Positions 1 through 64,000 of a stretch of DNA of 64,000 nt are shown here, one piece after another. Source of the DNA: Pusillimonas sp. T7-7. Its GTDB lineage: Bacteria; Pseudomonadota; Gammaproteobacteria; Burkholderiales; Burkholderiaceae_B. The stretch spans positions 1,860,001-1,924,000 of the forward strand of contig NC_015458.1 in assembly GCF_000209655.1 (NCBI RefSeq), in the 5' to 3' direction. Under the pieces are notes generated by a model that was not told the DNA's origin, ran no database searches, and saw nothing but the letters and a program-made list of their open reading frames with translations. The translations under genes were made by a program, and so were the position numbers. Each line of letters opens with the position of its first letter. The stretch's first letter is position 1.

Positions 1-775
1 GCAGCGCTGTCGGATGATAAGTAACGACCACCGGGATATCCTGGTCGGCCTCGCTGCGCATGGCATGCACCTTGCCGCGCAAGGCCTCCAGGTCGTTCTG
101 CAAACCCAGTACAGCCTGTGCCGCAAGGCTGCCCAGAGCAAGAATTCTGTGCGGTTTCAACAAAGCAATCTGACGCTGCAAATAAGGCATGCATGCTTCG
201 ATTTCATCTTGAGTGGGCGTGCGGTTGCCCAAAGGCCTGCATTTGATCACGTTAGTGAAAAAAACCGGAGTCTGCTCAGTGACCTGAATAGAGGCCAACA
301 TGGCCTGTAAAAGCTGGCCGGCCTTGCCCTGAAACGGCAGGCCTGTGCGATCGTCGACACTGCCGGGCGCCTCGCCAACCACCAACCACTCGGGCATGTG
401 CTCGGCCCCAGCACCAGAAACCGCGTGGCTGCGCCCCACATGCAGCCCACATGCCTGGCATCCGGCAATATGTGAAATCAATGCTTCCCAGGTTTCGGGC
501 ACCGGAAGGCGGGGCATCTCAGGAGATTCTGGCGCCGGCTGTTTGGCTTTGGGCTGTGGTGGTGTACGGAGCAGTTCGCGGGTGGCTTGCAGACCACTGC
601 CTGTCGGCTGCGGTTGCGGCTGCCCGTCGCGCTCAAGCACCGGCGCCACAACGGGCGCAGCTGCCGGCGTAGCGGCATAGTGCGCCAGCATGCGCCTGTC
701 CAGCCCGATTTCCTGTAGCCAGGCTTCTTGCAGGCGGCTCAAACGCGGCGCTTGGGTTTGCATGTTGTGCATCAT
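1..775 (-). CDS. Uracil-DNA glycosylase, family 4-like (partial at window edge)
   Basis: This gene encodes a uracil-DNA glycosylase-superfamily protein that would remove uracil from DNA in base-excision repair. The frame opens with ATG ATG at 775 and stays open to base 1, so the C-terminus lies outside the window. An Ala/Pro/Gln-rich low-complexity stretch of about 80 residues comes first. It is followed by a CxxC pair (CQACGLH), the GEAPG active-site motif and FTNVIKCRP, and near the edge VTYHPTAL, which matches the family's conserved HP motif. These motifs and the cysteines fit the Fe-S family 4 enzymes. The start overlaps the stop of the upstream tsaB-rimI fusion (ATGA), implying translational coupling. 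Confidence 0.85.
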   Translation of the reverse strand, partial: MMHNMQTQAPRLSRLQEAWLQEIGLDRRMLAHYAATPAAAPVVAPVLERDGQPQPQPTGSGLQATRELLRTPPQPKAKQPAPESPEMPRLPVPETWEALISHIAGCQACGLHVGRSHAVSGAGAEHMPEWLVVGEAPGSVDDRTGLPFQGKAGQLLQAMLASIQVTEQTPVFFTNVIKCRPLGNRTPTQDEIEACMPYLQRQIALLKPHRILALGSLAAQAVLGLQNDLEALRGKVHAMRSEADQDIPVVVTYHPTAL

Positions 776-2010
776 GCCAATCTTTTTTTCATGACGCAGG
801 CATCTTCACGCTTGCCATGCTCGGCAGGGTAGTAATCTTTGCGTGTCGCCAGCAGCTCAAACCCGCGGTGCCGATAGAAACGCACGGCGTTTTCGTTGGA
901 TGGCCTAACCTCGAGCACCACCGCGGCCAAGCCACGCCGCACGGCCTCTTGCTCACAACGACGCAGCAACTGTGCGCCCACACCCCTGCCCTGCCCATTG
1001 GGCGACACCGCAATCACCAGTAAATGCGCCACGTCGGGTGCAAACATCGTCATGCAAAAGCCCACGACCTGGCCCGACTGCATGGCCACCCATGCGTCAT
1101 AGCCCGCCTGCAGGCCATCGGCAAAATTGCCACGCGTCCAGGGGAAGGCCTGCACCGATGCCTCGATGTGGGTAATGGCATCAAGATGTGTTTCTTGCAT
1201 GCGCTCCAGGGATACGAAGTGCTCTGGCGCCCTGGGGTTGCCGCCCGCCCCCAGTTCACGCTCCATGGTGGTATAGGCAACCTTGTCGCGCACATATAGG
1301 GGAGCAGCCAGCTCTGGAGCAATACCGCCCCCCTCTTGCCATACCTGCAAGGCCAGCCTGGCCACGCTCGTGGCGTCGGACCGCAAGGGGGCCCCTATTT
1401 GCAACCAGCTACGCCCCTTGGCGAGGTCGGCCAGGGCAGGATAGGCTTGAATGGCGTCCCCTTGCAGGCGTGCACCAGAACGATAAGTCAGTCCCCAGGC
1501 GTTGGCGGCAAAATCCAGCCAGTCGCCCAACTGTGCAGCATCAAGCAGAACCGGAGCCTGGACTTCCTGCCATGAGGCCCGCCCCGATTCCAGACCAGCC
1601 TGGTAGGCGGCCAGGTAGATCTCGCCCATGCGGGCATCCTGCACCACTATCTGCAAAGGCGCCGACCCTGACAGCGAGACGTGTTCACGCGCAGCCGCCG
1701 CCTGCAACGATGGCACCGGGATAACCGGAATTTCCAGGGCAAAACCCATGCCCTGCGCCACGCCGCAAGCCACACGCAGGCCGGTAAAGCCACCCGGCCC
1801 CTGGCCGAACGCCACAGCCGACAGGCGACTGGGGGTGATGCCCGCCTGTCCAAGCAGTTGATCCACCATGGGCAGCATGCGTTCAGCATGCTCGGACACG
1901 GCATCGTGCTCCAGCAACTTTAGGTCGATTGCCCCGTCATCCGTCCTGGACAGCAGTGCAACGCCACACAGACTGGATGAGGTTTCCAAGGCAAGAAGAT
2001 GTAGAGTCAT
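772..2010 (-). CDS. tsaB: TsaB-RimI fusion: tRNA t6A biosynthesis subunit fused to ribosomal-protein N-acetyltransferase
   Basis: One uninterrupted frame of 412 codons joins two proteins that are usually separate. Residues 1 to about 250 are TsaB-like (LALETSSS start, GQGPGGFTGLRV loop). TsaB is the scaffold partner of TsaD in making threonylcarbamoyl-adenosine at position 37 of tRNAs. Residues from about 265 onward are a GNAT acetyltransferase of the RimI type (VSPNGQGRGVGAQLL acetyl-CoA loop, then NENAVRFYRHRGFE), which acetylates the N-terminal alanine of ribosomal protein S18. I chose the ATG at 2010 because it puts the TsaB consensus at the N-terminus; an upstream TTG at 2031 is less likely. 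The gene is coupled to the following glycosylase gene by an ATGA overlap. Confidence 0.9.
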   Translation of the reverse strand: MTLHLLALETSSSLCGVALLSRTDDGAIDLKLLEHDAVSEHAERMLPMVDQLLGQAGITPSRLSAVAFGQGPGGFTGLRVACGVAQGMGFALEIPVIPVPSLQAAAAREHVSLSGSAPLQIVVQDARMGEIYLAAYQAGLESGRASWQEVQAPVLLDAAQLGDWLDFAANAWGLTYRSGARLQGDAIQAYPALADLAKGRSWLQIGAPLRSDATSVARLALQVWQEGGGIAPELAAPLYVRDKVAYTTMERELGAGGNPRAPEHFVSLERMQETHLDAITHIEASVQAFPWTRGNFADGLQAGYDAWVAMQSGQVVGFCMTMFAPDVAHLLVIAVSPNGQGRGVGAQLLRRCEQEAVRRGLAAVVLEVRPSNENAVRFYRHRGFELLATRKDYYPAEHGKREDACVMKKRLA

Positions 2011-2253
2011 AGGCAGCCATTTTAGACGCAAGACCTTTGCAGCGACAGTTAGCCAGCGCCGTCAACAGAAACAGTACCATTTCAGGGCTTTAAAGTATAA
2101 AATCGATGGACAAGACTCGTAACATACCAGCTAAAACAAAATAATTTCAAGCACTTGCGCCAATATGTAACCGTCTTTTCTACCAGACGCTTAATGTGTA
2201 ATATCTTGCTACATGCTCTGTACGGCTTAACTCGACCCTGTTACATTTTCCCC

Positions 2254-2988
2254 ATGAACACACAAAATCAATCTCTCGCCCGAAAAATTCTCGTCGTCGA
2301 CGACGACCCACGGTTACGCGATCTGCTGCGCCGCTACCTGACGGAACAGGGTTTCAATGTTTTCGTCGCTGAAGATGCCAAGGAAATGGGCAAACTATGG
2401 CAACGCGAGCATTTCGATTTGCTGGTCCTTGATCTCATGCTCCCCGGCGAAGATGGCCTGTCCATCTGTCGTCGTTTGCGTGGCGGCCACGACAACACCC
2501 CCATCATCATCCTGACGGCAAAGGCCGAAGAAATCGACCGCATCGTGGGTCTGGAAATGGGCGCCGACGACTACCTGTCCAAACCATTCAACCCGCGCGA
2601 ACTGCTGGCACGCGTCAATGCCATCTTGCGCCGTCGCGGCACCGAAGAGCATCCGGGCGCTCCCAGCCAAGAAAACGAATCCATCGAATTCGGTCCTTAT
2701 GTGCTGAATCTGTCCACCCGCACACTGACCCGCAACAACGAACAGGTTCCCATCACCACCGGCGAATTCTCGGTACTCAAGGTATTTGCCCGTCATCCCA
2801 AAATACCACTGTCGCGCGACAAACTCATGGAACTCGCACGCGGCCGTGAATACGAAGCCTTCGACCGCAGCCTCGACGTACAAATTTCAAGGCTGCGCAA
2901 GCTGGTTGAACCCAACCCTTCCAAACCCGTCTTCATCCAGACGGTGTGGGGGCTGGGCTATGTCTTCGTCCCTGATGGCGGCCATTGA
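2254..2988 (+). CDS. ompR: OmpR-family response regulator
   Basis: This is a 244-residue two-component response regulator. The receiver domain (about residues 11-125) has the acidic cluster VVDDD and the phospho-acceptor Asp60 in LVLDLMLPGEDG. A winged-helix DNA-binding domain follows (about 145-240), ending in the usual VWGLGYVF motif. It would be phosphorylated by the kinase encoded immediately downstream, with which it overlaps. OmpR-EnvZ systems control porins and the envelope response to osmolarity, and a major porin gene lies elsewhere in this window. The frame extends upstream to 2155, but the ATG at 2254 gives the family's normal N-terminus and length. Confidence 0.92.
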   Translation: MNTQNQSLARKILVVDDDPRLRDLLRRYLTEQGFNVFVAEDAKEMGKLWQREHFDLLVLDLMLPGEDGLSICRRLRGGHDNTPIIILTAKAEEIDRIVGLEMGADDYLSKPFNPRELLARVNAILRRRGTEEHPGAPSQENESIEFGPYVLNLSTRTLTRNNEQVPITTGEFSVLKVFARHPKIPLSRDKLMELARGREYEAFDRSLDVQISRLRKLVEPNPSKPVFIQTVWGLGYVFVPDGGH

Positions 2989-3023
2989 TTGTTTGCGGGC
3001 ATAAACCCAGCAAGCTTTCCTTC

Positions 3024-4427
3024 ATGTCGTCACAGCAAAAACCCAGAACCAAGATTAAATCTCGGTTCCGCCTAGGCCTATTCACCCGTTCTTTCCTGCT
3101 GCTTGCAGGTCTGATGTTGGTGAGCCTGGGCGCGTGGCTGCAGGTTTTCTTCAGCATGGAAGAAGGGCCACGCGCCACCCAGATGGCACAGCGCGTCACT
3201 ACCGCAGTCAGCATTACCCGCAGTGCGCTCATATACGCCCCCACCAGCGTACGCCCTGCCCTGCTGCTCGACCTGGCCACAAAAGAAAGCCTGCGGGTAC
3301 AACCGCTGGAACCCACTGACGCCCTTGAACCGCTGCCCGACTCCAACTACTGGAATCATGTCGCCTTTGAAATCAAGCGACGCCTGGGGCCCGAAACGCG
3401 TGTCATGTGGACAGTCAATAACACACCAGGCATATGGGTCAGCTTTGACATCAACAATGATCACTACTGGCTGGTTTTCGACCGCGAGCAGTTGGGGTTG
3501 ACCTCGGGCGTCGAATGGTTTGGCTGGGGCGCAACCGCGCTGCTGCTCGCCCTGATCGGCGCGGCCGTCAGCGCCCGCTTTGTGAACCGCCCATTGGCGC
3601 AATTGGCCAAGGTTGCCCAGCAACTGGCCCGGGGTGAAACTCCCTCGCTCCTGCCAGAAAAAGGCCCCGCCGAAATTCGCGACATGAATATCGCCTTCAA
3701 CCGAATGGCGCGCGATATACGTCAAACCGAAGCCGATCGTGAAATCATGCTGGCTGGAATTTCCCACGATTTACGCACGCCATTGGCCCGAATGCGCCTG
3801 GAAATCGAACTGAGCGACGTCAGCGATGAAACCCGCCAGTCCATCGACGAAGACCTGGGCCAAATCGACCACAGCATCGGCCAGCTCATGGAATACGCCA
3901 GGCCGGCCGCCGCCGCGCCCGAACAGGGCATCAACGTTTCGTCGGTATTGCACGATTTGTTCGAGCGCGAACGCAGCCATACCGAATCGCTCGGAGATGA
4001 ACTCCAGGCCAATATTGCCCCCCATCTGTATGCGCGAATCAATGCCCACGACCTGAAACGCATCGTCAGTAATCTTATTGAAAATGCCCGCCGTTACGGC
4101 CGTACTCCGGCCGATGACCGTGCCCACATACAGCTGTCTGCCAGGCAGGAAGGCAGTATTATCGCCATCGAAGTCCAGGATAATGGAACAGGCATAGCGC
4201 CCACCGATATCCAGCGACTACTGCGTCCTTTTTCGCGCGGGGAATCCGCACGCACCGGAGTAAGCGGAGCCGGCCTGGGACTGGCCATCGTTGAACGCCT
4301 TTTGGGCCAGGTAGATGGTACGCTTGAGCTTATTTCACAGCCGTCGGGTGGCCTGATTGCACGCATAGAAATGCCTAAGGTGCGTAGCAAGGAAACAAGT
4401 TCAGGCCGCCCCGGACCCAAAGCGTAG
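3024..4427 (+). CDS. envZ: EnvZ-like sensor histidine kinase
   Basis: This is an inner-membrane histidine kinase of 467 residues, the partner of the OmpR regulator upstream. A transmembrane helix lies at about residues 17-40, followed by a periplasmic sensor segment, a second helix at about 160-185 and a HAMP linker (RPLAQLAKVAQQLARGE). The dimerization domain carries the phosphorylated His248 in ISHDLRTPLARM. The ATPase domain has the N box (LKRIVSNLIENARRYG), the G1 box (DNGTGI) and the G2 box (GAGLGLAIVERL). The ORF reaches back to a TTG at 2985 that overlaps the ompR stop; ATG 3024 is preferred on family length. The two genes look like one operon. Confidence 0.92.
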   Translation: MSSQQKPRTKIKSRFRLGLFTRSFLLLAGLMLVSLGAWLQVFFSMEEGPRATQMAQRVTTAVSITRSALIYAPTSVRPALLLDLATKESLRVQPLEPTDALEPLPDSNYWNHVAFEIKRRLGPETRVMWTVNNTPGIWVSFDINNDHYWLVFDREQLGLTSGVEWFGWGATALLLALIGAAVSARFVNRPLAQLAKVAQQLARGETPSLLPEKGPAEIRDMNIAFNRMARDIRQTEADREIMLAGISHDLRTPLARMRLEIELSDVSDETRQSIDEDLGQIDHSIGQLMEYARPAAAAPEQGINVSSVLHDLFERERSHTESLGDELQANIAPHLYARINAHDLKRIVSNLIENARRYGRTPADDRAHIQLSARQEGSIIAIEVQDNGTGIAPTDIQRLLRPFSRGESARTGVSGAGLGLAIVERLLGQVDGTLELISQPSGGLIARIEMPKVRSKETSSGRPGPKA

Positions 4428-4448
4428 TGCGTCAATACGGAGTTCTGC

Positions 4449-4997
4449 ATGAAAACAGTAGGCGATAAACTCGACCCTTTCAAAGTGACGGGCGTCAAAC
4501 CTGGCTTCAATCTGCACGAGGAAAACGGCGTATCGGCTTTCGAAGACATCACCGAAAGCTCATTTCCCGGCAAATGGAAAATCATCTATTTCTATCCCAA
4601 AGACTTCTCTTTCGTATGTCCTACTGAAATTGTCGGCTTCAATAATCTGACTCAAGACTTCGAAGACCGCGACGCGGTCCTGATGGGCGGGTCAATCGAC
4701 AACGAGCACGTCAAGCTGGCCTGGCGCCGCGAACATCCCGAGCTGAACAAGCTGGGCCATTATCAGTTTGGCGACACCACGGGCGCCCTGATCGACCAAC
4801 TAGGCATACGTGAAAAACTGGAAGGCGTAGCCTTGCGCGCAACCTTTATCGTCGACCCCGACAATATCATCCAGCATGTGTCGGTCAACAACCAGAGCGT
4901 AGGACGCAACCCCGAAGAAATACTGCGCGTGCTAGACGGACTACAAACCGAAGAGCTGTGCGCATGCAACCGCGCGGTGGGCGGCGACACGCTCTGA
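4449..4997 (+). CDS. AhpC/Prx1-type 2-Cys peroxiredoxin
   Basis: This cytoplasmic thiol peroxidase reduces hydrogen peroxide and organic hydroperoxides. At 182 residues it is full length. The peroxidatic Cys57 lies in DFSFVCPTE, and two C-terminal cysteines (171 and 173, in ELCACN) can serve as resolving residues. The CxC arrangement resembles the AhpC proteins that are reduced by AhpD in actinobacteria and Bordetella-type relatives. No ahpD or ahpF gene follows here: the next genes are ispF/ispD on the opposite strand. The start lies 21 bp after envZ, so it could be co-transcribed with it. The exact reductant cannot be told from the sequence. Confidence 0.9.
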   Translation: MKTVGDKLDPFKVTGVKPGFNLHEENGVSAFEDITESSFPGKWKIIYFYPKDFSFVCPTEIVGFNNLTQDFEDRDAVLMGGSIDNEHVKLAWRREHPELNKLGHYQFGDTTGALIDQLGIREKLEGVALRATFIVDPDNIIQHVSVNNQSVGRNPEEILRVLDGLQTEELCACNRAVGGDTL

Positions 4998-5024
4998 CCG
5001 CAAGCAGGCGCTCTGTCGGCGCCC

Positions 5025-5507
5025 TTACGCCGTCAACAAAACCACTACAGTAGCGGCAATGCCCTCTTGGCGGCCAAGATGGCCCAGGCCCTCATTGGTC
5101 TTGGCCTTGATGTTCACGTCTTGCGGCTTGATGGCCAGATCTTCGGCAATATTGGCGGCCATCGCAGCCACGTGCGGCCCCATTTTGGGCGCTTGTGCGT
5201 GCAGGGTGGCATCTATATTGACGATGCTCCAGCCGGCCTGTGCCACTTTACCGAAAGCCGCCCGCAACAACACTCGGCTGTCTGCCCCCTTATAGGTTGG
5301 GTCCGTATCGGGAAAATGGCGCCCGATATCGCCCAGTCCGGCTCCACCCAGTAGGGCATCGGTGATTGCATGCAACAGGACATCGGCGTCGGAATGTCCC
5401 TGCAGGCCATGTGTATGCGGAATCGTGACGCCGCCGATGATCAGCGGACGCCCCTGAACCAGGGCATGTACATCAAACCCTTGCCCTACCCGTAAGGAAA
5501 AACTCAT
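5025..5507 (-). CDS. ispF: 2-C-methyl-D-erythritol 2,4-cyclodiphosphate synthase
   Basis: IspF catalyses the fifth step of the MEP pathway for isoprenoid precursors, converting CDP-ME 2-phosphate to ME-cyclodiphosphate with release of CMP. The 160-residue product has the metal-binding GFDVHAL near the N-terminus and [17 protein letters not shown], which supplies the other zinc ligands, and ends in a normal AATVVVLL strand. I set the start at ATG 5507 because an AGGAG ribosome-binding site sits five bases upstream; a GTG at 5513 is also in frame. It follows ispD on the same strand with a 24-bp gap, so the two form a pathway operon. Confidence 0.95.
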
Positions 5508-5531
5508 TACCACTCCTGTCTTGTTTTGTGC

Positions 5532-6311
5532 TTAAAGCCACTTTTCCATGAGTTCGAAATCTTCAGGCCAAGTGACCTTGAAATTGCGCACGGACCCAGG
5601 CACCAGCACCGGCGTATAACCTGCAGCCTCGATGGCCGAAGCCTCATCGGTGAACTGATCAATGGATGCGCTGGCGGCCAGCAAGGCATCCGTGAGCCGG
5701 GCTGCCGGAAACATCTGCGGCGTTTGAGCCAGCCACAGACGCTCGCGGGAAACTGACTTTTCGACACCCGCCAGCGCCTGCGCACCATAAGCCACGCCCG
5801 CGGGACCCGTGTTGTCCAAGCCCATTGTGCCTGCCAGCTTGACTGTGTCGGCCACGGGCTGCGCAAGCAGGCCGCCAGCCTGACGCTGCAGGCAGACATC
5901 AATCAGGCGCTTCAAGGCGCTGGCGGGCAAACCTGGCCGGGCCGCATCATGCACCAGCACCCAATCGTCAGTTTCCAGGGCGGCGTCTTGCAGCGCCGCC
6001 AGCACGGTGGCCGCGCGGCTAGGTCCGCCGCAAGGGCGCCACGCTGTACGAGGCAAACCGGCCAGCGCCTGCTCCACCCAGCCGTCGTGAGCGGCAACCG
6101 CCACCCTGACTTGCGTGATGCGCTCATCAGCCAGCAGCGCCTTTACCGCCCAGCGCAACATAGGCTCGCCCTTCAGTAAACGATACTGCTTGGGCAAAGA
6201 CTGCGCAGCCAGCAACCTGCCACGTTCGTGGTCCGCAGCAGTGGGCCCGACTGATTGGGCGCGTGCGCCAATACCAGCGGCCGGGACGATAGCAATCAAT
6301 TTTCTTGGCAT
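5532..6311 (-). CDS. ispD: 2-C-methyl-D-erythritol 4-phosphate cytidylyltransferase
   Basis: IspD transfers CMP from CTP to methylerythritol phosphate, the third step of the MEP pathway. The nucleotide-binding loop AIVPAAGIGARA opens the protein, and VHDAARP, LAQTPQMF and the C-terminal VTWPEDFELME complete the family pattern. There is an unusual insertion early on (about residues 21-36, SVGPTAADHERGRLLA) before the SLPKQY motif. The start is uncertain: ATG 6311 begins directly at the catalytic fold, while ATG 6323 would add four residues, and neither has a clear ribosome-binding site. It is divergent from mfd, with only about 20 bp between the starts, and co-oriented with ispF. Confidence 0.93.
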   Translation of the reverse strand: MPRKLIAIVPAAGIGARAQSVGPTAADHERGRLLAAQSLPKQYRLLKGEPMLRWAVKALLADERITQVRVAVAAHDGWVEQALAGLPRTAWRPCGGPSRAATVLAALQDAALETDDWVLVHDAARPGLPASALKRLIDVCLQRQAGGLLAQPVADTVKLAGTMGLDNTGPAGVAYGAQALAGVEKSVSRERLWLAQTPQMFPAARLTDALLAASASIDQFTDEASAIEAAGYTPVLVPGSVRNFKVTWPEDFELMEKWL

Positions 6312-6329
6312 AAGGAAAGGCATTTTATA

Positions 6330-9300
6330 ATGATGGGCTACATGAATACAGAAACAGCTTCCTCATTGACGATTCCCACAACCAAAACCGTGCTCGCCGC
6401 CTTGAAACCGGGGCAAAGGCATATACAGGCCTTGCCTCCGGGCTCGGGCGACGCATGGTGGCTGGCCGATCTGGCGCGCGCATCCAGAAAGACAGTTGTG
6501 GTGCTTTGCGCCGACCCTCTGGCCGCCCAACGCCTGGCCGACGAGGTATTGCTGTTTGCCCCCGACTTGCGTGTACGGCAGCTTCCCGACTGGGAAACCC
6601 TGCCCTACGACGGATTCTCGCCACACCAGGACCTGATTTCAGAGCGCCTGCGCACCTTGCACGCCCTGATGCAGGAACAAGTCGATGTGTTGACTGTACC
6701 CATTACCACCGCATTGTATCGACTGGCGCCACCCGAATTCCTGGCCGCCTACACTTTTGCTTTCAGGCAAGGCGACAAACTTGATGAAGATGGCTTGCGC
6801 AAACAGCTGACGCGGGCCAATTACAGTCACGTAACACAGGTTACCGCGCCAGGCGAATTCTGTATACGAGGCGGGTTGATAGACCTGTTTCCCATGGGTT
6901 CGGCCCTGCCCTATCGACTTGACCTATTCGACGACGAAATCGAATCCATACGCAGTTTCGACATCGATACCCAGCGCAGCCTGTACCCGGTCAAAGACGT
7001 GCAACTGCTCCCTGGCCGCGAATTTCCCATGGACGAGGCCTCACGCACGCAGTTCCGGGCCCGCTTTCGTGAGGTATTTGAAGGCGATCCGTCACGCGCA
7101 CTGCCCTATAAAGACATAGGCAATGGCATTGCCTTCGCAGGTATCGAATACTATCTGCCCCTGTTTTTCAGTCAAACAGCCACGCTGTTCGACTATCTGC
7201 CCGAACAGGCATTTACCGTTACGCTGGGCGATATTGATCAAGCCATTCAACGCTTCGCGCAAGATACGCACAGCCGCTATCAATTTCTGAAAAGTGACCG
7301 CGAGCGTCCCGTTCTGCCGCCCGAGCAGCTATTTCTTGATCAAGAAAGTCTGTTCACCCGCCTTAAGTCATTTGCGCGGCTGGTCCTGAGCAGCGAACAA
7401 TCGCACCCAGACTTCCAGCTGGCGCCCAAGGTTGCGGTTGCCCGGCGTGCCGAAGACCCGCTTGCCAGCCTGCGCAGCCTGTTGAACCAGGACGGCCAGC
7501 GCGTAGTCTTGTGCGCCGACTCAGCCGGACGGCGTGAAACCATGCTGCAAATGCTGGCTGAATTCGGCCTGGCGCCCGACTCGGGCAGTGAAACCTTGCA
7601 GGATTTTCTAAGCTCAGACAATCACTGCCGATTCGCCCTGATTGTTGCACCGCTGGGCAATGGCTTCGGCATCACAGCGCAGTCGCTGGTCCTGCTCACT
7701 GAAAACGATCTTTATCCCAGCCAGGCACGTACCCTGCGTCGGGGCAAGCGCATACAAGAACATGGCAGCGATGTCGAGGCCATGGTTCGCGACCTGTCGG
7801 AACTGCGCGAAGGCGACCCGGTCGTCCATGCCCAGCATGGCATAGGCCGCTATTGCGGCTTGATCGAAATGGATCTGGGCGAGGGGCAGATGGAGTTCCT
7901 GCATCTGGAATACGCCAACGGCAGCACGTTATATGTGCCTGTGGCCCAATTGCATGTCATCGCCCGCTATAGCGGGGCCGACCCGGAACACGCCCCACTG
8001 CATCAGCTTGGCTCAGGTCAATGGGACAAGGCACGCCGCAAGGCGGCCAAACAGGTGCGCGATGCCGCCGCCGAGCTGCTGGCCCTGTACGCTCATCGCG
8101 CAGCCCGAGAAGGTTTCCGCTTCAAACTGCCGCCCAACGACTATCAGGCCTTTGCCGAAGGATTTGGGTTCGAAGAAACTCCCGATCAAGCGGCGGCCAT
8201 AGAGGCCGTCTTGGGGGACATGACCTCGGGCCGGCCCATGGACAGGCTGGTTTGCGGCGATGTGGGCTTTGGCAAGACTGAAGTCGCCTTGCGCGCCGCA
8301 TTCCTTGCCGTCGTGAATGGCAAACAAGTCGCGCTGCTGTGCCCCACCACACTGCTCGCCGAACAACATGCACAGACCTTTGCCGACCGCTTTGCCGATT
8401 GGCCGGTCAAGGTCGTTGAGCTGTCACGATTCCGCTCAACGAAAGAAGTGGCTGCTGCCATCAAAGGCTTGAACGACGGGCAGGTGGATATCGTTATCGG
8501 CACCCACAAGATTCTGTCAAAAGACGTGAAGTTCAAGCAACTGGGCCTGGTCATCATCGATGAAGAGCACCGCTTTGGCGTCCGGCAGAAAGAAGCCCTG
8601 AAAACCTTGCGTGCAGAAGTCGACGTACTGACCCTGACCGCAACGCCCATCCCTCGCACACTGGGCATGTCTCTGGAAGGCATACGCGACTTTTCCGTGA
8701 TCGCCACGGCGCCGCAAAAGCGGCTGGCCATCAAGACCTTTGTGCGTCGCGAAGATAGCGGCACCATACGTGAAGCCCTGCTGCGCGAACTCAAGCGTGG
8801 CGGACAGGTGTACTTCCTGCATAATGAAGTCGACACCATACATAACCGGCGGGCCCGCCTGGAAGAGCTGGTACCCGAAGCGCGCATAGCCGTGGCTCAT
8901 GGCCAAATGCCAGAACGCGAGCTTGAAGAAGTCATGAAGGGCTTCTACCAGCAGCGCTACAACGTACTGCTATGCACGACCATTATTGAAACCGGCATCG
9001 ACGTACCCACGGCCAATACGATCGTTATCCATCGTGCCGACCGTCTGGGCCTGGCTCAGCTGCATCAGCTGCGCGGGCGCGTGGGACGCTCACATCATCA
9101 GGCCTATGCCTATTTAATGACGCCCGGCGAAGACGCCATGACGTCCAATGCCAAGAAACGGCTGGAGGCCATCCAGGCCATGGAAGAGCTGGGCGCCGGC
9201 TTCTTCCTGGCCATGCACGACCTGGAAATCCGCGGTACGGGCGAAGTGCTGGGCGAATCGCAGTCGGGCAACATCCACGAGATCGGCTTCTCCATGTATT

Positions 9301-9806
9301 CCGACATGTTGAATACGGCGGTCAGGGCGCTTAAATCAGGCGAGGAGCCCGATCTGGACTCTCCTTTCTCTTCGCTTTGCGAAGTCAATCTGCACGCTTC
9401 AGCCCTGCTGCCATCGGACTATTGCCCGGATGTGCATGCGCGCCTGGGCATGTATAAAAAACTGTCGCACGCCAAGCATGAAGACGATTTGATTCATATC
9501 CAGGAAGAGCTGATCGACCGCTACGGCAAGTTGCCCGAACCCGCGCAAACCCTGCTGGCGACGCACCGCTTACGGATTAATGCGGAGCCGCTGGGTGTCA
9601 ACAAGATAGACGCCAGCGAAGCCCAGGCCCTTATACAGTTCTCGGCCAAGCCCAATGTGGACCCTTTACGTATTATTCAACTGGTCCAGACCCGGCGCGA
9701 CGTAAAGCTGGCGGGGCAAGACAAGCTCAAGGTGGAAATCAAGCAAGGCCAACAGGTGTCTGCGCGTATTGATGCAGTGCGTAATGTGTTGCGGGCGTTG
9801 GTGTAA
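6330..9806 (+). CDS. mfd: Transcription-repair coupling factor Mfd
   Basis: Mfd is an ATP-dependent DNA translocase. It pushes stalled RNA polymerase off DNA lesions and recruits UvrA for nucleotide-excision repair. The product is about 1158 residues, normal for the family. The N-terminal UvrB-homology region has LPDWETLPYDGFSPHQD. The RNA-polymerase interaction (CarD-like) domain has GDPVVHAQHGIGRY near residue 500. The helicase domains have Walker A CGDVGFGKTEVA, the DEEH box (IIDEEHRFGVRQKE), TATPIPRT and the RGRVGRS motif VI, and the C-terminal UvrA-binding domain is present. ATG 6330 follows an AAGGAAAGG ribosome-binding site at 6312-6320; ATGs at 6333 and 6342 are also possible. Confidence 0.96.
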   Translation: MMGYMNTETASSLTIPTTKTVLAALKPGQRHIQALPPGSGDAWWLADLARASRKTVVVLCADPLAAQRLADEVLLFAPDLRVRQLPDWETLPYDGFSPHQDLISERLRTLHALMQEQVDVLTVPITTALYRLAPPEFLAAYTFAFRQGDKLDEDGLRKQLTRANYSHVTQVTAPGEFCIRGGLIDLFPMGSALPYRLDLFDDEIESIRSFDIDTQRSLYPVKDVQLLPGREFPMDEASRTQFRARFREVFEGDPSRALPYKDIGNGIAFAGIEYYLPLFFSQTATLFDYLPEQAFTVTLGDIDQAIQRFAQDTHSRYQFLKSDRERPVLPPEQLFLDQESLFTRLKSFARLVLSSEQSHPDFQLAPKVAVARRAEDPLASLRSLLNQDGQRVVLCADSAGRRETMLQMLAEFGLAPDSGSETLQDFLSSDNHCRFALIVAPLGNGFGITAQSLVLLTENDLYPSQARTLRRGKRIQEHGSDVEAMVRDLSELREGDPVVHAQHGIGRYCGLIEMDLGEGQMEFLHLEYANGSTLYVPVAQLHVIARYSGADPEHAPLHQLGSGQWDKARRKAAKQVRDAAAELLALYAHRAAREGFRFKLPPNDYQAFAEGFGFEETPDQAAAIEAVLGDMTSGRPMDRLVCGDVGFGKTEVALRAAFLAVVNGKQVALLCPTTLLAEQHAQTFADRFADWPVKVVELSRFRSTKEVAAAIKGLNDGQVDIVIGTHKILSKDVKFKQLGLVIIDEEHRFGVRQKEALKTLRAEVDVLTLTATPIPRTLGMSLEGIRDFSVIATAPQKRLAIKTFVRREDSGTIREALLRELKRGGQVYFLHNEVDTIHNRRARLEELVPEARIAVAHGQMPERELEEVMKGFYQQRYNVLLCTTIIETGIDVPTANTIVIHRADRLGLAQLHQLRGRVGRSHHQAYAYLMTPGEDAMTSNAKKRLEAIQAMEELGAGFFLAMHDLEIRGTGEVLGESQSGNIHEIGFSMYSDMLNTAVRALKSGEEPDLDSPFSSLCEVNLHASALLPSDYCPDVHARLGMYKKLSHAKHEDDLIHIQEELIDRYGKLPEPAQTLLATHRLRINAEPLGVNKIDASEAQALIQFSAKPNVDPLRIIQLVQTRRDVKLAGQDKLKVEIKQGQQVSARIDAVRNVLRALV

Positions 9807-9826
9807 GACTGGCGCCTGACTGGAAA

Positions 9827-10678
9827 TCAATGACTCAAGCGGAACCAGTTCAAAATGCCATCCAACGGTGCAACATTCAAAGCAAAACGCGCCTGCTGAC
9901 GCACCACAGGCTTGGCACGATAAGCCACAGAAAAATGAGCATGCGCCATCATTTTCAAATCGTTGGCGCCGTCTCCAACCGCAATGATGTGGTCCGCACC
10001 CGCCCCAAGCTGAGTCGCCAGCGCCTGCAAATGCCCCGCCTTGCCCTGCGCATCGACAATATCACCCACCACCCGACCGGTCAGCACTCCATCAGCCGCT
10101 TCAAGCACATTGGCATGGCAGGCATCCAGGCCCAGCCTTTCCTTCAGGCGCTCTGTAAAAAAGGTAAACCCGCCAGATACCAGCAAAGTCTTCAGGCCAT
10201 TTCTTTTTACCGTGGCAATAAGGTTTTCGGCCCCTGGATTCAAACGCAGGCGTTCGTTGTAGACTTGCTCCAGCGCCGCTACGGGAACCCCTTTCAACAA
10301 AGCCACCCGCCGCGTCAGGCTTTCTGCAAAATCGGTGATTTCGCCGCGCATGGCCGCTTCAGTAATGGCGGCCACCTGCTCCTTGCGGCCCACCATATCG
10401 GCAATTTCGTCTATGCATTCGATATTGACCAGGGTGGAATCCATATCCATGGCCAGTATCTTGCAATCGCGCAGGCGCATGATCTGCTCGAAGAAGGCGT
10501 AGTCCATGCCAAAGGTTTCGCAGCAAACCTGCACTTCGGCACGCGACTCGTCATCGACATCCAGCAGGCGCACAGCCGTATTGCCCAGCTCTTGTACGCC
10601 CCCCGCACTGGCAATAGCCGCCACTTTTTCAATATTGGCGGAAACAAGATTGGGAGCCTGCAAAATAAGATGGGTCAT
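9827..10678 (-). CDS. serB: Phosphoserine phosphatase
   Basis: SerB is the last enzyme of serine biosynthesis, a haloacid-dehalogenase-superfamily phosphatase that hydrolyses O-phosphoserine. The 283-residue product has an N-terminal ACT-like regulatory part of about 70 residues. Next comes the catalytic DMDST (nucleophile Asp78, acid/base Asp80), then LLVSGGFTFF (motif II Ser) and GDGANDLKMM (motif IV). It converges tail-to-tail with mfd, 20 bp away, and is divergent from the MscS-family gene. No serine operon partners are nearby, which is common for serB. Confidence 0.95.
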   Translation of the reverse strand: MTHLILQAPNLVSANIEKVAAIASAGGVQELGNTAVRLLDVDDESRAEVQVCCETFGMDYAFFEQIMRLRDCKILAMDMDSTLVNIECIDEIADMVGRKEQVAAITEAAMRGEITDFAESLTRRVALLKGVPVAALEQVYNERLRLNPGAENLIATVKRNGLKTLLVSGGFTFFTERLKERLGLDACHANVLEAADGVLTGRVVGDIVDAQGKAGHLQALATQLGAGADHIIAVGDGANDLKMMAHAHFSVAYRAKPVVRQQARFALNVAPLDGILNWFRLSH

Positions 10679-10809
10679 AAACTCTATGCGCTAAAAGATT
10701 GTGCCCGCCATTTTACCCGCTGTCGGTAGTAATATGATCAGCATCGTTACGCTCCGAATTCCACAGGCCGCCTACGGGTGCTAAGCTTATTCTTTTCATA
10801 AAAAAGCCA

Positions 10810-13287
10810 ATGATTTCAACTCATTGCCTGTTTCGGCGCATGCCGCCTTGGGCGTTCACACGCTGTCTATTGATTCTGTGCCTTGCGATTGCCGCAGCCA
10901 TCGCGCCCGTCTACGCCCAAGACCAGGCCTCCATCACTGAAATCAGCAAGACCCTCGATACCGTCCGCACACAGGTCGACCAGTTGCAAAATGACCTGGA
11001 CAAGGCTGCCAACGAACCGCTGCAAGACAACGCCTTGCTGCGCCTGCGCGACACAGCACAAGATGCCTCCGAGCAGGCCAAGAAAGCCGTGACGGCACTG
11101 GAGCCGCTACTGGCCAGCATGCAGGCACGTCTGGCCGAGCTGGGTGTAGCCGCCGAAGGCATCAGCGAAGCTCCCGACATTGCCGCCCAGCGCAAGGAGC
11201 TGTCAAAGAACGTCAGTACGCTCGATGCCCAGATCAAGCTGGCCCGCCTCATAGACGTCGAAGCCGGGCAAGCCAGCGTACGCATACTTCAACTGCGGCG
11301 TGCACAGTTCCAGGCTGAGCTGGGCAGGCGTTCAGACTCAATTATTGATAAAGACTTCTGGAACGAACTGCGAACGCAACTGCCTCATGACTTCGACAGC
11401 CTGCAGCCGGTCTGGAAGGAACTGAAAGCAGCCATACAAACCCAAAACAACCGGGTCTGGCTGGCCGTGCTGCTGAGCTTTGCGGCTGTCATCGTCCTGC
11501 GCATACAAGCGGGCCGGGTGCTCTGGCGGCTCACCACCACGCGGGTCGCACCAGGCCGCTTGCGGCGCTCACTGTACGCAACCGCGCAGCTTGCCCTGGC
11601 CACTGTGGTTCCCGGCGCCATTGCCGACATCCTGCATGCCGGCATCAATTGGCAGTCTGCGCTTTCCGATGAACTGAACACGCTGCTGGCCCAAACTACA
11701 GGCGCCATCTATTTTGCCGGCTTTGTCACCGGCCTGGGACGCGCACTGCTCTCTGCAAACAGACCGACATGGCGGCTGTTCTCCTTGCCCGATCCGGTTG
11801 CAAGCGGACTGCAGTGGTACCCCGTCATTCTCGCCATTACGCTCGCGGCCGGCTGGGTTGGCCAGAAACTGGCTTCGCTGGTCAATGCCAGCCTCACCGC
11901 CACGGTGGCCCAGAACTGCCTGATGACGCTGATATTGGGTGCGCTGATGGCTCATGCCATGCGCCGTGCCACTCGCCTGCGACACCCCCAGGACCAGGAT
12001 CCACATAGCGCATCCGAGCCTGTGCCTGTGCCCCTGCCTGCCTTGTACCTGCTTGCACGAGGCTTGGTCTGGCTGACTGTGAGCGTCAGCCTTATCTGTC
12101 TGATGCTGGGCTATATCGCACTGGGCAGCTTCATCAGCAGACAAACCGCCTGGGTGCTTATCGTGCTTGGTTCGGCCTACCTGCTCACCGGTCTCATCGA
12201 CGATTCCTGCCAAAGCATACTGGCCGCCATCAAGCGTAATACTGGCGACGAGCACTATGCACGACCCATGACACGCGTACGCAGTCAGGCCATCGTCTTG
12301 CTGGCCGGAGCGGGCCGCTTGCTGGTTGTGCTGCTCGCACTGGTTCTGCTGGCCGCGCCTTTTGGCGACGGGCCAACTGCCTGGCTGCAAAGACTGGACT
12401 ATCTGCATAACGGCATCGCCATAGGCGAAATCCAGATACGGCCGGCCACCTTGATATTTGCCCTGCTGGTCTTGTTAATGGGGTTTGGCGTAGTCAAGAT
12501 CGTACAAGTCTGGCTGACACGGCAATACCTGCCCACCACCAGCCTGGATCCCGGCATGCGCCTGTCTGCGGCCACGCTCTTTGGTTATGCAGGGTACGTA
12601 CTTGTGATTGCCCTCTCGCTTTCAGCGGTAGGCATAGGCCTGGAACGGGTAGCCTGGATAGCCAGCGCCTTGTCGGTGGGCATAGGTTTTGGCCTGCAAG
12701 CCGTGGTGCAGAACTTTGTATCGGGCCTGATTCTGCTGGCCGAGCGCCCGGTCAAGGTCGGCGACTGGGTCACACTGGGCGGTGTCGAGGGCGATATCCG
12801 CCGCATCAATGTTCGCGCCACCGAAATCCAGATGGGGGACTACTCCACCGTCATTGTTCCAAATTCGGAATTCATTACGAAGATCGTACGCAATGTCACC
12901 CATGAAAACCCGCTGGGCAGAGTCCAGATCAAGCTGGCCCTGCCGCTTGACAGTAACGCCGACCAGATACACGACCTGATGCTCACAGCGTTTACAGACA
13001 ATACAGACATTCTGGATGACCCGGCGCCAGACGTCATGCTGGAAGGCCTTGATGGCACTGGCCTGATCTTCAATGCAACAGGCTATGTGCACACGCCTCG
13101 TGCTGCCTATCGGGTGCGCAGCGCCTTGCTGTTTGAGCTGTTACGACGCTTCAAGACGGAAAAGGTAACACTGCTCAATCCACCCGCCATGGTCCTTAAA
13201 GAGGCTTCTGTTTCGGTTTCGAATGACGCATCAAATAACGGAAGACGAAGCCAGGATACCCAAGCACCAGAAACAGGCTCAGAGTAA
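10810..13287 (+). CDS. MscS-family mechanosensitive channel with long N-terminal periplasmic domain (DUF3772 type)
   Basis: This is a large inner-membrane protein (825 residues) of the extended MscS family, which releases solutes under hypo-osmotic shock. A signal peptide of about 37 residues ends in PVYAQ. A periplasmic helical region rich in coiled-coil character follows (about 38-215, DUF3772-like). There are then many membrane helices (about 215-610). The MscS core begins around residue 595, with the pore-helix pattern ALSVGIGFGLQAVVQNFVSGLILLAERPVKVGD, followed by the beta domain (VIVPNSEFITKIVRN) and a polar Ser/Asn-rich tail. The last 92 bp overlap the end of the opposite-strand DUF2818 gene. 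Confidence 0.85.
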   Translation: MISTHCLFRRMPPWAFTRCLLILCLAIAAAIAPVYAQDQASITEISKTLDTVRTQVDQLQNDLDKAANEPLQDNALLRLRDTAQDASEQAKKAVTALEPLLASMQARLAELGVAAEGISEAPDIAAQRKELSKNVSTLDAQIKLARLIDVEAGQASVRILQLRRAQFQAELGRRSDSIIDKDFWNELRTQLPHDFDSLQPVWKELKAAIQTQNNRVWLAVLLSFAAVIVLRIQAGRVLWRLTTTRVAPGRLRRSLYATAQLALATVVPGAIADILHAGINWQSALSDELNTLLAQTTGAIYFAGFVTGLGRALLSANRPTWRLFSLPDPVASGLQWYPVILAITLAAGWVGQKLASLVNASLTATVAQNCLMTLILGALMAHAMRRATRLRHPQDQDPHSASEPVPVPLPALYLLARGLVWLTVSVSLICLMLGYIALGSFISRQTAWVLIVLGSAYLLTGLIDDSCQSILAAIKRNTGDEHYARPMTRVRSQAIVLLAGAGRLLVVLLALVLLAAPFGDGPTAWLQRLDYLHNGIAIGEIQIRPATLIFALLVLLMGFGVVKIVQVWLTRQYLPTTSLDPGMRLSAATLFGYAGYVLVIALSLSAVGIGLERVAWIASALSVGIGFGLQAVVQNFVSGLILLAERPVKVGDWVTLGGVEGDIRRINVRATEIQMGDYSTVIVPNSEFITKIVRNVTHENPLGRVQIKLALPLDSNADQIHDLMLTAFTDNTDILDDPAPDVMLEGLDGTGLIFNATGYVHTPRAAYRVRSALLFELLRRFKTEKVTLLNPPAMVLKEASVSVSNDASNNGRRSQDTQAPETGSE

Positions 13288-13744
13288 TGGCATAGAATTC
13301 CCAGGTTTGGCTGAAGGCATTGCCTATATTGATTTCAAAGGCAAAACCCAGAGTGCCAATCAAACCGTAGAACACCAGCAGCTCAAGCAGGCGCGCCAAA
13401 AAAGATTTATGTATGGCATGGCCGCGATTGCGCCAGCCCGGAAAAGCCAGCAACAAAGCCGCCAAACCGAATACCAGTGCCAGCTTGCCGACGAACAGCG
13501 CCACTGAGGCCAAATCGGACGCCACGAAGAAGGCGCGCCCGATCACGAGAAAGCCCATATAGGCCAGTCCCAGCAACAGACTGAAAAAGACCAGTGCGCC
13601 CAGCCATTGCAGCCAAAGAGGCCGACTGGGTTCGCCGGCCTGCGTCCAGGGCAGCACCAGGAAGGGGCGTTGCGCCACGAACGGCAGATTGGCGGTGAGC
13701 AAGGACAGTAAGATAACCGTCCACACGGCAAACGATTGATTCAT
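13196..13744 (-). CDS. DUF2818-family membrane protein with extra central segment
   Basis: This small integral membrane protein of unknown function is typical of the 3' end of nuo operons in Burkholderiales. The N-terminus (VWTVILLSLLTANLPFVAQRPF) and the C-terminus (WEFYAITLSLFLVLGYPGFVFRYL) match my recollection of DUF2818, which is usually about 100 residues. Here the protein is 182 residues. The middle (about residues 32-120) adds a segment with two further predicted membrane helices (LVFFSLLLGLAYMGFLVI and FVGKLALVFGLAALLLAF). It starts 4 bp after nuoN, so it is probably the last gene of the complex I operon. Its 3' end overlaps the mechanosensitive-channel gene tail-to-tail. Confidence 0.75.
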   Translation of the reverse strand: MNQSFAVWTVILLSLLTANLPFVAQRPFLVLPWTQAGEPSRPLWLQWLGALVFFSLLLGLAYMGFLVIGRAFFVASDLASVALFVGKLALVFGLAALLLAFPGWRNRGHAIHKSFLARLLELLVFYGLIGTLGFAFEINIGNAFSQTWEFYAITLSLFLVLGYPGFVFRYLMRHSKPKQKPL

Positions 13745-13748
13745 TTTT

Positions 13749-15230
13749 TCAGAACTTCAGCGAACCTTCGATCACTCGCACGCACAAGGCCATCAAGCCG
13801 CTGGGCAAAACGCCCAGCGCAATAATGAGCAGGCCGTTGACCGACATCAGACCACTGGTGATTACGCCATTGCTGATGGGCGCCGCCTCGCCCTCCGGCT
13901 CGTCAAAGTAAGCCATTTTGACCACACGCAGATAATAGAACGCACCGATCAGCGAAAAGATTACGGCAACGACCGCCATTGCGATATGGCCGGCGCCCAC
14001 CAAGGCCTGCAGCACAGCCAGCTTGGCATAAAAACCCGCCAGCGGCGGAATGCCGGCCAGCGAGAACATGGACAGCATCAGCACGGCGGCCAAAATGGGA
14101 TTTCTGCGATTCAAGCCTTTCAGGTCGGAAATCTCTTCGCACTCGAAGCCTTTGCGGCTAAGCAGCATGATCAGGCCGAACGTGACCAGCGTGGTCAGTA
14201 CATAAATGACCATGTAGAACAGCGAGGAGCCATAGGCCCAGCCTGTTACGGCTTGATCCTGCCCGACACCCGACAACAGCCCCAGGAAGATGAAGCCCAT
14301 ATGGGAAATCGTGGAGTATGCCAGCATGCGCTTGAAATTGGTTTGCGCAATGGCAGCCAGGTTACCTATGGCCAACGACAGCACGGCCATGACCAGCAGC
14401 ATGGGTTGCCAGTCGATGGCGATGCCGTGCAGGCCTTCGATAAGCAGGCGGAAGGTAATGGCAAGAGCGGCAAGCTTGGGTGCGGCGCTGACGATCAGGG
14501 TAACCGCCGTAGGCGAGCCTTCGTAGACGTCTGGCGTCCACATGTGGAAGGGGGCCGCCGCCAGCTTGAACGCCAGACCGGCAACAATAAACACCACCCC
14601 GAACACCAAAGGCAGACGCTCGGCGTTGCCGCTGCCTATGACTTGCGCAATCAGACGCAGATCCAGCTGACCGGTAGCACCGTAAATCATGGACAAGCCA
14701 TACAACAGCACGCCCGAGGCCAAAGCGCCCAACACGAAATACTTCATGGCGGCTTCGGTGGCCTTGATATCGTCACGACGCAAGGCGACCAGCGCATACA
14801 GGGCGAAAGACATGAGCTCGACGCCCAGATAGACGGTCAGCATATTGCCGGCCGAAATCATGACCATCTGGCCCAATAGCGCAAACAGGGTAAGCGAATA
14901 ATATTCACCGCCATGCTTGAGCATATCGCGCTGCTCAGCATACTCGCGTCCGTATATGAGCGTGGCGGCAACCGCGATATAAGACAGGACTTTCAAGAAA
15001 TGCGACAGTGAGTCGACAACATACAAACCACCGAAGGAGTTGCCCTCTATCCCACTGTTCCATTGCCATAGGGAAATGACGGTGAGCACCAGCAATACGC
15101 CGATACTGAGCGTGAAGGTGGCATGACGGGATTCGGTCTTGTTGAAAGCGTCAAGCAACAACACGATCGCCGCCAGAATCAGTAGCGTAATCTCGGGCGC
15201 AGCCAAGGCGAAGTCAAATGGATTTTGCAT
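13749..15230 (-). CDS. nuoN: NADH-quinone oxidoreductase subunit N
   Basis: This is a proton-pumping antiporter-like membrane subunit of respiratory complex I, with 493 residues and about 14 membrane helices, a normal length. Conserved features include [15 protein letters not shown] with the key Glu/Lys helices, [19 protein letters not shown], and [15 protein letters not shown], where the lysine lies in the proton path. It follows nuoM by 12 bp on the minus strand and is followed at once by the DUF2818 gene. It is the last canonical subunit gene of the nuoA-N operon. Confidence 0.96.
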
Positions 15231-15242
15231 AGTATTTGAGGC

Positions 15243-16742
15243 CTACAGTTTCGAGATAGAGACATGCTGCAGCAGTGCTTCTACCGACACATGCATAACA
15301 TCAGTAAATGGCTTGGGATAAATGCCCATGTACAAAACGGCGATGGCCATAAGACCCATAATGAAGAATTCGCGTGAACTCAGGTCTGACATACCGCGGA
15401 CATTGTCGTTGGCAATAGCCCCAAAGGCGACGCGCTTGTACATCCAAAGCGAATAAGAGGCGCCCAATATCAGGGCCGTGGCGGCCAGCAGGCCTATCCA
15501 ATAGTTGTATTGGACCGCACCCATGATGACGGTAAATTCGCCCACGAAGCCGCTAGTGGCCGGCAGGCCCGCATTGGCCATGGAAAACAACAGGAAAAAC
15601 GTTGCGAAGCGCGGCATGACGTTGATGACGCCGCCATAGTCATCGATACGACGGGTATGCAATCGATCGTACAGCACCCCTATGCACAGGAACATGGCGC
15701 CCGACACAAAGCCGTGCGAAATCATCTGGACAATGGCGCCTTCCATTCCGGCCGTGTTGAATATGAAGAAGCCGAGCGTCACAAAGCCCATGTGCGCAAC
15801 CGAGGAATAAGCCACCAGCTTTTTCATGTCGTCTTGAACAATGGCCACCAGACCAATGTAAATGACGGCAATCAGCGACAACGCAATGACGATGCCGGCC
15901 AGGCTGTGCGAAGCATCTGGCGCGATGGGCAGTGAGAAGCGCAAGAAACCATAAGCGCCCAGCTTCAGCATAATGGCGGCCAACACAACCGAACCGCCCG
16001 TAGGCGCTTCCACGTGGGCGTCGGGCAACCACGTGTGCACCGGCCACATAGGCACTTTGACCGCAAATGCCGCAAACAAGGCGATGAAGATCAGTGTCTG
16101 CGCTGTCATGCCCAGTGGCAGTTCATGCCAGGTCTGAATATCGAAAGAGCCATCGGCCGCATGCCACAGGTAAATGAAGGCAATCAGGGTCAGCAGAGAA
16201 CCCATCAGCGTATACAGGAAGAACTTGAACGCCGCATACACGCGATTGGGGCCGCCCCACACACCGATGATCAAATACATGGGTATCAGCGTGGCTTCAA
16301 AGAACACATAGAACAGCATGCCGTCCAGTGATGAAAACACACCGACCATCAGCCCCGACAGAATCAGGAATGCGGCCATGTACTGCGACACTCGACTGGT
16401 AATGACTTCCCAGCCGGCCAGCACCACGATGATGGTGATGAAGGCTGTAAGCAGCACGAACCAGATCGAAATACCGTCGATGCCCAAGTGGTAGTTGACG
16501 GCAAAGGTTTCGATCCAACTGGCCTTTTCAACAAACTGCATGTCGGCCGTATCGGGATTGAAACCAAAATAAAGCGGCAGGGTTACCAGAAAACCGGCCA
16601 CCGAACCCAACAGGGACAGCACGCGTGTAAGCCCTGGCCGGTCGTCGCGACCCAGCAGCAGGACGATCAATCCCGCCACGATGGGAACGAAGATCGAAAG
16701 CGTTAACCAGGGAAGAGTAGAAGACGCCATATCGCTAGCCAT
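15243..16742 (-). CDS. nuoM: NADH-quinone oxidoreductase subunit M
   Basis: NuoM is one of the three large antiporter-like proton-pumping subunits of complex I. The 499-residue product is nearly all membrane helices and contains the family signature WPVHTWLPDAHVEAPTGGSVVLA, the conserved FFEATLIPMYLIIG with its essential Glu, and DDMKKLVAYSSVAHMGFV. The ATG shares one base with the nuoL stop (TGATG), so translation is coupled. A second ATG four codons in is possible. Confidence 0.96.
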   Translation of the reverse strand: MASDMASSTLPWLTLSIFVPIVAGLIVLLLGRDDRPGLTRVLSLLGSVAGFLVTLPLYFGFNPDTADMQFVEKASWIETFAVNYHLGIDGISIWFVLLTAFITIIVVLAGWEVITSRVSQYMAAFLILSGLMVGVFSSLDGMLFYVFFEATLIPMYLIIGVWGGPNRVYAAFKFFLYTLMGSLLTLIAFIYLWHAADGSFDIQTWHELPLGMTAQTLIFIALFAAFAVKVPMWPVHTWLPDAHVEAPTGGSVVLAAIMLKLGAYGFLRFSLPIAPDASHSLAGIVIALSLIAVIYIGLVAIVQDDMKKLVAYSSVAHMGFVTLGFFIFNTAGMEGAIVQMISHGFVSGAMFLCIGVLYDRLHTRRIDDYGGVINVMPRFATFFLLFSMANAGLPATSGFVGEFTVIMGAVQYNYWIGLLAATALILGASYSLWMYKRVAFGAIANDNVRGMSDLSSREFFIMGLMAIAVLYMGIYPKPFTDVMHVSVEALLQHVSISKL

Positions 16743-18742
16743 CAGTTAACCGTCAGCACAAAAAAGGAGAGTAAAGCCATGATCCCGATGATCATCGCAA
16801 AGGCGTAGTGATAGATGTAGCCGGACTGCAGGTGTCGGCTGACTGCCGCCACCCAGCCCACTACACGGGCACTGCCATTGACCATCACGCCATCGATCAG
16901 GCCACGGTCACCCACTTTCCAGAAACCATGACCCAGGCAGCGGACGCCGCGCGCCACCACCTGCTCGTTGAACCAGTCAGCGTAATACTTGTTGTCAAGA
17001 ATACGGTTGATGCCCGACAGCTTGCGATGGATGGCCGCAGGTACTTTGGGGTTGACCATATAGCAGTACCACGCCACTACAAAGCCGGCGACCATGAGCC
17101 AGAACGGTACGGTCACGAAGCCATGCAGGGCATACGCCACCCAGCCATGCCAGTGTGATGCCAGCTCGGCCATGGCCGGATGCTCAGGCATGACGGCAAT
17201 GACGCCGTTGAAGAAACCATCGAACAGCAAGGGATCGATGAACCAGGCCCCCGCCACCACCGACGGAATCGCCAACAACACCAAAGGCAGGGTCACCACC
17301 CAGGGCGATTCGTGCGGCGTACCGCCGTGATGGCCGTGATCATCGTGGCCATGGTCGGCATGCCCGTGGGTATCGAAGCGTTCCTTACCGTGGAAGACCA
17401 GGAAGTACACGCGGAAGGAATACAGCGAGGTCACGAACACACCAATCAGCGTGGCGTAATAGCCAAAGCTGGCTCCCCATACATCGGCCGCGCCGGCGGC
17501 TTCGATAATATGCTCTTTCGAGTAGAAGCCCGCAAAGAAAGGCGTACCCACCAGCGCCAGTGTGCCCAGCAAAAAGGTGATCCAGGTAATGGGCATGTAT
17601 TTGCGCAAGCCGCCCATGTTGCGGATGTCTTGATCGTGATGCATGCCGATAATGACGGAACCCGCGCCCAGGAACAGCAAGGCCTTGAAGAAAGCATGCG
17701 TCATCAGATGGAAGATGGCGACGGAGTATGCCGAAGCCCCCAGCGCCACGGTCATATAGCCCAACTGAGACAAGGTCGAGTACGCGATGACGCGCTTGAT
17801 ATCGTTCTGGACAATACCCAGGATACCCAGGAACAAGGCGCCGATCGCGCCGATGACCATGATGAAGGACAAGGCGGTTTCGGAATGTTCGAACACAGGC
17901 GAAAAGCGTGCCACCATGAAGATACCGGCAGTGACCATGGTCGCCGCGTGGATCAGCGCCGAAATCGGCGTGGGGCCTTCCATGGAGTCAGGCAGCCAGG
18001 TATGCAAGGGCACTTGCGCCGATTTACCCATGGCGCCCACAAACAATGACAAGCAGGCCACCGTCAGCATTTGCCAGTCGGTACCGGGGAAAACCGTGGC
18101 AGCCAGCTCGTCGCTCTTGGCGAAGATTTCGCCATAGTGCATGCTGCCCGTGTAGGCAAACAACAAACCTATGCCCAGTACAAAACCGAAGTCACCCACA
18201 CGGTTGACCAAGAATGCTTTCATGTTGGCGAATATCGCCGTAGGACGTTCGTACCAGAAACCGATCAATAGATACGACACCAGACCCACTGCTTCCCAGC
18301 CGAAGAACAGCTGAACCATGTTGTTGGACATGACCAGCATCAACATGGAAAAGGTGAACAGTGAAATATACGAGAAGAAACGCTGGTAACCAGGATCGTC
18401 GGCCATATAGCCTATGGTATAGATGTGCACCATCAGCGACACCGAGGTCACCACGACCATCATCAAAGCCGAAAGCGAATCGATCAGGAAGCCCAGCTCA
18501 AGCTTGGTGGTTCCGATGACGCTCCAGGTGTACAGCGTACCGTCATAAGTGTGGCCGTCCAGCACCTGGAACAGCACCATGACCGAACCAATGAAGGAAA
18601 TCAGCACGCCGGCAATCGTGATCAGGTGTGAGCCTCGGCGGCCAACAAAGCGGCCCAGAAAGCCCGTGCCGAACAGGCCGGCCAGCAGGGCTCCGGCCAG
18701 TGGCGCCAATGCAATCAATAGGTAAAGATTAGGTGAATTCAT
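16742..18742 (-). CDS. nuoL: NADH-quinone oxidoreductase subunit L
   Basis: NuoL is the most distal proton-pumping subunit of complex I and carries the long lateral helix at its C-terminus. The 666-residue protein has KSAQVPLHTWLPDSMEGPTPISALIHAATMV, FGWEAVGLVSYLLIGFW and IKRVIAYSTLSQLGYM. A striking histidine-rich loop lies at about residues 445-465 (HGHADHGHDDHGHHGG), between membrane segments. I chose ATG 18742 because it gives the usual N-terminus MNSPNLYLLIALAPL; a start 36 bp upstream is possible but would run into the intergenic region after nuoK. Confidence 0.96.
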   Translation of the reverse strand: MNSPNLYLLIALAPLAGALLAGLFGTGFLGRFVGRRGSHLITIAGVLISFIGSVMVLFQVLDGHTYDGTLYTWSVIGTTKLELGFLIDSLSALMMVVVTSVSLMVHIYTIGYMADDPGYQRFFSYISLFTFSMLMLVMSNNMVQLFFGWEAVGLVSYLLIGFWYERPTAIFANMKAFLVNRVGDFGFVLGIGLLFAYTGSMHYGEIFAKSDELAATVFPGTDWQMLTVACLSLFVGAMGKSAQVPLHTWLPDSMEGPTPISALIHAATMVTAGIFMVARFSPVFEHSETALSFIMVIGAIGALFLGILGIVQNDIKRVIAYSTLSQLGYMTVALGASAYSVAIFHLMTHAFFKALLFLGAGSVIIGMHHDQDIRNMGGLRKYMPITWITFLLGTLALVGTPFFAGFYSKEHIIEAAGAADVWGASFGYYATLIGVFVTSLYSFRVYFLVFHGKERFDTHGHADHGHDDHGHHGGTPHESPWVVTLPLVLLAIPSVVAGAWFIDPLLFDGFFNGVIAVMPEHPAMAELASHWHGWVAYALHGFVTVPFWLMVAGFVVAWYCYMVNPKVPAAIHRKLSGINRILDNKYYADWFNEQVVARGVRCLGHGFWKVGDRGLIDGVMVNGSARVVGWVAAVSRHLQSGYIYHYAFAMIIGIMALLSFFVLTVN

Positions 18743-18758
18743 AGTATGTGCAATCCCA

Positions 18759-19067
18759 TCAACCCTTGAGCTCGTCAAGTTCTTCCACGTTGATCGTATT
18801 CAGGTTGCGGAACAGCAACACCAGAATCGCCAGGCCAATGGCCGCTTCAGCCGCCGCCACTGTCAGGACAAAGAAGACGAAGACCTGTCCGGCCGTATCC
18901 CCGAACCAAGTGGAAAACGCCACGAAGTTCATGTTGGCCGAAAGCAGAATAAGCTCGATGGACATCAACAGAATGATGAGGTTGCGGCGATTCAGGAAGA
19001 AGCCGAATATGCCGATGGCGAACAAAATGGCGCCAAGTATCAGGTAATGAGCAAGCGTCAGTGTCAT
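18759..19067 (-). CDS. nuoK: NADH-quinone oxidoreductase subunit K
   Basis: This is a small membrane subunit of complex I (102 residues, three transmembrane helices). The second helix carries the conserved acidic [17 protein letters not shown], and the third contains [19 protein letters not shown] with its conserved Glu; both residues line the proton path. The start overlaps the nuoJ stop by four bases (ATGA), as is usual in this operon. Confidence 0.96.
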
Positions 19068-19702
19068 TGTTTGTCTCCTTGGGCCTGGTCTGCATTGGCC
19101 GCTGCGGGCGCTTCGGTTTGCGAAGGGATGCTGACCATGCGCAGGCGGTCTTGCGCCTTTACCTTGACCTGCTCGGACGGGTTGGTGCGTTTGACGTCGG
19201 CGCGCTTGCGCAAAGTCAGGGCAATGGCGGCGATCATGCCCACCAGCAGGATCACCCCACCGATCTGCACGGCAAACACATAGTCGGTATACATGGCCAC
19301 GCCCAGGGCATGAGTGTTGTCGACATCGTCGGCGATGACGGCCGCCGGCCCGGCGCCCAGCCAGCTTTTCGCCAACACAAAAGCCATTTCCAGCACCATG
19401 ATCAAGCCGATGATCAGCCCCATGGGCAGGTAGGTTTTCATGCCCGCGCGCAAGGCATCCATGCGCACATCAAGCATCATCACCACGAACAGGAACAGCA
19501 CCATGACTGCGCCCACATACACCAGCACCAGCAGCAGAGACAGGAATTCGGCGCCTTGCAGCATCCAGATCATAGATGCCGTGAAAAAAGTCAGGATCAG
19601 GTGCAGCACACCCGTGACGGGGCTGTTTGCGGTAATGACGCGAAATGCCGCCACCACCAGCACCAGCGCCAGCACATAAAACAGGATAGTAGAAAAAATC
19701 AT
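19064..19702 (-). CDS. nuoJ: NADH-quinone oxidoreductase subunit J
   Basis: This is a membrane subunit of complex I with five helices (about 212 residues). The conserved core [53 protein letters not shown] contains the pi-bulge helix region that links quinone chemistry to pumping. A polar C-terminal tail of about 40 residues, rich in Ala/Gln, extends beyond the last helix. The start is ambiguous: ATG 19702 gives the family-like [11 protein letters not shown], while ATG 19720 shares a base with the nuoI stop and would add six residues. Confidence 0.94.
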
Positions 19703-19719
19703 AGGTGTCGGATCCGGCA

Positions 19720-20208
19720 TCAACGATAAGGGGCGTCTTCGGAACGACGGCGCGCGATTTCAGGTTCGTAGCGGTCGCCGATGGCCAAGAGCATGTCTTT
19801 GGTGTAGTACAGATCGCCTCGTTTTTCACCGTGGTATTCCAGAATATGCGTCTCGACGATGGAATCGACCGGACAGCTTTCTTCGCAGAAACCACAGAAA
19901 ATGCACTTGGCCAGATCGATGTCGTAGCGCGTGGTACGGCGTGTGCCGTCATCGCGTTCTTCTGACTCGATGGAAATGGCCAGCGCCGGGCAGACTGCTT
20001 CACACAGCTTGCAGGCAATGCAGCGCTCTTCCCCATTCGGATAGCGGCGCAGCGCATGCAAGCCGCGGAAGCGCGCCGATGTGGGCGTTTTTTCCTGCGG
20101 ATAGCGCAGCGTGACCTTGCGCTTGAAAAAGTACTTGCCGGTCAGGCGCATGCCCTTGAGCATTTCAGACAGCATCAGGCTGCCGAAGAAATCTTTAATA
20201 GCTTCCAT
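19720..20208 (-). CDS. nuoI: NADH-quinone oxidoreductase subunit I
   Basis: NuoI is the peripheral-arm subunit that carries two [4Fe-4S] clusters (N6a and N6b) passing electrons toward the terminal cluster in NuoB. The 162-residue product shows both ferredoxin motifs, [16 protein letters not shown] at about residues 62-77 and [16 protein letters not shown] at about 101-116. The N-terminal amphipathic helix that contacts the membrane arm is present. It lies 17 bp after nuoH on the same strand. Confidence 0.97.
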
Positions 20209-20225
20209 AATTTAGCCCCTGTGTC

Positions 20226-21299
20226 CTATTGCCATATATTCCAAGGCGTTTGCATCCAGATCGCCACCACCAACAGCCAAATACCGGTAAGCGGGATGAA
20301 TACCTTCCAGCCCAAACGCATGATCTGATCATAGCGATAGCGGGGGAAGGTCGCACGGAACCACACGAACATTGAAATTACTACGAATGTTTTAAGGCCC
20401 AGCCACAGCCAGCCCGGAATCCAGGTCAGCGGTGCGATGTCGAGCGGGGGCGTCCAGCCGCCCAGGAACATGATGGAGGCCAGCGCCGACAACAAAATCA
20501 TGTTGGCGTATTCGCCCAGGAAGAACAGCGCAAAGCCCATGCCGGAATATTCCACCATGTGGCCCGCCACGATTTCCGATTCGCCTTCGACCACATCAAA
20601 AGGGTGGCGGTTGGTTTCCGCCACGGCCGAAATCACATAAATGACAAACAAAGGTAGCAGCGGGAGCCAGTTCCAGGACATGAAATTAATGCCACGGTCG
20701 GCAAACCAGCCCGTGTCCTGCCCGATGACGATGCCGCTGAGGTTAAGGGTGCCCGACACCAGCAGTACCGTGACCAGCACAAAGCCTATGGCCAGCTCGT
20801 AAGACAGCATTTGCGCAGCCGCCCGCAAGGCGCCCAGAAAGGCATACTTGGAGTTGGAAGCCCAACCTGCCACGATCACACCGTACACGCCTATGGACGT
20901 GATGGCCATGATGAACAACAGGCCTGCGTTAATGTCGCCCAACACCAGTTCAGGGCCAAAGGGAATGACGGCCCAGGCAGCCAGGGCCGGCATCAGCGTG
21001 ACTACAGGCGCCAATATATACAGCACTTTATTGGCCTTGCTGGGAACAATGACTTCTTTGGTCAGCAGCTTGAACACGTCGGCGAACGGCTGCAGCAGGC
21101 CCCGAAAACCTACCCGGGTTGGACCCAGACGCACGTGCATCGCGCCTATCATCTTGCGTTCCCAGTATGTCATGTAGGCAACACACAAAATAATGGGTAC
21201 TGCGATCACGATGATTTTGATCAGTGTCCAGACCACCAGCCAGGCGGTAGGCCCAATAAGATCAGTGCCGAAATTCTCAAGCAATGTAATCCATTCCAT
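20226..21299 (-). CDS. nuoH: NADH-quinone oxidoreductase subunit H
   Basis: NuoH is the membrane subunit that forms the quinone-binding chamber with NuoB and NuoD. The 357-residue protein contains [50 protein letters not shown] (conserved acidic residues of the E channel) and [22 protein letters not shown], all hallmarks of the family. Its ATG shares one base with the nuoG stop (TAATG), indicating translational coupling. Confidence 0.97.
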
Positions 21300-23632
21300 T
21301 AGGCACGCTCCACCGTCAGTTGGCCAAAGCCGCTACCCAACGCCAGCGTTTCATTGAACGCGGTGGCGATTCTTACGCAGCCAGAGGCCACCGTGTCGTC
21401 TTCAAGCGCAGGCAGCACCACCTGGCCTTGCGCACCAGTGATACGCAAGGCATCGCCCGAAACCACACCCAGGCCGGCCAGTGTAGAGGCGGCCATGCGT
21501 GCTTTGGGCGGCTGCGATGCCGCTGTTTCCTGCAAAGGCTGCGAACGGCGCACCAGAACGTCACTGCGATAAATCGGCACATCAGCCACGCGCTCCAGCC
21601 CTGTGCCGGTTGACGCCTGGGCCAGGCCTGGCGTTGCCAACACATCATTGGACAAACGGCCTTCTATGCCGCCGACCATGACGCTGTCGCGTATGGATTC
21701 GGATGTTTCGTCATCGAAGCCTTGCAATTCGAACAAATTGCCCAGTACCCGCAGGACTTTCCAGCCTGGACGCGTATCGGCAAAAGGAGCCGCCACACCC
21801 TTGAAGCTTTGTACCCGGCCTTCCGCATTGACGAAAGTACCCGAGGTTTCGGTAAATGGCGAAATAGGCAGCATGACGTCGGCCCAGTCTTCAGCTGCAG
21901 ACTTGAACGAGGTCAGGGCTACTGCAAAGCTTGCATTTTTCAAAGTCTGGACAGCCTGGGCGCCGTTGTCGCTGTCGAACGCCGGCTCGGCGTGCACCAC
22001 CAGATAAGCCTTGAGCTGCTGCTGCAGCATTTGCTCTGCCGTCAGTCCGCCCTGCCCCGGCAGCGCGTCGGCCAGATAGCCGCCTACCGTATTGCCGCCA
22101 GGGGTGAGGAAACCGAATGTGGCTTTGGCCGACTTGGCCAGCGCCGCCGCATTGGCTGCGATCAGGCCGGCTTGGTCTGAGGCAACAGCCATATTGCCCA
22201 ACAGAACGGCTACGCGTTCACCTGAGCCCAAGCTGGCGGCGATCTGTACCGCAGCCTCGGAAGGCGACACGCCGGAAAACGCCTCGGGCACGGCTTGACC
22301 GGCGGCTTGAGCCAGCGCCACCAGCACTTCGGCCAGGGTGTTGGGCAGCGCACTGGGCGCCACCGTCATGCGGCCAGTAACCGGGAACAGAGGATCTTCT
22401 GCAGCAGAGTCGATGAAAGAGACCTGTGTGCCGCGCTTGACAGCCTGACGCAGGCGTTGAGCCATCAAGGGATGATCTTTACGCAGGAAGGAACCCACGA
22501 CCAACACGCGATCAAGCTGGTTGAGTTCAGCCACCGGCATGCCCAGCCAGGGGACACCCTTGATGGCCTGATCAAAGGCCGGATCAATGCCACGCAAGCG
22601 GAAGTCGACGTTTTCCGAGCCCAGGGCGCGCATCAGGCGACCCAGCATGGCCAGCTCTTCAGTCGTGGCAAGCGGACTGCCTATACCGCCGATTTGTTCG
22701 GGGCCAAACTGCTCGCGCACGGTGTTGAAACCCTGGACCACAGCTTGCAGGGCGTCCGTCCAGGAGGCTTCGCGCCACTGGCCGTCTTCGCCCTTGACCA
22801 TGGGATGCGCAAGGCGGTCTTCGGTGTACAGGCCTTCGTAGGCAAAGCGGTCGCGGTCGCTGATCCAGCATTCGTTGACCTCTTCGTTTTCGAAGGGCAC
22901 CACGCGCAACACGCGATCGAGCTTGGTTTGCACCACCAGGTTGGCGCCCAGGCTGTCGTGCGGACTGACCGAACGACGACGCGCCATTTCCCAGGTGCGG
23001 GCAGTGAACTTGAAGGGCTTGGACAGCAGCGCGCCAACAGGACAGACATCGATCATGTTGCCCGACAGCTCGGATTCAACCGCCTTGCCCACAAAAGTGG
23101 TGATCTCGGAATGTTCGCCTCGGTTGATCATGCCTACTTCCATGATGCCGCCGATTTCCTGGCCCACCCGTACACAGCGGGTGCAATGTATGCAACGCTG
23201 CATGGCATCGGTGGAAATGAGCGGCCCCATGTCTTTGGCAACCACCACCCGCTTTTCTTCCTTGTAGCGGGAAGCCGATGCGCCATAGCCCACGGCCAGA
23301 TCCTGCAGCTGGCATTCACCGCCTTGGTCGCACACCGGGCAATCGAGCGGGTGATTGATCAGCAGGAATTCCATTACGCTTTTCTGGGCGGCAATGGCTT
23401 TTTCGGAACGGGTGTGTACAACCATGCCATTGGTGACCGGCGTTGCGCATGCAGGCAAGGCCTTGGGCGCCTTTTCGACGTCAACCAGGCACATGCGGCA
23501 GTTGGCCGCCACGGAAAGCTTTTTGTGATAGCAGAAATGCGGCACAAACACCCCGAGCTTGTGCGCGGCCTGTATGACCATGCTGCCTTCGGGGGCTTCT
23601 ACTTTGATGCCGTCGATGGTGAGTTCAACCAT
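21299..23632 (-). CDS. nuoG: NADH-quinone oxidoreductase subunit G
   Basis: NuoG is the large Fe-S subunit of the NADH dehydrogenase module (777 residues). The N-terminal 2Fe-2S domain has [17 protein letters not shown]. Next come the His-ligated cluster motif [18 protein letters not shown] and the N4-type motif [10 protein letters not shown]. The rest is a molybdopterin-oxidoreductase-like fold that has lost its cofactor. The C-terminal half is less conserved, as is usual, and ends in a molydop-binding-like barrel. The start lies 14 bp after nuoF. Confidence 0.95.
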
Positions 23633-23646
23633 TGCGTGTCCTGACC

Positions 23647-25014
23647 CTACAGATATTTGGGCACCACACAGCTTTTATGCTCGATGTGGTGTGCGAACTC
23701 GTCGCGGAAATGCTTGATGAAGCTGCGCACCGGCATGGCGGCAGCATCGCCCAGGGCGCAAATAGTGCGGCCCATGATGTTGTGCGCGACCGAGTCGAGC
23801 ACATCCAGGTCTTCCGGGCGGCCCTGACCGTTTTCAATGCGTGCCAGCATGCGATACAACCAGCCCGTGCCTTCGCGGCAAGGCGTACATTGCCCGCAAC
23901 TTTCTTCGAAATAGAAATACGACAGCCGCAGCAGCGACTTGACCATGCAGCGCGTTTCGTCCATGACGATGACTGCGCCCGAACCCAGCATGGAACCCGC
24001 CTTGGCGATGGAGTCGTAATCCATATTGGTCTGCATCATGATCTCGGCGGGCAATACGGGCGCACTGGATCCGCCCGGAATCACCGCCTTGAGCTTGCGC
24101 CCGCCACGCATGCCGCCGGCCAGCTCCAGCAATTTGCTGAAAGGCGTGCCCAGTGGAATTTCGTAGTTGCCGGGCAGCTCGACGTCGCCGGAGATGGAAA
24201 ACAGCTTGGTGCCGCCGGCGTTCGCCACACCGATGTCCAGATACTCTTGCGCACTGTGGCGGAAAATCCAGGGCACGGCCGCAAAGGTTTCAGTGTTGTT
24301 GATGGTGGTGGGCTTGCCGTACAGGCCAAAGCTGGCAGGAAATGGCGGTTTGAAACGCGGCTGCCCTTTCTTGCCTTCCAGCGATTCCAGCAAGGCGGTT
24401 TCTTCGCCGCAGATATAGGCGCCATAGCCATGGAAGGCATGCAGTTGAAAGCTGAACTCGGAACCCAGGATCTTATCGCCCAGGAAGCCCGCGGCGCGCG
24501 CCTGCTCCAGGGCTTCTTCGAAACGTTCATAGATTTCGAAAATCTCGCCATGGATGTAGTTATAGCCAACCGTAATGCCCATGGCATAGGCGGCGATGGC
24601 CATGCCTTCAATGACGATGTGCGGGTTAAAGCGCAGAATGTCGCGATCTTTGAATGTACCCGGCTCGCCCTCGTCGGAATTGCAGACCAGGTATTTTTGG
24701 CCTGGCAAAGTGCGGGGCATGAAGCTCCACTTCAGGCCGGTGGGAAAGCCCGCACCGCCCCGCCCGCGCAGGCTGGACGCCTTGACTTCGGCAATCACGT
24801 CATCAGGCGTCATGCCGGTGGTCAGAATCTTGCGCAAGGCCTCGTAGCCGCCACGCTTGACGTAGTCTTCCAGGCCCCAGTTGGCGCCATCCAGGCCCGC
24901 TACAATTTGCGGATTGATGTGCCGGTCGTGGAAGATCATGCTTTTGGACAGTTCCGTACCCGGATTGGGCGTCAGCCCCTGGGAAAACTGCTGCAATAGA
25001 CCCGGCGCGCTCAT
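23647..25014 (-). CDS. nuoF: NADH-quinone oxidoreductase subunit F
   Basis: NuoF is the NADH-binding flavoprotein where electrons enter complex I. The 455-residue protein has the glycine-rich NADH/FMN site ([16 protein letters not shown], then [14 protein letters not shown]) and the N3 cluster motif [12 protein letters not shown] with a distant fourth cysteine in [14 protein letters not shown]. Its ATG overlaps the nuoE stop (ATGA). A frame of almost the same length runs antisense to this gene, which is a composition effect. Confidence 0.97.
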
Positions 25015-25505
25015 GCCGACTCTCCGTGCTGTTTAAGTTCATCAAGCATGGCGTCGATTTTTTCCGACGACATGCGTACACACATATGCCTGTTGTTCAT
25101 GAGCATTACCGGTGCGTCGCCGCATGCGCCCATGCACTCGCCTTCCATCAGGGTGAACAGGCCATCGGGCGTGGTTTCGTGAAAATCTATACCCAGCTTT
25201 TGCTTGACGTATTCAGCCGCCTTGACGCCGTCGCTCAGCGCACAGGGCAAATTGGTGCACACCGTGATCTTGAAGCGCCCTACTTGGTGGGTATTGAACA
25301 TGTTGTAAAAGGTGGCGACTTCCTGCACCGCAATGGCCGGCACGTTCAAATACGCGGCGACATCGGCAATGACTTCAGTCGAGACCCACCCTTTTTCTTC
25401 CTGGGCAATGGTCAGCGCCGCCATGATGGCGGACTGTTGCTGATCGCTCGGGAACTTCGTGAGTTCCCGATCTATTTTTTGATAGGCTTGTTCGGAAAGC
25501 AGCAT
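25011..25505 (-). CDS. nuoE: NADH-quinone oxidoreductase subunit E
   Basis: NuoE is the thioredoxin-like subunit that holds the off-path [2Fe-2S] cluster N1a and pairs with NuoF. The 164-residue product has an N-terminal helical bundle and the four ligand cysteines in CTNLPC and in [13 protein letters not shown]. It lies 35 bp after nuoD, one of the larger gaps in this operon. Confidence 0.96.
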
Positions 25506-25540
25506 AGTTTGAATCCGGTATTTACCTTGGCTTGCGCCGA

Positions 25541-26797
25541 TTAACGGTCGATTTCGCCAAACACAATGTCTTGCGTCCCAATAATGGTGACGGCGTCGGC
25601 AATCATGTGCCCGCGCGACATTTCATCAAGTGATTGCAAATGAGCAAACCCGGGCGCGCGTATTTTCACGCGGTAGGGCTTGTTGGCCCCGTCGGACACC
25701 ATGTAGATGCCGAACTCGCCCTTGGGATGTTCGACGCTGGCATAGGTTTCGCCAGCAGGCACATGCATGCCTTCGGTAAAGAGCTTGAAGTGGTGGATGA
25801 GGTCTTCCATGCCGGTCTTCATGCGTTCGCGCGAGGGCGGTGCAATCTTGTGGTTGTCGATAATGACAGGGCCTGGATTGTTGCGCAGCCATTCAACGCA
25901 CTGGCGGATAATGCGGTTGCTTTCACGCATTTCGGCAATGCGCACCAAATAGCGGTCGTAGCAATCGCCATTTGTGCCCACGGGAATGTCGAAATCAAGA
26001 CGGTCGTAAACTTCGTAGGGCTGATGCTTGCGCAGATCCCATTCAACACCCGAACCACGCAGCATGGGGCCGGTAAAGCCCAGCGCCTTGGCGCGGTCGG
26101 GGTCGACCACCCCTATGCCCACCAGGCGCTGCTTCCAGATACGGTTATCGGTCAGCAGCGTTTCGTATTCGTCCACGCAAGTGGGGAAACGGTTGGTGAA
26201 GTCTTCTATGAAGTCCAGCAGCGAACCCGACCGCGCTTCATTCATGGCACGCAGTTCTTTTTCGCCCCGGTACTTGCTGGACTGCCCATACTGCGGCATG
26301 GTGTCAGGCAGATCGCGGTATACGCCGCCCGGACGATAATAGGCGGCGTGCATGCGCGCACCCGATACCGCTTCATAGCAGTCCATCAGGTCTTCGCGTT
26401 CGCGGAAGGCATACAGGAATACCGCCATGGCGCCCACGTCGAGCGCATGCGAACCCAACGACATCAAATGGTTCAGCAAGCGCGTGATCTCGTCGAACAT
26501 GACGCGTATGTACTGTGCACGCAAAGGCACCTTGATACCCACCAGGTTTTCCACCGCCATCACATAGGCGTGCTCGTTGCACATCATGGACACGTAATCA
26601 AGGCGGTCCATATAGGGCAGCGCCTGCAGAAAGGTCTTGTGCTCGGCCAGTTTTTCAGTAGCCCGGTGCAGCAAGCCTATGTGCGGATCGGCACGCTGGA
26701 TGACTTCGCCGTCAAGTTCAAGCACCAAGCGCAGCACACCGTGCGCAGCCGGGTGCTGGGGACCAAAGTTCAGTGTGTAGTTTTTAATTTCAGCCAT
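25541..26797 (-). CDS. nuoD: NADH-quinone oxidoreductase subunit D
   Basis: NuoD is the 49-kDa-type subunit that forms the quinone site with NuoB. The 418-residue protein has [22 protein letters not shown] near the N-terminus, carrying the conserved His and a loop near the quinone head-group. It also has [25 protein letters not shown] and the C-terminal [13 protein letters not shown]. It is a separate gene from nuoC, as expected outside enterobacteria; the two are 3 bp apart. Confidence 0.97.
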
Positions 26798-26800
26798 GTT

Positions 26801-27412
26801 CTAGCGCCCTGCTCCGTAGCCTTCTTCACGCACGACGCGCGGCGTGATCTCGCGCGGCTCGATAGTGACGGGCTGATACACCACCCGTTTCTGTTCGGTG
26901 TCGTAACGCATTTCCACATTGCCCGACAAGGGGAAGTCTTTGCGGAAAGGGTGTCCGATAAATCCATAGTCGGTCAAGATACGGCGCAAGTCGGGGTGGC
27001 CTTCGAACACAATACCGTACAAGTCAAAGGCTTCGCGTTCAAACCAGTTGACCGCTGGCCAGACATTGACCAAAGACGGAATGACCGGGAACTCGTCGTT
27101 GGGCACGTATACACGTACCCGCAGCCGCCAGTTATGCTTGACCGACAGCAGATGCAAGACCACGGCAAAGCGCTGCGGATGCATGCTTGCAGCGGCCGGG
27201 TAAGTAGGCGCGCCCCAGGCGGAATAGTCCATACCGCACAAATCAATACAGGTATCGAAGCCCAGCTTGGCGTCATCGCGCAATGCCGTGCAAAGATCAA
27301 CCCAATTCTTGGCGGGAACCTCGAGAGTCAGTTCATTAAGGGCCAGCTTCAGCGTAGCGGATTCGCCAAAGGCGGCCTGCAGATTAGTATGTAGCGTTTC
27401 GAGCCGAGTCAT
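26801..27412 (-). CDS. nuoC: NADH-quinone oxidoreductase subunit C
   Basis: This is the 30-kDa-type subunit of complex I, 203 residues. The signature [40 protein letters not shown] is intact. The subunit lies in the peripheral arm beside NuoD and NuoB and holds no cofactor. It sits between nuoB and nuoD in the standard gene order. Confidence 0.96.
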
Positions 27413-27452
27413 AGTCCAAGCAGTTCAACGTTAGTAGCGGCGGCTTCAAAGC

Positions 27453-27929
27453 CTAGCGCGCAATGGTGTTTGTCAGGCGGATTTTGTTCTGCATTTGCAG
27501 CAAACCGTACACCAGGGCTTCCGCCGTAGGAGGGCAACCCGGCACATAGACATCGACAGGCACAATACGGTCGCAGCCACGCACCACCGAATAGGAATAA
27601 TGGTAGTAGCCGCCGCCGTTGGCACAGGAGCCCATGGAAACCACCCAGCGAGGCTCGGGCATTTGGTCGTAGACCTTGCGCAACGCAGGCGCCATTTTGT
27701 TGCATAGCGTGCCAGCCACGATCATGAGGTCGGACTGACGCGGGCTGGGACGAAAGATAATGCCAAATTGGTCAAGGTCGTAACGAGCCGCGCCTGCGTG
27801 CATCATTTCGACCGCACAACAGGCCAAGCCGAACGTCATGGGCCACAAGGACCCAGTTTTGGCCCAGTTCAGAAACTTGTCTGCACTGGTGGTAATAAAA
27901 CCTTCTTTCATGATGCCATCAATAGCCAT
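27453..27929 (-). CDS. nuoB: NADH-quinone oxidoreductase subunit B
   Basis: NuoB carries the terminal [4Fe-4S] cluster N2 that reduces quinone. The 158-residue product shows the tandem cysteines in [30 protein letters not shown] with the third ligand, and [16 protein letters not shown] with the fourth. The start [11 protein letters not shown] and the length are normal for betaproteobacteria. Confidence 0.97.
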
Positions 27930-27981
27930 AATTCACCTTTAGCTTGTACCGTAAGGGGCCATAAAGGCCCGGTACTATCGC

Positions 27982-28341
27982 TTATTCCCAGTCGAGGGCG
28001 CCCTTCTTCCATTCGTAGATGAAGCCCACGGTCAGAATGGCCAGAAATACAAGAACCGTCCAGAAACCCACCATGCCTATGGTGCCGTTGGCCATGGCCC
28101 ACGGGAACAGGAAAGCGATTTCAAGATCGAACATAATGAACAGGATCGCAACGAGGTAGTAGCGCACGTCGAACTTCATGCGTGAATCGCCAAAGGCCTC
28201 GAAACCGCACTCGTATTGCGAAAGTTTTTCGTCGTAAGGACGATGAGGCCCCAGCAGCCTGCCCGCACCCAACAGGGCGAACCCAATACAGGTGGCAAAG
28301 ATAATAAACAGCAGAACGGGAAAGTACTGTTGCAGATTCAT
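27982..28341 (-). CDS. nuoA: NADH-quinone oxidoreductase subunit A
   Basis: NuoA is the first gene of the complex I operon. It is a 119-residue membrane subunit with three helices. The conserved loop [39 protein letters not shown] closes over the quinone channel. I chose ATG 28341 ([12 protein letters not shown]) over an in-frame start 9 bp upstream on family length. A likely promoter -10 lies about 35 bp upstream. Confidence 0.96.
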
Positions 28342-28375
28342 GCTGCGCATCCAATCACGATAAGTAAACTTCTGG

Positions 28376-28381
28376 ATTGTA
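28376..28381 (-). promoter_or_regulatory. Possible -10 element of the nuo operon promoter
   Basis: On the minus strand the sequence reads TACAAT about 35 bp before the nuoA start, a good match to the sigma-70 -10 consensus. It would place transcription start near 28369 and give a leader of under 30 nt. No clear -35 hexamer lies at 16-18 bp, so the assignment is tentative. Confidence 0.4.
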
Positions 28382-28475
28382 GCATTTTGAGAGCGTCATT
28401 CTGCTGAATAACCCTAAGGTGAAACATCTTTGCCACATAAAAACAAAGGACGCAGAAAACACCGAAGAAACCAAT

Positions 28476-28505
28476 ACAAAAGCCACCCCTAGGGGTGGCT
28501 TTTGT
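28476..28505 (-). terminator. Perfect-palindrome terminator after the porin gene
   Basis: The sequence contains a 30-bp perfect inverted repeat centred at 28490/28491 (ACAAAAGCCACCCCT followed by its complement). RNA from either strand would fold into a GC-rich stem flanked by A and U runs, so it should terminate in both directions. It lies about 80 bp past the porin stop and isolates the porin from the nuo promoter. Confidence 0.85.
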
Positions 28506-28585
28506 TTGCAAGCTTGCGCCTGCGAGTTCTGTTGTGACCCGGCAAGCCGGGCCACTGAATGGCATAGACTAGCTATGCCAAACTA

Positions 28586-29671
28586 TTAGAACTGGTGACG
28601 GACACCGACGCCGACAGCAGTCGACTTGCCATCATCAAGACCGTAGACGTTGTCAGCATACGAACCATAAGCGTAGATGTTGGTACGCTTGGACAGTGCG
28701 TAGGTGTAGCCCAGGCTGTAGATGCTTTGCTTGTCGAGTTCTTGACCGTTCAAGTCGTCGAAATCAGCCATAGCCCAGGAGGCCATAACCTTGCCAGCTC
28801 CGATAGGAGCACTTAGACCAACCGTGTACAGATTGGCATCCAAGCCGTCGACAAACTCCGGAAGCTGTGGAGCGCCTGAACCGAAGTTCTGGCCATTAAT
28901 CCAACCATCACGCGTCTGACCGAAACCAGCATGCAGTTTGACAACCTCAAAGTCATAGCTCAAGCCAAGGTTCCATTGCTGGACTTTTTCGCCCTGGGCT
29001 ACACTGTTGGAATCATTCTTGATTTGGTCGTATGTCAGAGCAGCACCGATGGGGCCGTTGGCATAGCGCAGACCAGTCGTGATACCTTTGTTGTTGGTGT
29101 CATCTAGACCATCAACATCCCAATCTTGACTACCGCTGGTGTTGAAAGAGTAACCAACGCCAAACTGGAAGCCCGAGAAATTGGGGGTTTGGTACATGAC
29201 CATGTTGTCCCAACGAACGGTGTTAGCCGAACCGAAGGTTGCACCAACGTTGGCCTGACCGAAGCTGGCACCAAAGGGGCTGGCTACGTCAGCAAAGTAT
29301 TTGGACGCGATGTTGGTTTGACGACCCAAGTCCAAACGGCCCCAGCTGTCGCCCTGCAGACCGATGGTGGCATGGCGACCGAACAGGCGACCGCTTTGAG
29401 CGGAAAAGCCGGTGGAGCTGTCAAAACCGCTCTCCAGCTGGAAAACAGCTTGCAGGCCATCGCCCAGATCTTCAGTGCCTTTCAGGCCCCAGCGGCTGCC
29501 GGACTGAACACCATTGATGAGGCCGACTTTCTTGGCTTCGTAATCGCCCACTTCAACTTTGTTGTAGCCGATACCGGTATCGATAATACCGTACAAGGTG
29601 ACCGATGTTTCTGCTTGAGCAACGCCGAAAAAGCCGACGGTGAGAGCAGCAGCGAGCAGAGTCTTTTTCAT
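28586..29671 (-). CDS. Gram-negative porin (Bordetella/Burkholderiales OmpC-type)
   Basis: This is an outer-membrane general porin of 361 residues. The signal peptide MKKTLLAAALTVGFFGVAQA is followed by ETSVTLYGIIDTGIGY, the usual first strand. Many amphipathic beta strands come next, and the protein ends in GVGVRHQF, where the terminal Phe is the outer-membrane assembly signal. It would form trimeric diffusion channels. I set the start at ATG 29671 at the signal peptide; the frame itself reaches to 29725. A perfect terminator follows. Regulation by the OmpR/EnvZ pair in this window is plausible, but no OmpR box was proven. Confidence 0.94.
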   Translation of the reverse strand: MKKTLLAAALTVGFFGVAQAETSVTLYGIIDTGIGYNKVEVGDYEAKKVGLINGVQSGSRWGLKGTEDLGDGLQAVFQLESGFDSSTGFSAQSGRLFGRHATIGLQGDSWGRLDLGRQTNIASKYFADVASPFGASFGQANVGATFGSANTVRWDNMVMYQTPNFSGFQFGVGYSFNTSGSQDWDVDGLDDTNNKGITTGLRYANGPIGAALTYDQIKNDSNSVAQGEKVQQWNLGLSYDFEVVKLHAGFGQTRDGWINGQNFGSGAPQLPEFVDGLDANLYTVGLSAPIGAGKVMASWAMADFDDLNGQELDKQSIYSLGYTYALSKRTNIYAYGSYADNVYGLDDGKSTAVGVGVRHQF

Positions 29672-30092
29672 GTAAGAAATCTCCGTAGATTTGAGTAACT
29701 TAGAGCAGCGACTACTTGTTTGCACTGTGCTGCTGCTCTTTCCAACTCCGCGATGGGAAGTTGTTGCTATTGCATCAAAATTCCAGCCCTCTGGCTATTA
29801 TCCTGTTGGGAAACGTGATGTTTTTTGCATGAGGTGTAGACTTTTAACAACAAAACCGGGTTTTTGCCTGATTTTTACTAGGGTTTACCCGTAGTTTTAA
29901 TGTGGTGTTGGCGCCACACACACCCGGGCTCAGCAAGTTAGAGATTAATTTTAAGTTTCAGCCCCAAGCATTTGTTTTTACTGTTGATTTTTCCTCTGTC
30001 AAATCCAGTATTTTTCCTCTGCTTTTCAAAGATTTACGTTCGCATCAAGGCCAAGGTGGCGCCGGACACGAAATAGCTGAAGCTTGAAATGC
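29672..30092. other. Porin upstream region, no gene
   Basis: This AT-rich stretch has no convincing gene. On the minus strand it contains GATAAT near 29795, a possible -10 with no good -35, which would suit an activator-dependent promoter. An 8-bp inverted repeat (AGAGCAGC at 29702-29709 with GCTGCTCT at 29732-29739) would form a hairpin in the porin 5' leader. The remainder, up to the terminator at 30093, shows nothing recognisable. Confidence 0.5.
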
Positions 30093-30119
30093 AAAAACCC
30101 GCCGCTCTTTCGCGGGCGG
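30093..30119 (-). terminator. Rho-independent terminator after the dehydrogenase remnant
   Basis: Read on the minus strand, CCGCC and GC pair with GC and GGCGG (one bulged base) around a six-base loop, followed by five U residues. It sits about 20 bp beyond the stop of the truncated alpha-hydroxy-acid dehydrogenase, so it is probably that gene's original terminator. Confidence 0.75.
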
Positions 30120-30140
30120 ACTGATGGCATGTTATTCCAT

Positions 30141-30590
30141 TTATAAATTAAGCGCGGAACGGTCCAGCAGCCGCGCGCGCCCAGCGCATGCAATACGCGG
30201 CCCCTGAACCGGCAGGTCGATCGTCACGCACAGCACAGAGCAGCCTGCCACCGAGGCGCGATCGAGCATGGACCGAACCATTACCCGATCACGCTGTATA
30301 TATAGTTGGAACCAGAAGTCCTTGCGGCCGTCCCGGGCCACGTGTTCGATCGAACAGTTCGAGTTGGTGCTGAGGCAGTATCCGACCTGGGCCTCGACTG
30401 TGGCGCGCGCCGTCTCGATATCACCGTGCGGCCAGAGCATCCCGGCCAACCCCGTGGGGCCCAGCACGAAAGGGGATGCAAAGTCTTGCCCCAATATCCG
30501 GGCAGACTGGCGCCGGGCGCCGACATCGACCGGCACCCTGGGCGCGAAACCGATATCTGAGAAATGCCCACTAAAAAGACCCAACAACAA
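30141..30590 (-). pseudogene. Truncated FMN-dependent alpha-hydroxy-acid dehydrogenase (LldD/mandelate-dehydrogenase family)
   Basis: This 149-codon frame matches only part of an FMN-dependent 2-hydroxy-acid dehydrogenase. The run VLGPTGLAGMLWPHGDIETARA is the FMN-binding loop, and YCLSTNSNCSIEHVA, FWFQLYIQRDR and CVTIDLPVQGPR are also typical. The first ~35 residues of a normal protein are missing and replaced by unrelated sequence (MLLGLFSGHFSD). About 200 residues are missing after LPVQG, including the catalytic His and Arg region; the reading ends in about 20 residues that may be a leftover C-terminal tail. It is therefore a remnant with no expected activity. It lies directly beside the presumed left edge of the inserted element. 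Confidence 0.75.
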
Positions 30591-30624
30591 AAAACCCGCA
30601 GAACATTAATGTTCATACGGGTTT
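30589..30624 (-). terminator. Rho-independent terminator beside the tRNA-like fragment
   Basis: Read on the minus strand, AAACCCG (30618-30624) pairs with CGGGTTT (30592-30598). The inner palindrome GAACATTAATGTTC extends the stem, and a run of six U residues follows. There is no protein gene upstream on that strand. The only candidate for termination is the tRNA-like sequence about 45 bp upstream, which suggests this was once a tRNA gene's terminator. Confidence 0.7.
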
Positions 30625-30668
30625 CTGGTACTGCATCAGTCGTTATGAAGCGCCCTGATTTTATAACT

Positions 30669-30690
30669 TGGTGCGACGACGAGACTCGAA
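30669..30690 (-). other. tRNA 3'-end-like sequence, candidate attachment site
   Basis: On the minus strand the bases read TTCGAGTCTCGTCGTCGCACCA. This has the T-loop TTCGAGT, a plausible 3' T-stem, an acceptor-like run and a terminal CCA, as in a tRNA 3' end. It is one base short of a regular tRNA and no 5' part precedes it (the next bases are CTATTGAC). It is followed by a terminator, as a tRNA gene would be. Integration at a tRNA 3' end leaves such a fragment at one junction. No second copy was seen in this window. Confidence 0.35.
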
Positions 30691-30847
30691 TAGTCAATAT
30701 CCATGACGGTTTCGAAGCACATCAACTCTTGAAATACCAAAAGACATACCAAAAACGTGAGGCTTGCATAAACCAACCTAGCGTATCGTCGCCCAAGCCA
30801 AGAGCCAGTACAAGATTCCCCATTTGTCCACCATAAGGGATAACACC

Positions 30848-31141
30848 ATGAATGAACCTCTGTCCGAGGTCATCCGTATCCGGGTGACACCGTCTCATGC
30901 TGCTCGCTTGAACGAAGCTGCCGCCCTGTCCGGGCTGTCCCTCTCTAACTACATTAGGCGGCGGCTGTCTGCCGACGACACGCTGCAGGAAGAACTGACG
31001 CTGCTGCGCCAGATCGTGGCCGACTTGAGCCCTCTGCACGAAACGCGCTTGGCTGCCGTCGAAACCGCTTATCTTGTGCGGGCCATGGCCAAGCCTGAAC
31101 AGATCGCCATCGCCCAACAGAATCTGCAGCGTCAACGCTGA
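30848..31141 (+). CDS. TrwA-like ribbon-helix-helix relaxosome accessory protein
   Basis: This is a 97-residue protein with an N-terminal ribbon-helix-helix pattern (EVIRIRVTPSHAARLNEAAALSGLSLSNYIRRRL). An acidic ADD motif and a helical C-terminal half follow (EELTLLRQIV, LVRAMAKPEQIAIAQQNLQRQ). This matches the layout of TrwA of plasmid R388, a small tetrameric protein that binds oriT, stimulates the relaxase and coupling protein, and represses its own operon. It is the first gene of the transfer block, 57 bp before trbM. In R388 trwA precedes trwB and trwC; here those lie 15 kb downstream. MobC/TraK-type proteins are alternatives. Confidence 0.6.
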   Translation: MNEPLSEVIRIRVTPSHAARLNEAAALSGLSLSNYIRRRLSADDTLQEELTLLRQIVADLSPLHETRLAAVETAYLVRAMAKPEQIAIAQQNLQRQR

Positions 31142-31197
31142 TTCGTCCTCGGCCTGTTCCAAGGCCATCTGCCGTACCCACTCCCGGAGACATCTTC

Positions 31198-31863
31198 ATG
31201 CAAACCCTTCCCGCTCTGCGGGCTGGGGCGCTGGCGCTCGCCTGCGTCCTGGCTCCTGTCGCTCATGCCGCCGACACGGCTAACCTGCTCACGGGTATCC
31301 CACGTCTCGCCTGCGAAGCAACGCTCTGCCTGTCTTCCAGCCTGCGACCTGGCGAATGCAGTCCATCCCTGGACCACTACTTCGACCTCAGGAAGTACAA
31401 CAAGCACGGCCTGGACTGGTCTGCTACCGTCTCAGCGAGACGTTCCTTTCTATCCCAGTGCCCGGCGTCCGGCGACTCAGGCATGTCAGAGCGCATTGAT
31501 GCCATATCACGCGGTGCTGGCAAATGCGACGCGGAATTCTTGAACCAAACCTATGCCGCTACGGCGTACAAATGGCGCAAGCGTGAATACGGCGGTGACA
31601 GCGGGCAGACCGTCTACGAGGTTCATCCGCTACCTACAGTCACGCTCGACCAGCTACCCACCTATTGTGTCGTTTACAACGATCACGCCTGGACGTATGA
31701 GCTGTCTGTACGCTACGTCGGCAGACCAACCATGGGCGGGCATTGGGTTAAAGCCGAGGAGTATGAGGCGGCGCAAGCCAAATGGGATGCCGACCATAGC
31801 GGGCTATGGGCGAAAGGCTGGAATTTTTCCCTAACGAATCCCAGACACCGGCGCGGACACTGA
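31198..31863 (+). CDS. trbM: TrbM/KikA-family conjugal transfer protein
   Basis: This is a secreted protein of 221 residues with a signal peptide of about 24 residues ending in VAHA. The core has paired cysteines in the TrbM pattern: LACEATLCLSSSLRPGECSPSLDHYF, then FLSQCP and later CDAEF and YCVVYND. TrbM/KikA proteins are periplasmic accessories of IncP and IncN transfer systems with no proven enzymatic role. It lies between the TrwA-like gene and the VirB1-like transglycosylase, and the next start is 11 bp away. An ATCTTC-rich leader separates it from the first gene. Confidence 0.75.
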   Translation: MQTLPALRAGALALACVLAPVAHAADTANLLTGIPRLACEATLCLSSSLRPGECSPSLDHYFDLRKYNKHGLDWSATVSARRSFLSQCPASGDSGMSERIDAISRGAGKCDAEFLNQTYAATAYKWRKREYGGDSGQTVYEVHPLPTVTLDQLPTYCVVYNDHAWTYELSVRYVGRPTMGGHWVKAEEYEAAQAKWDADHSGLWAKGWNFSLTNPRHRRGH

Positions 31864-31874
31864 AGGAGCCAGCC

Positions 31875-32537
31875 ATGATCGCAGAACTTGCAGCCTTGGC
31901 CCTCACCTGCGCACCCAACATCCACCCAGTCACCCTGCATGCACTGATTCGTCACGAATCCCGAGTCAAGCAGTACGCCATCGGCGTCAACCGCAAGGTC
32001 CAGCACCTGCGACAGCAACCCAAAACATTGGCCGAAGCGACCGCAGCCGCTGATCGCCTCATTGACCAAGGCATCGACTTCGATGCCGGGCTGGGACAGA
32101 TCAATGTTCGCAACTGGGCGTGGTTGAACCTCGATAGCAAGTCCGTCTTTGATCCCTGCCGCAATCTGGCGGCTGCCCAGACGGTACTGGCAGAGTGCTA
32201 TGCCAGAGCGTTACCCCGACAGACGGACCCGCAGCATGCCTTGCGCGCGGCGCTGTCCTGCTACAACACCGGCAATTTCAAGCGCGGTTTCACCAATGGC
32301 TATGTAGGCAAAGTGCTGGCCCAAGCCAAGATCAAGGTTCCTGCCTTGGCACCGTTGAAAAACGAAACGACCGAGCCCGCGACAAAGGCTACGCCGGCAG
32401 AATCGGCGCAAAAACCCGATCAAGTACCGGCTCAACCCGAAGGCACACCGGACGGCTTCAGCGCCAACCCGGCAACCGACGGCTTTTCACAAACGCGTGA
32501 CGGCGAGCCAGAAAGCAGCCCTAATTCCGACACCTGA
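31875..32537 (+). CDS. virB1: VirB1-like lytic transglycosylase
   Basis: This is a peptidoglycan-cutting lysozyme-like protein of 220 residues that opens the wall for the type IV secretion channel. The N-terminal half has the transglycosylase pattern: HALIRHESRVKQYAIGVN with the catalytic Glu, GLGQINVRNWAWL, and LRAALSCYNTGNFKRGF. The C-terminal ~70 residues are a Pro/Ala/Thr-rich linker-like tail. The start is ATG 31875, which has a GAAGGAG ribosome-binding site; the reading frame itself opens upstream. No classic signal peptide precedes the domain, as in TrwN-type homologues. Confidence 0.85.
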   Translation: MIAELAALALTCAPNIHPVTLHALIRHESRVKQYAIGVNRKVQHLRQQPKTLAEATAAADRLIDQGIDFDAGLGQINVRNWAWLNLDSKSVFDPCRNLAAAQTVLAECYARALPRQTDPQHALRAALSCYNTGNFKRGFTNGYVGKVLAQAKIKVPALAPLKNETTEPATKATPAESAQKPDQVPAQPEGTPDGFSANPATDGFSQTRDGEPESSPNSDT

Positions 32538-32627
32538 CGCACCCTTGGCTGACCTAGCCGCGCTTATTCCTTTTCTTACCAACCACCACCCCTGCGCCAC
32601 TTGGTCCCCAGGGGCAGGAGTCTTTAC

Positions 32628-32948
32628 ATGTCTCTACTGAAACACTTCAAGAACGCTATGTCCTACCTGCGCATCATCAACAAACCGACTACAGCCGCAC
32701 TGCTGCTTGGCATCCATCAAGTTGCATTTGCACAATCCATTGGCGGCCTTTCCCGAGCGCAAACAACATTACAGACCCTCCGGGACAATCTGGATGTCAT
32801 CCTGCCCATTGCGGCCATCATCATCGGCGTCATCATTTTTGTACTGTATTCCGCAGAGGTCATGCGCAAAGACGATGCCATCCGTTGGGGCATCGGCGTG
32901 CTGCTGGCCGGATCAGTGGCCGAACTGGTTGTGTTGCTTTGGAGGTAA
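32628..32948 (+). CDS. virB2: VirB2-like pilin
   Basis: This is the major pilin of the conjugative pilus, 106 residues. A long signal-like segment ends near VAFAQ at about residue 31. The mature part has two hydrophobic helices (VILPIAAIIIGVIIFVLYSAEVM and WGIGVLLAGSVAELVVLLW) separated by a short charged loop (RKDDAIR), as in VirB2/TrwL/TrbC. I preferred ATG 32628 because CAGGAG lies 10 bases before it; ATGs at 32601 and 32658 are also in frame. The virB3 gene follows by 3 bp. Confidence 0.82.
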   Translation: MSLLKHFKNAMSYLRIINKPTTAALLLGIHQVAFAQSIGGLSRAQTTLQTLRDNLDVILPIAAIIIGVIIFVLYSAEVMRKDDAIRWGIGVLLAGSVAELVVLLWR

Positions 32949-32951
32949 GCC

Positions 32952-33272
32952 ATGGCAACCAACACCTATCCGGTCTTCAGAGGGCTGGGCCGCAAGGCCA
33001 CCTTCATGGGCGTTCCCACCAAGCTATTACTGGGTGCCTTTACCTGCGTAGCCATAGTCGCCATGACGGCAGGCCTGGCGTGGTGGGGCTTGCTGTTCAT
33101 TGTTATACCCACGCTCGCCATTCTCACCCGCGATGACGATAAAGCCCTGGATGTGCTGTGGCTCGAACTGAAAACGCGACGACGCAATCGCAATCAACGC
33201 TTCTGGCAGGGCTCAAGTTACGCCCTGCAAGGCTATCACCGGCGTCGGCCCTGGCGCGCGCTCATCAAGTAA
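32952..33272 (+). CDS. virB3: VirB3-like inner-membrane protein
   Basis: This is a 106-residue membrane protein of the type IV secretion system. The N-terminus has the family pattern YPVFRGLGRKATFMGVPTKLLL. Two adjacent membrane helices follow (LLGAFTCVAIVAMTAGLAWW, LLFIVIPTLAILTRDD), then a basic cytoplasmic tail. VirB3 works with the ATPase VirB4, whose gene begins 11 bp downstream. The protein is not fused to VirB4, unlike in some systems. Confidence 0.85.
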   Translation: MATNTYPVFRGLGRKATFMGVPTKLLLGAFTCVAIVAMTAGLAWWGLLFIVIPTLAILTRDDDKALDVLWLELKTRRRNRNQRFWQGSSYALQGYHRRRPWRALIK

Positions 33273-33283
33273 AGGATGTTTTC

Positions 33284-35728
33284 ATGAATGCTGCTACCAC
33301 CCTGGCCGTGGACGAACGGCGCGTCTCGCGCTATCTGCCCTACTCCCATCATGTCACCGACCAGATCATTGCCTGCGACAACCATGAATACCTGGCGGTC
33401 ATAAAGGTAACGGGCCGTGCGCCGGATGCCTATGCACAAGATGAGCTGAAAGACTGGATCGAAGCACTGCATAACGTGCTACGCGGCTTGCCCATGGGAT
33501 CGCTTGGCCTGTACTCCCACATCGTGCGCCGTCGCGTCACGGAATACCCCGACAGCGCTTTCAACCAGCCCTTTGCTTCCCGTTTCGATGCCGCCTACCG
33601 TGCCACGTTCGACGCCTCGGGCCTGATGATCAACGATCTATACCTGACAGTGCTCATTCATCCGGTACAGGATCCGATACTGGGCACATTCGCCAGCCTG
33701 GAAAAAGCCGACGCGCCACGCATTGCGCACTGGCAAGCCGAATCCATCGAACGCCTGAACGGCATCATACGTGCCTTGAGCGCTGGCCTGTACCGCTACG
33801 ATCCACAAACCCTGGGGATCGTAGATCGCAAGGGCTTTGCTTTTAGCGAAGCCGCCGAGTTCCTGGGATTTCTGCTTTCCGGTACGCACCGGCCCGTACC
33901 AATCAGCCGGGAACGCTTGCGTGACACCCTGCCCTACGTCAGACCGATCTTTGGCCGTCATGGAGAATTGGGCGAACTGCGTGCCGTCGCCAGCTCCCGC
34001 GTCTTTGGCATGATGGAGCTACGCGACTACCCGGAAGCGACAAAACCGGGACACCTGGATCGGCTGCTGGGACTGCCCCACGAATTCGTGCTCACTCAAT
34101 CGTGGGGCAGCCATACCGGAGCGGCAGCCAAAAAGCTGGTCAAGAAGCATCACAAGTTGCTAGTCGATTCGGGCGATGATTCGATCAGCCAGGTCACCCA
34201 ACTGACGGAGGCCATGGACGATCTGACATCAGCTCGCCTGGGCCTGGGCGACCATCACGCCACGATGCTGATTTATGGCGACACGGCTGAAGGGGTGCGC
34301 CAGGCCTTGGCCCAGACCGCCACGGCGCTGGCCGAAGAGGCAGTCGGCTTCCGGCCACTGGATCGAGCCCTGGAAGCCGGGTTTTGGGCGCAACTGCCCG
34401 GTAACTGGCACTGGCGGCCACGCCCGGTGCCCATCACATCGCTCAACTTCCTGTGCTTTTCCAGCCTACATAACCAGCTGACTGGCAAACCGGTCGGCAA
34501 CCCCTGGGGGCCAGCGGTCACGCTGCTCAAAACCCAGACAGGCAGCCCGTTCTTCTTCAACTTTCACGCCTCTACTGAGGACTTGGACGAAACCGGAAAG
34601 CGTCGTCCGGGCAACACCATGATCATTGGGATGACCGGCACGGGTAAGACCGTATTGCAGGGAATGCTACTTACCCAGGCGCAGAAGTTCGGTGCAACGT
34701 GTGTTGTCTGGGACAAGGATCAGGGCATGCAGGTGCTCATCATGGCGCTGGGGGGCCGCTACTTCAACATCCGCCTGGGTGAAGCAACAGGCTGGAATCC
34801 GTTCCAGATGGAGCCCACCAAAGGCAACGTCGCCTTTATGGTGCGCCTGGTCGTATTTCTGGCCGAGCGCCGGGGCGAGGCAGTCACCACACGGCAGCAG
34901 GCAGATATTACCCAGGCCGTGCAACAGCTGACCACGCTGATCGACCGGGAGGCCCGCACGCTATCGACCTTGAATACCTTGCTGCCCAACCCGTACAGCG
35001 ACGATGAAACCACGAGCACCATCCATGCTCGCTTGGCACCGTGGTGCCAGGGCGGTGAATACGGCTGGGTGTTCGATAACCCTGCCGATGAACTGAGTCT
35101 AGCCACCGGCACGGGCAAACCCGCCATCTTCGGATTTGATCTGACCGAACTACTCGATGATGAGGCGGTACGGGGCGCAGCCACGATGTATCTGAAGCAC
35201 CGCATTGATGCCCTGCACGATGGCCGGCGCATCATCAACCTGTACGACGAATGCCAGCACCCATTAAAGGACAGACATTTTCAGGAAGACATGCAAGATG
35301 CCAGCCGCACCATCCGCAAGAAAAACGGCGTGTTGGCCTTCGCCACCCAGGAGCCGGGCGCTATCACGGAAAACCCGGTCGGCCCCTCCCTGGTTCAGCA
35401 GACAGCCACCTTGATTCTGCTGCCCAACCCCAGAGCCAAGGCCCGCGACTACATCGAGGGCTTTGGCCTGTCACCCACTGAGTTCGAGTTATTGAAGTCT
35501 TTGGGCGAGGCCAGCCGAAAATTTCTCGTCAAGCAAGGTTCAAGTGTCACGGTCGCGCAACTGGACTTGTCCGGCTGCGAAAACGAATTGCTGGTGTTCT
35601 CTGGCAGCCCCGACATGGCGGAGATAGCTGAACATGCCGTGGCCCAGGCCGGGCATGATCCGGCCGCCTGGCTACCCGTGTACCTGGACACCGTCAAGCA
35701 AAGCAGTCAGTTAACCGCCCTCTCATAA
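33284..35728 (+). CDS. virB4: VirB4-like conjugation ATPase
   Basis: This is the large cytoplasmic ATPase that powers pilus assembly and substrate transfer, 814 residues. The N-terminal CagE/TrbE/VirB-type domain covers about residues 1-400. The C-terminal motor has Walker A GMTGTGKT near residue 449, Walker B within RIINLYDECQHPL, and the motif TQEPGAI. The ATG at 33284 has AAAGGATG upstream; an in-frame extension overlaps virB3 and is not expected. Three genes of unknown function separate it from virB5. Confidence 0.95.
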   Translation: MNAATTLAVDERRVSRYLPYSHHVTDQIIACDNHEYLAVIKVTGRAPDAYAQDELKDWIEALHNVLRGLPMGSLGLYSHIVRRRVTEYPDSAFNQPFASRFDAAYRATFDASGLMINDLYLTVLIHPVQDPILGTFASLEKADAPRIAHWQAESIERLNGIIRALSAGLYRYDPQTLGIVDRKGFAFSEAAEFLGFLLSGTHRPVPISRERLRDTLPYVRPIFGRHGELGELRAVASSRVFGMMELRDYPEATKPGHLDRLLGLPHEFVLTQSWGSHTGAAAKKLVKKHHKLLVDSGDDSISQVTQLTEAMDDLTSARLGLGDHHATMLIYGDTAEGVRQALAQTATALAEEAVGFRPLDRALEAGFWAQLPGNWHWRPRPVPITSLNFLCFSSLHNQLTGKPVGNPWGPAVTLLKTQTGSPFFFNFHASTEDLDETGKRRPGNTMIIGMTGTGKTVLQGMLLTQAQKFGATCVVWDKDQGMQVLIMALGGRYFNIRLGEATGWNPFQMEPTKGNVAFMVRLVVFLAERRGEAVTTRQQADITQAVQQLTTLIDREARTLSTLNTLLPNPYSDDETTSTIHARLAPWCQGGEYGWVFDNPADELSLATGTGKPAIFGFDLTELLDDEAVRGAATMYLKHRIDALHDGRRIINLYDECQHPLKDRHFQEDMQDASRTIRKKNGVLAFATQEPGAITENPVGPSLVQQTATLILLPNPRAKARDYIEGFGLSPTEFELLKSLGEASRKFLVKQGSSVTVAQLDLSGCENELLVFSGSPDMAEIAEHAVAQAGHDPAAWLPVYLDTVKQSSQLTALS

Positions 35729-35740
35729 GAAGGTAGCCTT

Positions 35741-36298
35741 ATGAAACCAGACACTCATGATCGGGAAAAGCAGCTAGCAGCGCTTGAACACAACCAGCGC
35801 CAGACACAGGCCCGCTACGACCTACAGGCAACGAAAGATCAGGACTTCTATGCCCGCCTGGGGCTTTCCGGTCCGGACGCAGAGGCGGACACCCCAGAGG
35901 ATGCTTTTGTCGTTTCCATCCACTGCGAACGCTGGACACTTTCAGATCTGGAAGCAGGTGGAGTCAGTACCCACGACATCGAACTCGACCGCGTCACCTT
36001 CAATGCCGATGACTTGGTGCGCCATAGCCGGGATTACGGAATTTCCGAACCATCGAGCACCGATCCCAGCATGACCCCGAACATCTGGTTCCGTTCCACG
36101 TATCCGAGCGAAGATCGTGCTTACTTTGAGCAAGGTGTAGAAAAATATTACAGCCTACACATCCACGAAGTGAACGGCCACCCACCTGGCTCCGCCGAGT
36201 ATCAACGGGTGGCTGACTTGGTCGGCGTCCGCTTTGATCAAGCCGTACTAAGGCAGGAGCAGGAGCTCGAACAAGACGGGCCAGACCTATGCTCATGA
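35741..36298 (+). CDS. Hypothetical protein in the VirB cluster
   Basis: I do not recognise this 185-residue protein. It is acidic and soluble, without signal peptide or membrane segment. Its N-terminal 35 residues are charged and Gln-rich and likely helical (HDREKQLAALEHNQRQTQARYDL). A mixed alpha/beta part follows, and a Glu/Gln-rich tail (QEQELEQDG) ends the protein. It starts 12 bp after virB4 with an AAGAAGG-like ribosome-binding site and overlaps the next small gene, so it is co-transcribed with the transfer genes. The position suggests cargo or an accessory factor rather than a channel part. Confidence 0.6.
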   Translation: MKPDTHDREKQLAALEHNQRQTQARYDLQATKDQDFYARLGLSGPDAEADTPEDAFVVSIHCERWTLSDLEAGGVSTHDIELDRVTFNADDLVRHSRDYGISEPSSTDPSMTPNIWFRSTYPSEDRAYFEQGVEKYYSLHIHEVNGHPPGSAEYQRVADLVGVRFDQAVLRQEQELEQDGPDLCS

Positions 36299-36480
36299 AT
36301 CCATTCAGCCTCCAACATATCCCTGCTCCGAATGACGACATGGGCGTACTTTGTCGGTACATCCTGAAACATAAACAAGCGCCCGACTGGCTTACAAAGG
36401 CTGGGCACGTTTGCAGCGTGACCGACGCCTGGGCAGCATTCAAACGCAGCCCGGCCCACCCCAACAACCGTTCACCATAG
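36295..36480 (+). CDS. Small hypothetical protein
   Basis: This is a 61-codon frame that starts at an ATG overlapping the stop of the preceding gene (ATGA); another ATG lies two codons upstream at 36289. The product (MNPFSLQHIPAPNDD and so on) has a helical centre, GVLCRYILKHKQAPDW, and no membrane segment. I recognise no family. The coupled start and the AGGAG-rich sequence just upstream make translation plausible. The gene ends 8 bp before the lipoprotein gene. Confidence 0.4.
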   Translation: MNPFSLQHIPAPNDDMGVLCRYILKHKQAPDWLTKAGHVCSVTDAWAAFKRSPAHPNNRSP

Positions 36481-36488
36481 GAAACCCA

Positions 36489-36866
36489 ATGAATCGACGA
36501 CATTTCATCACTACTGTTAGCGCCGCTGCGCTGCTGACCATCATAGCCGGATGCAAGACTGAACCAGATGGAGAGAAGTTCGTGGGGTATTGGAAGTCGG
36601 ACAAAGGAAATCATCCGGTGCTGGTCCGTATCGAGCGTAACGGGGAGAGCTTCCTCTTTCACGAGACAGCATGGAGTATCGTCGGGAAGGTCGGGTATCG
36701 AACCCGCACCGTACCAGCAGTCATTAAGGCGGCCGACAATGTACTGGTCGTAGCCGACACTGTTCATTTGGCCTACGACGAAAAGGAAGATGCGATCGTC
36801 TCGGATCGCATGAAGGCCCACCGCATCACCGAAGCACAATACCAAAGCGCTACCAACAAGACGTAG
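36489..36866 (+). CDS. Putative lipoprotein of unknown function
   Basis: This is a 125-residue protein with an N-terminal lipoprotein signal. The basic start MNRRHF is followed by a hydrophobic stretch and the lipobox IAGC (Cys at about residue 21), so it should be anchored in the envelope. The mature part is a small beta-rich domain (FVGYWKSDKGNHPVLVRIERNGESFLFHE) resembling small secreted domains around a GxW motif, but I cannot name a family. Its place between virB4 and virB5 suggests an entry-exclusion or surface role like the Eex lipoproteins found at this position in some IncN/IncW-type systems; this is inference from position only. Confidence 0.6.
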   Translation: MNRRHFITTVSAAALLTIIAGCKTEPDGEKFVGYWKSDKGNHPVLVRIERNGESFLFHETAWSIVGKVGYRTRTVPAVIKAADNVLVVADTVHLAYDEKEDAIVSDRMKAHRITEAQYQSATNKT

Positions 36867-36929
36867 CCCTTTTCTAACAAATCCACAGGTCGGCATTCGT
36901 CGGACCTTGTGGACATCCTGGAGTTTCAC

Positions 36930-37634
36930 ATGACACGCTGCAAGTCGTTTGCGGCGGGCATAATCCTGTCCGCTGCCTTTCTAAATTCTGCCCATGCCAG
37001 CGGCATCCCCACCGTCGATGCGGCAACGATCGCCCAATTGCAGGAGCAACTGCTGACCGCCCGGGACCAATTGAAGAATCTAACCGATCAGCTAGCTACA
37101 GCCAAAAGTCAGCTGGCTGCTTTCACACAGTCCAGCGGCTACGGTAACGTTGTCGGCAACGCCGATATTCGGAACCAACTGCGCGCTGCCCTGCCATCCA
37201 ATGCTCAGAGCCTACTGGACCGCTCGGGAGGGTCGAGCCTGGATGGCGATGTAGGCCGCATCACAGACGAGGTGATGGCTCCCGTGAATTTTCAGAAGGA
37301 TCGCCAGAGCCTGTCCAGGCGCTCTCTGAATATTGAGGCCACATCCAAGGCCATGAGCGAACGGGCCTATGATTCCATGACTCGACGCCTAGCCAACGTA
37401 GATGCTTTACAGAACAAGATCAATCAGACAACAAACCCAAAGGAAATCGCGGAACTACAGGCTCGCATTCAGATAGAGCAGGCCAACATTCAAGCGGAGC
37501 AGACACGGATTCAGCTAGCATCCCAACAACTGGATGCCGAGCGCAATCTATTGCAGGCGCGAGCACAGCAAGTGTATAGGGGTTGGTTTGGTAGCACCAC
37601 TAATGCCAGCGATGCCACCAATCCTGCAAAGTGA
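36930..37634 (+). CDS. virB5: VirB5-like minor pilin
   Basis: This is a secreted pilus-tip component of 234 residues. A signal peptide ends in NSAHAS near residue 24. The mature protein is largely helical with long coiled-coil stretches (QLQEQLLTARDQLKNLTDQLATAKSQLAAF and repeated QANIQAEQTRIQ), as in VirB5/TrwJ/TraC. The start at ATG 36930 has CTGGAG upstream. The next gene, virB6, begins 9 bp after the stop. Confidence 0.85.
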   Translation: MTRCKSFAAGIILSAAFLNSAHASGIPTVDAATIAQLQEQLLTARDQLKNLTDQLATAKSQLAAFTQSSGYGNVVGNADIRNQLRAALPSNAQSLLDRSGGSSLDGDVGRITDEVMAPVNFQKDRQSLSRRSLNIEATSKAMSERAYDSMTRRLANVDALQNKINQTTNPKEIAELQARIQIEQANIQAEQTRIQLASQQLDAERNLLQARAQQVYRGWFGSTTNASDATNPAK

Positions 37635-37643
37635 GGCGGCATC

Positions 37644-38597
37644 ATGTCTAATCTGGCTCCTCCTGTCACCCCGCCGTCAGCACCCAGCGATATTGCCCAA
37701 TGGGTTATGACCCAAACAGAGAATGTCCTGGATGACGCTGTGAATGGACCCATGCAGGCTCTATTCGAGGCCTTGATGCCAGTCATCGTAGTTGGCCTCA
37801 CACTTCAATTTGTCGTGTATGCGTTTGCCCTTATGCACGGACAGAGCAATATGACGGTCACTGAGTTCTTTCGCAAAGCCATTCTAGTGGCCATCATTTC
37901 GATGATTTTCGGAGTAGGCGGCCTGTATCAGAATGACATCGCGAAGGCTATGATTAGCCTGCCAGATGATGTGACTGAGCTAGCACTAGGTACTGGCAAC
38001 GTAGCTCAAGAAGTCGACAAACTGCAGCACGAAGCCAGCGAAACGTCCAACACCATGCTAGGTGCTGACGGAGGTGACTCCATGCTTGGATTTCTTCCCT
38101 CAACCTGGGAAGTGCTCGTCAGCATCTTGGCCACACTGGTACGCATCAATGCTGCCATCCTGGGCAGCATCATCATGGTAATCATCGTGGTCTGCAAGGT
38201 AGGGATAGCACTCATCGTCGCTGCCGGACCGATTTTTATAGCAGCTACTCTGTTTGAACCCACCAAGCCGCTGTTTAACAGTTGGGTCTCACAAGCCCTT
38301 AACTTCGTGTTTCTGGCGCTGCTAGCAGGACTCATCTTTGGATTGCTGCTACAGATGAACATTCAGCTTATTCGCATGGTTGCAGACCAAATCAACGCTG
38401 GTGATCAGGACATTATGTCTCTCTTTGGAGCCCAAACATTGGTCGGCATCGCCAGCCTTGTCATCATGGTCATGATCCCAGGCCTCGCCGCCGGTCTCTC
38501 CAACGGCTTCGGCGCTCAGCTCGGTGTGGGTACCGCTGCCAAAGGGGCGTTCTCAATGCTACGGCTGCGTAGCATGCTGCGCCTGCGCGCCAAATAG
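37644..38597 (+). CDS. virB6: VirB6-like polytopic channel protein
   Basis: This is an inner-membrane channel component of the secretion system, 317 residues, with several helices. Notable segments are PVIVVGLTLQFVVYAFALMHG, ILGSIIMVIIVVCKVGIALIVAAGPIFIAATLFEPTKPLFNSWVSQALNFVFLALLAGLIFGLL and the late LVIMVMIPGLAAGLSNGFG. The central hydrophobic block with PLFNSWV is characteristic of VirB6/TrbL-type proteins. An 88-bp gap with two inverted repeats separates it from virB7. Confidence 0.9.
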   Translation: MSNLAPPVTPPSAPSDIAQWVMTQTENVLDDAVNGPMQALFEALMPVIVVGLTLQFVVYAFALMHGQSNMTVTEFFRKAILVAIISMIFGVGGLYQNDIAKAMISLPDDVTELALGTGNVAQEVDKLQHEASETSNTMLGADGGDSMLGFLPSTWEVLVSILATLVRINAAILGSIIMVIIVVCKVGIALIVAAGPIFIAATLFEPTKPLFNSWVSQALNFVFLALLAGLIFGLLLQMNIQLIRMVADQINAGDQDIMSLFGAQTLVGIASLVIMVMIPGLAAGLSNGFGAQLGVGTAAKGAFSMLRLRSMLRLRAK

Positions 38598-38655
38598 GCA
38601 GTCCGCCTGTCGGCCCATGCCGGGCCAATCGCCCTACCATCCATCCCCAATCCTT

Positions 38656-38670
38656 CTGCCGGTCCGGCAG
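38656..38670 (+). repeat. Inverted repeat before virB7
   Basis: CTGCCGG (38656-38662) and CCGGCAG (38664-38670) form a perfect 7-bp stem, with weaker pairing beyond it, 15 bp before the virB7 start. A second small inverted repeat (GGCCC/GGGCC) lies about 40 bp earlier. With no U run following, it is more likely an mRNA processing or translation-control structure than a terminator. Confidence 0.45.
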
Positions 38671-38685
38671 GATAGGAACCTTTCT

Positions 38686-38823
38686 ATGAAAAACCTCTTT
38701 GCCGCCCTCGCGCTGGCCGGGCTGCTGACTGGTTGCGCCTTTCATGCGCCCCAGCCGCCGAAACCGGCCGATACGTCACGCGTGCCGGTCAATGCCACGC
38801 CGCCTCTTTTCAAAGGAGTTTGA
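38686..38823 (+). CDS. virB7: VirB7-like lipoprotein
   Basis: This is a 45-residue lipoprotein. MKNLFAALALAGLLTGC is a signal with the lipobox LTGC, and a Pro-rich mature peptide of about 29 residues follows (FHAPQPPKPADTS). Short Pro-rich lipoproteins at this position are VirB7/TrwH. They anchor the VirB9-VirB10 outer-membrane core complex. The stop is 3 bp before the GTG of virB8, and the last codons contain the AAAGGAG ribosome-binding site for virB8. Confidence 0.8.
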   Translation: MKNLFAALALAGLLTGCAFHAPQPPKPADTSRVPVNATPPLFKGV

Positions 38824-38826
38824 CTC

Positions 38827-39513
38827 GTGTCCGCATCACTTAAATCCGAAGACGTTGCCGCTTACCTGGAGCAGTCGCGCGGCCTGGAGCGCGATCACCT
38901 CGGCGAGCTCGTCAGCAGCCGTAAACGGGCCTGGCAGGTGGCCCTCGGTGCAGGCCTGATCGCCCTGGCCTCCATCGCTGCTGTTGCTGGCCTCACCCCT
39001 TTGAAGCAGCCGCCTGAAATGTATGTGGTCCGCGTCGATAGCGCCACCGGCTCCATCGAACATGTCAGCACCCTGGGCCAGCCGCTCGAAGACTACGGTC
39101 AGCGCATCGCCAAGTATTTTTTGAATACGTACGTGCTGAACTGCGAGGGCTATAGCTGGCAGACGATACAGGAGCAATTCGACACGTGCGCCCTGCTGTC
39201 TTCTGCACCCATCCAGACGCAGTACGGAAAACGATTCGAAGGGCAGGACGCCGTCACGACACGCCTCGGTACTCAGGGCACAGTCGATGTGCAGGTTCAT
39301 TCGATCACATTGGGTGCCAACCAGGCCGCCATCGTGCGCTTTACCAAGACAGAGCGGGAAATCACCACGGGCAACATTACCAAGGCTCAGCACCTGATTG
39401 CCACCATGGCTTACCAATACACCGACGTGCCGCTCACCGAAGAGGTCGCCCGCCTGAACCCGCTGGGCTTTCAGGTCATGCGCTATGACTTGGCTGCCGA
39501 CTTGTCGCGCTGA
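38827..39513 (+). CDS. virB8: VirB8-like inner-membrane assembly protein
   Basis: This is a bitopic inner-membrane protein of 228 residues. A short cytoplasmic N-terminus and one membrane helix (VALGAGLIALASIAAVAGL) precede the periplasmic VirB8 domain (PLKQPPEMYVVRVDSATGSIE, FLNTYVLNCEGYSWQTIQEQFD, PLGFQVMRYDLAADLSR). VirB8 nucleates assembly of the channel. The start is GTG, chosen because AAAGGAG lies 9 bases upstream and no in-frame ATG gives a full N-terminus. Confidence 0.92.
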   Translation: MSASLKSEDVAAYLEQSRGLERDHLGELVSSRKRAWQVALGAGLIALASIAAVAGLTPLKQPPEMYVVRVDSATGSIEHVSTLGQPLEDYGQRIAKYFLNTYVLNCEGYSWQTIQEQFDTCALLSSAPIQTQYGKRFEGQDAVTTRLGTQGTVDVQVHSITLGANQAAIVRFTKTEREITTGNITKAQHLIATMAYQYTDVPLTEEVARLNPLGFQVMRYDLAADLSR

Positions 39514-39540
39514 CACCGACAAGGATCTGAAGGAATTCTT

Positions 39541-40428
39541 ATGTTTAAACATTTCCCCAGTCGGCAGGCGCTGGCGTTGCTTCTTTGCCTGGCCATCCCT
39601 GCTAGCGCGCTGGCGCTGGAGACCCCTCGTTCCTCGCGGCTCGACCACCGCGTGCGCTATGTCAATTACAACGACGCCAATGTCATCCAGCTCAACGCCG
39701 TGATCGGCGTGGCCACCCATATCGTGCTGGAGCCCGGCGAAAAATACGTCTACCACGTCTTTGGCGATAGCCAAGCCTATGCGTTTACCTACAAGAACAA
39801 TCATCTGTTCTTCAAACCCACGGCAGAAGAAGCCAACACCAACCTTATCGTCGTCACTGACAGGCGCGATTACAGCTTCAGGCTCTCGTACAGCGACAAC
39901 CGCAATTCAGCCGCCTTGTACAAACTCGTGGTTCGTTATCCAGAGGTTCAAGCCAGGCAACGAACCCAGGCCGCACAAAAGGCTGCGATTGAGCGATCCT
40001 TACAAGCCGTCAGCTCGAACATGAACTGGCAGGCCTACACCCGCAGCGGCGACGCGGCCATCGCGCCGGTACACGCCTGGGATGACGGTCGTCAGACCTG
40101 GCTGCAGTTTGCACCGCAAGCCGACATTCCGGCCGTGTACCGCGTCACGCCTGACGGCCAGGAAGTCATCACCAATCACCACATGGCAGATGAACGCACC
40201 ATGGTGCTGCATCGCACGTCTGCCTTATGGCACCTTCGCCTGGGCGACCAAGTGCTGGCGATTCACAACGACGCCTACGGCATCACACCCGTACCAGCAC
40301 ATACCGGGACGGCATCACCCGCAGTCAGACGCAGCATCAAGGGTAGTGCGAGCCCGCAGTCGCCCACTGCGGCACCTGTGCCCACCATCCGCATACGCGA
40401 AGCCACGCAAGAAAGGAATTCCCCATGA
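39541..40428 (+). CDS. virB9: VirB9-like outer-membrane core protein
   Basis: This is a periplasmic/outer-membrane ring component of 295 residues. The signal peptide ends near SALAL at about residue 26. The N-terminal domain contains DHRVRYVNYNDANVIQLNAVIGVATHIVLEPGEKY, a hallmark of VirB9/TrwF. The C-terminal beta domain has DDGRQTWLQFAPQADIPAVYRV, which binds VirB7. Its last bases overlap the virB10 start (ATGA). Confidence 0.93.
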   Translation: MFKHFPSRQALALLLCLAIPASALALETPRSSRLDHRVRYVNYNDANVIQLNAVIGVATHIVLEPGEKYVYHVFGDSQAYAFTYKNNHLFFKPTAEEANTNLIVVTDRRDYSFRLSYSDNRNSAALYKLVVRYPEVQARQRTQAAQKAAIERSLQAVSSNMNWQAYTRSGDAAIAPVHAWDDGRQTWLQFAPQADIPAVYRVTPDGQEVITNHHMADERTMVLHRTSALWHLRLGDQVLAIHNDAYGITPVPAHTGTASPAVRRSIKGSASPQSPTAAPVPTIRIREATQERNSP

Positions 40429-41552
40429 CGGAAAAGGAACAAGATCAGGCACAAGCCTCGCAAGAGGGGAACCCTAAAGACGCTAATCTGGAGCGGGAAA
40501 CACTGAATCTGGAAGCAACCGGGCGCAGCGCCCCACGCGGTGCCCGCGCTTTTCTGTGGCTCACCATCCTGATCGCTGTGGCAGTGGCTGCCGGTGTGCT
40601 CATGAAGGTCTGGAGCCGCGAACCAGCGGCAAAAGCCGATAGCGGTCTGGAAGCCGATCAAAGCGGCATTACCAATCGCCTCAAAGCCCCCAAGGTCGAG
40701 CGCCCCACGCCACCTCCAACACTGCCGCCTCCGTCATCCGAGCCAACGGTGGTGTCCAGCTACAACGTCCCACCACCCATGCCCGCAGCTCCGCCTCCTG
40801 TCGATGAACTTACCCAGCGTCGGCTGGCCAGCCCGCTACAGGCGGGTGGCACAGACGCAAGCGCCGCGACCCCAAGCCAGTCAAATGGCCCTCAAGGCCC
40901 TTATAGCGATGCTGGCCCTCTGGCCGACAAGCTGCGACCGCTGGAGCTGGCCCCATCAGTGGCCGGGCAACTGGGTGACCGCAACTTCCTGCTCACGCAA
41001 GGCACCATGATCGACTGCACCCTGCAGACAAAACTGGTCAGCGCCCAGTCCGGGCTTCTGACGTGTCTGGCCACACACGATGTCATGAGCGCCAACGGCA
41101 AGGTCAAGCTCATTGATGCCGGCACCAAATTCACGGGCTACCAGTCTGGAGGCATACAGCAAGGCCAGGCCCGCGCCTTTGTGACCTGGAACCGACTGGA
41201 AACGCCTACCGGCGTCATCGTGAACCTGAGTTCCCCCGGCACAGGCCCGCTGGGCGAAGCGGGATTGGGCGGGCATATCGACAACCACTTCTGGGAACGC
41301 TTTGGCAACGCCATTCTACTTTCTCTGGTGGGCGACTTCGGTAACTGGGCATCCAATCAAGGGCAATCGGGCAGCAACAACATCCGCTTTGACAACACCG
41401 CCGAAGGCGGACAGGAAGCGGTCGCAAAGATTTTGGAGAAGTCCCTGGACATTCCTCCCACCCTTTACAAGAACCAGGGCGAGCGTATCGGCATCATGGT
41501 CGCCCGTGATCTGGATTTCAGTCACGTCTATGAGCTTGAACCCATCCACTGA
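40425..41552 (+). CDS. virB10: VirB10-like envelope-spanning core protein
   Basis: This is an energy-sensing scaffold of 375 residues that spans both membranes. It has a cytoplasmic acidic N-terminus and one membrane helix (AFLWLTILIAVAVAAGVLM). A long Pro-rich periplasmic linker follows (PPPTLPPPSSEPTVVSSYNVPPPMPAAPPP, about residues 88-125). The C-terminal TrbI/VirB10 beta-barrel domain has LTQGTMIDCTLQTKLVSAQSGLLTC and GERIGIMVARDLDFSHVYEL. The final 23 bp overlap virB11. Confidence 0.95.
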   Translation: MTEKEQDQAQASQEGNPKDANLERETLNLEATGRSAPRGARAFLWLTILIAVAVAAGVLMKVWSREPAAKADSGLEADQSGITNRLKAPKVERPTPPPTLPPPSSEPTVVSSYNVPPPMPAAPPPVDELTQRRLASPLQAGGTDASAATPSQSNGPQGPYSDAGPLADKLRPLELAPSVAGQLGDRNFLLTQGTMIDCTLQTKLVSAQSGLLTCLATHDVMSANGKVKLIDAGTKFTGYQSGGIQQGQARAFVTWNRLETPTGVIVNLSSPGTGPLGEAGLGGHIDNHFWERFGNAILLSLVGDFGNWASNQGQSGSNNIRFDNTAEGGQEAVAKILEKSLDIPPTLYKNQGERIGIMVARDLDFSHVYELEPIH

Positions 41553-42549
41553 AGCCATCTCCTTTGATCGATCCATTGCGGTTCGCACCTTTCTGCGACC
41601 TTTTTCCAAACATCAGGAGGATCCCAATGTCACTGAAATCGCCATCGTGCGAGCCGGTGAGCTTTACACCCGCACACGCGGTGCCTGGCAGCTTCACGAG
41701 TGCCCCAAGCTTTCCTACCCCCACCTGGAGGCCCTGGCCACGGCGCTGGCCGCGTACAACCACATGGCACGCAGCCCCATTCAATCTGTCGTCCTGCCCG
41801 ATGGCGAGCGCGGCCAGATCGTGCTGCCACCGGCCTGCATTGACGGCACGCTGGCCATCAACATTCGCAAGCACGCCCAAGTGGCGCTCTCCCTGGAGGA
41901 ACTGCACGCACAAGGCGCGTTTGAGGCCACCCATGACGCCGCCGCCCAATACACGCCAGACGGTACTTCAAGAACCGATCAAGAACTGATGGGGCTGAAG
42001 GATGCTGGTGATATTCCCGGATTCCTGCTCGCTGCCATTCAGGCTCGCAAGAACCTGGTCATTTCCGGCGCAACAGGTTCGGGCAAAACCACCTTTGCAA
42101 GATCGCTAATCGACCGGGTGCCCGTCGATGAACGCCTGGTCACCATTGAAGACGTGCATGAGCTCATTCTGCCCCGGCACAGAAACCGCATTCATCTGAT
42201 GTATGGCGGCACACGCGGTCGGGTTTCGGCCACCGAAAGCTTGGCCGCCTGCATGCGCTTATCGCCAGACCGGATATTCCTGGCCGAGCTGCGCGGCCCT
42301 GAAACCTGGGATTACCTGGCGGCCTTAAATACCGGCCATCCAGGATCCGTCACCACCACCCACGCCAATGGGGCCGCCGATGCCTTTGACCGGCTGGCGA
42401 TGCTCATCAAGCAATCACCCACGGGCGGCAACCTTGATCTGCCAACCATTCAAACATTTCTGCGCCAGACCGTAGACATCGTGCTGCATTTCGAGCGGTT
42501 TCGACTGAAAGAGCTCTGGTTTGAGCCCAGGCGGCAGATCAACACCTGA
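41530..42549 (+). CDS. virB11: VirB11-like hexameric traffic ATPase
   Basis: This is a cytoplasmic ATPase of 339 residues at the base of the channel. The N-terminal domain lies at about residues 1-150. The C-terminal motor has Walker A ISGATGSGKTT near residue 180, the Asp box TIEDVHELIL, Walker B RIFLAELRGPETWDYL and the His box SVTTTHAN. The frame is open far upstream, but ATG 41530 gives the family length and overlaps the virB10 end by 23 bp. It is the last gene of the virB set. Confidence 0.95.
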   Translation: MSLNPSTEAISFDRSIAVRTFLRPFSKHQEDPNVTEIAIVRAGELYTRTRGAWQLHECPKLSYPHLEALATALAAYNHMARSPIQSVVLPDGERGQIVLPPACIDGTLAINIRKHAQVALSLEELHAQGAFEATHDAAAQYTPDGTSRTDQELMGLKDAGDIPGFLLAAIQARKNLVISGATGSGKTTFARSLIDRVPVDERLVTIEDVHELILPRHRNRIHLMYGGTRGRVSATESLAACMRLSPDRIFLAELRGPETWDYLAALNTGHPGSVTTTHANGAADAFDRLAMLIKQSPTGGNLDLPTIQTFLRQTVDIVLHFERFRLKELWFEPRRQINT

Positions 42550-42605
42550 GTCACCCACGCCCTGAGAGGCACCCGTTTCCATCCTTGCGGCCGGACATCG
42601 CTTTG

Positions 42606-42660
42606 CCTGCCCGCACCTACCCCTGAACCCGTGTGAGGCACTGCACACGTTCCGGGCAGG
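42606..42660 (+). repeat. Nested inverted repeats in the trfA leader
   Basis: CCTGCCCG (42606-42613) is complementary to CGGGCAGG (42653-42660), and inside them CGTGTG (42630-42635) is complementary to CACACG (42644-42649). The structure sits 30 bp before the replication-initiator start, with no U run after it. It could stop transcription leaving virB11, or set the level of the initiator by attenuation. It is a clear structure with an unproven role. Confidence 0.5.
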
Positions 42661-42690
42661 CCTTGTATGGGCTCGCCTGGAGCTTTACCC

Positions 42691-43611
42691 ATGACCTCAT
42701 CATCCACACGCCTGCCCTTTCACAAGGATAAGAACCTTCTGCGCCTGTCAGCAGCCATGCAACGTGCTCAGCAAAAAGCCACCCAGGCACTGGCCGCCGC
42801 AGCACAAAAGCAGGCCGCAACCCCTACACCATTCATACTGCCCGGTATCAATGAAACGGCACGCGCCATTCCGAATTACATCGCCCGTAGTGCCATCTTC
42901 GCACCGGTTCGCCGGGGCTGGCGCACACTGCATGACGACACCGTATTTCTGGAAGGCAGCAACATTCTGCTCAAAGGTTCCGGCAAACAGTTGAGCGAAG
43001 ACCACGCCGACATCTGGATGCACGCGATGTACCTGCAGACGACAGCGCTATTGGGCGAAGCACCAACGATCAACCGAGCCGACTTCCTACGCGGCATGGG
43101 CCGGCCCACAGGCGGCAGCGCCTACGAATGGCTGCATGAAAGCATGAAAGACTTGGCTCGTTTCACCCTGTGCATCGAAGCCCGCAGAAAGGATGGCTCA
43201 GTCAAATACAGCTATGGCAAGAACCCTTCGACCCGAGTCCTAGCCATGCTGGGCGGCTTCGATTACCACGAACCGACCGGTAGCTATACGCTGTACGCCG
43301 ATCCTCGTTGGGCACAAATCTTCGGCAATCGCGAGTATGCCCTGGTTGACTGGGCCAAGCGCCTGCAAATGCGTCATGACCTGTCCAAAAGCTTGCAACG
43401 CCTGATCGGCACGTCCGCCGACATCCAGCAGAAATACAGCCTGGACATTCTCAAGCAACGCGCTCAATACACTGGCCGCATGCGTGATTTTCGAACGAGC
43501 CTGGAGCGCAGTCTGACGGAGCTGGAGGCCCTGAAAGTGATCGCCGAACCACGCATAGAAGCCGCCACCAAAGGCCACGAACAAGCCGTTTGGACACGTC
43601 TCGATCGTTAG
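42691..43611 (+). CDS. trfA: TrfA-family plasmid replication initiator
   Basis: This is a 306-residue replication initiator of the TrfA family (IncP type). It shows the conserved block IPNYIARSAIFAPVRRGWRT. Next come LLKGSGKQLSEDHADIWMHAMYLQ and INRADFLRGMGRPTGGSAYEWLHESMKDLARFTLCIE, which form the winged-helix domains that bind iterons and recruit DnaB. I chose ATG 42691 over 42667 because GGAG sits 8 bases before it. The iteron/DnaA-box region starts 9 bp after its stop, so gene and origin form one replicon. A replicon inside a virB-trw transfer block shows this DNA was, or is, a plasmid. Confidence 0.88.
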   Translation: MTSSSTRLPFHKDKNLLRLSAAMQRAQQKATQALAAAAQKQAATPTPFILPGINETARAIPNYIARSAIFAPVRRGWRTLHDDTVFLEGSNILLKGSGKQLSEDHADIWMHAMYLQTTALLGEAPTINRADFLRGMGRPTGGSAYEWLHESMKDLARFTLCIEARRKDGSVKYSYGKNPSTRVLAMLGGFDYHEPTGSYTLYADPRWAQIFGNREYALVDWAKRLQMRHDLSKSLQRLIGTSADIQQKYSLDILKQRAQYTGRMRDFRTSLERSLTELEALKVIAEPRIEAATKGHEQAVWTRLDR

Positions 43612-43620
43612 ATTTTCTAT

Positions 43621-43778
43621 CGTAATAGCATCGCGCATATGCCCCTCAGGACCGATTTTCAGCGCCTTCTCAGCCTGTGGATAAGTGCTTTTTACCGTCG
43701 TCATAGCATCGCGCCTGCATCGTCATAAGATCGCGGCTTTTCGTCATAGCATCGCGCTTTATCGTCATAACATCGCGC
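43621..43778 (+). repeat. Iteron array of the plasmid origin (oriV)
   Basis: There are five copies of a 16-bp motif with consensus CGTCATAGCATCGCGC, at 43621-43636, 43699-43714, 43721-43736, 43742-43757 and 43763-43778. The last four start 22, 21 and 21 bp apart, about two helical turns. The array follows trfA and is the expected binding site of its product. A DnaA-box match (TGTGGATAA, 43676-43684) lies between the first and second copies. Confidence 0.85.
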
Positions 43779-44060
43779 ATCATTTTTGGAAACCCGCATG
43801 AACAGGCGCTTTCCAGCCATCAGAACGCCTTCTACCTTATTTCTACCTTATTACTACCAGCAAGTCCTGTGGATAAGTCCAACTCCCGCTCCACCTGATC
43901 GCAACACCTTGCCTGCATAATCCAGGCCGTTTTGAATTGCCACGTTGAGCAGCCGCATCGCGGCTGCATCGGTCTGCAATTGACCACATCCGCCCTTTCG
44001 GACACACCTCATCCTCATCCCCCATCACTGCCCTTCAAGCTGCTGGGCAAAGGAGTCCTC
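43779..44060. other. Rest of the origin region: AT-rich repeats and second DnaA box
   Basis: There is no gene here. A tandem-like CTACCTTATT repeat, AT-rich relative to its surroundings, lies at about 43830-43858 and is a possible unwinding element. A second DnaA box (TGTGGATAA) is at 43868-43876. An AAGGAG ribosome-binding site at the right end serves the gene at 44061. Together with the iterons this completes a theta-type origin layout: iterons, DnaA boxes and an AT-rich segment. Confidence 0.6.
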
Positions 44061-44519
44061 ATGCACTCGACCATCGACACCCGGATATTGCACATCGTGC
44101 AACAAGCCGCCCACTACGGCATTGGCACCATGAGCCTGGGCGAAGCACTCACTGCCGCCCTGGTGCTGGATCGCAGCGACTGGCTGCGCGAGCGTGGCTA
44201 CAGCATCGCCCAAGCCCTGGATCGAATCGGTCCGGAATGGGCTGCCCGCCTCTGCACCGTGGCCCGGCAATTTCACACCGAAGTGACTCACGCCCGACTT
44301 CGGTTTTCATTCGAGATCATCCCTCACCACTCCGACTCCGGCGGCTACACCCTGCGCCTGCTGAGCGACGGTCAGGAAGTCGGCGGCGGACGTTTCTCCG
44401 CACGTGGCAGGTCGGTCCAGTTCGCAGACGAACAATCTGCCTACGACGAAGCCCTGGCCGTCGGCTGCGCCTGGCTGGAAGGCAAGCAGACCGAGGTCTT
44501 TCCTGAGCTGTCGCACTAA
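44061..44519 (+). CDS. Hypothetical protein between origin and stability genes
   Basis: I cannot assign this 152-residue protein. The first half is helical (ILHIVQQAAHYGIGTMSLGEALTAALVLDR, then RGYSIAQALDRIGPEWAARLCTVARQF). The second half is a beta-rich part (YTLRLLSDGQEVGGGRFSARGRSVQFADEQSAYDEAL). It is soluble, with no signal peptide. A strong AAAGGAG ribosome-binding site lies 7 bases before ATG 44061. It leads the stb-like group, with 34 bp to the next gene, so a role in plasmid maintenance is likely but unproven. Confidence 0.6.
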   Translation: MHSTIDTRILHIVQQAAHYGIGTMSLGEALTAALVLDRSDWLRERGYSIAQALDRIGPEWAARLCTVARQFHTEVTHARLRFSFEIIPHHSDSGGYTLRLLSDGQEVGGGRFSARGRSVQFADEQSAYDEALAVGCAWLEGKQTEVFPELSH

Positions 44520-44553
44520 GCGGCACTGTCTTCAACCCAACTCCTGGAAACCT

Positions 44554-44991
44554 ATGTACTCACCCCAACCCGTGTCACGCTATCGGGCCGTACTTTCTGC
44601 CCTCGATCCACGCATCAGCCTTTCAGCCCAACTACGCGCGCTGTTTCCAATGATCGAAGCCGAGTTTGCTGCAGGTGTGCCACACGCCGCCGTACTGGAG
44701 GATTTGGCCGCTGCAGGTCTGACCGTGCAACGCAGCACCTTCGCCATCACGCTGTATCGCTGGCGTAAAGCCCAGCGATCCGCAGCCAACCCTTCGGCTT
44801 CTACGGTGAAACCGGCCTCACCTCCTGCGGCACTTGATGCTATTCAAGGCCGACCACACAACATCCAAACACCCGGCGATCTACGCAAGATTCGCGACAT
44901 GCAGATAGACCTGGAGGCCTTGCGACGTGAAGGCTTGGCCAGCCGTACCCAATCTACCGAAAACAACCCCATGAAAAGGAATAAACCATGA
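44554..44991 (+). CDS. StbA-like DNA-binding stability protein (tentative)
   Basis: This is a 145-residue basic protein. The N-terminal part SRYRAVLSALDPRISLSAQLRALFPMIEAEFAAGVPHAAVLEDLAAAGLTVQRSTFAITLYRWRKAQR reads as a helical DNA-binding domain with a helix-turn-helix-like end. A flexible Pro/Ser-rich middle and a short helical segment follow. Position and size match StbA of R388, which binds repeats near oriT and directs plasmid copies in the cell; my assignment rests mainly on the StbB- and StbC-like neighbours. The stop overlaps the StbB-like start (ATGA). Confidence 0.5.
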   Translation: MYSPQPVSRYRAVLSALDPRISLSAQLRALFPMIEAEFAAGVPHAAVLEDLAAAGLTVQRSTFAITLYRWRKAQRSAANPSASTVKPASPPAALDAIQGRPHNIQTPGDLRKIRDMQIDLEALRREGLASRTQSTENNPMKRNKP

Positions 44992-45695
44992 AAGTCGCCG
45001 TTCTGAACTACACCGGCTCCGTTGGCAAGACCGTAGCCGCCTCTCACCTTCTGGCACCACGCATGAACGGTGCCCAGATTTTTGCCGTAGAGTCCACCAA
45101 TGAAACCGGTGCCGATCTGGGCTTGAATGTCGATCAGCTGCGCGGCGAACATTTTGGCCGACTTTTCCGGGAACTGCTCACCCGCGAAGACGCGATTGTC
45201 GATGTGGGTGCCAGCAACATCGAGGACTTTTTGACCCACATGATGCGCTACGAAGGTGCCCACGAGGAAATGAGCTACTTCGTGCTGCCAGTAATCAACA
45301 CTGGCAAGGCACAGCGCGAAACCATCAAGACGGTGGCGGCACTGGCAGAACTGGGCGTTGACCCAGATCGGGTACGAATCCTTTTCAATCGTGTCGATAG
45401 CAGCGTGCATGACGAGTTTCCCTCAATCCTGGCCTATGCTGCCAAAACAGGCGAAGTGCAGGCCAACCCCCAGGCTGCCATTTACGAAAACGAAGTGTTC
45501 GAACTGCTGGCCGACCAACGCACAACCATTGCCGACGTATTGGCCGACCAGACGGATTACCGTGCACTGCTTCGGGCTGCCGATCCTGAGGACCATATGC
45601 GTATTTCACATCTAAGCAACCGGCACGCCCTACGTGCCTTAGCCAAGCCGGTGGACAGACAAATGAATGCGGCTTTCATCGCCCTGTTTTCCTGA
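44988..45695 (+). CDS. stbB: StbB-like ParA-superfamily ATPase
   Basis: This is a 235-residue P-loop protein. The N-terminus MKVAVLNYTGSVGKTVAASHLLAPR is a deviant Walker A (GSVGKT), and DAIVDVGASNIEDFL is the second nucleotide motif. The overall pattern matches StbB of R388, a ParA-like ATPase needed for conjugation and antagonised by StbA. It overlaps the preceding gene and is followed 11 bp later by the StbC-like gene. A conventional ParB partner is not in this operon; the ParB-family gene at 51.5 kb belongs to another transcription unit. Confidence 0.7.
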   Translation: MKVAVLNYTGSVGKTVAASHLLAPRMNGAQIFAVESTNETGADLGLNVDQLRGEHFGRLFRELLTREDAIVDVGASNIEDFLTHMMRYEGAHEEMSYFVLPVINTGKAQRETIKTVAALAELGVDPDRVRILFNRVDSSVHDEFPSILAYAAKTGEVQANPQAAIYENEVFELLADQRTTIADVLADQTDYRALLRAADPEDHMRISHLSNRHALRALAKPVDRQMNAAFIALFS

Positions 45696-45706
45696 GCTCA
45701 GCCACC

Positions 45707-46141
45707 ATGGAATCACACTCGAATTCCAGTGGCGCTCGTACCAAGCTGGATTTGCTGTACCACGAGGTGCTGGGTGAAGTCGCAGGCCTCGTGGACCGAC
45801 TGGAAAGCGCCACACAACGTCTGGATGCAGTCCAAAAGCAGATGCAATCCATGGGTGAAGCGCAGCAAGTCCTGCCGCAACAACTCAGTCGCCACCTGAC
45901 CTCCACGATGGAAGCGGCAGCCAAACCCATCAATCAGCAGGCTCAACACGCCATCCAGACCATGCTGGATGACACTGGCAGCCGGCTGGATCAATTGACC
46001 CGGGATGCCGCGAAGTACGCCAGCATCGCCCACCGATCCGCACGACGCATGGCGATCATCGCCTTGGTCGTAGGCGGCACAGCAGGCATTCTGGGCGGCT
46101 TGCTGGCAGGCCTGGCTCTGGGCCAGATTCTTATCTCTTGA
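45707..46141 (+). CDS. StbC-like membrane-anchored protein
   Basis: This is a 144-residue protein. The long N-terminal part is a helical coiled coil (EVAGLVDRLESATQRLDAVQKQMQ, then SRLDQLTRDAAKYAS). A C-terminal hydrophobic segment (MAIIALVVGGTAGILGGLLAGLALGQILI) would anchor it in the inner membrane. The layout and place, after the StbB-like ATPase and 12 bp before the coupling-protein gene, agree with StbC or a TraM-like relaxosome-to-membrane linker. The function is unproven. Confidence 0.55.
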   Translation: MESHSNSSGARTKLDLLYHEVLGEVAGLVDRLESATQRLDAVQKQMQSMGEAQQVLPQQLSRHLTSTMEAAAKPINQQAQHAIQTMLDDTGSRLDQLTRDAAKYASIAHRSARRMAIIALVVGGTAGILGGLLAGLALGQILIS

Positions 46142-46153
46142 GGATCGACACTC

Positions 46154-47800
46154 ATGTCCACCCTGATCTCCCCCATTACGCGGCGGCGCATTGCCGCGTT
46201 CTCTTTGGCGCTCTTGCCGACTGGTGCCTGGATGGCTGCCGCCACCTGGGGCAGCCATATGCACTGGCGAGACTGGAACACCAGAACGTTCTGGCATTTT
46301 GTGATGCTGACGCCGCAGTACCCTGTGCTCTACGGCTCACTGGGCATCGGTCTGGTTCTCGCATTGGTACTTATCCTGCTTATCGGGCGCACCGCCAGAA
46401 CTGAAGGATTTGAGGGCGCTGCCTACAAACGCTTTGTGCGTGGCACACGCACCACCTCGGCAAAAAGCCTGGCTCGCCAGTGCCAAGAAAGTGGCAAACA
46501 GCAAATCGACGTGGGCGGCATCCCCATGCCGACCGCCAACGAAAACCTTCATTTGCTCATCAGCGGTGCCACGGGTTCCGGTAAATCGGTGTTGTTGCGC
46601 AACATGGCCGCTTCGGTACTCAAGCGCTCACAGCACGACATGAGCAACCGTTTGCTCGGCCAAACGCCCGAGCGCAACGACCGGATGATCGTGATTGACC
46701 CCAATGGGGACCTACTCAGCAAATTCTGGCAACCCAGCGACGTGATCCTGAATCCCTATGACGCCCGCAGCCAGGGCTGGGCGTTCTTCAATGAAGTTCG
46801 CGCCGACTACGACTGGAAGCGGCTGGCCCATTCCATGGTTCCCATGAGCCAAGACAATAACGCTGAAGAATGGAACGACTTCGGCCGCCTACTGCTACGC
46901 GAGACGGCCAGGAAGCTTCACCAGTTGCAGGGCGACGCAGCTAGCGTCATGGATCTCTTTCGCCTATGCACCATCGAAGACCCCAAGGTCTTGAAGCAGT
47001 TCCTGGAAGGCACGCTGGCCGAATCCCTTTTTGTTGGCTCCAGCGAAGCCAGCAAGGCGCTGTCTTCTGCCCGCTTCGTGCTGTCGAACAAGCTTTCGGA
47101 ACACACTGGCATGAAGCCCGGGCGGTTCTCCATTCGAGACTGGCTGGTTAAGCCCGACGGTGGAAACCTGTACATCAACTGGCGCGAAGACATGATGAGT
47201 TCCATGAAACCGCTAGTGTCGTCATGGGCAGATGTATTCATCACGTCGATTCTGTCCAGGCCGGAAAGCACGCACCGGCGCTGGTGGCTGTTCATTGATG
47301 AACTGGCCAGCCTGGAAGCCCTGCCTTCACTGGAGGCCGGCCTAACCAAGGGCCGGAAAAATGGTCTGCGCATCGTGGCGGGATTGCAGAGTACGTCACA
47401 GTTGGAACACATCTATGGGCGCACCATGGCCACTACCATCCGGGCGAGCTTTCGTAATCTGGCTGTACTGGGCGGCTCGCGTACCGATCCACAGACAGCG
47501 AAGGATATGAGCGAAAGCCTGGGCAAACATGAGGTTGAACGGCCCAAGTACAGTATCAGTCGCAGTGTGGACCATCGCAACACCTCGGATAATATGGATC
47601 GGACGACGGAAGACGTCGTAACGGCGGCACAGATACAGTCGCTGCCAGCACTGGGCGGGTATGTAGCCTTGGCGGGGGATTTTCCGATTGCGAGGGTGGG
47701 TTTGCCGTTCAGGGAGTTTGTTGTGTCTGCGGCGGCGTTTCAAGAGTCTGGAAAAGCGCTACATACTGCTACATCCACAACGACACCATCTAATGGATAG
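46154..47800 (+). CDS. trwB: TrwB/TraD-type coupling protein (VirD4 class)
   Basis: This is a 548-residue type IV coupling ATPase that brings the relaxase-DNA complex to the secretion channel. Two N-terminal membrane helices lie at about residues 12-33 and 60-80. Walker A is ISGATGSGKSVLLRN near residue 137, Walker B is RWWLFIDELASLEALPSLEAGLTKGRKNG, and RIVAGLQSTSQLEHIYG is also present. This resembles TrwB/TraD rather than Agrobacterium VirD4. It overlaps no neighbour; the relaxase gene begins 154 bp later, after a pair of DnaA-box-like sites. Confidence 0.93.
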   Translation: MSTLISPITRRRIAAFSLALLPTGAWMAAATWGSHMHWRDWNTRTFWHFVMLTPQYPVLYGSLGIGLVLALVLILLIGRTARTEGFEGAAYKRFVRGTRTTSAKSLARQCQESGKQQIDVGGIPMPTANENLHLLISGATGSGKSVLLRNMAASVLKRSQHDMSNRLLGQTPERNDRMIVIDPNGDLLSKFWQPSDVILNPYDARSQGWAFFNEVRADYDWKRLAHSMVPMSQDNNAEEWNDFGRLLLRETARKLHQLQGDAASVMDLFRLCTIEDPKVLKQFLEGTLAESLFVGSSEASKALSSARFVLSNKLSEHTGMKPGRFSIRDWLVKPDGGNLYINWREDMMSSMKPLVSSWADVFITSILSRPESTHRRWWLFIDELASLEALPSLEAGLTKGRKNGLRIVAGLQSTSQLEHIYGRTMATTIRASFRNLAVLGGSRTDPQTAKDMSESLGKHEVERPKYSISRSVDHRNTSDNMDRTTEDVVTAAQIQSLPALGGYVALAGDFPIARVGLPFREFVVSAAAFQESGKALHTATSTTTPSNG

Positions 47801-47831
47801 ACCAATCGATCACGATTAGTTGCCCCGCCAC

Positions 47832-47854
47832 TTATCCACATAATCTGTGGATAA
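47832..47854. repeat. Two head-to-head DnaA boxes between coupling protein and relaxase
   Basis: TTATCCACA (47832-47840) and TGTGGATAA (47846-47854) are perfect DnaA-box sequences in inverted orientation, separated by five bases (TAATC), forming a 23-bp dyad. They lie in the 154-bp gap before the relaxase gene, 4 kb from the iteron origin. They could tie relaxase expression to DnaA level or belong to a second origin element. Confidence 0.6.
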
Positions 47855-47954
47855 ACTTGTGTAAACCCTTCCTCCTTACCTTCAAGAGCTAGCACTGGTA
47901 AGGGTTAGTGCCCTGCTGGCCAATTTCTCGCCGCCACCCTTGCCTGGAGCTCAC

Positions 47955-50852
47955 ATGATCTCGCACAGCCAGATCTATCGCGCCCGCGCGTCCCTTGCAA
48001 CCCACTACTACGCCGATCAAGCCGATGATTACTACAGCCGTGACGGCAACGCCGCCACGTGGCAAGGCGAAGGCGCTCGACGTCTGGGGGCCATCGGTGA
48101 AATCGACCCTCAACGCTTCAAAGCCATGCTGCAGGGCGATTTTGGCCGTGGCGTCGCAGCTGGGCGGTCGATTCGCAGGGATGCGAAAGCCCGCGCTGCT
48201 CTCGATCTGACCTTCGGCGCGCCCAAAAGCATCACCATGCAGGCCTTGATCGGTGGCGACGAACGCCTGATTCACGCCAATGATAAAGCGGTCGCTGCTG
48301 CTCTCACTTATGTCGAGCAGCACCTAACCATGGGCCGCCGCAAGGAAAGCGGCAAGTCAAGGGTAGAACACACAGGTAATCTCATTATTGCCAAGTTCCG
48401 CCACGAAACCGCACGCCCTACCCAAGGCGCTGCCCCCGATCCTCATCTGCACATTCACGCCCTACTGATGAATTTGACTCAGCGGGCCGACGGCAGTTGG
48501 GTGGCGTTGTCCAATGAAGAAATCTTCAAGCTGCTGCGGGTGACGGACTCGATATACCAAGCGGAACTTGAACGCAATGTCCGTGCTCTGGGGTACGCGG
48601 TTCGCCATGAAAAGAGCCATATTGAACTGGCCCATATCAGCCGTGAGCAGATCGAGTTTTTCAGTAAACGTAGCACCGGCATCACGGCTGAATTGTCCGC
48701 ACGCGGCACCAACCGTGAAGAAGCCCCTCACGCCCTGCGCCAAGGCATTACCTTGGCCCACCGCCAGGAGAAGGCACAGGAACTCAGCCGGACGGAACTG
48801 CATCGGCAATGGCGTGCTGCCGCTGCAGGGATCGGGATGCAGTTTGACCACGCAAGACAACAAGCAGATATCCAGCCGACACGGGACTTGGAGCAATCTT
48901 CTTACCTGGTGGCTCAAGCCTCGCTGAACTGGGCGATCCAGCATCTGGCCGAAAGGGAATCCGTCATGCCTCTGGCGGATTTGCTGCAAAACGCCGTTCG
49001 CCATGCCGGTGGCCATACGAATATCACAGCCATTCAGGCAGCGATCCAGGAACGTGTGGAGTCCGGCGCATTGATCCGGGAAGCACCGCACTACCGCAGC
49101 ACTCTAGACATGCAAGACCTTCCCTTGACGCGCGAAGGCTGGGCTGCAGAAGTCATACGTCTGCGCGGCCTGCCTCAGGACACCGCCCTGCAACTGGTTG
49201 ACCAAGCCATTGCCGAAGGACGCCTGCTGATGGAAAGCCCACGCTATGCAACCCGAAAGGCCTTTGAGGTTGAATTCAGAATAATGGCCGCCGAACATGC
49301 TGGCCGCAGTGCCTGGCACGCCATAATTACCGACACCAATGCCGAAACCAGCCTGGACACACGCCTGACGCCAGGCCAGCGCGAGGCCGTCATGTTGATC
49401 ACGACCGGCTCCGATCAAATCACAGGTATCCAGGGCCTGGCTGGCACGGGTAAATCCTTCGCTCTGCAAAATGCACAAACCATCCTGCAACAACAGGGTC
49501 ATGCCATGGCAGCCCTAGCCCCCTACGGGAACATGGTTCGTAATCTGCGCGAAGATGGCATACCGGCCAACACGATTGCATCGGTACTTTCTGCGTCTGA
49601 CAAACGCCCCTTCATCGACGCCCTAGGGTCAAAAACCATCGTAGTGATCGATGAGGCCGGGGTCCTGCCCGTGCGCCAGATGGACAAGCTGCTGGCACTC
49701 ATTCAACCAACAGGCGCTAAAGTAGTCTTGCTGGGCGACACCGCCCAGACCAAGGCCATCGAGGCAGGCCGCGCGTTTGCCATGCTTCAGGAAAGCGGCA
49801 TGAAAACCGTATTGATGGCGGACATCCAGCGACAACGCTCTGAACGGCTACGCCAAGCAGTGCAGCTGGCCGCCGAAGGCCAAGCCAGCCGATCCCTACC
49901 GCTCCTAGATCAGGTGCTTAGCATCCCGGATCAATTCACTACTGACGAGCATGGCCACAAAAGCCGGGACAGTTCCGCACGATATGAAGCCATTGCCCAA
50001 GCCTATACGCGGCTTTCAGCGACAGACCAAGCGGGCACCATCGTGGTGACTGGAACCAACGCGTCTCGCGTAGCCATCAATGAACGGATCCACGCCCTGC
50101 TCGGCCTGGAAGGAAAAGGGTACCGATGCCAACTGCTGACTCGCCATGACACCACTCGTGCAGAACGCAGCGTAGCGCGGTATTACACCGTGGGAGACAT
50201 CGTGGTTCCAGAAAGGGACTATCAGTGCGGGCTGAAACGCGGCGAGATGTATCGCGTAACCGGCAGTACACGCCATGACCGCCTTACCGTCGAATCGATC
50301 CAGCCCGACCAGTCGCCTACTCAAGCCATGGAAATCATCCCGAAAACCATGTCCAAGTTATCGGTCTACCGCCTGAGCCGAGCAGAACTATCTGTGGGCG
50401 ACTATGTCCGCATTACTCGCAACGATGCCCATAATGACTTGGTCAACGGCCAACTGGCGAAGGTCGCGGCGATTGATGCAAATAGCGTCACTATCGAAAC
50501 CAACGGTCGCCACGTGCAGCTGCCTACAGATCGACCGCTAAACATGGACTATGCATATACTACCACCGCGCATAGCGCCCAAGGGCTGACCTGCGACCGG
50601 GTGCTTTACAACGCCGAAAGCTTCAGCCGCACAACCGCCCAGGACACTTACTATGTCAGTATCTCGCGCGAACGACACGAGGTCGTTGTATTTACTGACG
50701 ATGCGAAGACGCTGCCTGAGCGGGTGGATCGGCTGACGTACAAAGGGCTGGCACATGACCTGCAGCCGGTGGCGGCCAAAGACCTGACGCACGGTCAGAA
50801 CGAACTCGGCGCCCTTTCCCTACGCCCGGAATCTGAGCTAGAAATAGGATGA
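47955..50852 (+). CDS. trwC: TrwC-like MOBF relaxase/helicase
   Basis: This is a conjugative relaxase of 965 residues, close to the 966 of R388 TrwC. The N-terminal relaxase domain has the paired catalytic tyrosines THYYADQADDYY (Tyr18/19 and Tyr26/27) and the metal-binding triad PDPHLHIHALLMN (His164, 166, 168). The helicase half has Walker A GLAGTGKS near residue 495, VIDEAGVLPVRQM, VLLGDTAQTKAI and the late TTTAHSAQGLTCDRV. It nicks one strand at oriT, stays bound to the 5' end and unwinds the plasmid. The ATG at 47955 puts Tyr18 exactly where TrwC has it. A TrwC-type nic site lies 300 bp downstream. Confidence 0.95.
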   Translation: MISHSQIYRARASLATHYYADQADDYYSRDGNAATWQGEGARRLGAIGEIDPQRFKAMLQGDFGRGVAAGRSIRRDAKARAALDLTFGAPKSITMQALIGGDERLIHANDKAVAAALTYVEQHLTMGRRKESGKSRVEHTGNLIIAKFRHETARPTQGAAPDPHLHIHALLMNLTQRADGSWVALSNEEIFKLLRVTDSIYQAELERNVRALGYAVRHEKSHIELAHISREQIEFFSKRSTGITAELSARGTNREEAPHALRQGITLAHRQEKAQELSRTELHRQWRAAAAGIGMQFDHARQQADIQPTRDLEQSSYLVAQASLNWAIQHLAERESVMPLADLLQNAVRHAGGHTNITAIQAAIQERVESGALIREAPHYRSTLDMQDLPLTREGWAAEVIRLRGLPQDTALQLVDQAIAEGRLLMESPRYATRKAFEVEFRIMAAEHAGRSAWHAIITDTNAETSLDTRLTPGQREAVMLITTGSDQITGIQGLAGTGKSFALQNAQTILQQQGHAMAALAPYGNMVRNLREDGIPANTIASVLSASDKRPFIDALGSKTIVVIDEAGVLPVRQMDKLLALIQPTGAKVVLLGDTAQTKAIEAGRAFAMLQESGMKTVLMADIQRQRSERLRQAVQLAAEGQASRSLPLLDQVLSIPDQFTTDEHGHKSRDSSARYEAIAQAYTRLSATDQAGTIVVTGTNASRVAINERIHALLGLEGKGYRCQLLTRHDTTRAERSVARYYTVGDIVVPERDYQCGLKRGEMYRVTGSTRHDRLTVESIQPDQSPTQAMEIIPKTMSKLSVYRLSRAELSVGDYVRITRNDAHNDLVNGQLAKVAAIDANSVTIETNGRHVQLPTDRPLNMDYAYTTTAHSAQGLTCDRVLYNAESFSRTTAQDTYYVSISRERHEVVVFTDDAKTLPERVDRLTYKGLAHDLQPVAAKDLTHGQNELGALSLRPESELEIG

Positions 50853-50904
50853 TCTAGTTTCGGTAGGCGTATCGCAGCAGTCCCGTCACTCCATTGCAGC
50901 CCGT

Positions 50905-50987
50905 ATGCTGTCATCGCGCAGCTCCCATGCTGTCTTCATGCAGTCATAGTGCAGATGGAAAGCCGTCGGTATGCAGTCATTATGTTG
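50905..50987 (+). repeat. Four degenerate 17-bp repeats phased by 11 bp
   Basis: The motif ATGCTGTCATCGCGCAG occurs at 50905-50921, and related copies lie at 50927-50943, 50938-50954 and 50971-50987 (the shared core is ATGC, A or T, GTC). Start-to-start distances are 22, 11 and 33 bp, all multiples of 11, which places every copy on the same face of the helix. This is typical of a protein-binding array. It sits between the relaxase stop and the predicted nic site, where R388-type plasmids carry accessory-protein binding sites. Confidence 0.55.
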
Positions 50988-51150
50988 AGGGTATGGGCCG
51001 GCCGCCCCGTCTACATGCAAAAGTGCCACAGTTGTGGCCCAATTTCTGCCCAAGACATCAATGCTTTACGTCACTTTGTCGACCTGTCTGTCCTACAACA
51101 AGGAATTCGGTCATTTGCTCGCAAGCGATTGAGATACAAGCGTTTTCCTT

Positions 51151-51176
51151 ACCCCGCCAGGGGTGCGTCTTGTGTG
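51151..51176 (+). other. Predicted oriT nic region (R388/TrwC type)
   Basis: The plus strand has an inverted repeat, ACCCC (51151-51155) and GGGGT (51160-51164), around a four-base loop. It runs directly into GGTGCGTCTTGTGT (51162-51175). R388 has, as I recall it, a hairpin with a four-base GAAA loop followed by GGTGCGTATTGTCT and the nick. Twelve of those 14 bases agree, and the hairpin is in the same place. Nicking would fall between 51175 and 51176. The site lies 310 bp after a TrwC-like relaxase gene in a gene-free region. Confidence 0.55.
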
Positions 51177-51417
51177 GCACTTTTAAGGCCACAAATGAGC
51201 GGAAGCGAATTTGGGGTTTTGAAAGTGCTAGCCAGGTCGAAGAGCTGGCAACGTCACGCACCTGGGACCCATCGAAGATGGGATAGCAGCCAGGCTGCAG
51301 TAGTGCTATGAGCCTGATACTCCACGATACGCGTTGCACGAAATACACATTCGAAAAGCAGAACAACCTATGCAGCCATTACATAGGCCGAAGCTATCGA
51401 CTTTTCAACGACATGCA

Positions 51418-51558
51418 GGGGTAAATCAGAGCGGCACCGTCCTGATTTACCCCTCCGAGGGCTGGGCTACAGCGAGGAAAGAACCTCGGAGCCCCACGCG
51501 CCGGCAAGACGCGCTTCTTGCTTGCGCAGTCCCGACTGGCCGGAAATACCCCGGCCAG
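51418..51558. repeat. Cluster of three hairpins just inside the leading region
   Basis: GGGGTAAATCAG (51418-51429) pairs with CTGATTTACCCC (51442-51453), a perfect 12-bp stem. CTCCGAG pairs with CTCGGAG at about 51453-51491. CTGGCCGG (51536-51543) pairs with CCGGCCAG (51551-51558) around a 7-base loop. The last lies 13 bp past the parB stop but has no U run. Strong folds close behind a nic site could start complementary-strand synthesis (ssi-like) or end the parB transcript. The remaining 51177-51417 interval shows nothing else. Confidence 0.5.
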
Positions 51559-51570
51559 CGCGGTAAGGAT

Positions 51571-53466
51571 TTATTCGACCCGAATCCGCAGTATGTCGGG
51601 CAACCATCCGCGACCAGCCAATGCCTGCTGCGCCGCCTGCACGGCCTCACCCTTCTTCATCTTGGCGAGCGGTGCGGCGGCGGCTTCGTCCGCACCCTCG
51701 GTCACCACCTCAATGATGCGATCCTTCGATACGTGCGCTAGGTAACTCTCGGCGCTCGGTTCCCACCAGCGGGCCGGGTCAACCCCGTCGATGGCCGCAA
51801 GCGCATCGAGTGGTGTTGCTGACGTGCTCTCCTGATGCTGCACGCCTTGGACACTCACAGCGACTAGATAGGCCAGAAAATCGAGCAATGTAGCGGTGTC
51901 CTGACCAAGCGCCCATTGCAGTAGGTTACCCGTCTCGCCGCTCTCGTCTGTGGGCATCAGATCGAGCCAGTGCTGTCGCACCCGGGCCAGCTCCTGGCCC
52001 GCCTTGCTTTCGGCAAAATCTGGTGCATATTGCTCAAGGGCTTCTTGCTGGGTTGAAACTCCTATGCCGAAACTCCCGCATCCGTAATAACCGCTGATCA
52101 GCGTTTTGCGGGCAAGCTGCGCCACCAGCACGGCCAGCGCAGTAGCTGGCTTTGTGGCCAGTTCAGCCGCGACGATACCAACTTTGTTTGCTGTCAACTG
52201 GCGCATTAGACGTTCTGAATGTACTGGCCGGGTTTTAGCTGTCGGTAGCGATACGCGTGCGCCCGCTTCGCCGTCCTCACCCTTCGCCGCGTGGGCGGCG
52301 TCCTGGCGATCTTCTGGCCGAATCAAACCACGCCAGACTTTCATGCGCCCTTCCGATCCTATAGTTACAAGTGCCCCAGCAACCGCCAGTATGCTCGTGG
52401 GCCACTGCTGCGCCGCATCCTGAATATTCTCAATCTGCGCCTCAAGATCATCGAACGCCTGTTCCAGCTCTAACCATCGTGTGCCGTCGTCATCCACCAC
52501 GGCATCCATCTTTTCCTCGATAGCGTCGCGCTGCGCACCCAGCTCGCTGATACTTTTTTTCTCCGCCTTGGTTAATGGCCGGCTCTCGGGGTACGTGCGA
52601 CCATAGTTGCGCAGCTGCTCATTGTCAGTATCAAGTGCAACCGAGACCCAACCCCAGCCTTCGGCCCGGATTGCTTCGACCTCGGTGTCCAGCTTGGCTA
52701 GCGCTAACTGTTCGATTAGTGTCCGATCCTGGATGTAGATACTGCGACCATCCTCTTCGTCTGCAAAAAGGTCCCGGAAGCTGCGGCCACCGGCGGCATG
52801 GTAGGCATCCAGCCCAATGTAACGAGTAATACCACTATTGGCGGTCAACTCATCTTCGGTCAAACGATTGCGGATAACGTGTGGATGGGCGCGCTCCCAC
52901 TCTGACAGCCCCGCCCATACGTCGCTCTGGCGCTCCCTGTCTTCCGACACCGAGAAGGCCATCAGCGCATCCAGCGCCATTTCTCCAGCGCGATATGCAG
53001 CGATAAGCTCCGGGGCAACGCTGGCCAGTCGCATCCAGCGCTTGACAACATGCGGGCTGACGCCGAATCGTGCGGCCACGTCTTCGATAGTCTTACCCTG
53101 TTCGATCAACGCGGCGAACGCCTCGAACTCATCGGCCGGGTGCATCGCTTCACGCTGGACGTTTTCAGTAATGGATGCCTCTAAAGCGCTATCGCCCGCG
53201 ACTAACAGGGCGGGAACCTGTTGATCTTCGGGCCATCGGCCATCAGCGATCAGTAGTTGAATGGCTTGCAGGCGGCGGCCTCCGGCGACGACTTCATACG
53301 CCCCGCGCTTCTTGGCCTTGGCGACGACAATGTTTTGCAATAGCCCCTGCGCGGCAATGGAATCGGCCAACTCTGGCAATGGTTTCTGCCCGGGTGTTTT
53401 GCGCGCCTGATAGCGTAAGGAAACGGTGAGCTTGGTTGGGTTCAAATCGATTATGGTATTCGTCAT
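51571..53466 (-). CDS. Long ParB/RepB/Spo0J-family protein
   Basis: This is a 631-residue protein. The N-terminal ParB-type domain lies at about residues 1-110, with RYQARKTPGQKPLPELADSIAAQGLLQNIVV, YEVVAGGRRLQA and ITENVQREAMHPADEF. A KorB-like helix-turn-helix follows (EDVAARFGVSPHVVKRWMRLA). The remaining 400 residues are helical, with no domain I can name. Ordinary plasmid ParB proteins are about 300-350 residues; long ones of 600-700 residues are typical of leading regions (YubM-like of plasmid F). No ParA partner is adjacent. It is the last gene of the unit DUF3560-orf53-parB on the minus strand. Confidence 0.85.
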   Translation of the reverse strand: MTNTIIDLNPTKLTVSLRYQARKTPGQKPLPELADSIAAQGLLQNIVVAKAKKRGAYEVVAGGRRLQAIQLLIADGRWPEDQQVPALLVAGDSALEASITENVQREAMHPADEFEAFAALIEQGKTIEDVAARFGVSPHVVKRWMRLASVAPELIAAYRAGEMALDALMAFSVSEDRERQSDVWAGLSEWERAHPHVIRNRLTEDELTANSGITRYIGLDAYHAAGGRSFRDLFADEEDGRSIYIQDRTLIEQLALAKLDTEVEAIRAEGWGWVSVALDTDNEQLRNYGRTYPESRPLTKAEKKSISELGAQRDAIEEKMDAVVDDDGTRWLELEQAFDDLEAQIENIQDAAQQWPTSILAVAGALVTIGSEGRMKVWRGLIRPEDRQDAAHAAKGEDGEAGARVSLPTAKTRPVHSERLMRQLTANKVGIVAAELATKPATALAVLVAQLARKTLISGYYGCGSFGIGVSTQQEALEQYAPDFAESKAGQELARVRQHWLDLMPTDESGETGNLLQWALGQDTATLLDFLAYLVAVSVQGVQHQESTSATPLDALAAIDGVDPARWWEPSAESYLAHVSKDRIIEVVTEGADEAAAAPLAKMKKGEAVQAAQQALAGRGWLPDILRIRVE

Positions 53467-53497
53467 GATAATTGCTCCTTTCTATCGGATAATGGGA

Positions 53498-53659
53498 TTA
53501 ATGCAGCAGTGTCGAGGCGGACGCTTGGATGAAAGCCCCATCCAGTAAGTGGGCGAGAATGCCCAGTTCGCGCACCGTCATTGGGGGCAAGCGCCAGGAC
53601 TTACCCTGTTCGTGGCATCGGCACACCTCGTGGGCAAGTTTGGTAAGATCAAGATTCAT
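53498..53659 (-). CDS. Small conserved-looking protein, 53 residues
   Basis: This short frame between parB and the DUF3560 gene has ATG 53659 preceded by a GGAGCGA ribosome-binding site. The product MNLDLTKLAHEVCRCHEQGK continues with SWRLPPMTVRELGILAHLLDG and looks like a compact three-helix protein with a Cys-x-Cys-His run. I know no family. Good initiation signals and its place in the operon support it as real. It ends 32 bp before the parB start. Confidence 0.5.
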   Translation of the reverse strand: MNLDLTKLAHEVCRCHEQGKSWRLPPMTVRELGILAHLLDGAFIQASASTLLH

Positions 53660-53733
53660 CGCTATCGCTCCTTTTCATGTGGTCAGTAGTGGTGTTAGCC
53701 CCAAAGCGGTTGCAGCCGTTTTGGGGCATTTAT

Positions 53734-54534
53734 TTATTGGTCGGCCTGCTCGTCCAGAATCCGCATGGCCGCTTTAGCCTGCCAAACGGCGGCGTTATTC
53801 AATTGGCGAACCCAAGCGCCACGGGTCGGACTCCATCGGAATCCATGGCGCTTAAGCATGTCGCGAGTGGCTTTCGCGGGTTTCACCTCGAAAATGAACA
53901 TGGCGCGGTTTTCTTCTACGTCTTCGGCATACTCATACCCCGCACCTAGCACGCTAACCGTCTCGCGTTCCTGATTGGCTTGTAGTTGTTTGATCCGCTG
54001 CTGGATACGGCGAATGTTCGCGTTGTTGTTAGTCAAGGCATAAGACGGGAAGCCGACACGCCCGGCAAAGTCCGGCGTAAGCAGTTTCTGGGCGCTATCT
54101 TTCGAATATCCAAGCACAAGCAAAGCGTTATGCTGGCCCTCTGGGTTGTCCTTGTATTTACGGATCACCTGATTACTTTTCTTCATCCGCTCCTGGTTCG
54201 CTGTCAGTTGTTCCACTTGGTGCATGAGCTTCTTTATGGCGTCCGGGTCATCGCTCGATATGCCGCCATAGCCTACGGCTGCTGCCTCCTGTGCATAGTG
54301 GTCAGCCCTTTTTTCCAAATCAAAGGCTTTGCCATATGTGTTATGAATCCGCTGCCTGTAGTTACGATCTCGCCCTTCGCTGTAGTGACCAACCAGAATC
54401 GGCTGACCGAACGGAATCGCTTCACCCATCTGTCGCGCCCTGTCGTATGTTGTTTTGGCCTGCGCCTTGGCCTGCATCGCCTGGGCTTGCAGTCTGGCTT
54501 TACGATCTGCCTGCTTTGCTTCGTAGTGGTTCAT
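53734..54534 (-). CDS. DUF3560-family protein
   Basis: This is a 266-residue soluble protein. The N-terminus is a charged helix (MNHYEAKQADRKARLQAQAMQAKAQAKTTYDRARQM). It is followed by GQPILVGHYSEGRDRNYRQRIHNTYGKAFDLEKRADHYAQEA, the characteristic DUF3560 block, then a coiled coil and a C-terminal part (KRHGFRWSPTRGAWVRQLNN). DUF3560 proteins occur in plasmids and integrative elements near radC, parB and anti-restriction genes; their function is unknown. I set the start at ATG 54534 at MNHYEAKQ, with GAAGGAA upstream inside leader copy A. It heads the unit that includes orf53 and parB. Confidence 0.8.
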   Translation of the reverse strand: MNHYEAKQADRKARLQAQAMQAKAQAKTTYDRARQMGEAIPFGQPILVGHYSEGRDRNYRQRIHNTYGKAFDLEKRADHYAQEAAAVGYGGISSDDPDAIKKLMHQVEQLTANQERMKKSNQVIRKYKDNPEGQHNALLVLGYSKDSAQKLLTPDFAGRVGFPSYALTNNNANIRRIQQRIKQLQANQERETVSVLGAGYEYAEDVEENRAMFIFEVKPAKATRDMLKRHGFRWSPTRGAWVRQLNNAAVWQAKAAMRILDEQADQ

Positions 54535-54542
54535 GTCGCTTT

Positions 54543-54909
54543 CCTTCAAAAAATGCGCGGTGGCGCGGTAGTGATTTCATTGCTGACCGGGCCTGAAGAT
54601 TCTTGAGCCCGTTTGTAGGTTTTTGCTGCCGGGTCGTGTGCTGGCCCCATCGCGTTTTGCCGCCAGTCCTGTGAGTTCCATCGCCCTTGCCGTGCTGAAT
54701 CACGCAATGACTAGTGGAAAGGGGGAAGATTTGTAAAAGTTGCGTAGCGGGTTTTATGAACACCCCCTTGAAGCGCCGGAACGTAGTGATACAGTCGGCG
54801 TTTTAGGGCGATGGAACCCTCAGGACCAGGCTGGCGATGTCACCACACACAATCCGGCAGCAGCCCGCGCGGCGAGCGCCACCATCACCGAGGCGGTGAT
54901 CTAAATTGA
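54543..54909 (-). repeat. Leader repeat copy A (candidate single-stranded-DNA promoter) before the DUF3560 gene
   Basis: This is a non-coding block of about 367 bp that is colinear with copy B (55643-56012). Shared segments in plus-strand order are CCTTCAAAA (the ribosome-binding site on the gene strand), GCTGACCGG, GAAGATTC, GTAGGTTTT, GCCTTGCCGTGCTGAA (one base differs), TACAGTCGGCGTTTT (54790), CCCGCGCGGCGAGCGCC and GATCTAAATTGA. The hairpin ATCACCG/CGGTGAT with a three-base loop lies at 54884-54900. The matching hairpin in copy B has different bases but the same pairing. Confidence 0.7.
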
Positions 54910-54954
54910 AGACAGTTACGCAGCTGTATCCAGCTTGCGCCAGCAAGCCGCTAT

Positions 54955-54980
54955 GCCCGTCCCGGCACACCGGGACGGGC
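54955..54980 (+). terminator. GC-rich hairpin with T-rich plus-strand flank
   Basis: GCCCGTCCCGG (54955-54965) pairs perfectly with CCGGGACGGGC (54970-54980) around a four-base loop, followed on the plus strand by CTGCTTTTG. It has the look of a terminator for plus-strand transcription, but no plus-strand gene precedes it. It may instead be a fold of the transferred strand in the gap between radC and leader copy A. Confidence 0.5.
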
Positions 54981-55013
54981 TGCTTTTGTTGAGAACGAAG
55001 AAAGCGGATAACT

Positions 55014-55088
55014 ACTTGTGCGACAGCACAAGTCCAACCTGCGCCGCAGTGCGCGGCATCTACCTGTGCAGGCGGGCTCTCACCCGCC
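55014..55088. repeat. Two further inverted repeats downstream of radC
   Basis: ACTTGTGC (55014-55021) pairs with GCACAAGT (55026-55033). GGCGGG (55071-55076) pairs with CCCGCC (55083-55088), 12 bp past the radC stop. The second could end radC transcription, though no U run follows on the minus strand. The interval 54910-55099 has no gene. Confidence 0.45.
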
Positions 55089-55099
55089 CTGCTCCAGGT

Positions 55100-55633
55100 C
55101 TACACCTGACCTCGTTCCGCTAACGAAGTCGTGTTCTGCCCTGTCACGATGATGTGATCCAGCAAACGAACATCAACCAACGCCAAGGCATGTTTTAAAT
55201 GCCGAGTCAGCGCCAGATCGGCTTCGCTGGGTTCAGGTATACCGCTAGGGTGGTTATGCGACATGATGATTGCCGCCGCATCCAGGCGTAGCGCAGTTTT
55301 AACGATTTCGCGCGGGTATACGCTTGCCTGCGTCAGCGTTCCATGGCTCATTTCCATGTAACGGATCACCTTAAACTGACTGTTCAAATACAGCACGGCG
55401 GCGACCTCGTGCCCCATACCCGACAGTTTGGCTTGAAAATACCGTTTGACGGCGTTCGGGTTCCCCATGTCAGCCCGATCACCGATCAGGCTTTCGGCTG
55501 CGATCCGCGCGGCGGCCAGTACGTGCGAATCGGTCGCCGCATGATATCGGCCTGACGGGCTACGCACGTACAACGTCTGCCCTGCGTTCATGTTGTCATA
55601 GCCCAAAGCTGCATTGTGGTTAACGTGTTCCAT
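55100..55633 (-). CDS. Short RadC/JAB-domain protein
   Basis: This is a 177-residue MPN/JAB-domain protein of the RadC family. It shows HEVAAVLYLNSQFKVIRYMEMSHGTLTQASVYPREIVKTAL and the metal-binding SHNHPSGIPEPSEADLALTRHL, followed by LLDHIIVTG. It lacks the N-terminal helix-hairpin-helix of chromosomal RadC, as is usual for mobile-element copies. Such genes are common in leading regions and integrative elements; their biochemical role is unsettled. It has its own leader (copy B) with a GAAGGAA ribosome-binding site and is transcribed on the minus strand. Confidence 0.88.
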   Translation of the reverse strand: MEHVNHNAALGYDNMNAGQTLYVRSPSGRYHAATDSHVLAAARIAAESLIGDRADMGNPNAVKRYFQAKLSGMGHEVAAVLYLNSQFKVIRYMEMSHGTLTQASVYPREIVKTALRLDAAAIIMSHNHPSGIPEPSEADLALTRHLKHALALVDVRLLDHIIVTGQNTTSLAERGQV

Positions 55634-55642
55634 TTTCCTGTT

Positions 55643-56012
55643 CCTTCAAAAGCCGGTTGGTTTTCCTGCTGACCGGAGTCGAAGATTCCGAGCCTGGTCG
55701 TAGGTTTTCGGCGTTCGCAGTAATACGGTTCCTGCGGGGTTGCCGCCGTTGCCGTGAGTTCGTCGCCTTGCCGTGCTGAACCGCTGGCCGGGGCTGATGA
55801 ACAGGACCGTGGAATATATGGAGGGGACCCGCCTGGCGGGGAGGACGCCGTTTATGCCGCGAAAGCCAGGGCAGCGGACACGGATGGCGGTACAGTCGGC
55901 GTTTTGGGCGGCGCACTCAGGGCAACAGGAACAGACGGCCCACTATGCACTGATTGCGAATGCTGGCCCGCGCGGCGAGCGCCATCATCGGCCCATGGTC
56001 GATCTAATTTGA
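55643..56012 (-). repeat. Leader repeat copy B (candidate single-stranded-DNA promoter) before radC
   Basis: This is the diverged partner of copy A, about 370 bp. It holds the same ordered segments, including TACAGTCGGCGTTTT (55891-55905), CCCGCGCGGCGAGCGCC and GATCTAATTTGA (56001-56012). The distal hairpin is ATCGGCC (55987-55993) with GGTCGAT (55997-56003) around a three-base loop. Against copy A, stem positions 4, 5 and 7 changed on both sides and pairing is kept (one pair becomes G-T). The spacing from the TACAGTCGG segment to the hairpin is 96 bp here and 94 bp in A. Confidence 0.7.
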
Positions 56013-56251
56013 CGTGCTTTTGGCTAGGTCCGCTAGCACGAACACAAACCTCCACTCCAGTGCATAAACATTACGGGTCCGGATACATGACAAAAATGTA
56101 ATGTGGCAGGCACTGAATTAACGACTTGAAACGTGTGCATATGTGGCATGATGGGATTTGGCCCAAATGTCCCTGGGACGCTAAGAGCATTTAGCCGTGC
56201 ATGCCGTGTGCAATGACCTTGTGCCCAGACCCTTAAAAGGTTTTTATCGCC
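56013..56251. other. Gap between leader copy B and the copper ATPase
   Basis: No gene is visible here. Near the right end, ACCTT (56216-56220) and AAGGT (56237-56241) form a weak dyad just before the ATPase start, reminiscent of but not matching a MerR/CueR operator. The base make-up becomes more AT-rich here, which may mark a junction between the plasmid-like leading region and other DNA. Confidence 0.35.
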
Positions 56252-58585
56252 ATGGCGCAGAACAGTTCTAGACACACTCATGATCGCAACATGAAGCAGC
56301 CCTCAAGCTTCCAACTCACCGATCCCGTGTGCGGTATGCAGGTAACAAAAGACTCACCACATCACGTTGAGCGTCAAGGGAAGTCATTCTTTTTTTGCAG
56401 CGCAAAGTGCTTGGAAACGTTCAAACGCGATCCTGAGAAGTTCCTTGCGCCAAAGAATGTAAACGAACCAGCTTTCGATCAAGCAGCTGCAGGCACCATC
56501 TATACCTGTCCAATGCACCCTGAGATTCGACAGGATCATCCAGGAAGCTGCCCGAAGTGCGGCATGGCGCTTGAGCCGCTGATGCCCAGTCTCGACGATG
56601 ACAATCCAGAATTGAAGGATTTCACGCGCCGATTCTGGTGGACCTTGCCATTCACCATTATTGTCACCGTGTTGGCCATGTTCGGCCACCAATTGGGCTG
56701 GTTCAGCATGACCGCCCAAACCTGGATTGAACTGGTGCTATCGATACCAGTGGTGCTGTGGGCGGGGCAGCCGTTCTTCGTGCGCGGGTGGCAGTCGGTG
56801 ATCAATCGCAGCCCCAATATGTGGACACTTATTGGTCTGGGTACAGCGGCTGCATTCATCTATAGCGTTGTCGCGACAGTCACCCCAGGAGTTTTTCCCG
56901 AAACGTTCATGTCCATGGGCCGTATCGCCGTTTACTTTGAAGCGGCGGTGGTTATTATCTCGTTGACGCTGTTTGGCCAGATGCTCGAGCTTCGAGCACG
57001 TTCGCAGACGTCAGCTGCCATCAAATCACTGTTGGGGCTCGCACCTAAAACAGCCCGCCGTATCAACACGGATGGATCAGAAGAAGATGTGCCGCTGACG
57101 CATGTCCATGAAGGCGATCGCTTGCGTGTACGCCCTGGGGAGAAAGTTCCCGTAGATGGTCTGGTGGAAGACGGTGCCAGTTCTCTGGACGAATCCATGC
57201 TCACGGGCGAACCACTGCCAGTAAGCAAGCGCCCTGGCGACAAAGTGATCGGCGCGACGATGAACACGTCCGGCTCGCTAGTAATTAGAGCTGAAAAGGT
57301 CGGCTCGGCCACGGTACTCTCGCAGATCGTCCAACTCGTCGCCCAAGCGCAGCGTTCTCGCGCACCCATGCAACGCATGGCGGATCAGGTCGCGGGTTAT
57401 TTTGTGATGTCGGTCGTGGTCATTGCTATCGTCACCTTATTCGTTTGGGGCATCTTTGGCCCTCAACCGAGCTGGGTGTACGGCTTGATCAACGCTGTGG
57501 CCGTGCTGATCATAGCCTGCCCATGTGCCCTGGGCTTGGCCACGCCCATGTCCATCATGGTGGCCACCGGTCGTGGCGCCACCCAGGGGGTGCTTTTTCG
57601 CGATGCAGCAGCCATCGAAAACTTTCGCAAGGTCGATACCCTCATTGTTGATAAGACCGGCACATTAACCGAAGGCCGGCCCGCGTTCGAGCAGGCCATT
57701 CCCGCAGGTGACACGGAGGCCGACGAGGTGCTTCGTTTGGCGGCAAGCCTTGATCAGGGCAGCGAACACCCCTTGGCCGATGCTATTGTCAAAGCAGCGC
57801 GGGAGCGCGGTTTAAACCTAAGCGCTGTAAACGACTTCGAATCAGGTAGCGGTATCGGGGTACGTGGCCAGGTCGAGGGCAAACGCCTTGCTTTGGGCAA
57901 TACTGCCTTGATGGATCAAGAAAACGTTGATGTCTCGATCATGACCAGTAGCGCTGAATCGTTGCGCGCCAAGGGTGCGAGTGTCATGTACCTAGCAACA
58001 GACGGTCAATTAATGGGCTTGCTGGCTGTCTCTGATCCAATCAAGAAAAGCACACCGGAAGCCGTAAAGGATCTCAAGGCGGCTGGCATCCGCGTCATCA
58101 TGGCAACGGGCGACGGCGTTTCAACGGCTAAAGCCGTGGCGGAACAACTAGGCATTGACGAGGTTCACGGTGAAGTGAAGCCGGCCGACAAGCTGGATTT
58201 GGTCAGCAAACTTCAAGCCGAAGGCCGAATTGTCGCGATGGCCGGCGACGGCATTAATGACGCCCCTGCCCTGGCCAAGGCGAATGTGGGCATTGCGATG
58301 GGCACCGGAACCGACGTGGCGATGAACAGCGCACAGGTCACCCTGGTCAAAGGGGACTTGCGCGGGATCTCGATTGCACGCCACCTGTCGGACGCAACAA
58401 TCACCAATATGAAGCAGAACCTGGGCTTCGCATTCGTTTATAACGCGCTTGGCGTACCACTGGCTGCCGGGGTCTTGTACCCATTTGTGGGCCTGCTGCT
58501 TTCACCCATGTTCGCTGCACTGGCGATGAGCCTGAGTTCAGCATCGGTCGTGTTCAATGCCCTTAGACTGCGCAAGTCGGTATGA
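56252..58585 (+). CDS. Copper-type P1B ATPase with YHS and heavy-metal-binding N-terminus
   Basis: This is a 777-residue inner-membrane ATPase that would export Cu(I) or Ag(I). The N-terminus has a YHS domain (DPVCGMQV ... [19 protein letters not shown]). It is followed by a second metal-binding motif, [27 protein letters not shown], instead of classic CxxC HMA domains. The core has the transport motif [11 protein letters not shown], the phosphorylation site [15 protein letters not shown] in [18 protein letters not shown] and the Cu-type [18 protein letters not shown] 56252 gives the longest product; ATG 56291 is possible. No copper regulator or chaperone is adjacent. It converges with the LysR gene. 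Confidence 0.92.
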
Positions 58586-58641
58586 CTAGGGAGGGTAACG
58601 TGCCGCCGGTCAGCGAAGCACCAATTGAGCTATTCGCTCGG

Positions 58642-59553
58642 TCAAGACATCAGTGCAGTCAGTTGGCTCATATCCGTTGCAAGCTGCGTACGCATTGCAG
58701 AGATGAACGTCTGCATGAACGCTGTGAGTTGCGTTCCCGCTGGAAAGGCTAGAATGCCGGTGAATACCACCTGTTCGGAAAAGGGGCGGAGCACAATGCC
58801 ACGCTGAGCGTAATCCAAAGCCGTCACCGGACTTACCAAGCCAAGGCCCACGCCCTGCTGCACAAGTTCGCATACGCTGACCGAGTAAGGAGTTTCGACC
58901 ACTACGGACGGCACGACAGAGTGTTTATCCAGCACACTCTGCAGCTGACGACGCGAAGTGTCCTCGGGATTGAGTGCAATAAAGGCTTGGCCGTTCAGAT
59001 CCTGGGGCTTGATCACCGGTTTGCATGACAGCGAATGAGAAGCGGGTATGGCGATAACCCCATCCAAGCGACTGAAAATCGAGTGTTCCAAACCAATGGT
59101 CGACACTTCGTCCGCCATAAGCCCTAGATCACACTGCCCCGACAAGAGTCGCTCGCGGACCTCGCGGGAGCTCATGATTTGCAAGGACACCGTACGCTGC
59201 TCCGCCAGCAATTTCATATTACGCAAGACGCGCGGTAGAAAACCTACGCCCAAAGCAGGCAAGCTGGCGACATTTAGGCGGCCTCCAGTGAACTGACGCA
59301 AGCTACGTAAACGGTGCTCAATCACATCTAATCCAACAAAGCATCGATCCACCTCAATTAACAAGGCCTGAGCCGCCGGCGTGGGCTGTAGCCTGCCCCG
59401 CATCCTGAGAAAGAGAACAATTCCGGCATGTTGCTCTAACCGCCGCAATGCCTGACTAATTGCAGGCTGCGACACGCCCATCAGCTTGGCCGCCTTGCTT
59501 GCCGTACCCGAAGTCATGACCGTACGAAAAACCTCAATCTCTCTTAGCAACAT
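58642..59553 (-). CDS. LysR-family transcriptional regulator
   Basis: This is a 303-residue regulator. The N-terminal helix-turn-helix covers about residues 1-60 (LREIEVFRTVMTSGTASKAAKLMGVSQPAISQALRRLEQHAGIVLFLR). The rest is a periplasmic-binding-protein-like effector domain (GGRLNVASLPALGVGFLPRVL, CDLGLMAD, VVVETPYSVSVCELVQQGVGLGLVSP). It is divergent from the PLP-lyase gene with a short intergenic region holding a LysR-type dyad, so it likely controls that gene and the transporter downstream. The inducer is unknown; a sulfur amino acid is a guess from context. Confidence 0.9.
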   Translation of the reverse strand: MLLREIEVFRTVMTSGTASKAAKLMGVSQPAISQALRRLEQHAGIVLFLRMRGRLQPTPAAQALLIEVDRCFVGLDVIEHRLRSLRQFTGGRLNVASLPALGVGFLPRVLRNMKLLAEQRTVSLQIMSSREVRERLLSGQCDLGLMADEVSTIGLEHSIFSRLDGVIAIPASHSLSCKPVIKPQDLNGQAFIALNPEDTSRRQLQSVLDKHSVVPSVVVETPYSVSVCELVQQGVGLGLVSPVTALDYAQRGIVLRPFSEQVVFTGILAFPAGTQLTAFMQTFISAMRTQLATDMSQLTALMS

Positions 59554-59575
59554 ATATAACCTCTACTTCTAGACC

Positions 59576-59596
59576 AATAACATAATGGAAGTTATT
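59576..59596. promoter_or_regulatory. LysR-type operator dyad
   Basis: AATAAC (59576-59581), nine bases, then GTTATT (59591-59596) form a perfect inverted repeat matching the T-N11-A LysR binding pattern. It lies 23 bp from the regulator's start and 30 bp before the lyase ATG. A possible -10 (TATACT, 59614-59619) follows with a poor -35 overlapping the dyad, as expected for an activator-dependent promoter. Confidence 0.6.
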
Positions 59597-59626
59597 TCTT
59601 ATAGCTATAAAACTATACTTCGATTT

Positions 59627-60823
59627 ATGAAAAACGCTACAGCCGCTCATCTAGCCGTTCAACGCAAATATCTCACTGGCTTCTCAAGCCTGTCGCCCGC
59701 TGTCTGGAGGGCGTCAACGATTACCTTCTCAAGCCTGGATGAATTCGTGGCTCGTAAATCGCGATTACCGGATGGCTATACCTATGGAACTACCGGCACG
59801 CCGACCCACCGTGAGCTGGAGGCGCGCATCGCTGCATTGGACAAGGCAAGCCATTGCGTGGTGCTGCCTTCAGGACAGGCTGCGATAAGCCTTGTCATGC
59901 TCACCATGTTGAAAGCCGGGGATCATCTTCTTATTACGGATTCCGCCTACGGCCCAGCACACGATTTCGCGACGCACCTTACACACATGGGCGTGGAGGT
60001 GGAGCGCTACGATCCGTGTATAGGGTCGGGGATCGCAGACCTCATCCGATCTAATACCCAGCTGATATGGTTGGAGTCACCGGGTACTGTCACGATGGAG
60101 GTGCAGGACGTGCCCGCCATTGTTTCACAGGCTCGCTCGCACGGAATCAGGACCGCAATCGACAACAGTTGGGCTAGTTCTTTGTATTTTTCGCCGCTAT
60201 CGCTTGGCGTGGATCTGTGTATCCAGGCCTGCTCCAAGCACATGGGTGGTCACTCCGACTTGCTTATGGGTTCCGTTAGCACAAACGATATTGCACTACA
60301 CACCGCACTACGTGCTTTGCAGGCGACCATGGGGCAAGCGGTTAGCGCTGAAGATTGCTTTCTTGTCCAACGCGGGCTAGATACCATGACTTTGCGGCTT
60401 GAGGCCCAATCCGTCAAGGCATTACGTCTTGCAGAGCATTTGCAGCGGCATCCCATGGTTCGAGAAGTGCTCCATCCCGCACTAAGTACCTTCAAAACAC
60501 ATAGCTTGTGGCAAGATCAGTTTAGCGGTAGCGGCAGCCTTTTTTCCTTAGTGCTACAGGATGCGCCTCTGGACGCTTTCCGCGCCATGTTCGGCTCGTT
60601 TCGTCACATTGCCATTGGCGCAAGCTACGGCGGGCTTCACAGCCTCGCAGCCTTTTATCACGCACAACAGCAGACCAGCCGCCTCTTTCCCAGTATCCAG
60701 GCACCTATTATTCGTCTTGCCATTGGCCTGGAAGACTACAGCGTCCTTGCTACCGAGCTAAACCAATCGCTGGAAACGTTCGAATCGGTTTGTATCGATA
60801 GCGCAAAGAGCGGCGCTAAATAG
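59627..60823 (+). CDS. Cys/Met-metabolism PLP-dependent enzyme (cystathionine beta-lyase-like)
   Basis: This is a 398-residue fold-type I PLP enzyme of the Cys/Met metabolism family. It has YTYGTTGTPTHRELEARIAALDKA, the PLP loop LPSGQAAISLVMLTML, AIDNSWASSLYFSPLSLGVDLCIQACSKHMGGHSDLLMGSV with the Schiff-base lysine in SKHMGGHSD, and the C-terminal IRLAIGLEDYS. Cystathionine beta-lyases (MetC) share these features and cleave C-S bonds of cystathionine or cystine. No other methionine gene is near; the neighbours are an amino-acid importer. ATG 59627 fits the family; ATG 59585 lies inside the presumed operator. Confidence 0.85.
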   Translation: MKNATAAHLAVQRKYLTGFSSLSPAVWRASTITFSSLDEFVARKSRLPDGYTYGTTGTPTHRELEARIAALDKASHCVVLPSGQAAISLVMLTMLKAGDHLLITDSAYGPAHDFATHLTHMGVEVERYDPCIGSGIADLIRSNTQLIWLESPGTVTMEVQDVPAIVSQARSHGIRTAIDNSWASSLYFSPLSLGVDLCIQACSKHMGGHSDLLMGSVSTNDIALHTALRALQATMGQAVSAEDCFLVQRGLDTMTLRLEAQSVKALRLAEHLQRHPMVREVLHPALSTFKTHSLWQDQFSGSGSLFSLVLQDAPLDAFRAMFGSFRHIAIGASYGGLHSLAAFYHAQQQTSRLFPSIQAPIIRLAIGLEDYSVLATELNQSLETFESVCIDSAKSGAK

Positions 60824-60883
60824 TTTTGAATGATCGCATACACAGAGCTGCGGTCGCCCTTCCAACTCTAAGGAGACAAGAGA

Positions 60884-61783
60884 ATGAAACGCCTATGGAT
60901 CTTTATTTCCGCGGCAACCATTGCATTATCAGCGGCTGCCCCCATCCAGGCCCAGGACAGGGCCACGACACTGAAAAAAGTTGAACAGACGGGAACGTTT
61001 ACAGTAGGTACGCGCGCTGCATCAATCCCTTTCAACTACCTGGATGATAACAACCAACAAAGCGGATTTGCTTGGGAAATCACACAGCGTGTGGCCGACA
61101 AAGTGAAAGAAACCGTGGCGCGCGATGACATTCAAGTACGTCCAATGGAAGTCACGCCTCAAACGCGTATTCCACTTGTGGCCAATCAAACAGTGGATCT
61201 GGAGTGCAGCTCTACTACACACAATCGGGAGCGTGAGAACCAAGTAAGTTTCTCAACTTCTTTCTTCATCGTAGGCACCCGCATGCTGACGCTGGCCAAC
61301 TCACCCATCAAGAACTGGGAAGACTTGGCGGGTAAAAACGTCGTCGTCAGCGCAGGAACAACCGCAGAGCGCTTGCTGCGTAAAGTAAATGACGAAAAAA
61401 AATTGCGGGTGAACATCATACTTAGTAAAGATATCGACAACACCTTTATGACTGTGGATACGGGCAGGGCCGATGCAGCCATGATGGACGACATGGTTCT
61501 GTACAGTCTAATCGCTCGATCGCCCGACCCTAAAAAATGGAAAGTAGTCGGAGAGGTATTGCAACCTGAAGCCTACGGTTGCATGCTTCGTAAGGACGAC
61601 ACTGAGTTTAAAGAATTGGTCGATAACGTGATTACCGGCATGATGAATTCCGGTGAGATGGCTAAGCTTTATGGCAAATACTTCACTAGCCCGATTAAAG
61701 TGCGTGGTGGGTTCAACATTAACGCACCCATGTCGCCTGTAATACAGGACCTGTTCGCCAATCCGAACGACAAAGTGTTGTAA
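60884..61783 (+). CDS. Polar amino-acid ABC transporter, periplasmic binding protein (GltI-like)
   Basis: This is a family 3 solute-binding protein of 299 residues. The signal peptide ends in PIQAQ at about residue 23. The mature protein has GTFTVGTRAASIPFNYLDDNNQQSGFAWEITQRVADKV, LVANQTVDLECSSTTHNRERENQVSFSTSFF and AAMMDDMVLYSL, close to the glutamate/aspartate-binding type. The substrate cannot be fixed from sequence; the neighbouring C-S lyase could point to a sulfur-containing amino acid. It has AAGGAGAC 9 bases upstream and is followed 4 bp later by a permease gene. Confidence 0.9.
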   Translation: MKRLWIFISAATIALSAAAPIQAQDRATTLKKVEQTGTFTVGTRAASIPFNYLDDNNQQSGFAWEITQRVADKVKETVARDDIQVRPMEVTPQTRIPLVANQTVDLECSSTTHNRERENQVSFSTSFFIVGTRMLTLANSPIKNWEDLAGKNVVVSAGTTAERLLRKVNDEKKLRVNIILSKDIDNTFMTVDTGRADAAMMDDMVLYSLIARSPDPKKWKVVGEVLQPEAYGCMLRKDDTEFKELVDNVITGMMNSGEMAKLYGKYFTSPIKVRGGFNINAPMSPVIQDLFANPNDKVL

Positions 61784-61787
61784 AGCA

Positions 61788-62522
61788 ATGCAGTACTCAT
61801 GGGATTTTTTGATCTATTTCAAGCCTTCACTTACCGGTGAAGGATATTACTGGGAATTGATCTTACAGGGGCTGAGCCGCACTGTCTTTTTGTCGCTGCT
61901 CTCATGGGTGCTGGCATTAAGTCTGGGTACTGCTTTGGGTATTGCACGCACACTACCTGTTCGCTGGCTGAGCTTGCCTGCGGCAGTATTCGTGCATTGC
62001 TTTCGCAACACCCCTCTACTGGTCCAAGTGTTCCTTTGGTTCTACGTTGTCCCGGAATTGCTACCGAGCGAATGGGGCACCGCGATCAAACGGATGGATC
62101 CCACATTAGGGCAGTTCCTGACCGTTCTTATCGCCCTCTCGTTATACACGGCAGCCAAAGCAGCGGAAGTCATCCGCTCAGGAATACAAGCGGTAAGCAT
62201 CGGCCAGAAGCAAGCAGCTTCAGCTCTTGGGCTTACAGAGCCTGGTTCGTATCGTCATGTCATCCTGCCTCAGGCATTTCGCATCATTATGCCGCCCCTT
62301 ACCTCTGACTTCCTGAATGTGTTCAAAAACTCCTCAGTCGCGCTGACTATAGGTTTCATGGAGCTCACTGGTCAAACACGCCAGATCGGGGATTTCAGCT
62401 CCCAGCCGTTTGAAGCATACATTGCCGCAACCGTCATATATACACTCGTCACCCTTTCAGTCATCTGGTTTATGCGACGTATCGAGAAGGCCACGCGTAT
62501 TCCTGGCTATTGGGGAGCCTAA
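61788..62522 (+). CDS. Amino-acid ABC transporter permease (GltJ-like)
   Basis: This is a 244-residue inner-membrane permease of the His/Glu/Gln family. It has five or so helices and the cytoplasmic EAA loop EVIRSGIQAVSIGQKQAASALGLTEPGSYRHVILPQAFRIIMPPL, which contacts the ATPase. It pairs with the second permease that begins 4 bp downstream. The ATG is at 61788, directly after the binding-protein stop. Confidence 0.92.
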   Translation: MQYSWDFLIYFKPSLTGEGYYWELILQGLSRTVFLSLLSWVLALSLGTALGIARTLPVRWLSLPAAVFVHCFRNTPLLVQVFLWFYVVPELLPSEWGTAIKRMDPTLGQFLTVLIALSLYTAAKAAEVIRSGIQAVSIGQKQAASALGLTEPGSYRHVILPQAFRIIMPPLTSDFLNVFKNSSVALTIGFMELTGQTRQIGDFSSQPFEAYIAATVIYTLVTLSVIWFMRRIEKATRIPGYWGA

Positions 62523-62526
62523 CCAA

Positions 62527-63210
62527 ATGGACTATTCTTTCGATTGGGGGACGCTCGTAAGAGGATGGCCGTTCATACTCGACGGCATGGCAACGACTGC
62601 CCTTCTCGTAAGCGTGGGTATGATGCTCGGCATCGCGCTAGGGGTCGTTTTGGCACTCGCCCGCTTGTTCGGCCCACGGTGGGTCTCTCTGGCGGCAGCG
62701 TTCTATGTCAATCTATTTCGTGCGATTCCGCTTATCCTCACCATTTTTTGGTTCTTCTTTCTGGTGCCGTTTGTTTTACGGGCAGTCACAGGAAATCCCT
62801 ATGCTGGCGTCGGACCAATCTACGCAGCGCTGTCTGCATTCGTTTTAGCCGAAGCAGCCTATTATTGCGAAATTGTTCGTGCCGGCATCAACAGTGTGCG
62901 CAAAGGGCAGATGCAGGCCGCAATAGCCTTGGGGCTGACTCGTTGGCAAGCACTCCGGCATGTCGTTCTGCCGCAGGCATTCCACAATATGACGCCTTCG
63001 CTGATCAACCAGACTATTGCTCTACTCAAAGACACTTCACTTGTATATGTAATCAGCCTGAATGATTTTCTCGGCGCCGCTACCAAAGTTGCCCATCGTG
63101 ATGGCACGTTGGTAGAGATGTACTTATTTGTCGCTGTTACCTATTTAGCCCTCTGCTCATTTGGCGTTTGGCTGGTCAATATATTGAAGAAGAAACAGGC
63201 GGCTTCGTAG
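62527..63210 (+). CDS. Amino-acid ABC transporter permease (GltK-like)
   Basis: This is the second permease of the heteromeric importer, 227 residues. The EAA loop EIVRAGINSVRKGQMQAAIALGLTRWQALRHVVLPQAFHNMTPSLINQ is conserved. The frame extends upstream across the end of the first permease gene, but ATG 62527 (MDYSFDWGTLVRGWPF) gives the standard N-terminus of these proteins. It is followed 24 bp later by the ATPase gene. Confidence 0.92.
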   Translation: MDYSFDWGTLVRGWPFILDGMATTALLVSVGMMLGIALGVVLALARLFGPRWVSLAAAFYVNLFRAIPLILTIFWFFFLVPFVLRAVTGNPYAGVGPIYAALSAFVLAEAAYYCEIVRAGINSVRKGQMQAAIALGLTRWQALRHVVLPQAFHNMTPSLINQTIALLKDTSLVYVISLNDFLGAATKVAHRDGTLVEMYLFVAVTYLALCSFGVWLVNILKKKQAAS

Positions 63211-63234
63211 CCGCTGCTTTAGAAGGTCAGAAAC

Positions 63235-63969
63235 ATGATAGAGCTAAACAACGTCTCCAAATGGTATGGCGAATTCAAAGTACTGGATCAATGCAGTACC
63301 AGCGTGGCAACAGGTGAAGTCGTAGTGGTGTGCGGGCCGTCGGGTTCAGGGAAATCGACGCTGATCAAAACGATCAATGCGCTTGAGCCCCTTCAGCAAG
63401 GCGAAATATACATCGACGGTAAAGTCGTCCACGGCCCTTCAACCAATCTGCCGGCGTTACGGGCACGCGTCGGGATGGTGTTTCAGCACTTTGAGCTGTT
63501 TCCCCATATTTCGGTCATGCAAAACTTAACGCTAGCGCAAGAAAGAGTGTTGGGCAGAAGCACGGAAGAAGCAAAGGTAAGAGGTGTGGCTCTTTTAGAC
63601 CGGGTCGGTTTGGGGAACCACGCCGATAAGTTTCCAGGGCAGCTATCGGGCGGGCAACAACAGCGCGTAGCTATTGCCCGGGCGCTGGCCATGGACCCTA
63701 TCGTTATGTTGTTCGACGAGCCGACCTCCGCATTGGATCCGGAGATGGTCGGCGAGGTTCTCGACGTCATGGTTGGACTGGCTCGGGAAGGCATGACCAT
63801 GATCTGTGTCAGTCACGAAATGGGCTTTGCGAAAGAAGTCAGCGACCGCGTTATTTTCATGGATCAAGGCCGCATTGTGGAGGATTGCTCCACAGACCAT
63901 TTTTTTAGGCAAACGCAGACGCTTTCGGCACGTGCTCAGGATTTTCTTTCGAAGATTTTGTCTCATTAA
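63235..63969 (+). CDS. Amino-acid ABC transporter ATP-binding protein (GltL-like)
   Basis: This is a 244-residue ATPase that drives the importer. It has Walker [10 protein letters not shown], the Q loop [14 protein letters not shown], the signature [15 protein letters not shown], Walker [14 protein letters not shown] and the switch histidine in VSHEMGFA. It is the last gene of the binding protein-permease-permease-ATPase group. About 30 bp follow to the window edge, with no terminator visible. Confidence 0.95.
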
Positions 63970-64000
63970 AGTGGACATTACACTCGCCAATCTTCTCCAG

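Follow-up and report, generated by a model that had tools for sequence, protein, structure and literature searches.

Background

Among described systems, the closest to the sequences analysed here are the Frpo/ssi elements of F and ColIb-P9 (ssi2 and ssi3), which the present leaders resemble in lying in the leading region, in folding on the T-strand into a long stem-loop and in standing upstream of ssb, anti-restriction or methylase genes (PMC9849209, PMC11541004, PMC7736820). Frpo RNA is described as having a dual use, as primer and as early mRNA (PMC7736820), and further candidates, termed Frpo' and Frpo*, have been given (PMC11541004), with which the hairpin family described below could overlap. 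As far as the sources drawn on here extend, elements of this kind are known mainly from F, ColIb-P9 and their relatives. The original papers on ssi and Frpo are reportedly those of Masai and Arai (1997), Nasim et al. (2004) and Bates et al. (1999).

The sso of rolling-circle plasmids and sso1 of ICEBs1 are likewise hairpins that are active only when single-stranded and that start the complementary strand, with several priming enzymes possible (PMC4595007, PMC5714925). Their likeness to the present hairpins is one of description. The sso's have little sequence similarity to one another (PMC4595007), and they differ from the hairpins here, which head leading operons and are repeated. The complementary-strand origin of M13 lies on the same strand, that of the virion, as the phage copies reported below, but the M13 intergenic stretch holds no member of the family. 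Lastly, the CUP repeats of IncN plasmids share with the present sequences the character of repeated leaders of leading-region operons (PMC5371602).

A MOBF element and its putative origin of transfer

The window, by which is meant the whole stretch of 64,000 nucleotides that was analysed, lies inside a 3.88-Mb contig of a 3.92-Mb genome. Its left part is chromosomal, with the nuo operon and a porin, and is followed by a conjugative module encoded entirely on the + strand: TrbM (start 31198), a transglycosylase, VirB4, TrwB and the MOBF relaxase TrwC. Approximately 700 non-coding bases 3' of TrwC separate this module from ParB, DUF3560, leader A, radC and leader B, after which comes a copper-type P-ATPase on the + strand. 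The features that set the direction of transfer are as follows.

33158-35728, + strand, VirB4
46154-47800, + strand, coupling protein of the TrwB family
47940-50852, + strand, MOBF relaxase-helicase of the TrwC family
51151-51177, + strand, putative oriT hairpin and nic region ACCCCGCCAGGGGTGCGTCTTGTGTGG, R388-like, in a block conserved 3' of TrwC and with a counterpart in R388
51571-53466, - strand, ParB-like protein, a leading-region gene
53734-54549, - strand, DUF3560 protein
55100-55633, - strand, RadC-like JAB protein

The region 3' of TrwC was compared across 30 loci with TrwC relatives, the window's own included. A conserved block, at about 51144-51257 in the window, is present in 19 of the 30 (counting the window's own and one identical locus), three of which adjoin relaxases that are only about 60% identical; it was not found within 1.5 kb behind TrwC in the remaining 11. 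An earlier oriT candidate, GCCACAGTTGTGGC at 51025-51038, was dropped, the block conserved in relatives being situated elsewhere. In an alignment of the window with 19 loci, the heart of the block reads ACCCCG-NN-AGGGGTGCGTC-N-TGTGTG. The counterpart on the + strand of the full R388 sequence is CGCACCGAAAGGTGCGTATTGTCT followed directly by ATAG, and the nick in R388 presumably falls between these two; comparison with R388 would place nic of the present element near 51175/51176.

The leading-side genes of R388 are mostly on the - strand, and the window has the same layout, with hairpin and nic on the + strand and leading genes extending rightward on the - strand. This shared layout suggests that the + strand of the window is the transferred (T) strand and hence, by homology, the template of ParB, DUF3560 and radC. 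The DUF3560 protein of the window is 58% identical over 264 positions to the one encoded on the leading side of R388. Leaders A and B thus sit in the leading region of a MOBF element, as the original prediction had proposed while overlooking the oriT itself, and the gene orientation that it had cited in favour of its proposed role holds, since the incoming + strand would be the template of the leading genes. The leaders have this in common with Frpo/ssi.

Two homologous leaders with different inner cores

The two leaders and the elements within them are listed below.

54543-54909, + strand, leader A, before DUF3560, with an A-type inner core; the + strand would be the T-strand form
54666-54826, + strand, long-range stem of A, an inverted repeat with arms 54666-54687 and 54805-54826 that are 91% complementary
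54730-54758, - strand, A-type inner core CATAAAA..CTTTTACAAA, in which the B-type model has no match at E <= 1
54884-54900, + strand, far-end hairpin of A, ATCACCG-AGG-CGGTGAT, with a 7-bp stem and a 3-base loop
55643-56012, + strand, leader B, before radC
55796-55875, + strand, inner hairpin of B, a member of a cross-phylum family (64 bits, E 3.7e-14, with a covariance model of whose 47 source rows it is itself one)
55808-55819, + strand, conserved 5' core arm CGTGGAATATAT
55851-55865, + strand, conserved 3' core arm TTTATGCCGCGAAAG
55987-56003, + strand, far-end hairpin of B, ATCGGCC-CAT-GGTCGAT, with one G.T pair on the + strand

Global alignment of A with B gave 250 identities, 82 mismatches and 73 gap positions, with a score of 61.5 against a mean of -47.4 (sd 7.7, maximum -24) for 200 shuffles of B. 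By this comparison the leaders are homologous, and the colinear repeats that had been proposed are real. Of the ordered blocks that they were said to share, the 15-bp block (54790-54804 and 55891-55905) and the 17-bp block (54864-54880 and 55967-55983) were located, and the others are visible in the sequence, if not counted one by one. The homology therefore stands; what the original prediction missed is that the inner cores differ.

Relatives of B were found in 47 and relatives of A in 43 of 268 genomes of the family. From these genomes and from earlier loci, 63 candidates were reduced to 23 leaders with less than 93% ungapped identity, which have in common one 5' and one 3' block and, L018 and L195 excepted, the far-end hairpin. 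The latter has the described 7-bp stem and three-base loop in both A and B, and the stem is kept with altered letters in related leaders: the mean best stem is 6.46 (n = 23), with wobble pairs counted as half and with the mis-anchored L018 and the stemless L195 retained, compared with 1.73 for 500 shuffles (sd 0.45, maximum 3.15). The compensatory change first noticed between two copies is thereby borne out among homologues. The middle of the leaders, by contrast with these common parts, holds differing inner cores, namely the B-type, the A-type and at least one more (L091, L200, L201, L203, L204). With RNAalifold, the 23-leader alignment folds at -49 kcal/mol on the T-strand versus -23 on the sense strand.

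Leader A is, as DNA, much more stable than its shuffles on both strands (z -5.39 for +, -5.62 for -). The whole of B has no unusual stability as DNA on the + strand (z -1.15), and its inner hairpin folded alone is as stable as shuffles (z -0.07). The conserved T-strand fold is a further resemblance to Frpo/ssi, but B by itself shows it with no more than the stability of shuffled sequence. That leaders precede genes, and that A on the - strand folded as RNA reaches z -7.4, would suit a structured 5' leader, or riboregulator, of the radC and DUF3560 mRNAs. B on the - strand as RNA gives z +1.24, the mismatches described below favour T-strand wobbles over those of an mRNA, and the genes of filamentous-phage loci run against the hairpin sense, all of which make such a riboregulator very unlikely.

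BLAST of A against plasmids returned a single record, and the A-type core pattern had no matches in viral contigs. Of the two hairpins of B, the inner one, and not that at the far end, is informative, and A lacks its B-type core.

Distribution of the B-type hairpin

BLAST of B against plasmids returned 55 records, nearly all of which match only the core of about 60 bases; 46 are from Xanthomonas and the rest from Curtobacterium, Shinella, Paracoccus, Morganella, Citrobacter, Eleftheria and Burkholderia. With the core alone, at E 0.05, 67 plasmid records were obtained, and no match was seen in phage records or E. coli genomes. The T-strand form of the core is 5'-CGTGGAATAWAT..TTTATGCCGCGAAAG-3' (the CGTGG..GCGAAAG form). 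Its exact pattern occurs in at least 118 stretches of species-representative genomes and, by record title and among the matches listed, in five phyla: Pseudomonadota, Bacillota, Bacteroidota, Actinomycetota and Acidobacteriota. In the 268 family genomes it occurs at 59 places in 39 genomes, and the same pattern read backwards occurs in none of them. Because this search required the core letters, it accounts in part for the invariance of the core in the alignments below; no letters were imposed on the outer stem, tip or flanks, and neither the copies from BLAST nor the one in ColIb were selected by the exact pattern.

Applied to the window and to 12 further stretches, the covariance model, R1, matches B and nothing in A, five copies in Xanthomonas, one each in L144 and L145, and two in a second leading-type region of the same genome as the window (L238, 7396-7461 and 12962-13029). 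Genes downstream of the core include radC and, by eye, those for DNA methylase, ssb and DUF3560-like proteins; in a Xanthomonas albilineans plasmid the core precedes DUF932, DUF2688, ssb and a TrfB-like gene. One copy (L034) is, by eye, upstream of a cysD-like gene, a setting with no known single-stranded stage. Of the 86 elements treated below, 19, including Caloramator and two filamentous-phage loci, have a second motif, CTCGCCG-N-GGC, at a distance of up to 170 bases on the 5' side of the core, as against 0/79 in a far-upstream control; downstream of the core it is present in 5/86, four of these at +35 or +36.

Covariation and the folded strand

A set of 135 elements was reduced to 86 by removing those with short flanks or at least 80% alike, and a 47-row alignment was made from those whose 3' linker starts with GT. 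The eight outer pairs of the 86 elements are Watson-Crick in an average of 6.87 of 8 positions; exchanging the 3' flanks among elements lowers this to 4.73 (sd 0.11, maximum 5.07 of 200). In the 47-row alignment 93.7% of cells are paired, compared with 77.7% after shuffling, and 148 cells carry a two-sided change, a number that none of 500 shuffles reaches (mean 45.3, sd 5.2); sliding the partner leaves only 19-38 such cells. Two-sided change affects all ten outer pairs, a count that is uninformative alone because shuffles average 9.0 and 155 of 500 attain ten. By these alignments the outer stem of the inner hairpin covaries strongly.

Mismatches within this stem bear on which of the two strands folds. 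Among the 73 of 86 elements with at least six of eight Watson-Crick pairs, 15 are T-strand wobbles and 3 are sense-strand wobbles (swapped-control share 0.445, nominal p 0.0009); all 86 elements unfiltered give the weaker contrast of 23 with 17 (nominal p 0.04), and a second count on the 47 rows, which overlaps the first, gives 19 versus 5 (nominal p 0.013). These p values are nominal because the sequences are related. Plain folding energy favours the T-strand in 85/86 real elements, but also in 75/86 shuffled ones, which partly reflects composition, so energies alone are not a basis for the claim. On the evidence of the mismatches, the folded strand is more probably the T-strand than the mRNA, and folding of the travelling strand in single-stranded form seems very likely. 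The argument that the folded strand matters can accordingly be kept as far as the preserved pairing and the direction of the mismatches are concerned, and not as regards whole leader B, which is not unusually stable.

The wobble excess fits G.T and G.U alike, and the T-strand polarity also folds better under RNA parameters, as would be the case if the element were a non-coding RNA made antisense to the leaders, in T-strand polarity, and folding with the help of G.U pairs. From such an RNA one would not expect the relation to nic polarity or to the virion strand that is described in the next section. Rfam gave no match up to E 1 in 50000-60000, and a scan of the duplex found no sigma-70 site, although only 0.8 would be expected and this null result says little; on balance we regard an antisense RNA as quite unlikely.

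Polarity relative to nic and in filamentous phages

Of the 59 core places in family genomes, 24 have no TrwC-like relaxase in reach. Where an oriT motif lies within 30 kb, the core is 3' of nic, downstream of the relaxase gene, with its T-strand form on the T-strand in 12/12 cases, and the same polarity is seen in 35/35 cases with a TrwC-like relaxase within 40 kb. The hairpin sense being opposite to the nic strand, it is the T-strand that carries 5'-CGTGGAATAWAT..TTTATGCCGCGAAAG-3'. These counts are drawn from related elements and are thus not independent. In two Xanthomonas plasmid records, one complete and one nearly so, all five copies are oriented like the leading-side genes and like the relaxase operon, the latter beginning beside the inferred oriT, as in R388.

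In viral contigs the core pattern identified 10 loci, or 11 distinct ones with looser patterns. A Zot/protein I gene is present in four of these (L128, L130, L132, L135; Pfam or PHROGs), with a weak match in L136, and three prophage-like genomic loci (L015, L064, L113) were recognised when these proteins were compared with the element loci by tblastn. Zot is opposite to the hairpin sense in 7/7 loci, such that the gene strand, presumed to be that of the virion, carries the T-strand form. Loci bearing Rep agree in polarity in four of five cases, L039 being opposite, and TrwC matches among the phage and element loci tested by tblastn agree in 4/4. The strand with a single-stranded stage is the one that bears the T-strand form in 35/35 cases for T-strands, 7/7 for Zot loci and 4/5 for Rep loci. 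In L128, L132 and L135 the core is situated beyond the secretin or Zot gene block (partly by eye). Its presence in filamentous phages suggests second-strand priming at least as much as a promoter. Copies in tailed-phage contigs, L129 (fibre protein), L131 (terminase) and L133 (by eye), are unexplained by the single-strand reading, no single-stranded stage being known there.

The hairpins of attC or of phage attP are examples of folded single strands that tyrosine recombinases use as recombination or integration sites. In the present core, the arms CGTGGAATAAA and CGCGGCATAAA flank a variable tip and come close to being inverted copies of each other (9/11 identical by inspection), one strand folds better, and a Bacteroidota copy (L016) adjoins a tyrosine-recombinase gene, each of which is compatible with a site of this type. 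A recombination site is nonetheless unlikely in our view, given that polarity to nic is fixed wherever testable and that, from a partial look, no single recombinase family was noticed with the copies. The outer motifs of attC are RYYYAAC/GTTRRRY, and by eye these are absent from the core letters. Dif-like and attC-like readings of the core were likewise considered by eye and found no support.

Relation to classical plasmids and described elements

Model R1 also recognises one divergent copy in ColIb-P9, at 23711-23784, a member that only the covariance model, and not BLAST, detected. Some 95 bases separate the end of this copy from the DNA methylase gene that follows it, and its T-strand form is on the inferred T-strand, with oriT taken as lying before nikA. 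At least 5000 plasmid records, mostly of Escherichia, Klebsiella and Salmonella, contain the 201 bases around it at an identity of 95% or higher. In two IncF plasmids examined the model matches the hairpin with 44.5 and 43.4 bits before the same methylase, which is encoded on the strand of psiB and ssb. The methylase of pESBL, inferred in PMC7736820 to be expressed in the recipient from an upstream single-strand promoter, belongs on our reading to the same gene family as that of ColIb-P9.

No match to R1 was found in R46 (1-37000 of 50969), R100 (37000-70000 of 94281), the whole of R388, the M13 intergenic stretch or ColIb 40000-60000. Neither R100 37000-70000 nor the ColIb-P9 stretch upstream of ssb, taken as the ssi3 region and having by eye an A-tract stem, showed similarity at E <= 1 that would connect Frpo/ssi to the family, from which Frpo/ssi further differs in that the family extends to several phyla and to filamentous phages. 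Within the inner hairpin no -35/-10 pair was recognised. The outer stem often ends in TTGAC (46/86 sense 3' flanks, 29/86 on the other side); a promoter reading of it was rejected, there being no -10 at 17 bases. The Frpo-like role that had been suggested is therefore upheld for the leading region, the orientation and the T-strand fold, and not for similarity to Frpo/ssi in the tested stretches.

Repeated leaders before the leading genes of a MOBF element could alternatively be ordinary double-stranded promoter-operator repeats, as are the CUP elements of IncN, which carry ArdK sites and core promoters (PMC5371602). The leaders have no sigma-70 match, weak evidence given the low expectation noted above, the model finds nothing in the stretch of the IncN plasmid R46 that was searched, and an operator needs no covariation of a long stem. 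A promoter-operator repeat is, in our estimation, highly improbable.

Searches of open-licence literature with six pieces of the core letters returned only papers on unrelated subjects by title. Nor was a description of the family found in the open-licence literature consulted on Frpo, single-strand promoters, ssi/sso, inoviruses, CUP and DUF3560, with passages from PMC11541004, PMC9849209, PMC7736820, PMC10104558, PMC12826799, PMC4595007, PMC5714925, PMC5371602, PMC6289460, PMC9723621 and PMC7414963. The assertion that it had not been described has thus held, in so far as core letters can tell, for open-licence papers.

A proposed start signal for travelling single-stranded DNA

For the B-type core, the fold and its covariation, the likely folded strand, the polarity to nic, the position in the leading region and the presence on the virion strand of filamentous phages are all evident from sequence. 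Leaders A and B are, on this basis, probably single-stranded-DNA initiation sites, producing a primer, an early transcript or both. As the T-strand enters the recipient, its leader would fold and a host enzyme would start RNA on it, most likely RNA polymerase, possibly primase. This RNA would prime the complementary strand and would double as the early mRNA of the leading genes, for which it would be usable since these lie directly downstream in the same direction; the genes would then be translated from it. In double-stranded DNA the signal would be flattened and silent. Leader A, with its different core, may be expected to work as B does.

The choice of RNA polymerase as reader is a guess. 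The sigma factor of Bacteroidota reads different promoters, and the occurrence of the same core in that phylum argues for primase or another reader. A complementary strand has to be started on filamentous-phage DNA as on incoming T-strands, and leading operons need early RNA in addition, so RNA made at the hairpin in the sense direction would serve both needs.

More broadly, we entertain, tentatively, the possibility that a single family of hairpins acts as a start signal, very widely shared, for single-stranded DNA that enters or leaves bacterial cells, on the travelling strand of filamentous phages and, across several phyla, of ICEs and conjugative plasmids. It would be read by a conserved host enzyme, would double as an early promoter of anti-defence genes and would be present, without having been recognised, in common plasmids of the IncF and IncI groups. 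Such a core, the same from Bacillota to Bacteroidota and in phages and conjugative elements alike, would point to one conserved reader. If this is true, the hairpin would provide a sequence handle for leading regions, and hence for anti-defence genes, outside Enterobacteriaceae, and the first transcription and duplex formation of incoming single-stranded DNA would become directly testable in many bacteria.

Other contexts of the hairpin

Leader B is directly followed, in the opposite orientation, by a gene for a copper-type P-ATPase, a possible cargo gene. Two further copies of the inner hairpin of leader B are found in the same genome as the window, within a second leading-type region (L238), where ParB-like and DNA-methylase-like genes were recognised by eye.

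Window 56252-58585, opposite orientation to leader B: copper-type P-ATPase
L238:7396-7461 and 12962-13029 (at about 265.4 and 271.0 kb of genome contig G000:C1): hairpin copies

Dispersed copies within a single genome are also observed. The hairpin of Candidatus Accumulibacter contiguus (L034, L056, L067, L075) is contained in a dispersed unit of ~310 bp, with 95-100% identity between copies, one of which lies 5' of a cysD-like gene (by eye); this unit is possibly a small mobile element. Similarly, four copies in Caloramator australicus (L009, L044, L100, L121) lie inside blocks of ~300 bp or longer that are 92-99.7% identical, one adjoining a transposase-like ORF (by eye).

The Bacteroidota copies (L016, L030, L126) are located near the end of an Rhs-like gene (by eye) and recombinase-type genes, that of L016 being a tyrosine recombinase by Pfam, which suggests that the hairpin is used by another kind of mobile element. 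Copies are also present on contigs carrying tailed-phage genes (L129, L131 and, by eye, L133), for which a single-stranded stage is not expected.

Five leaders (L091, L200, L201, L203, L204) have a third type of inner core, while the remainder of the leader is similar; the inner hairpin thus looks like a module that can be exchanged.
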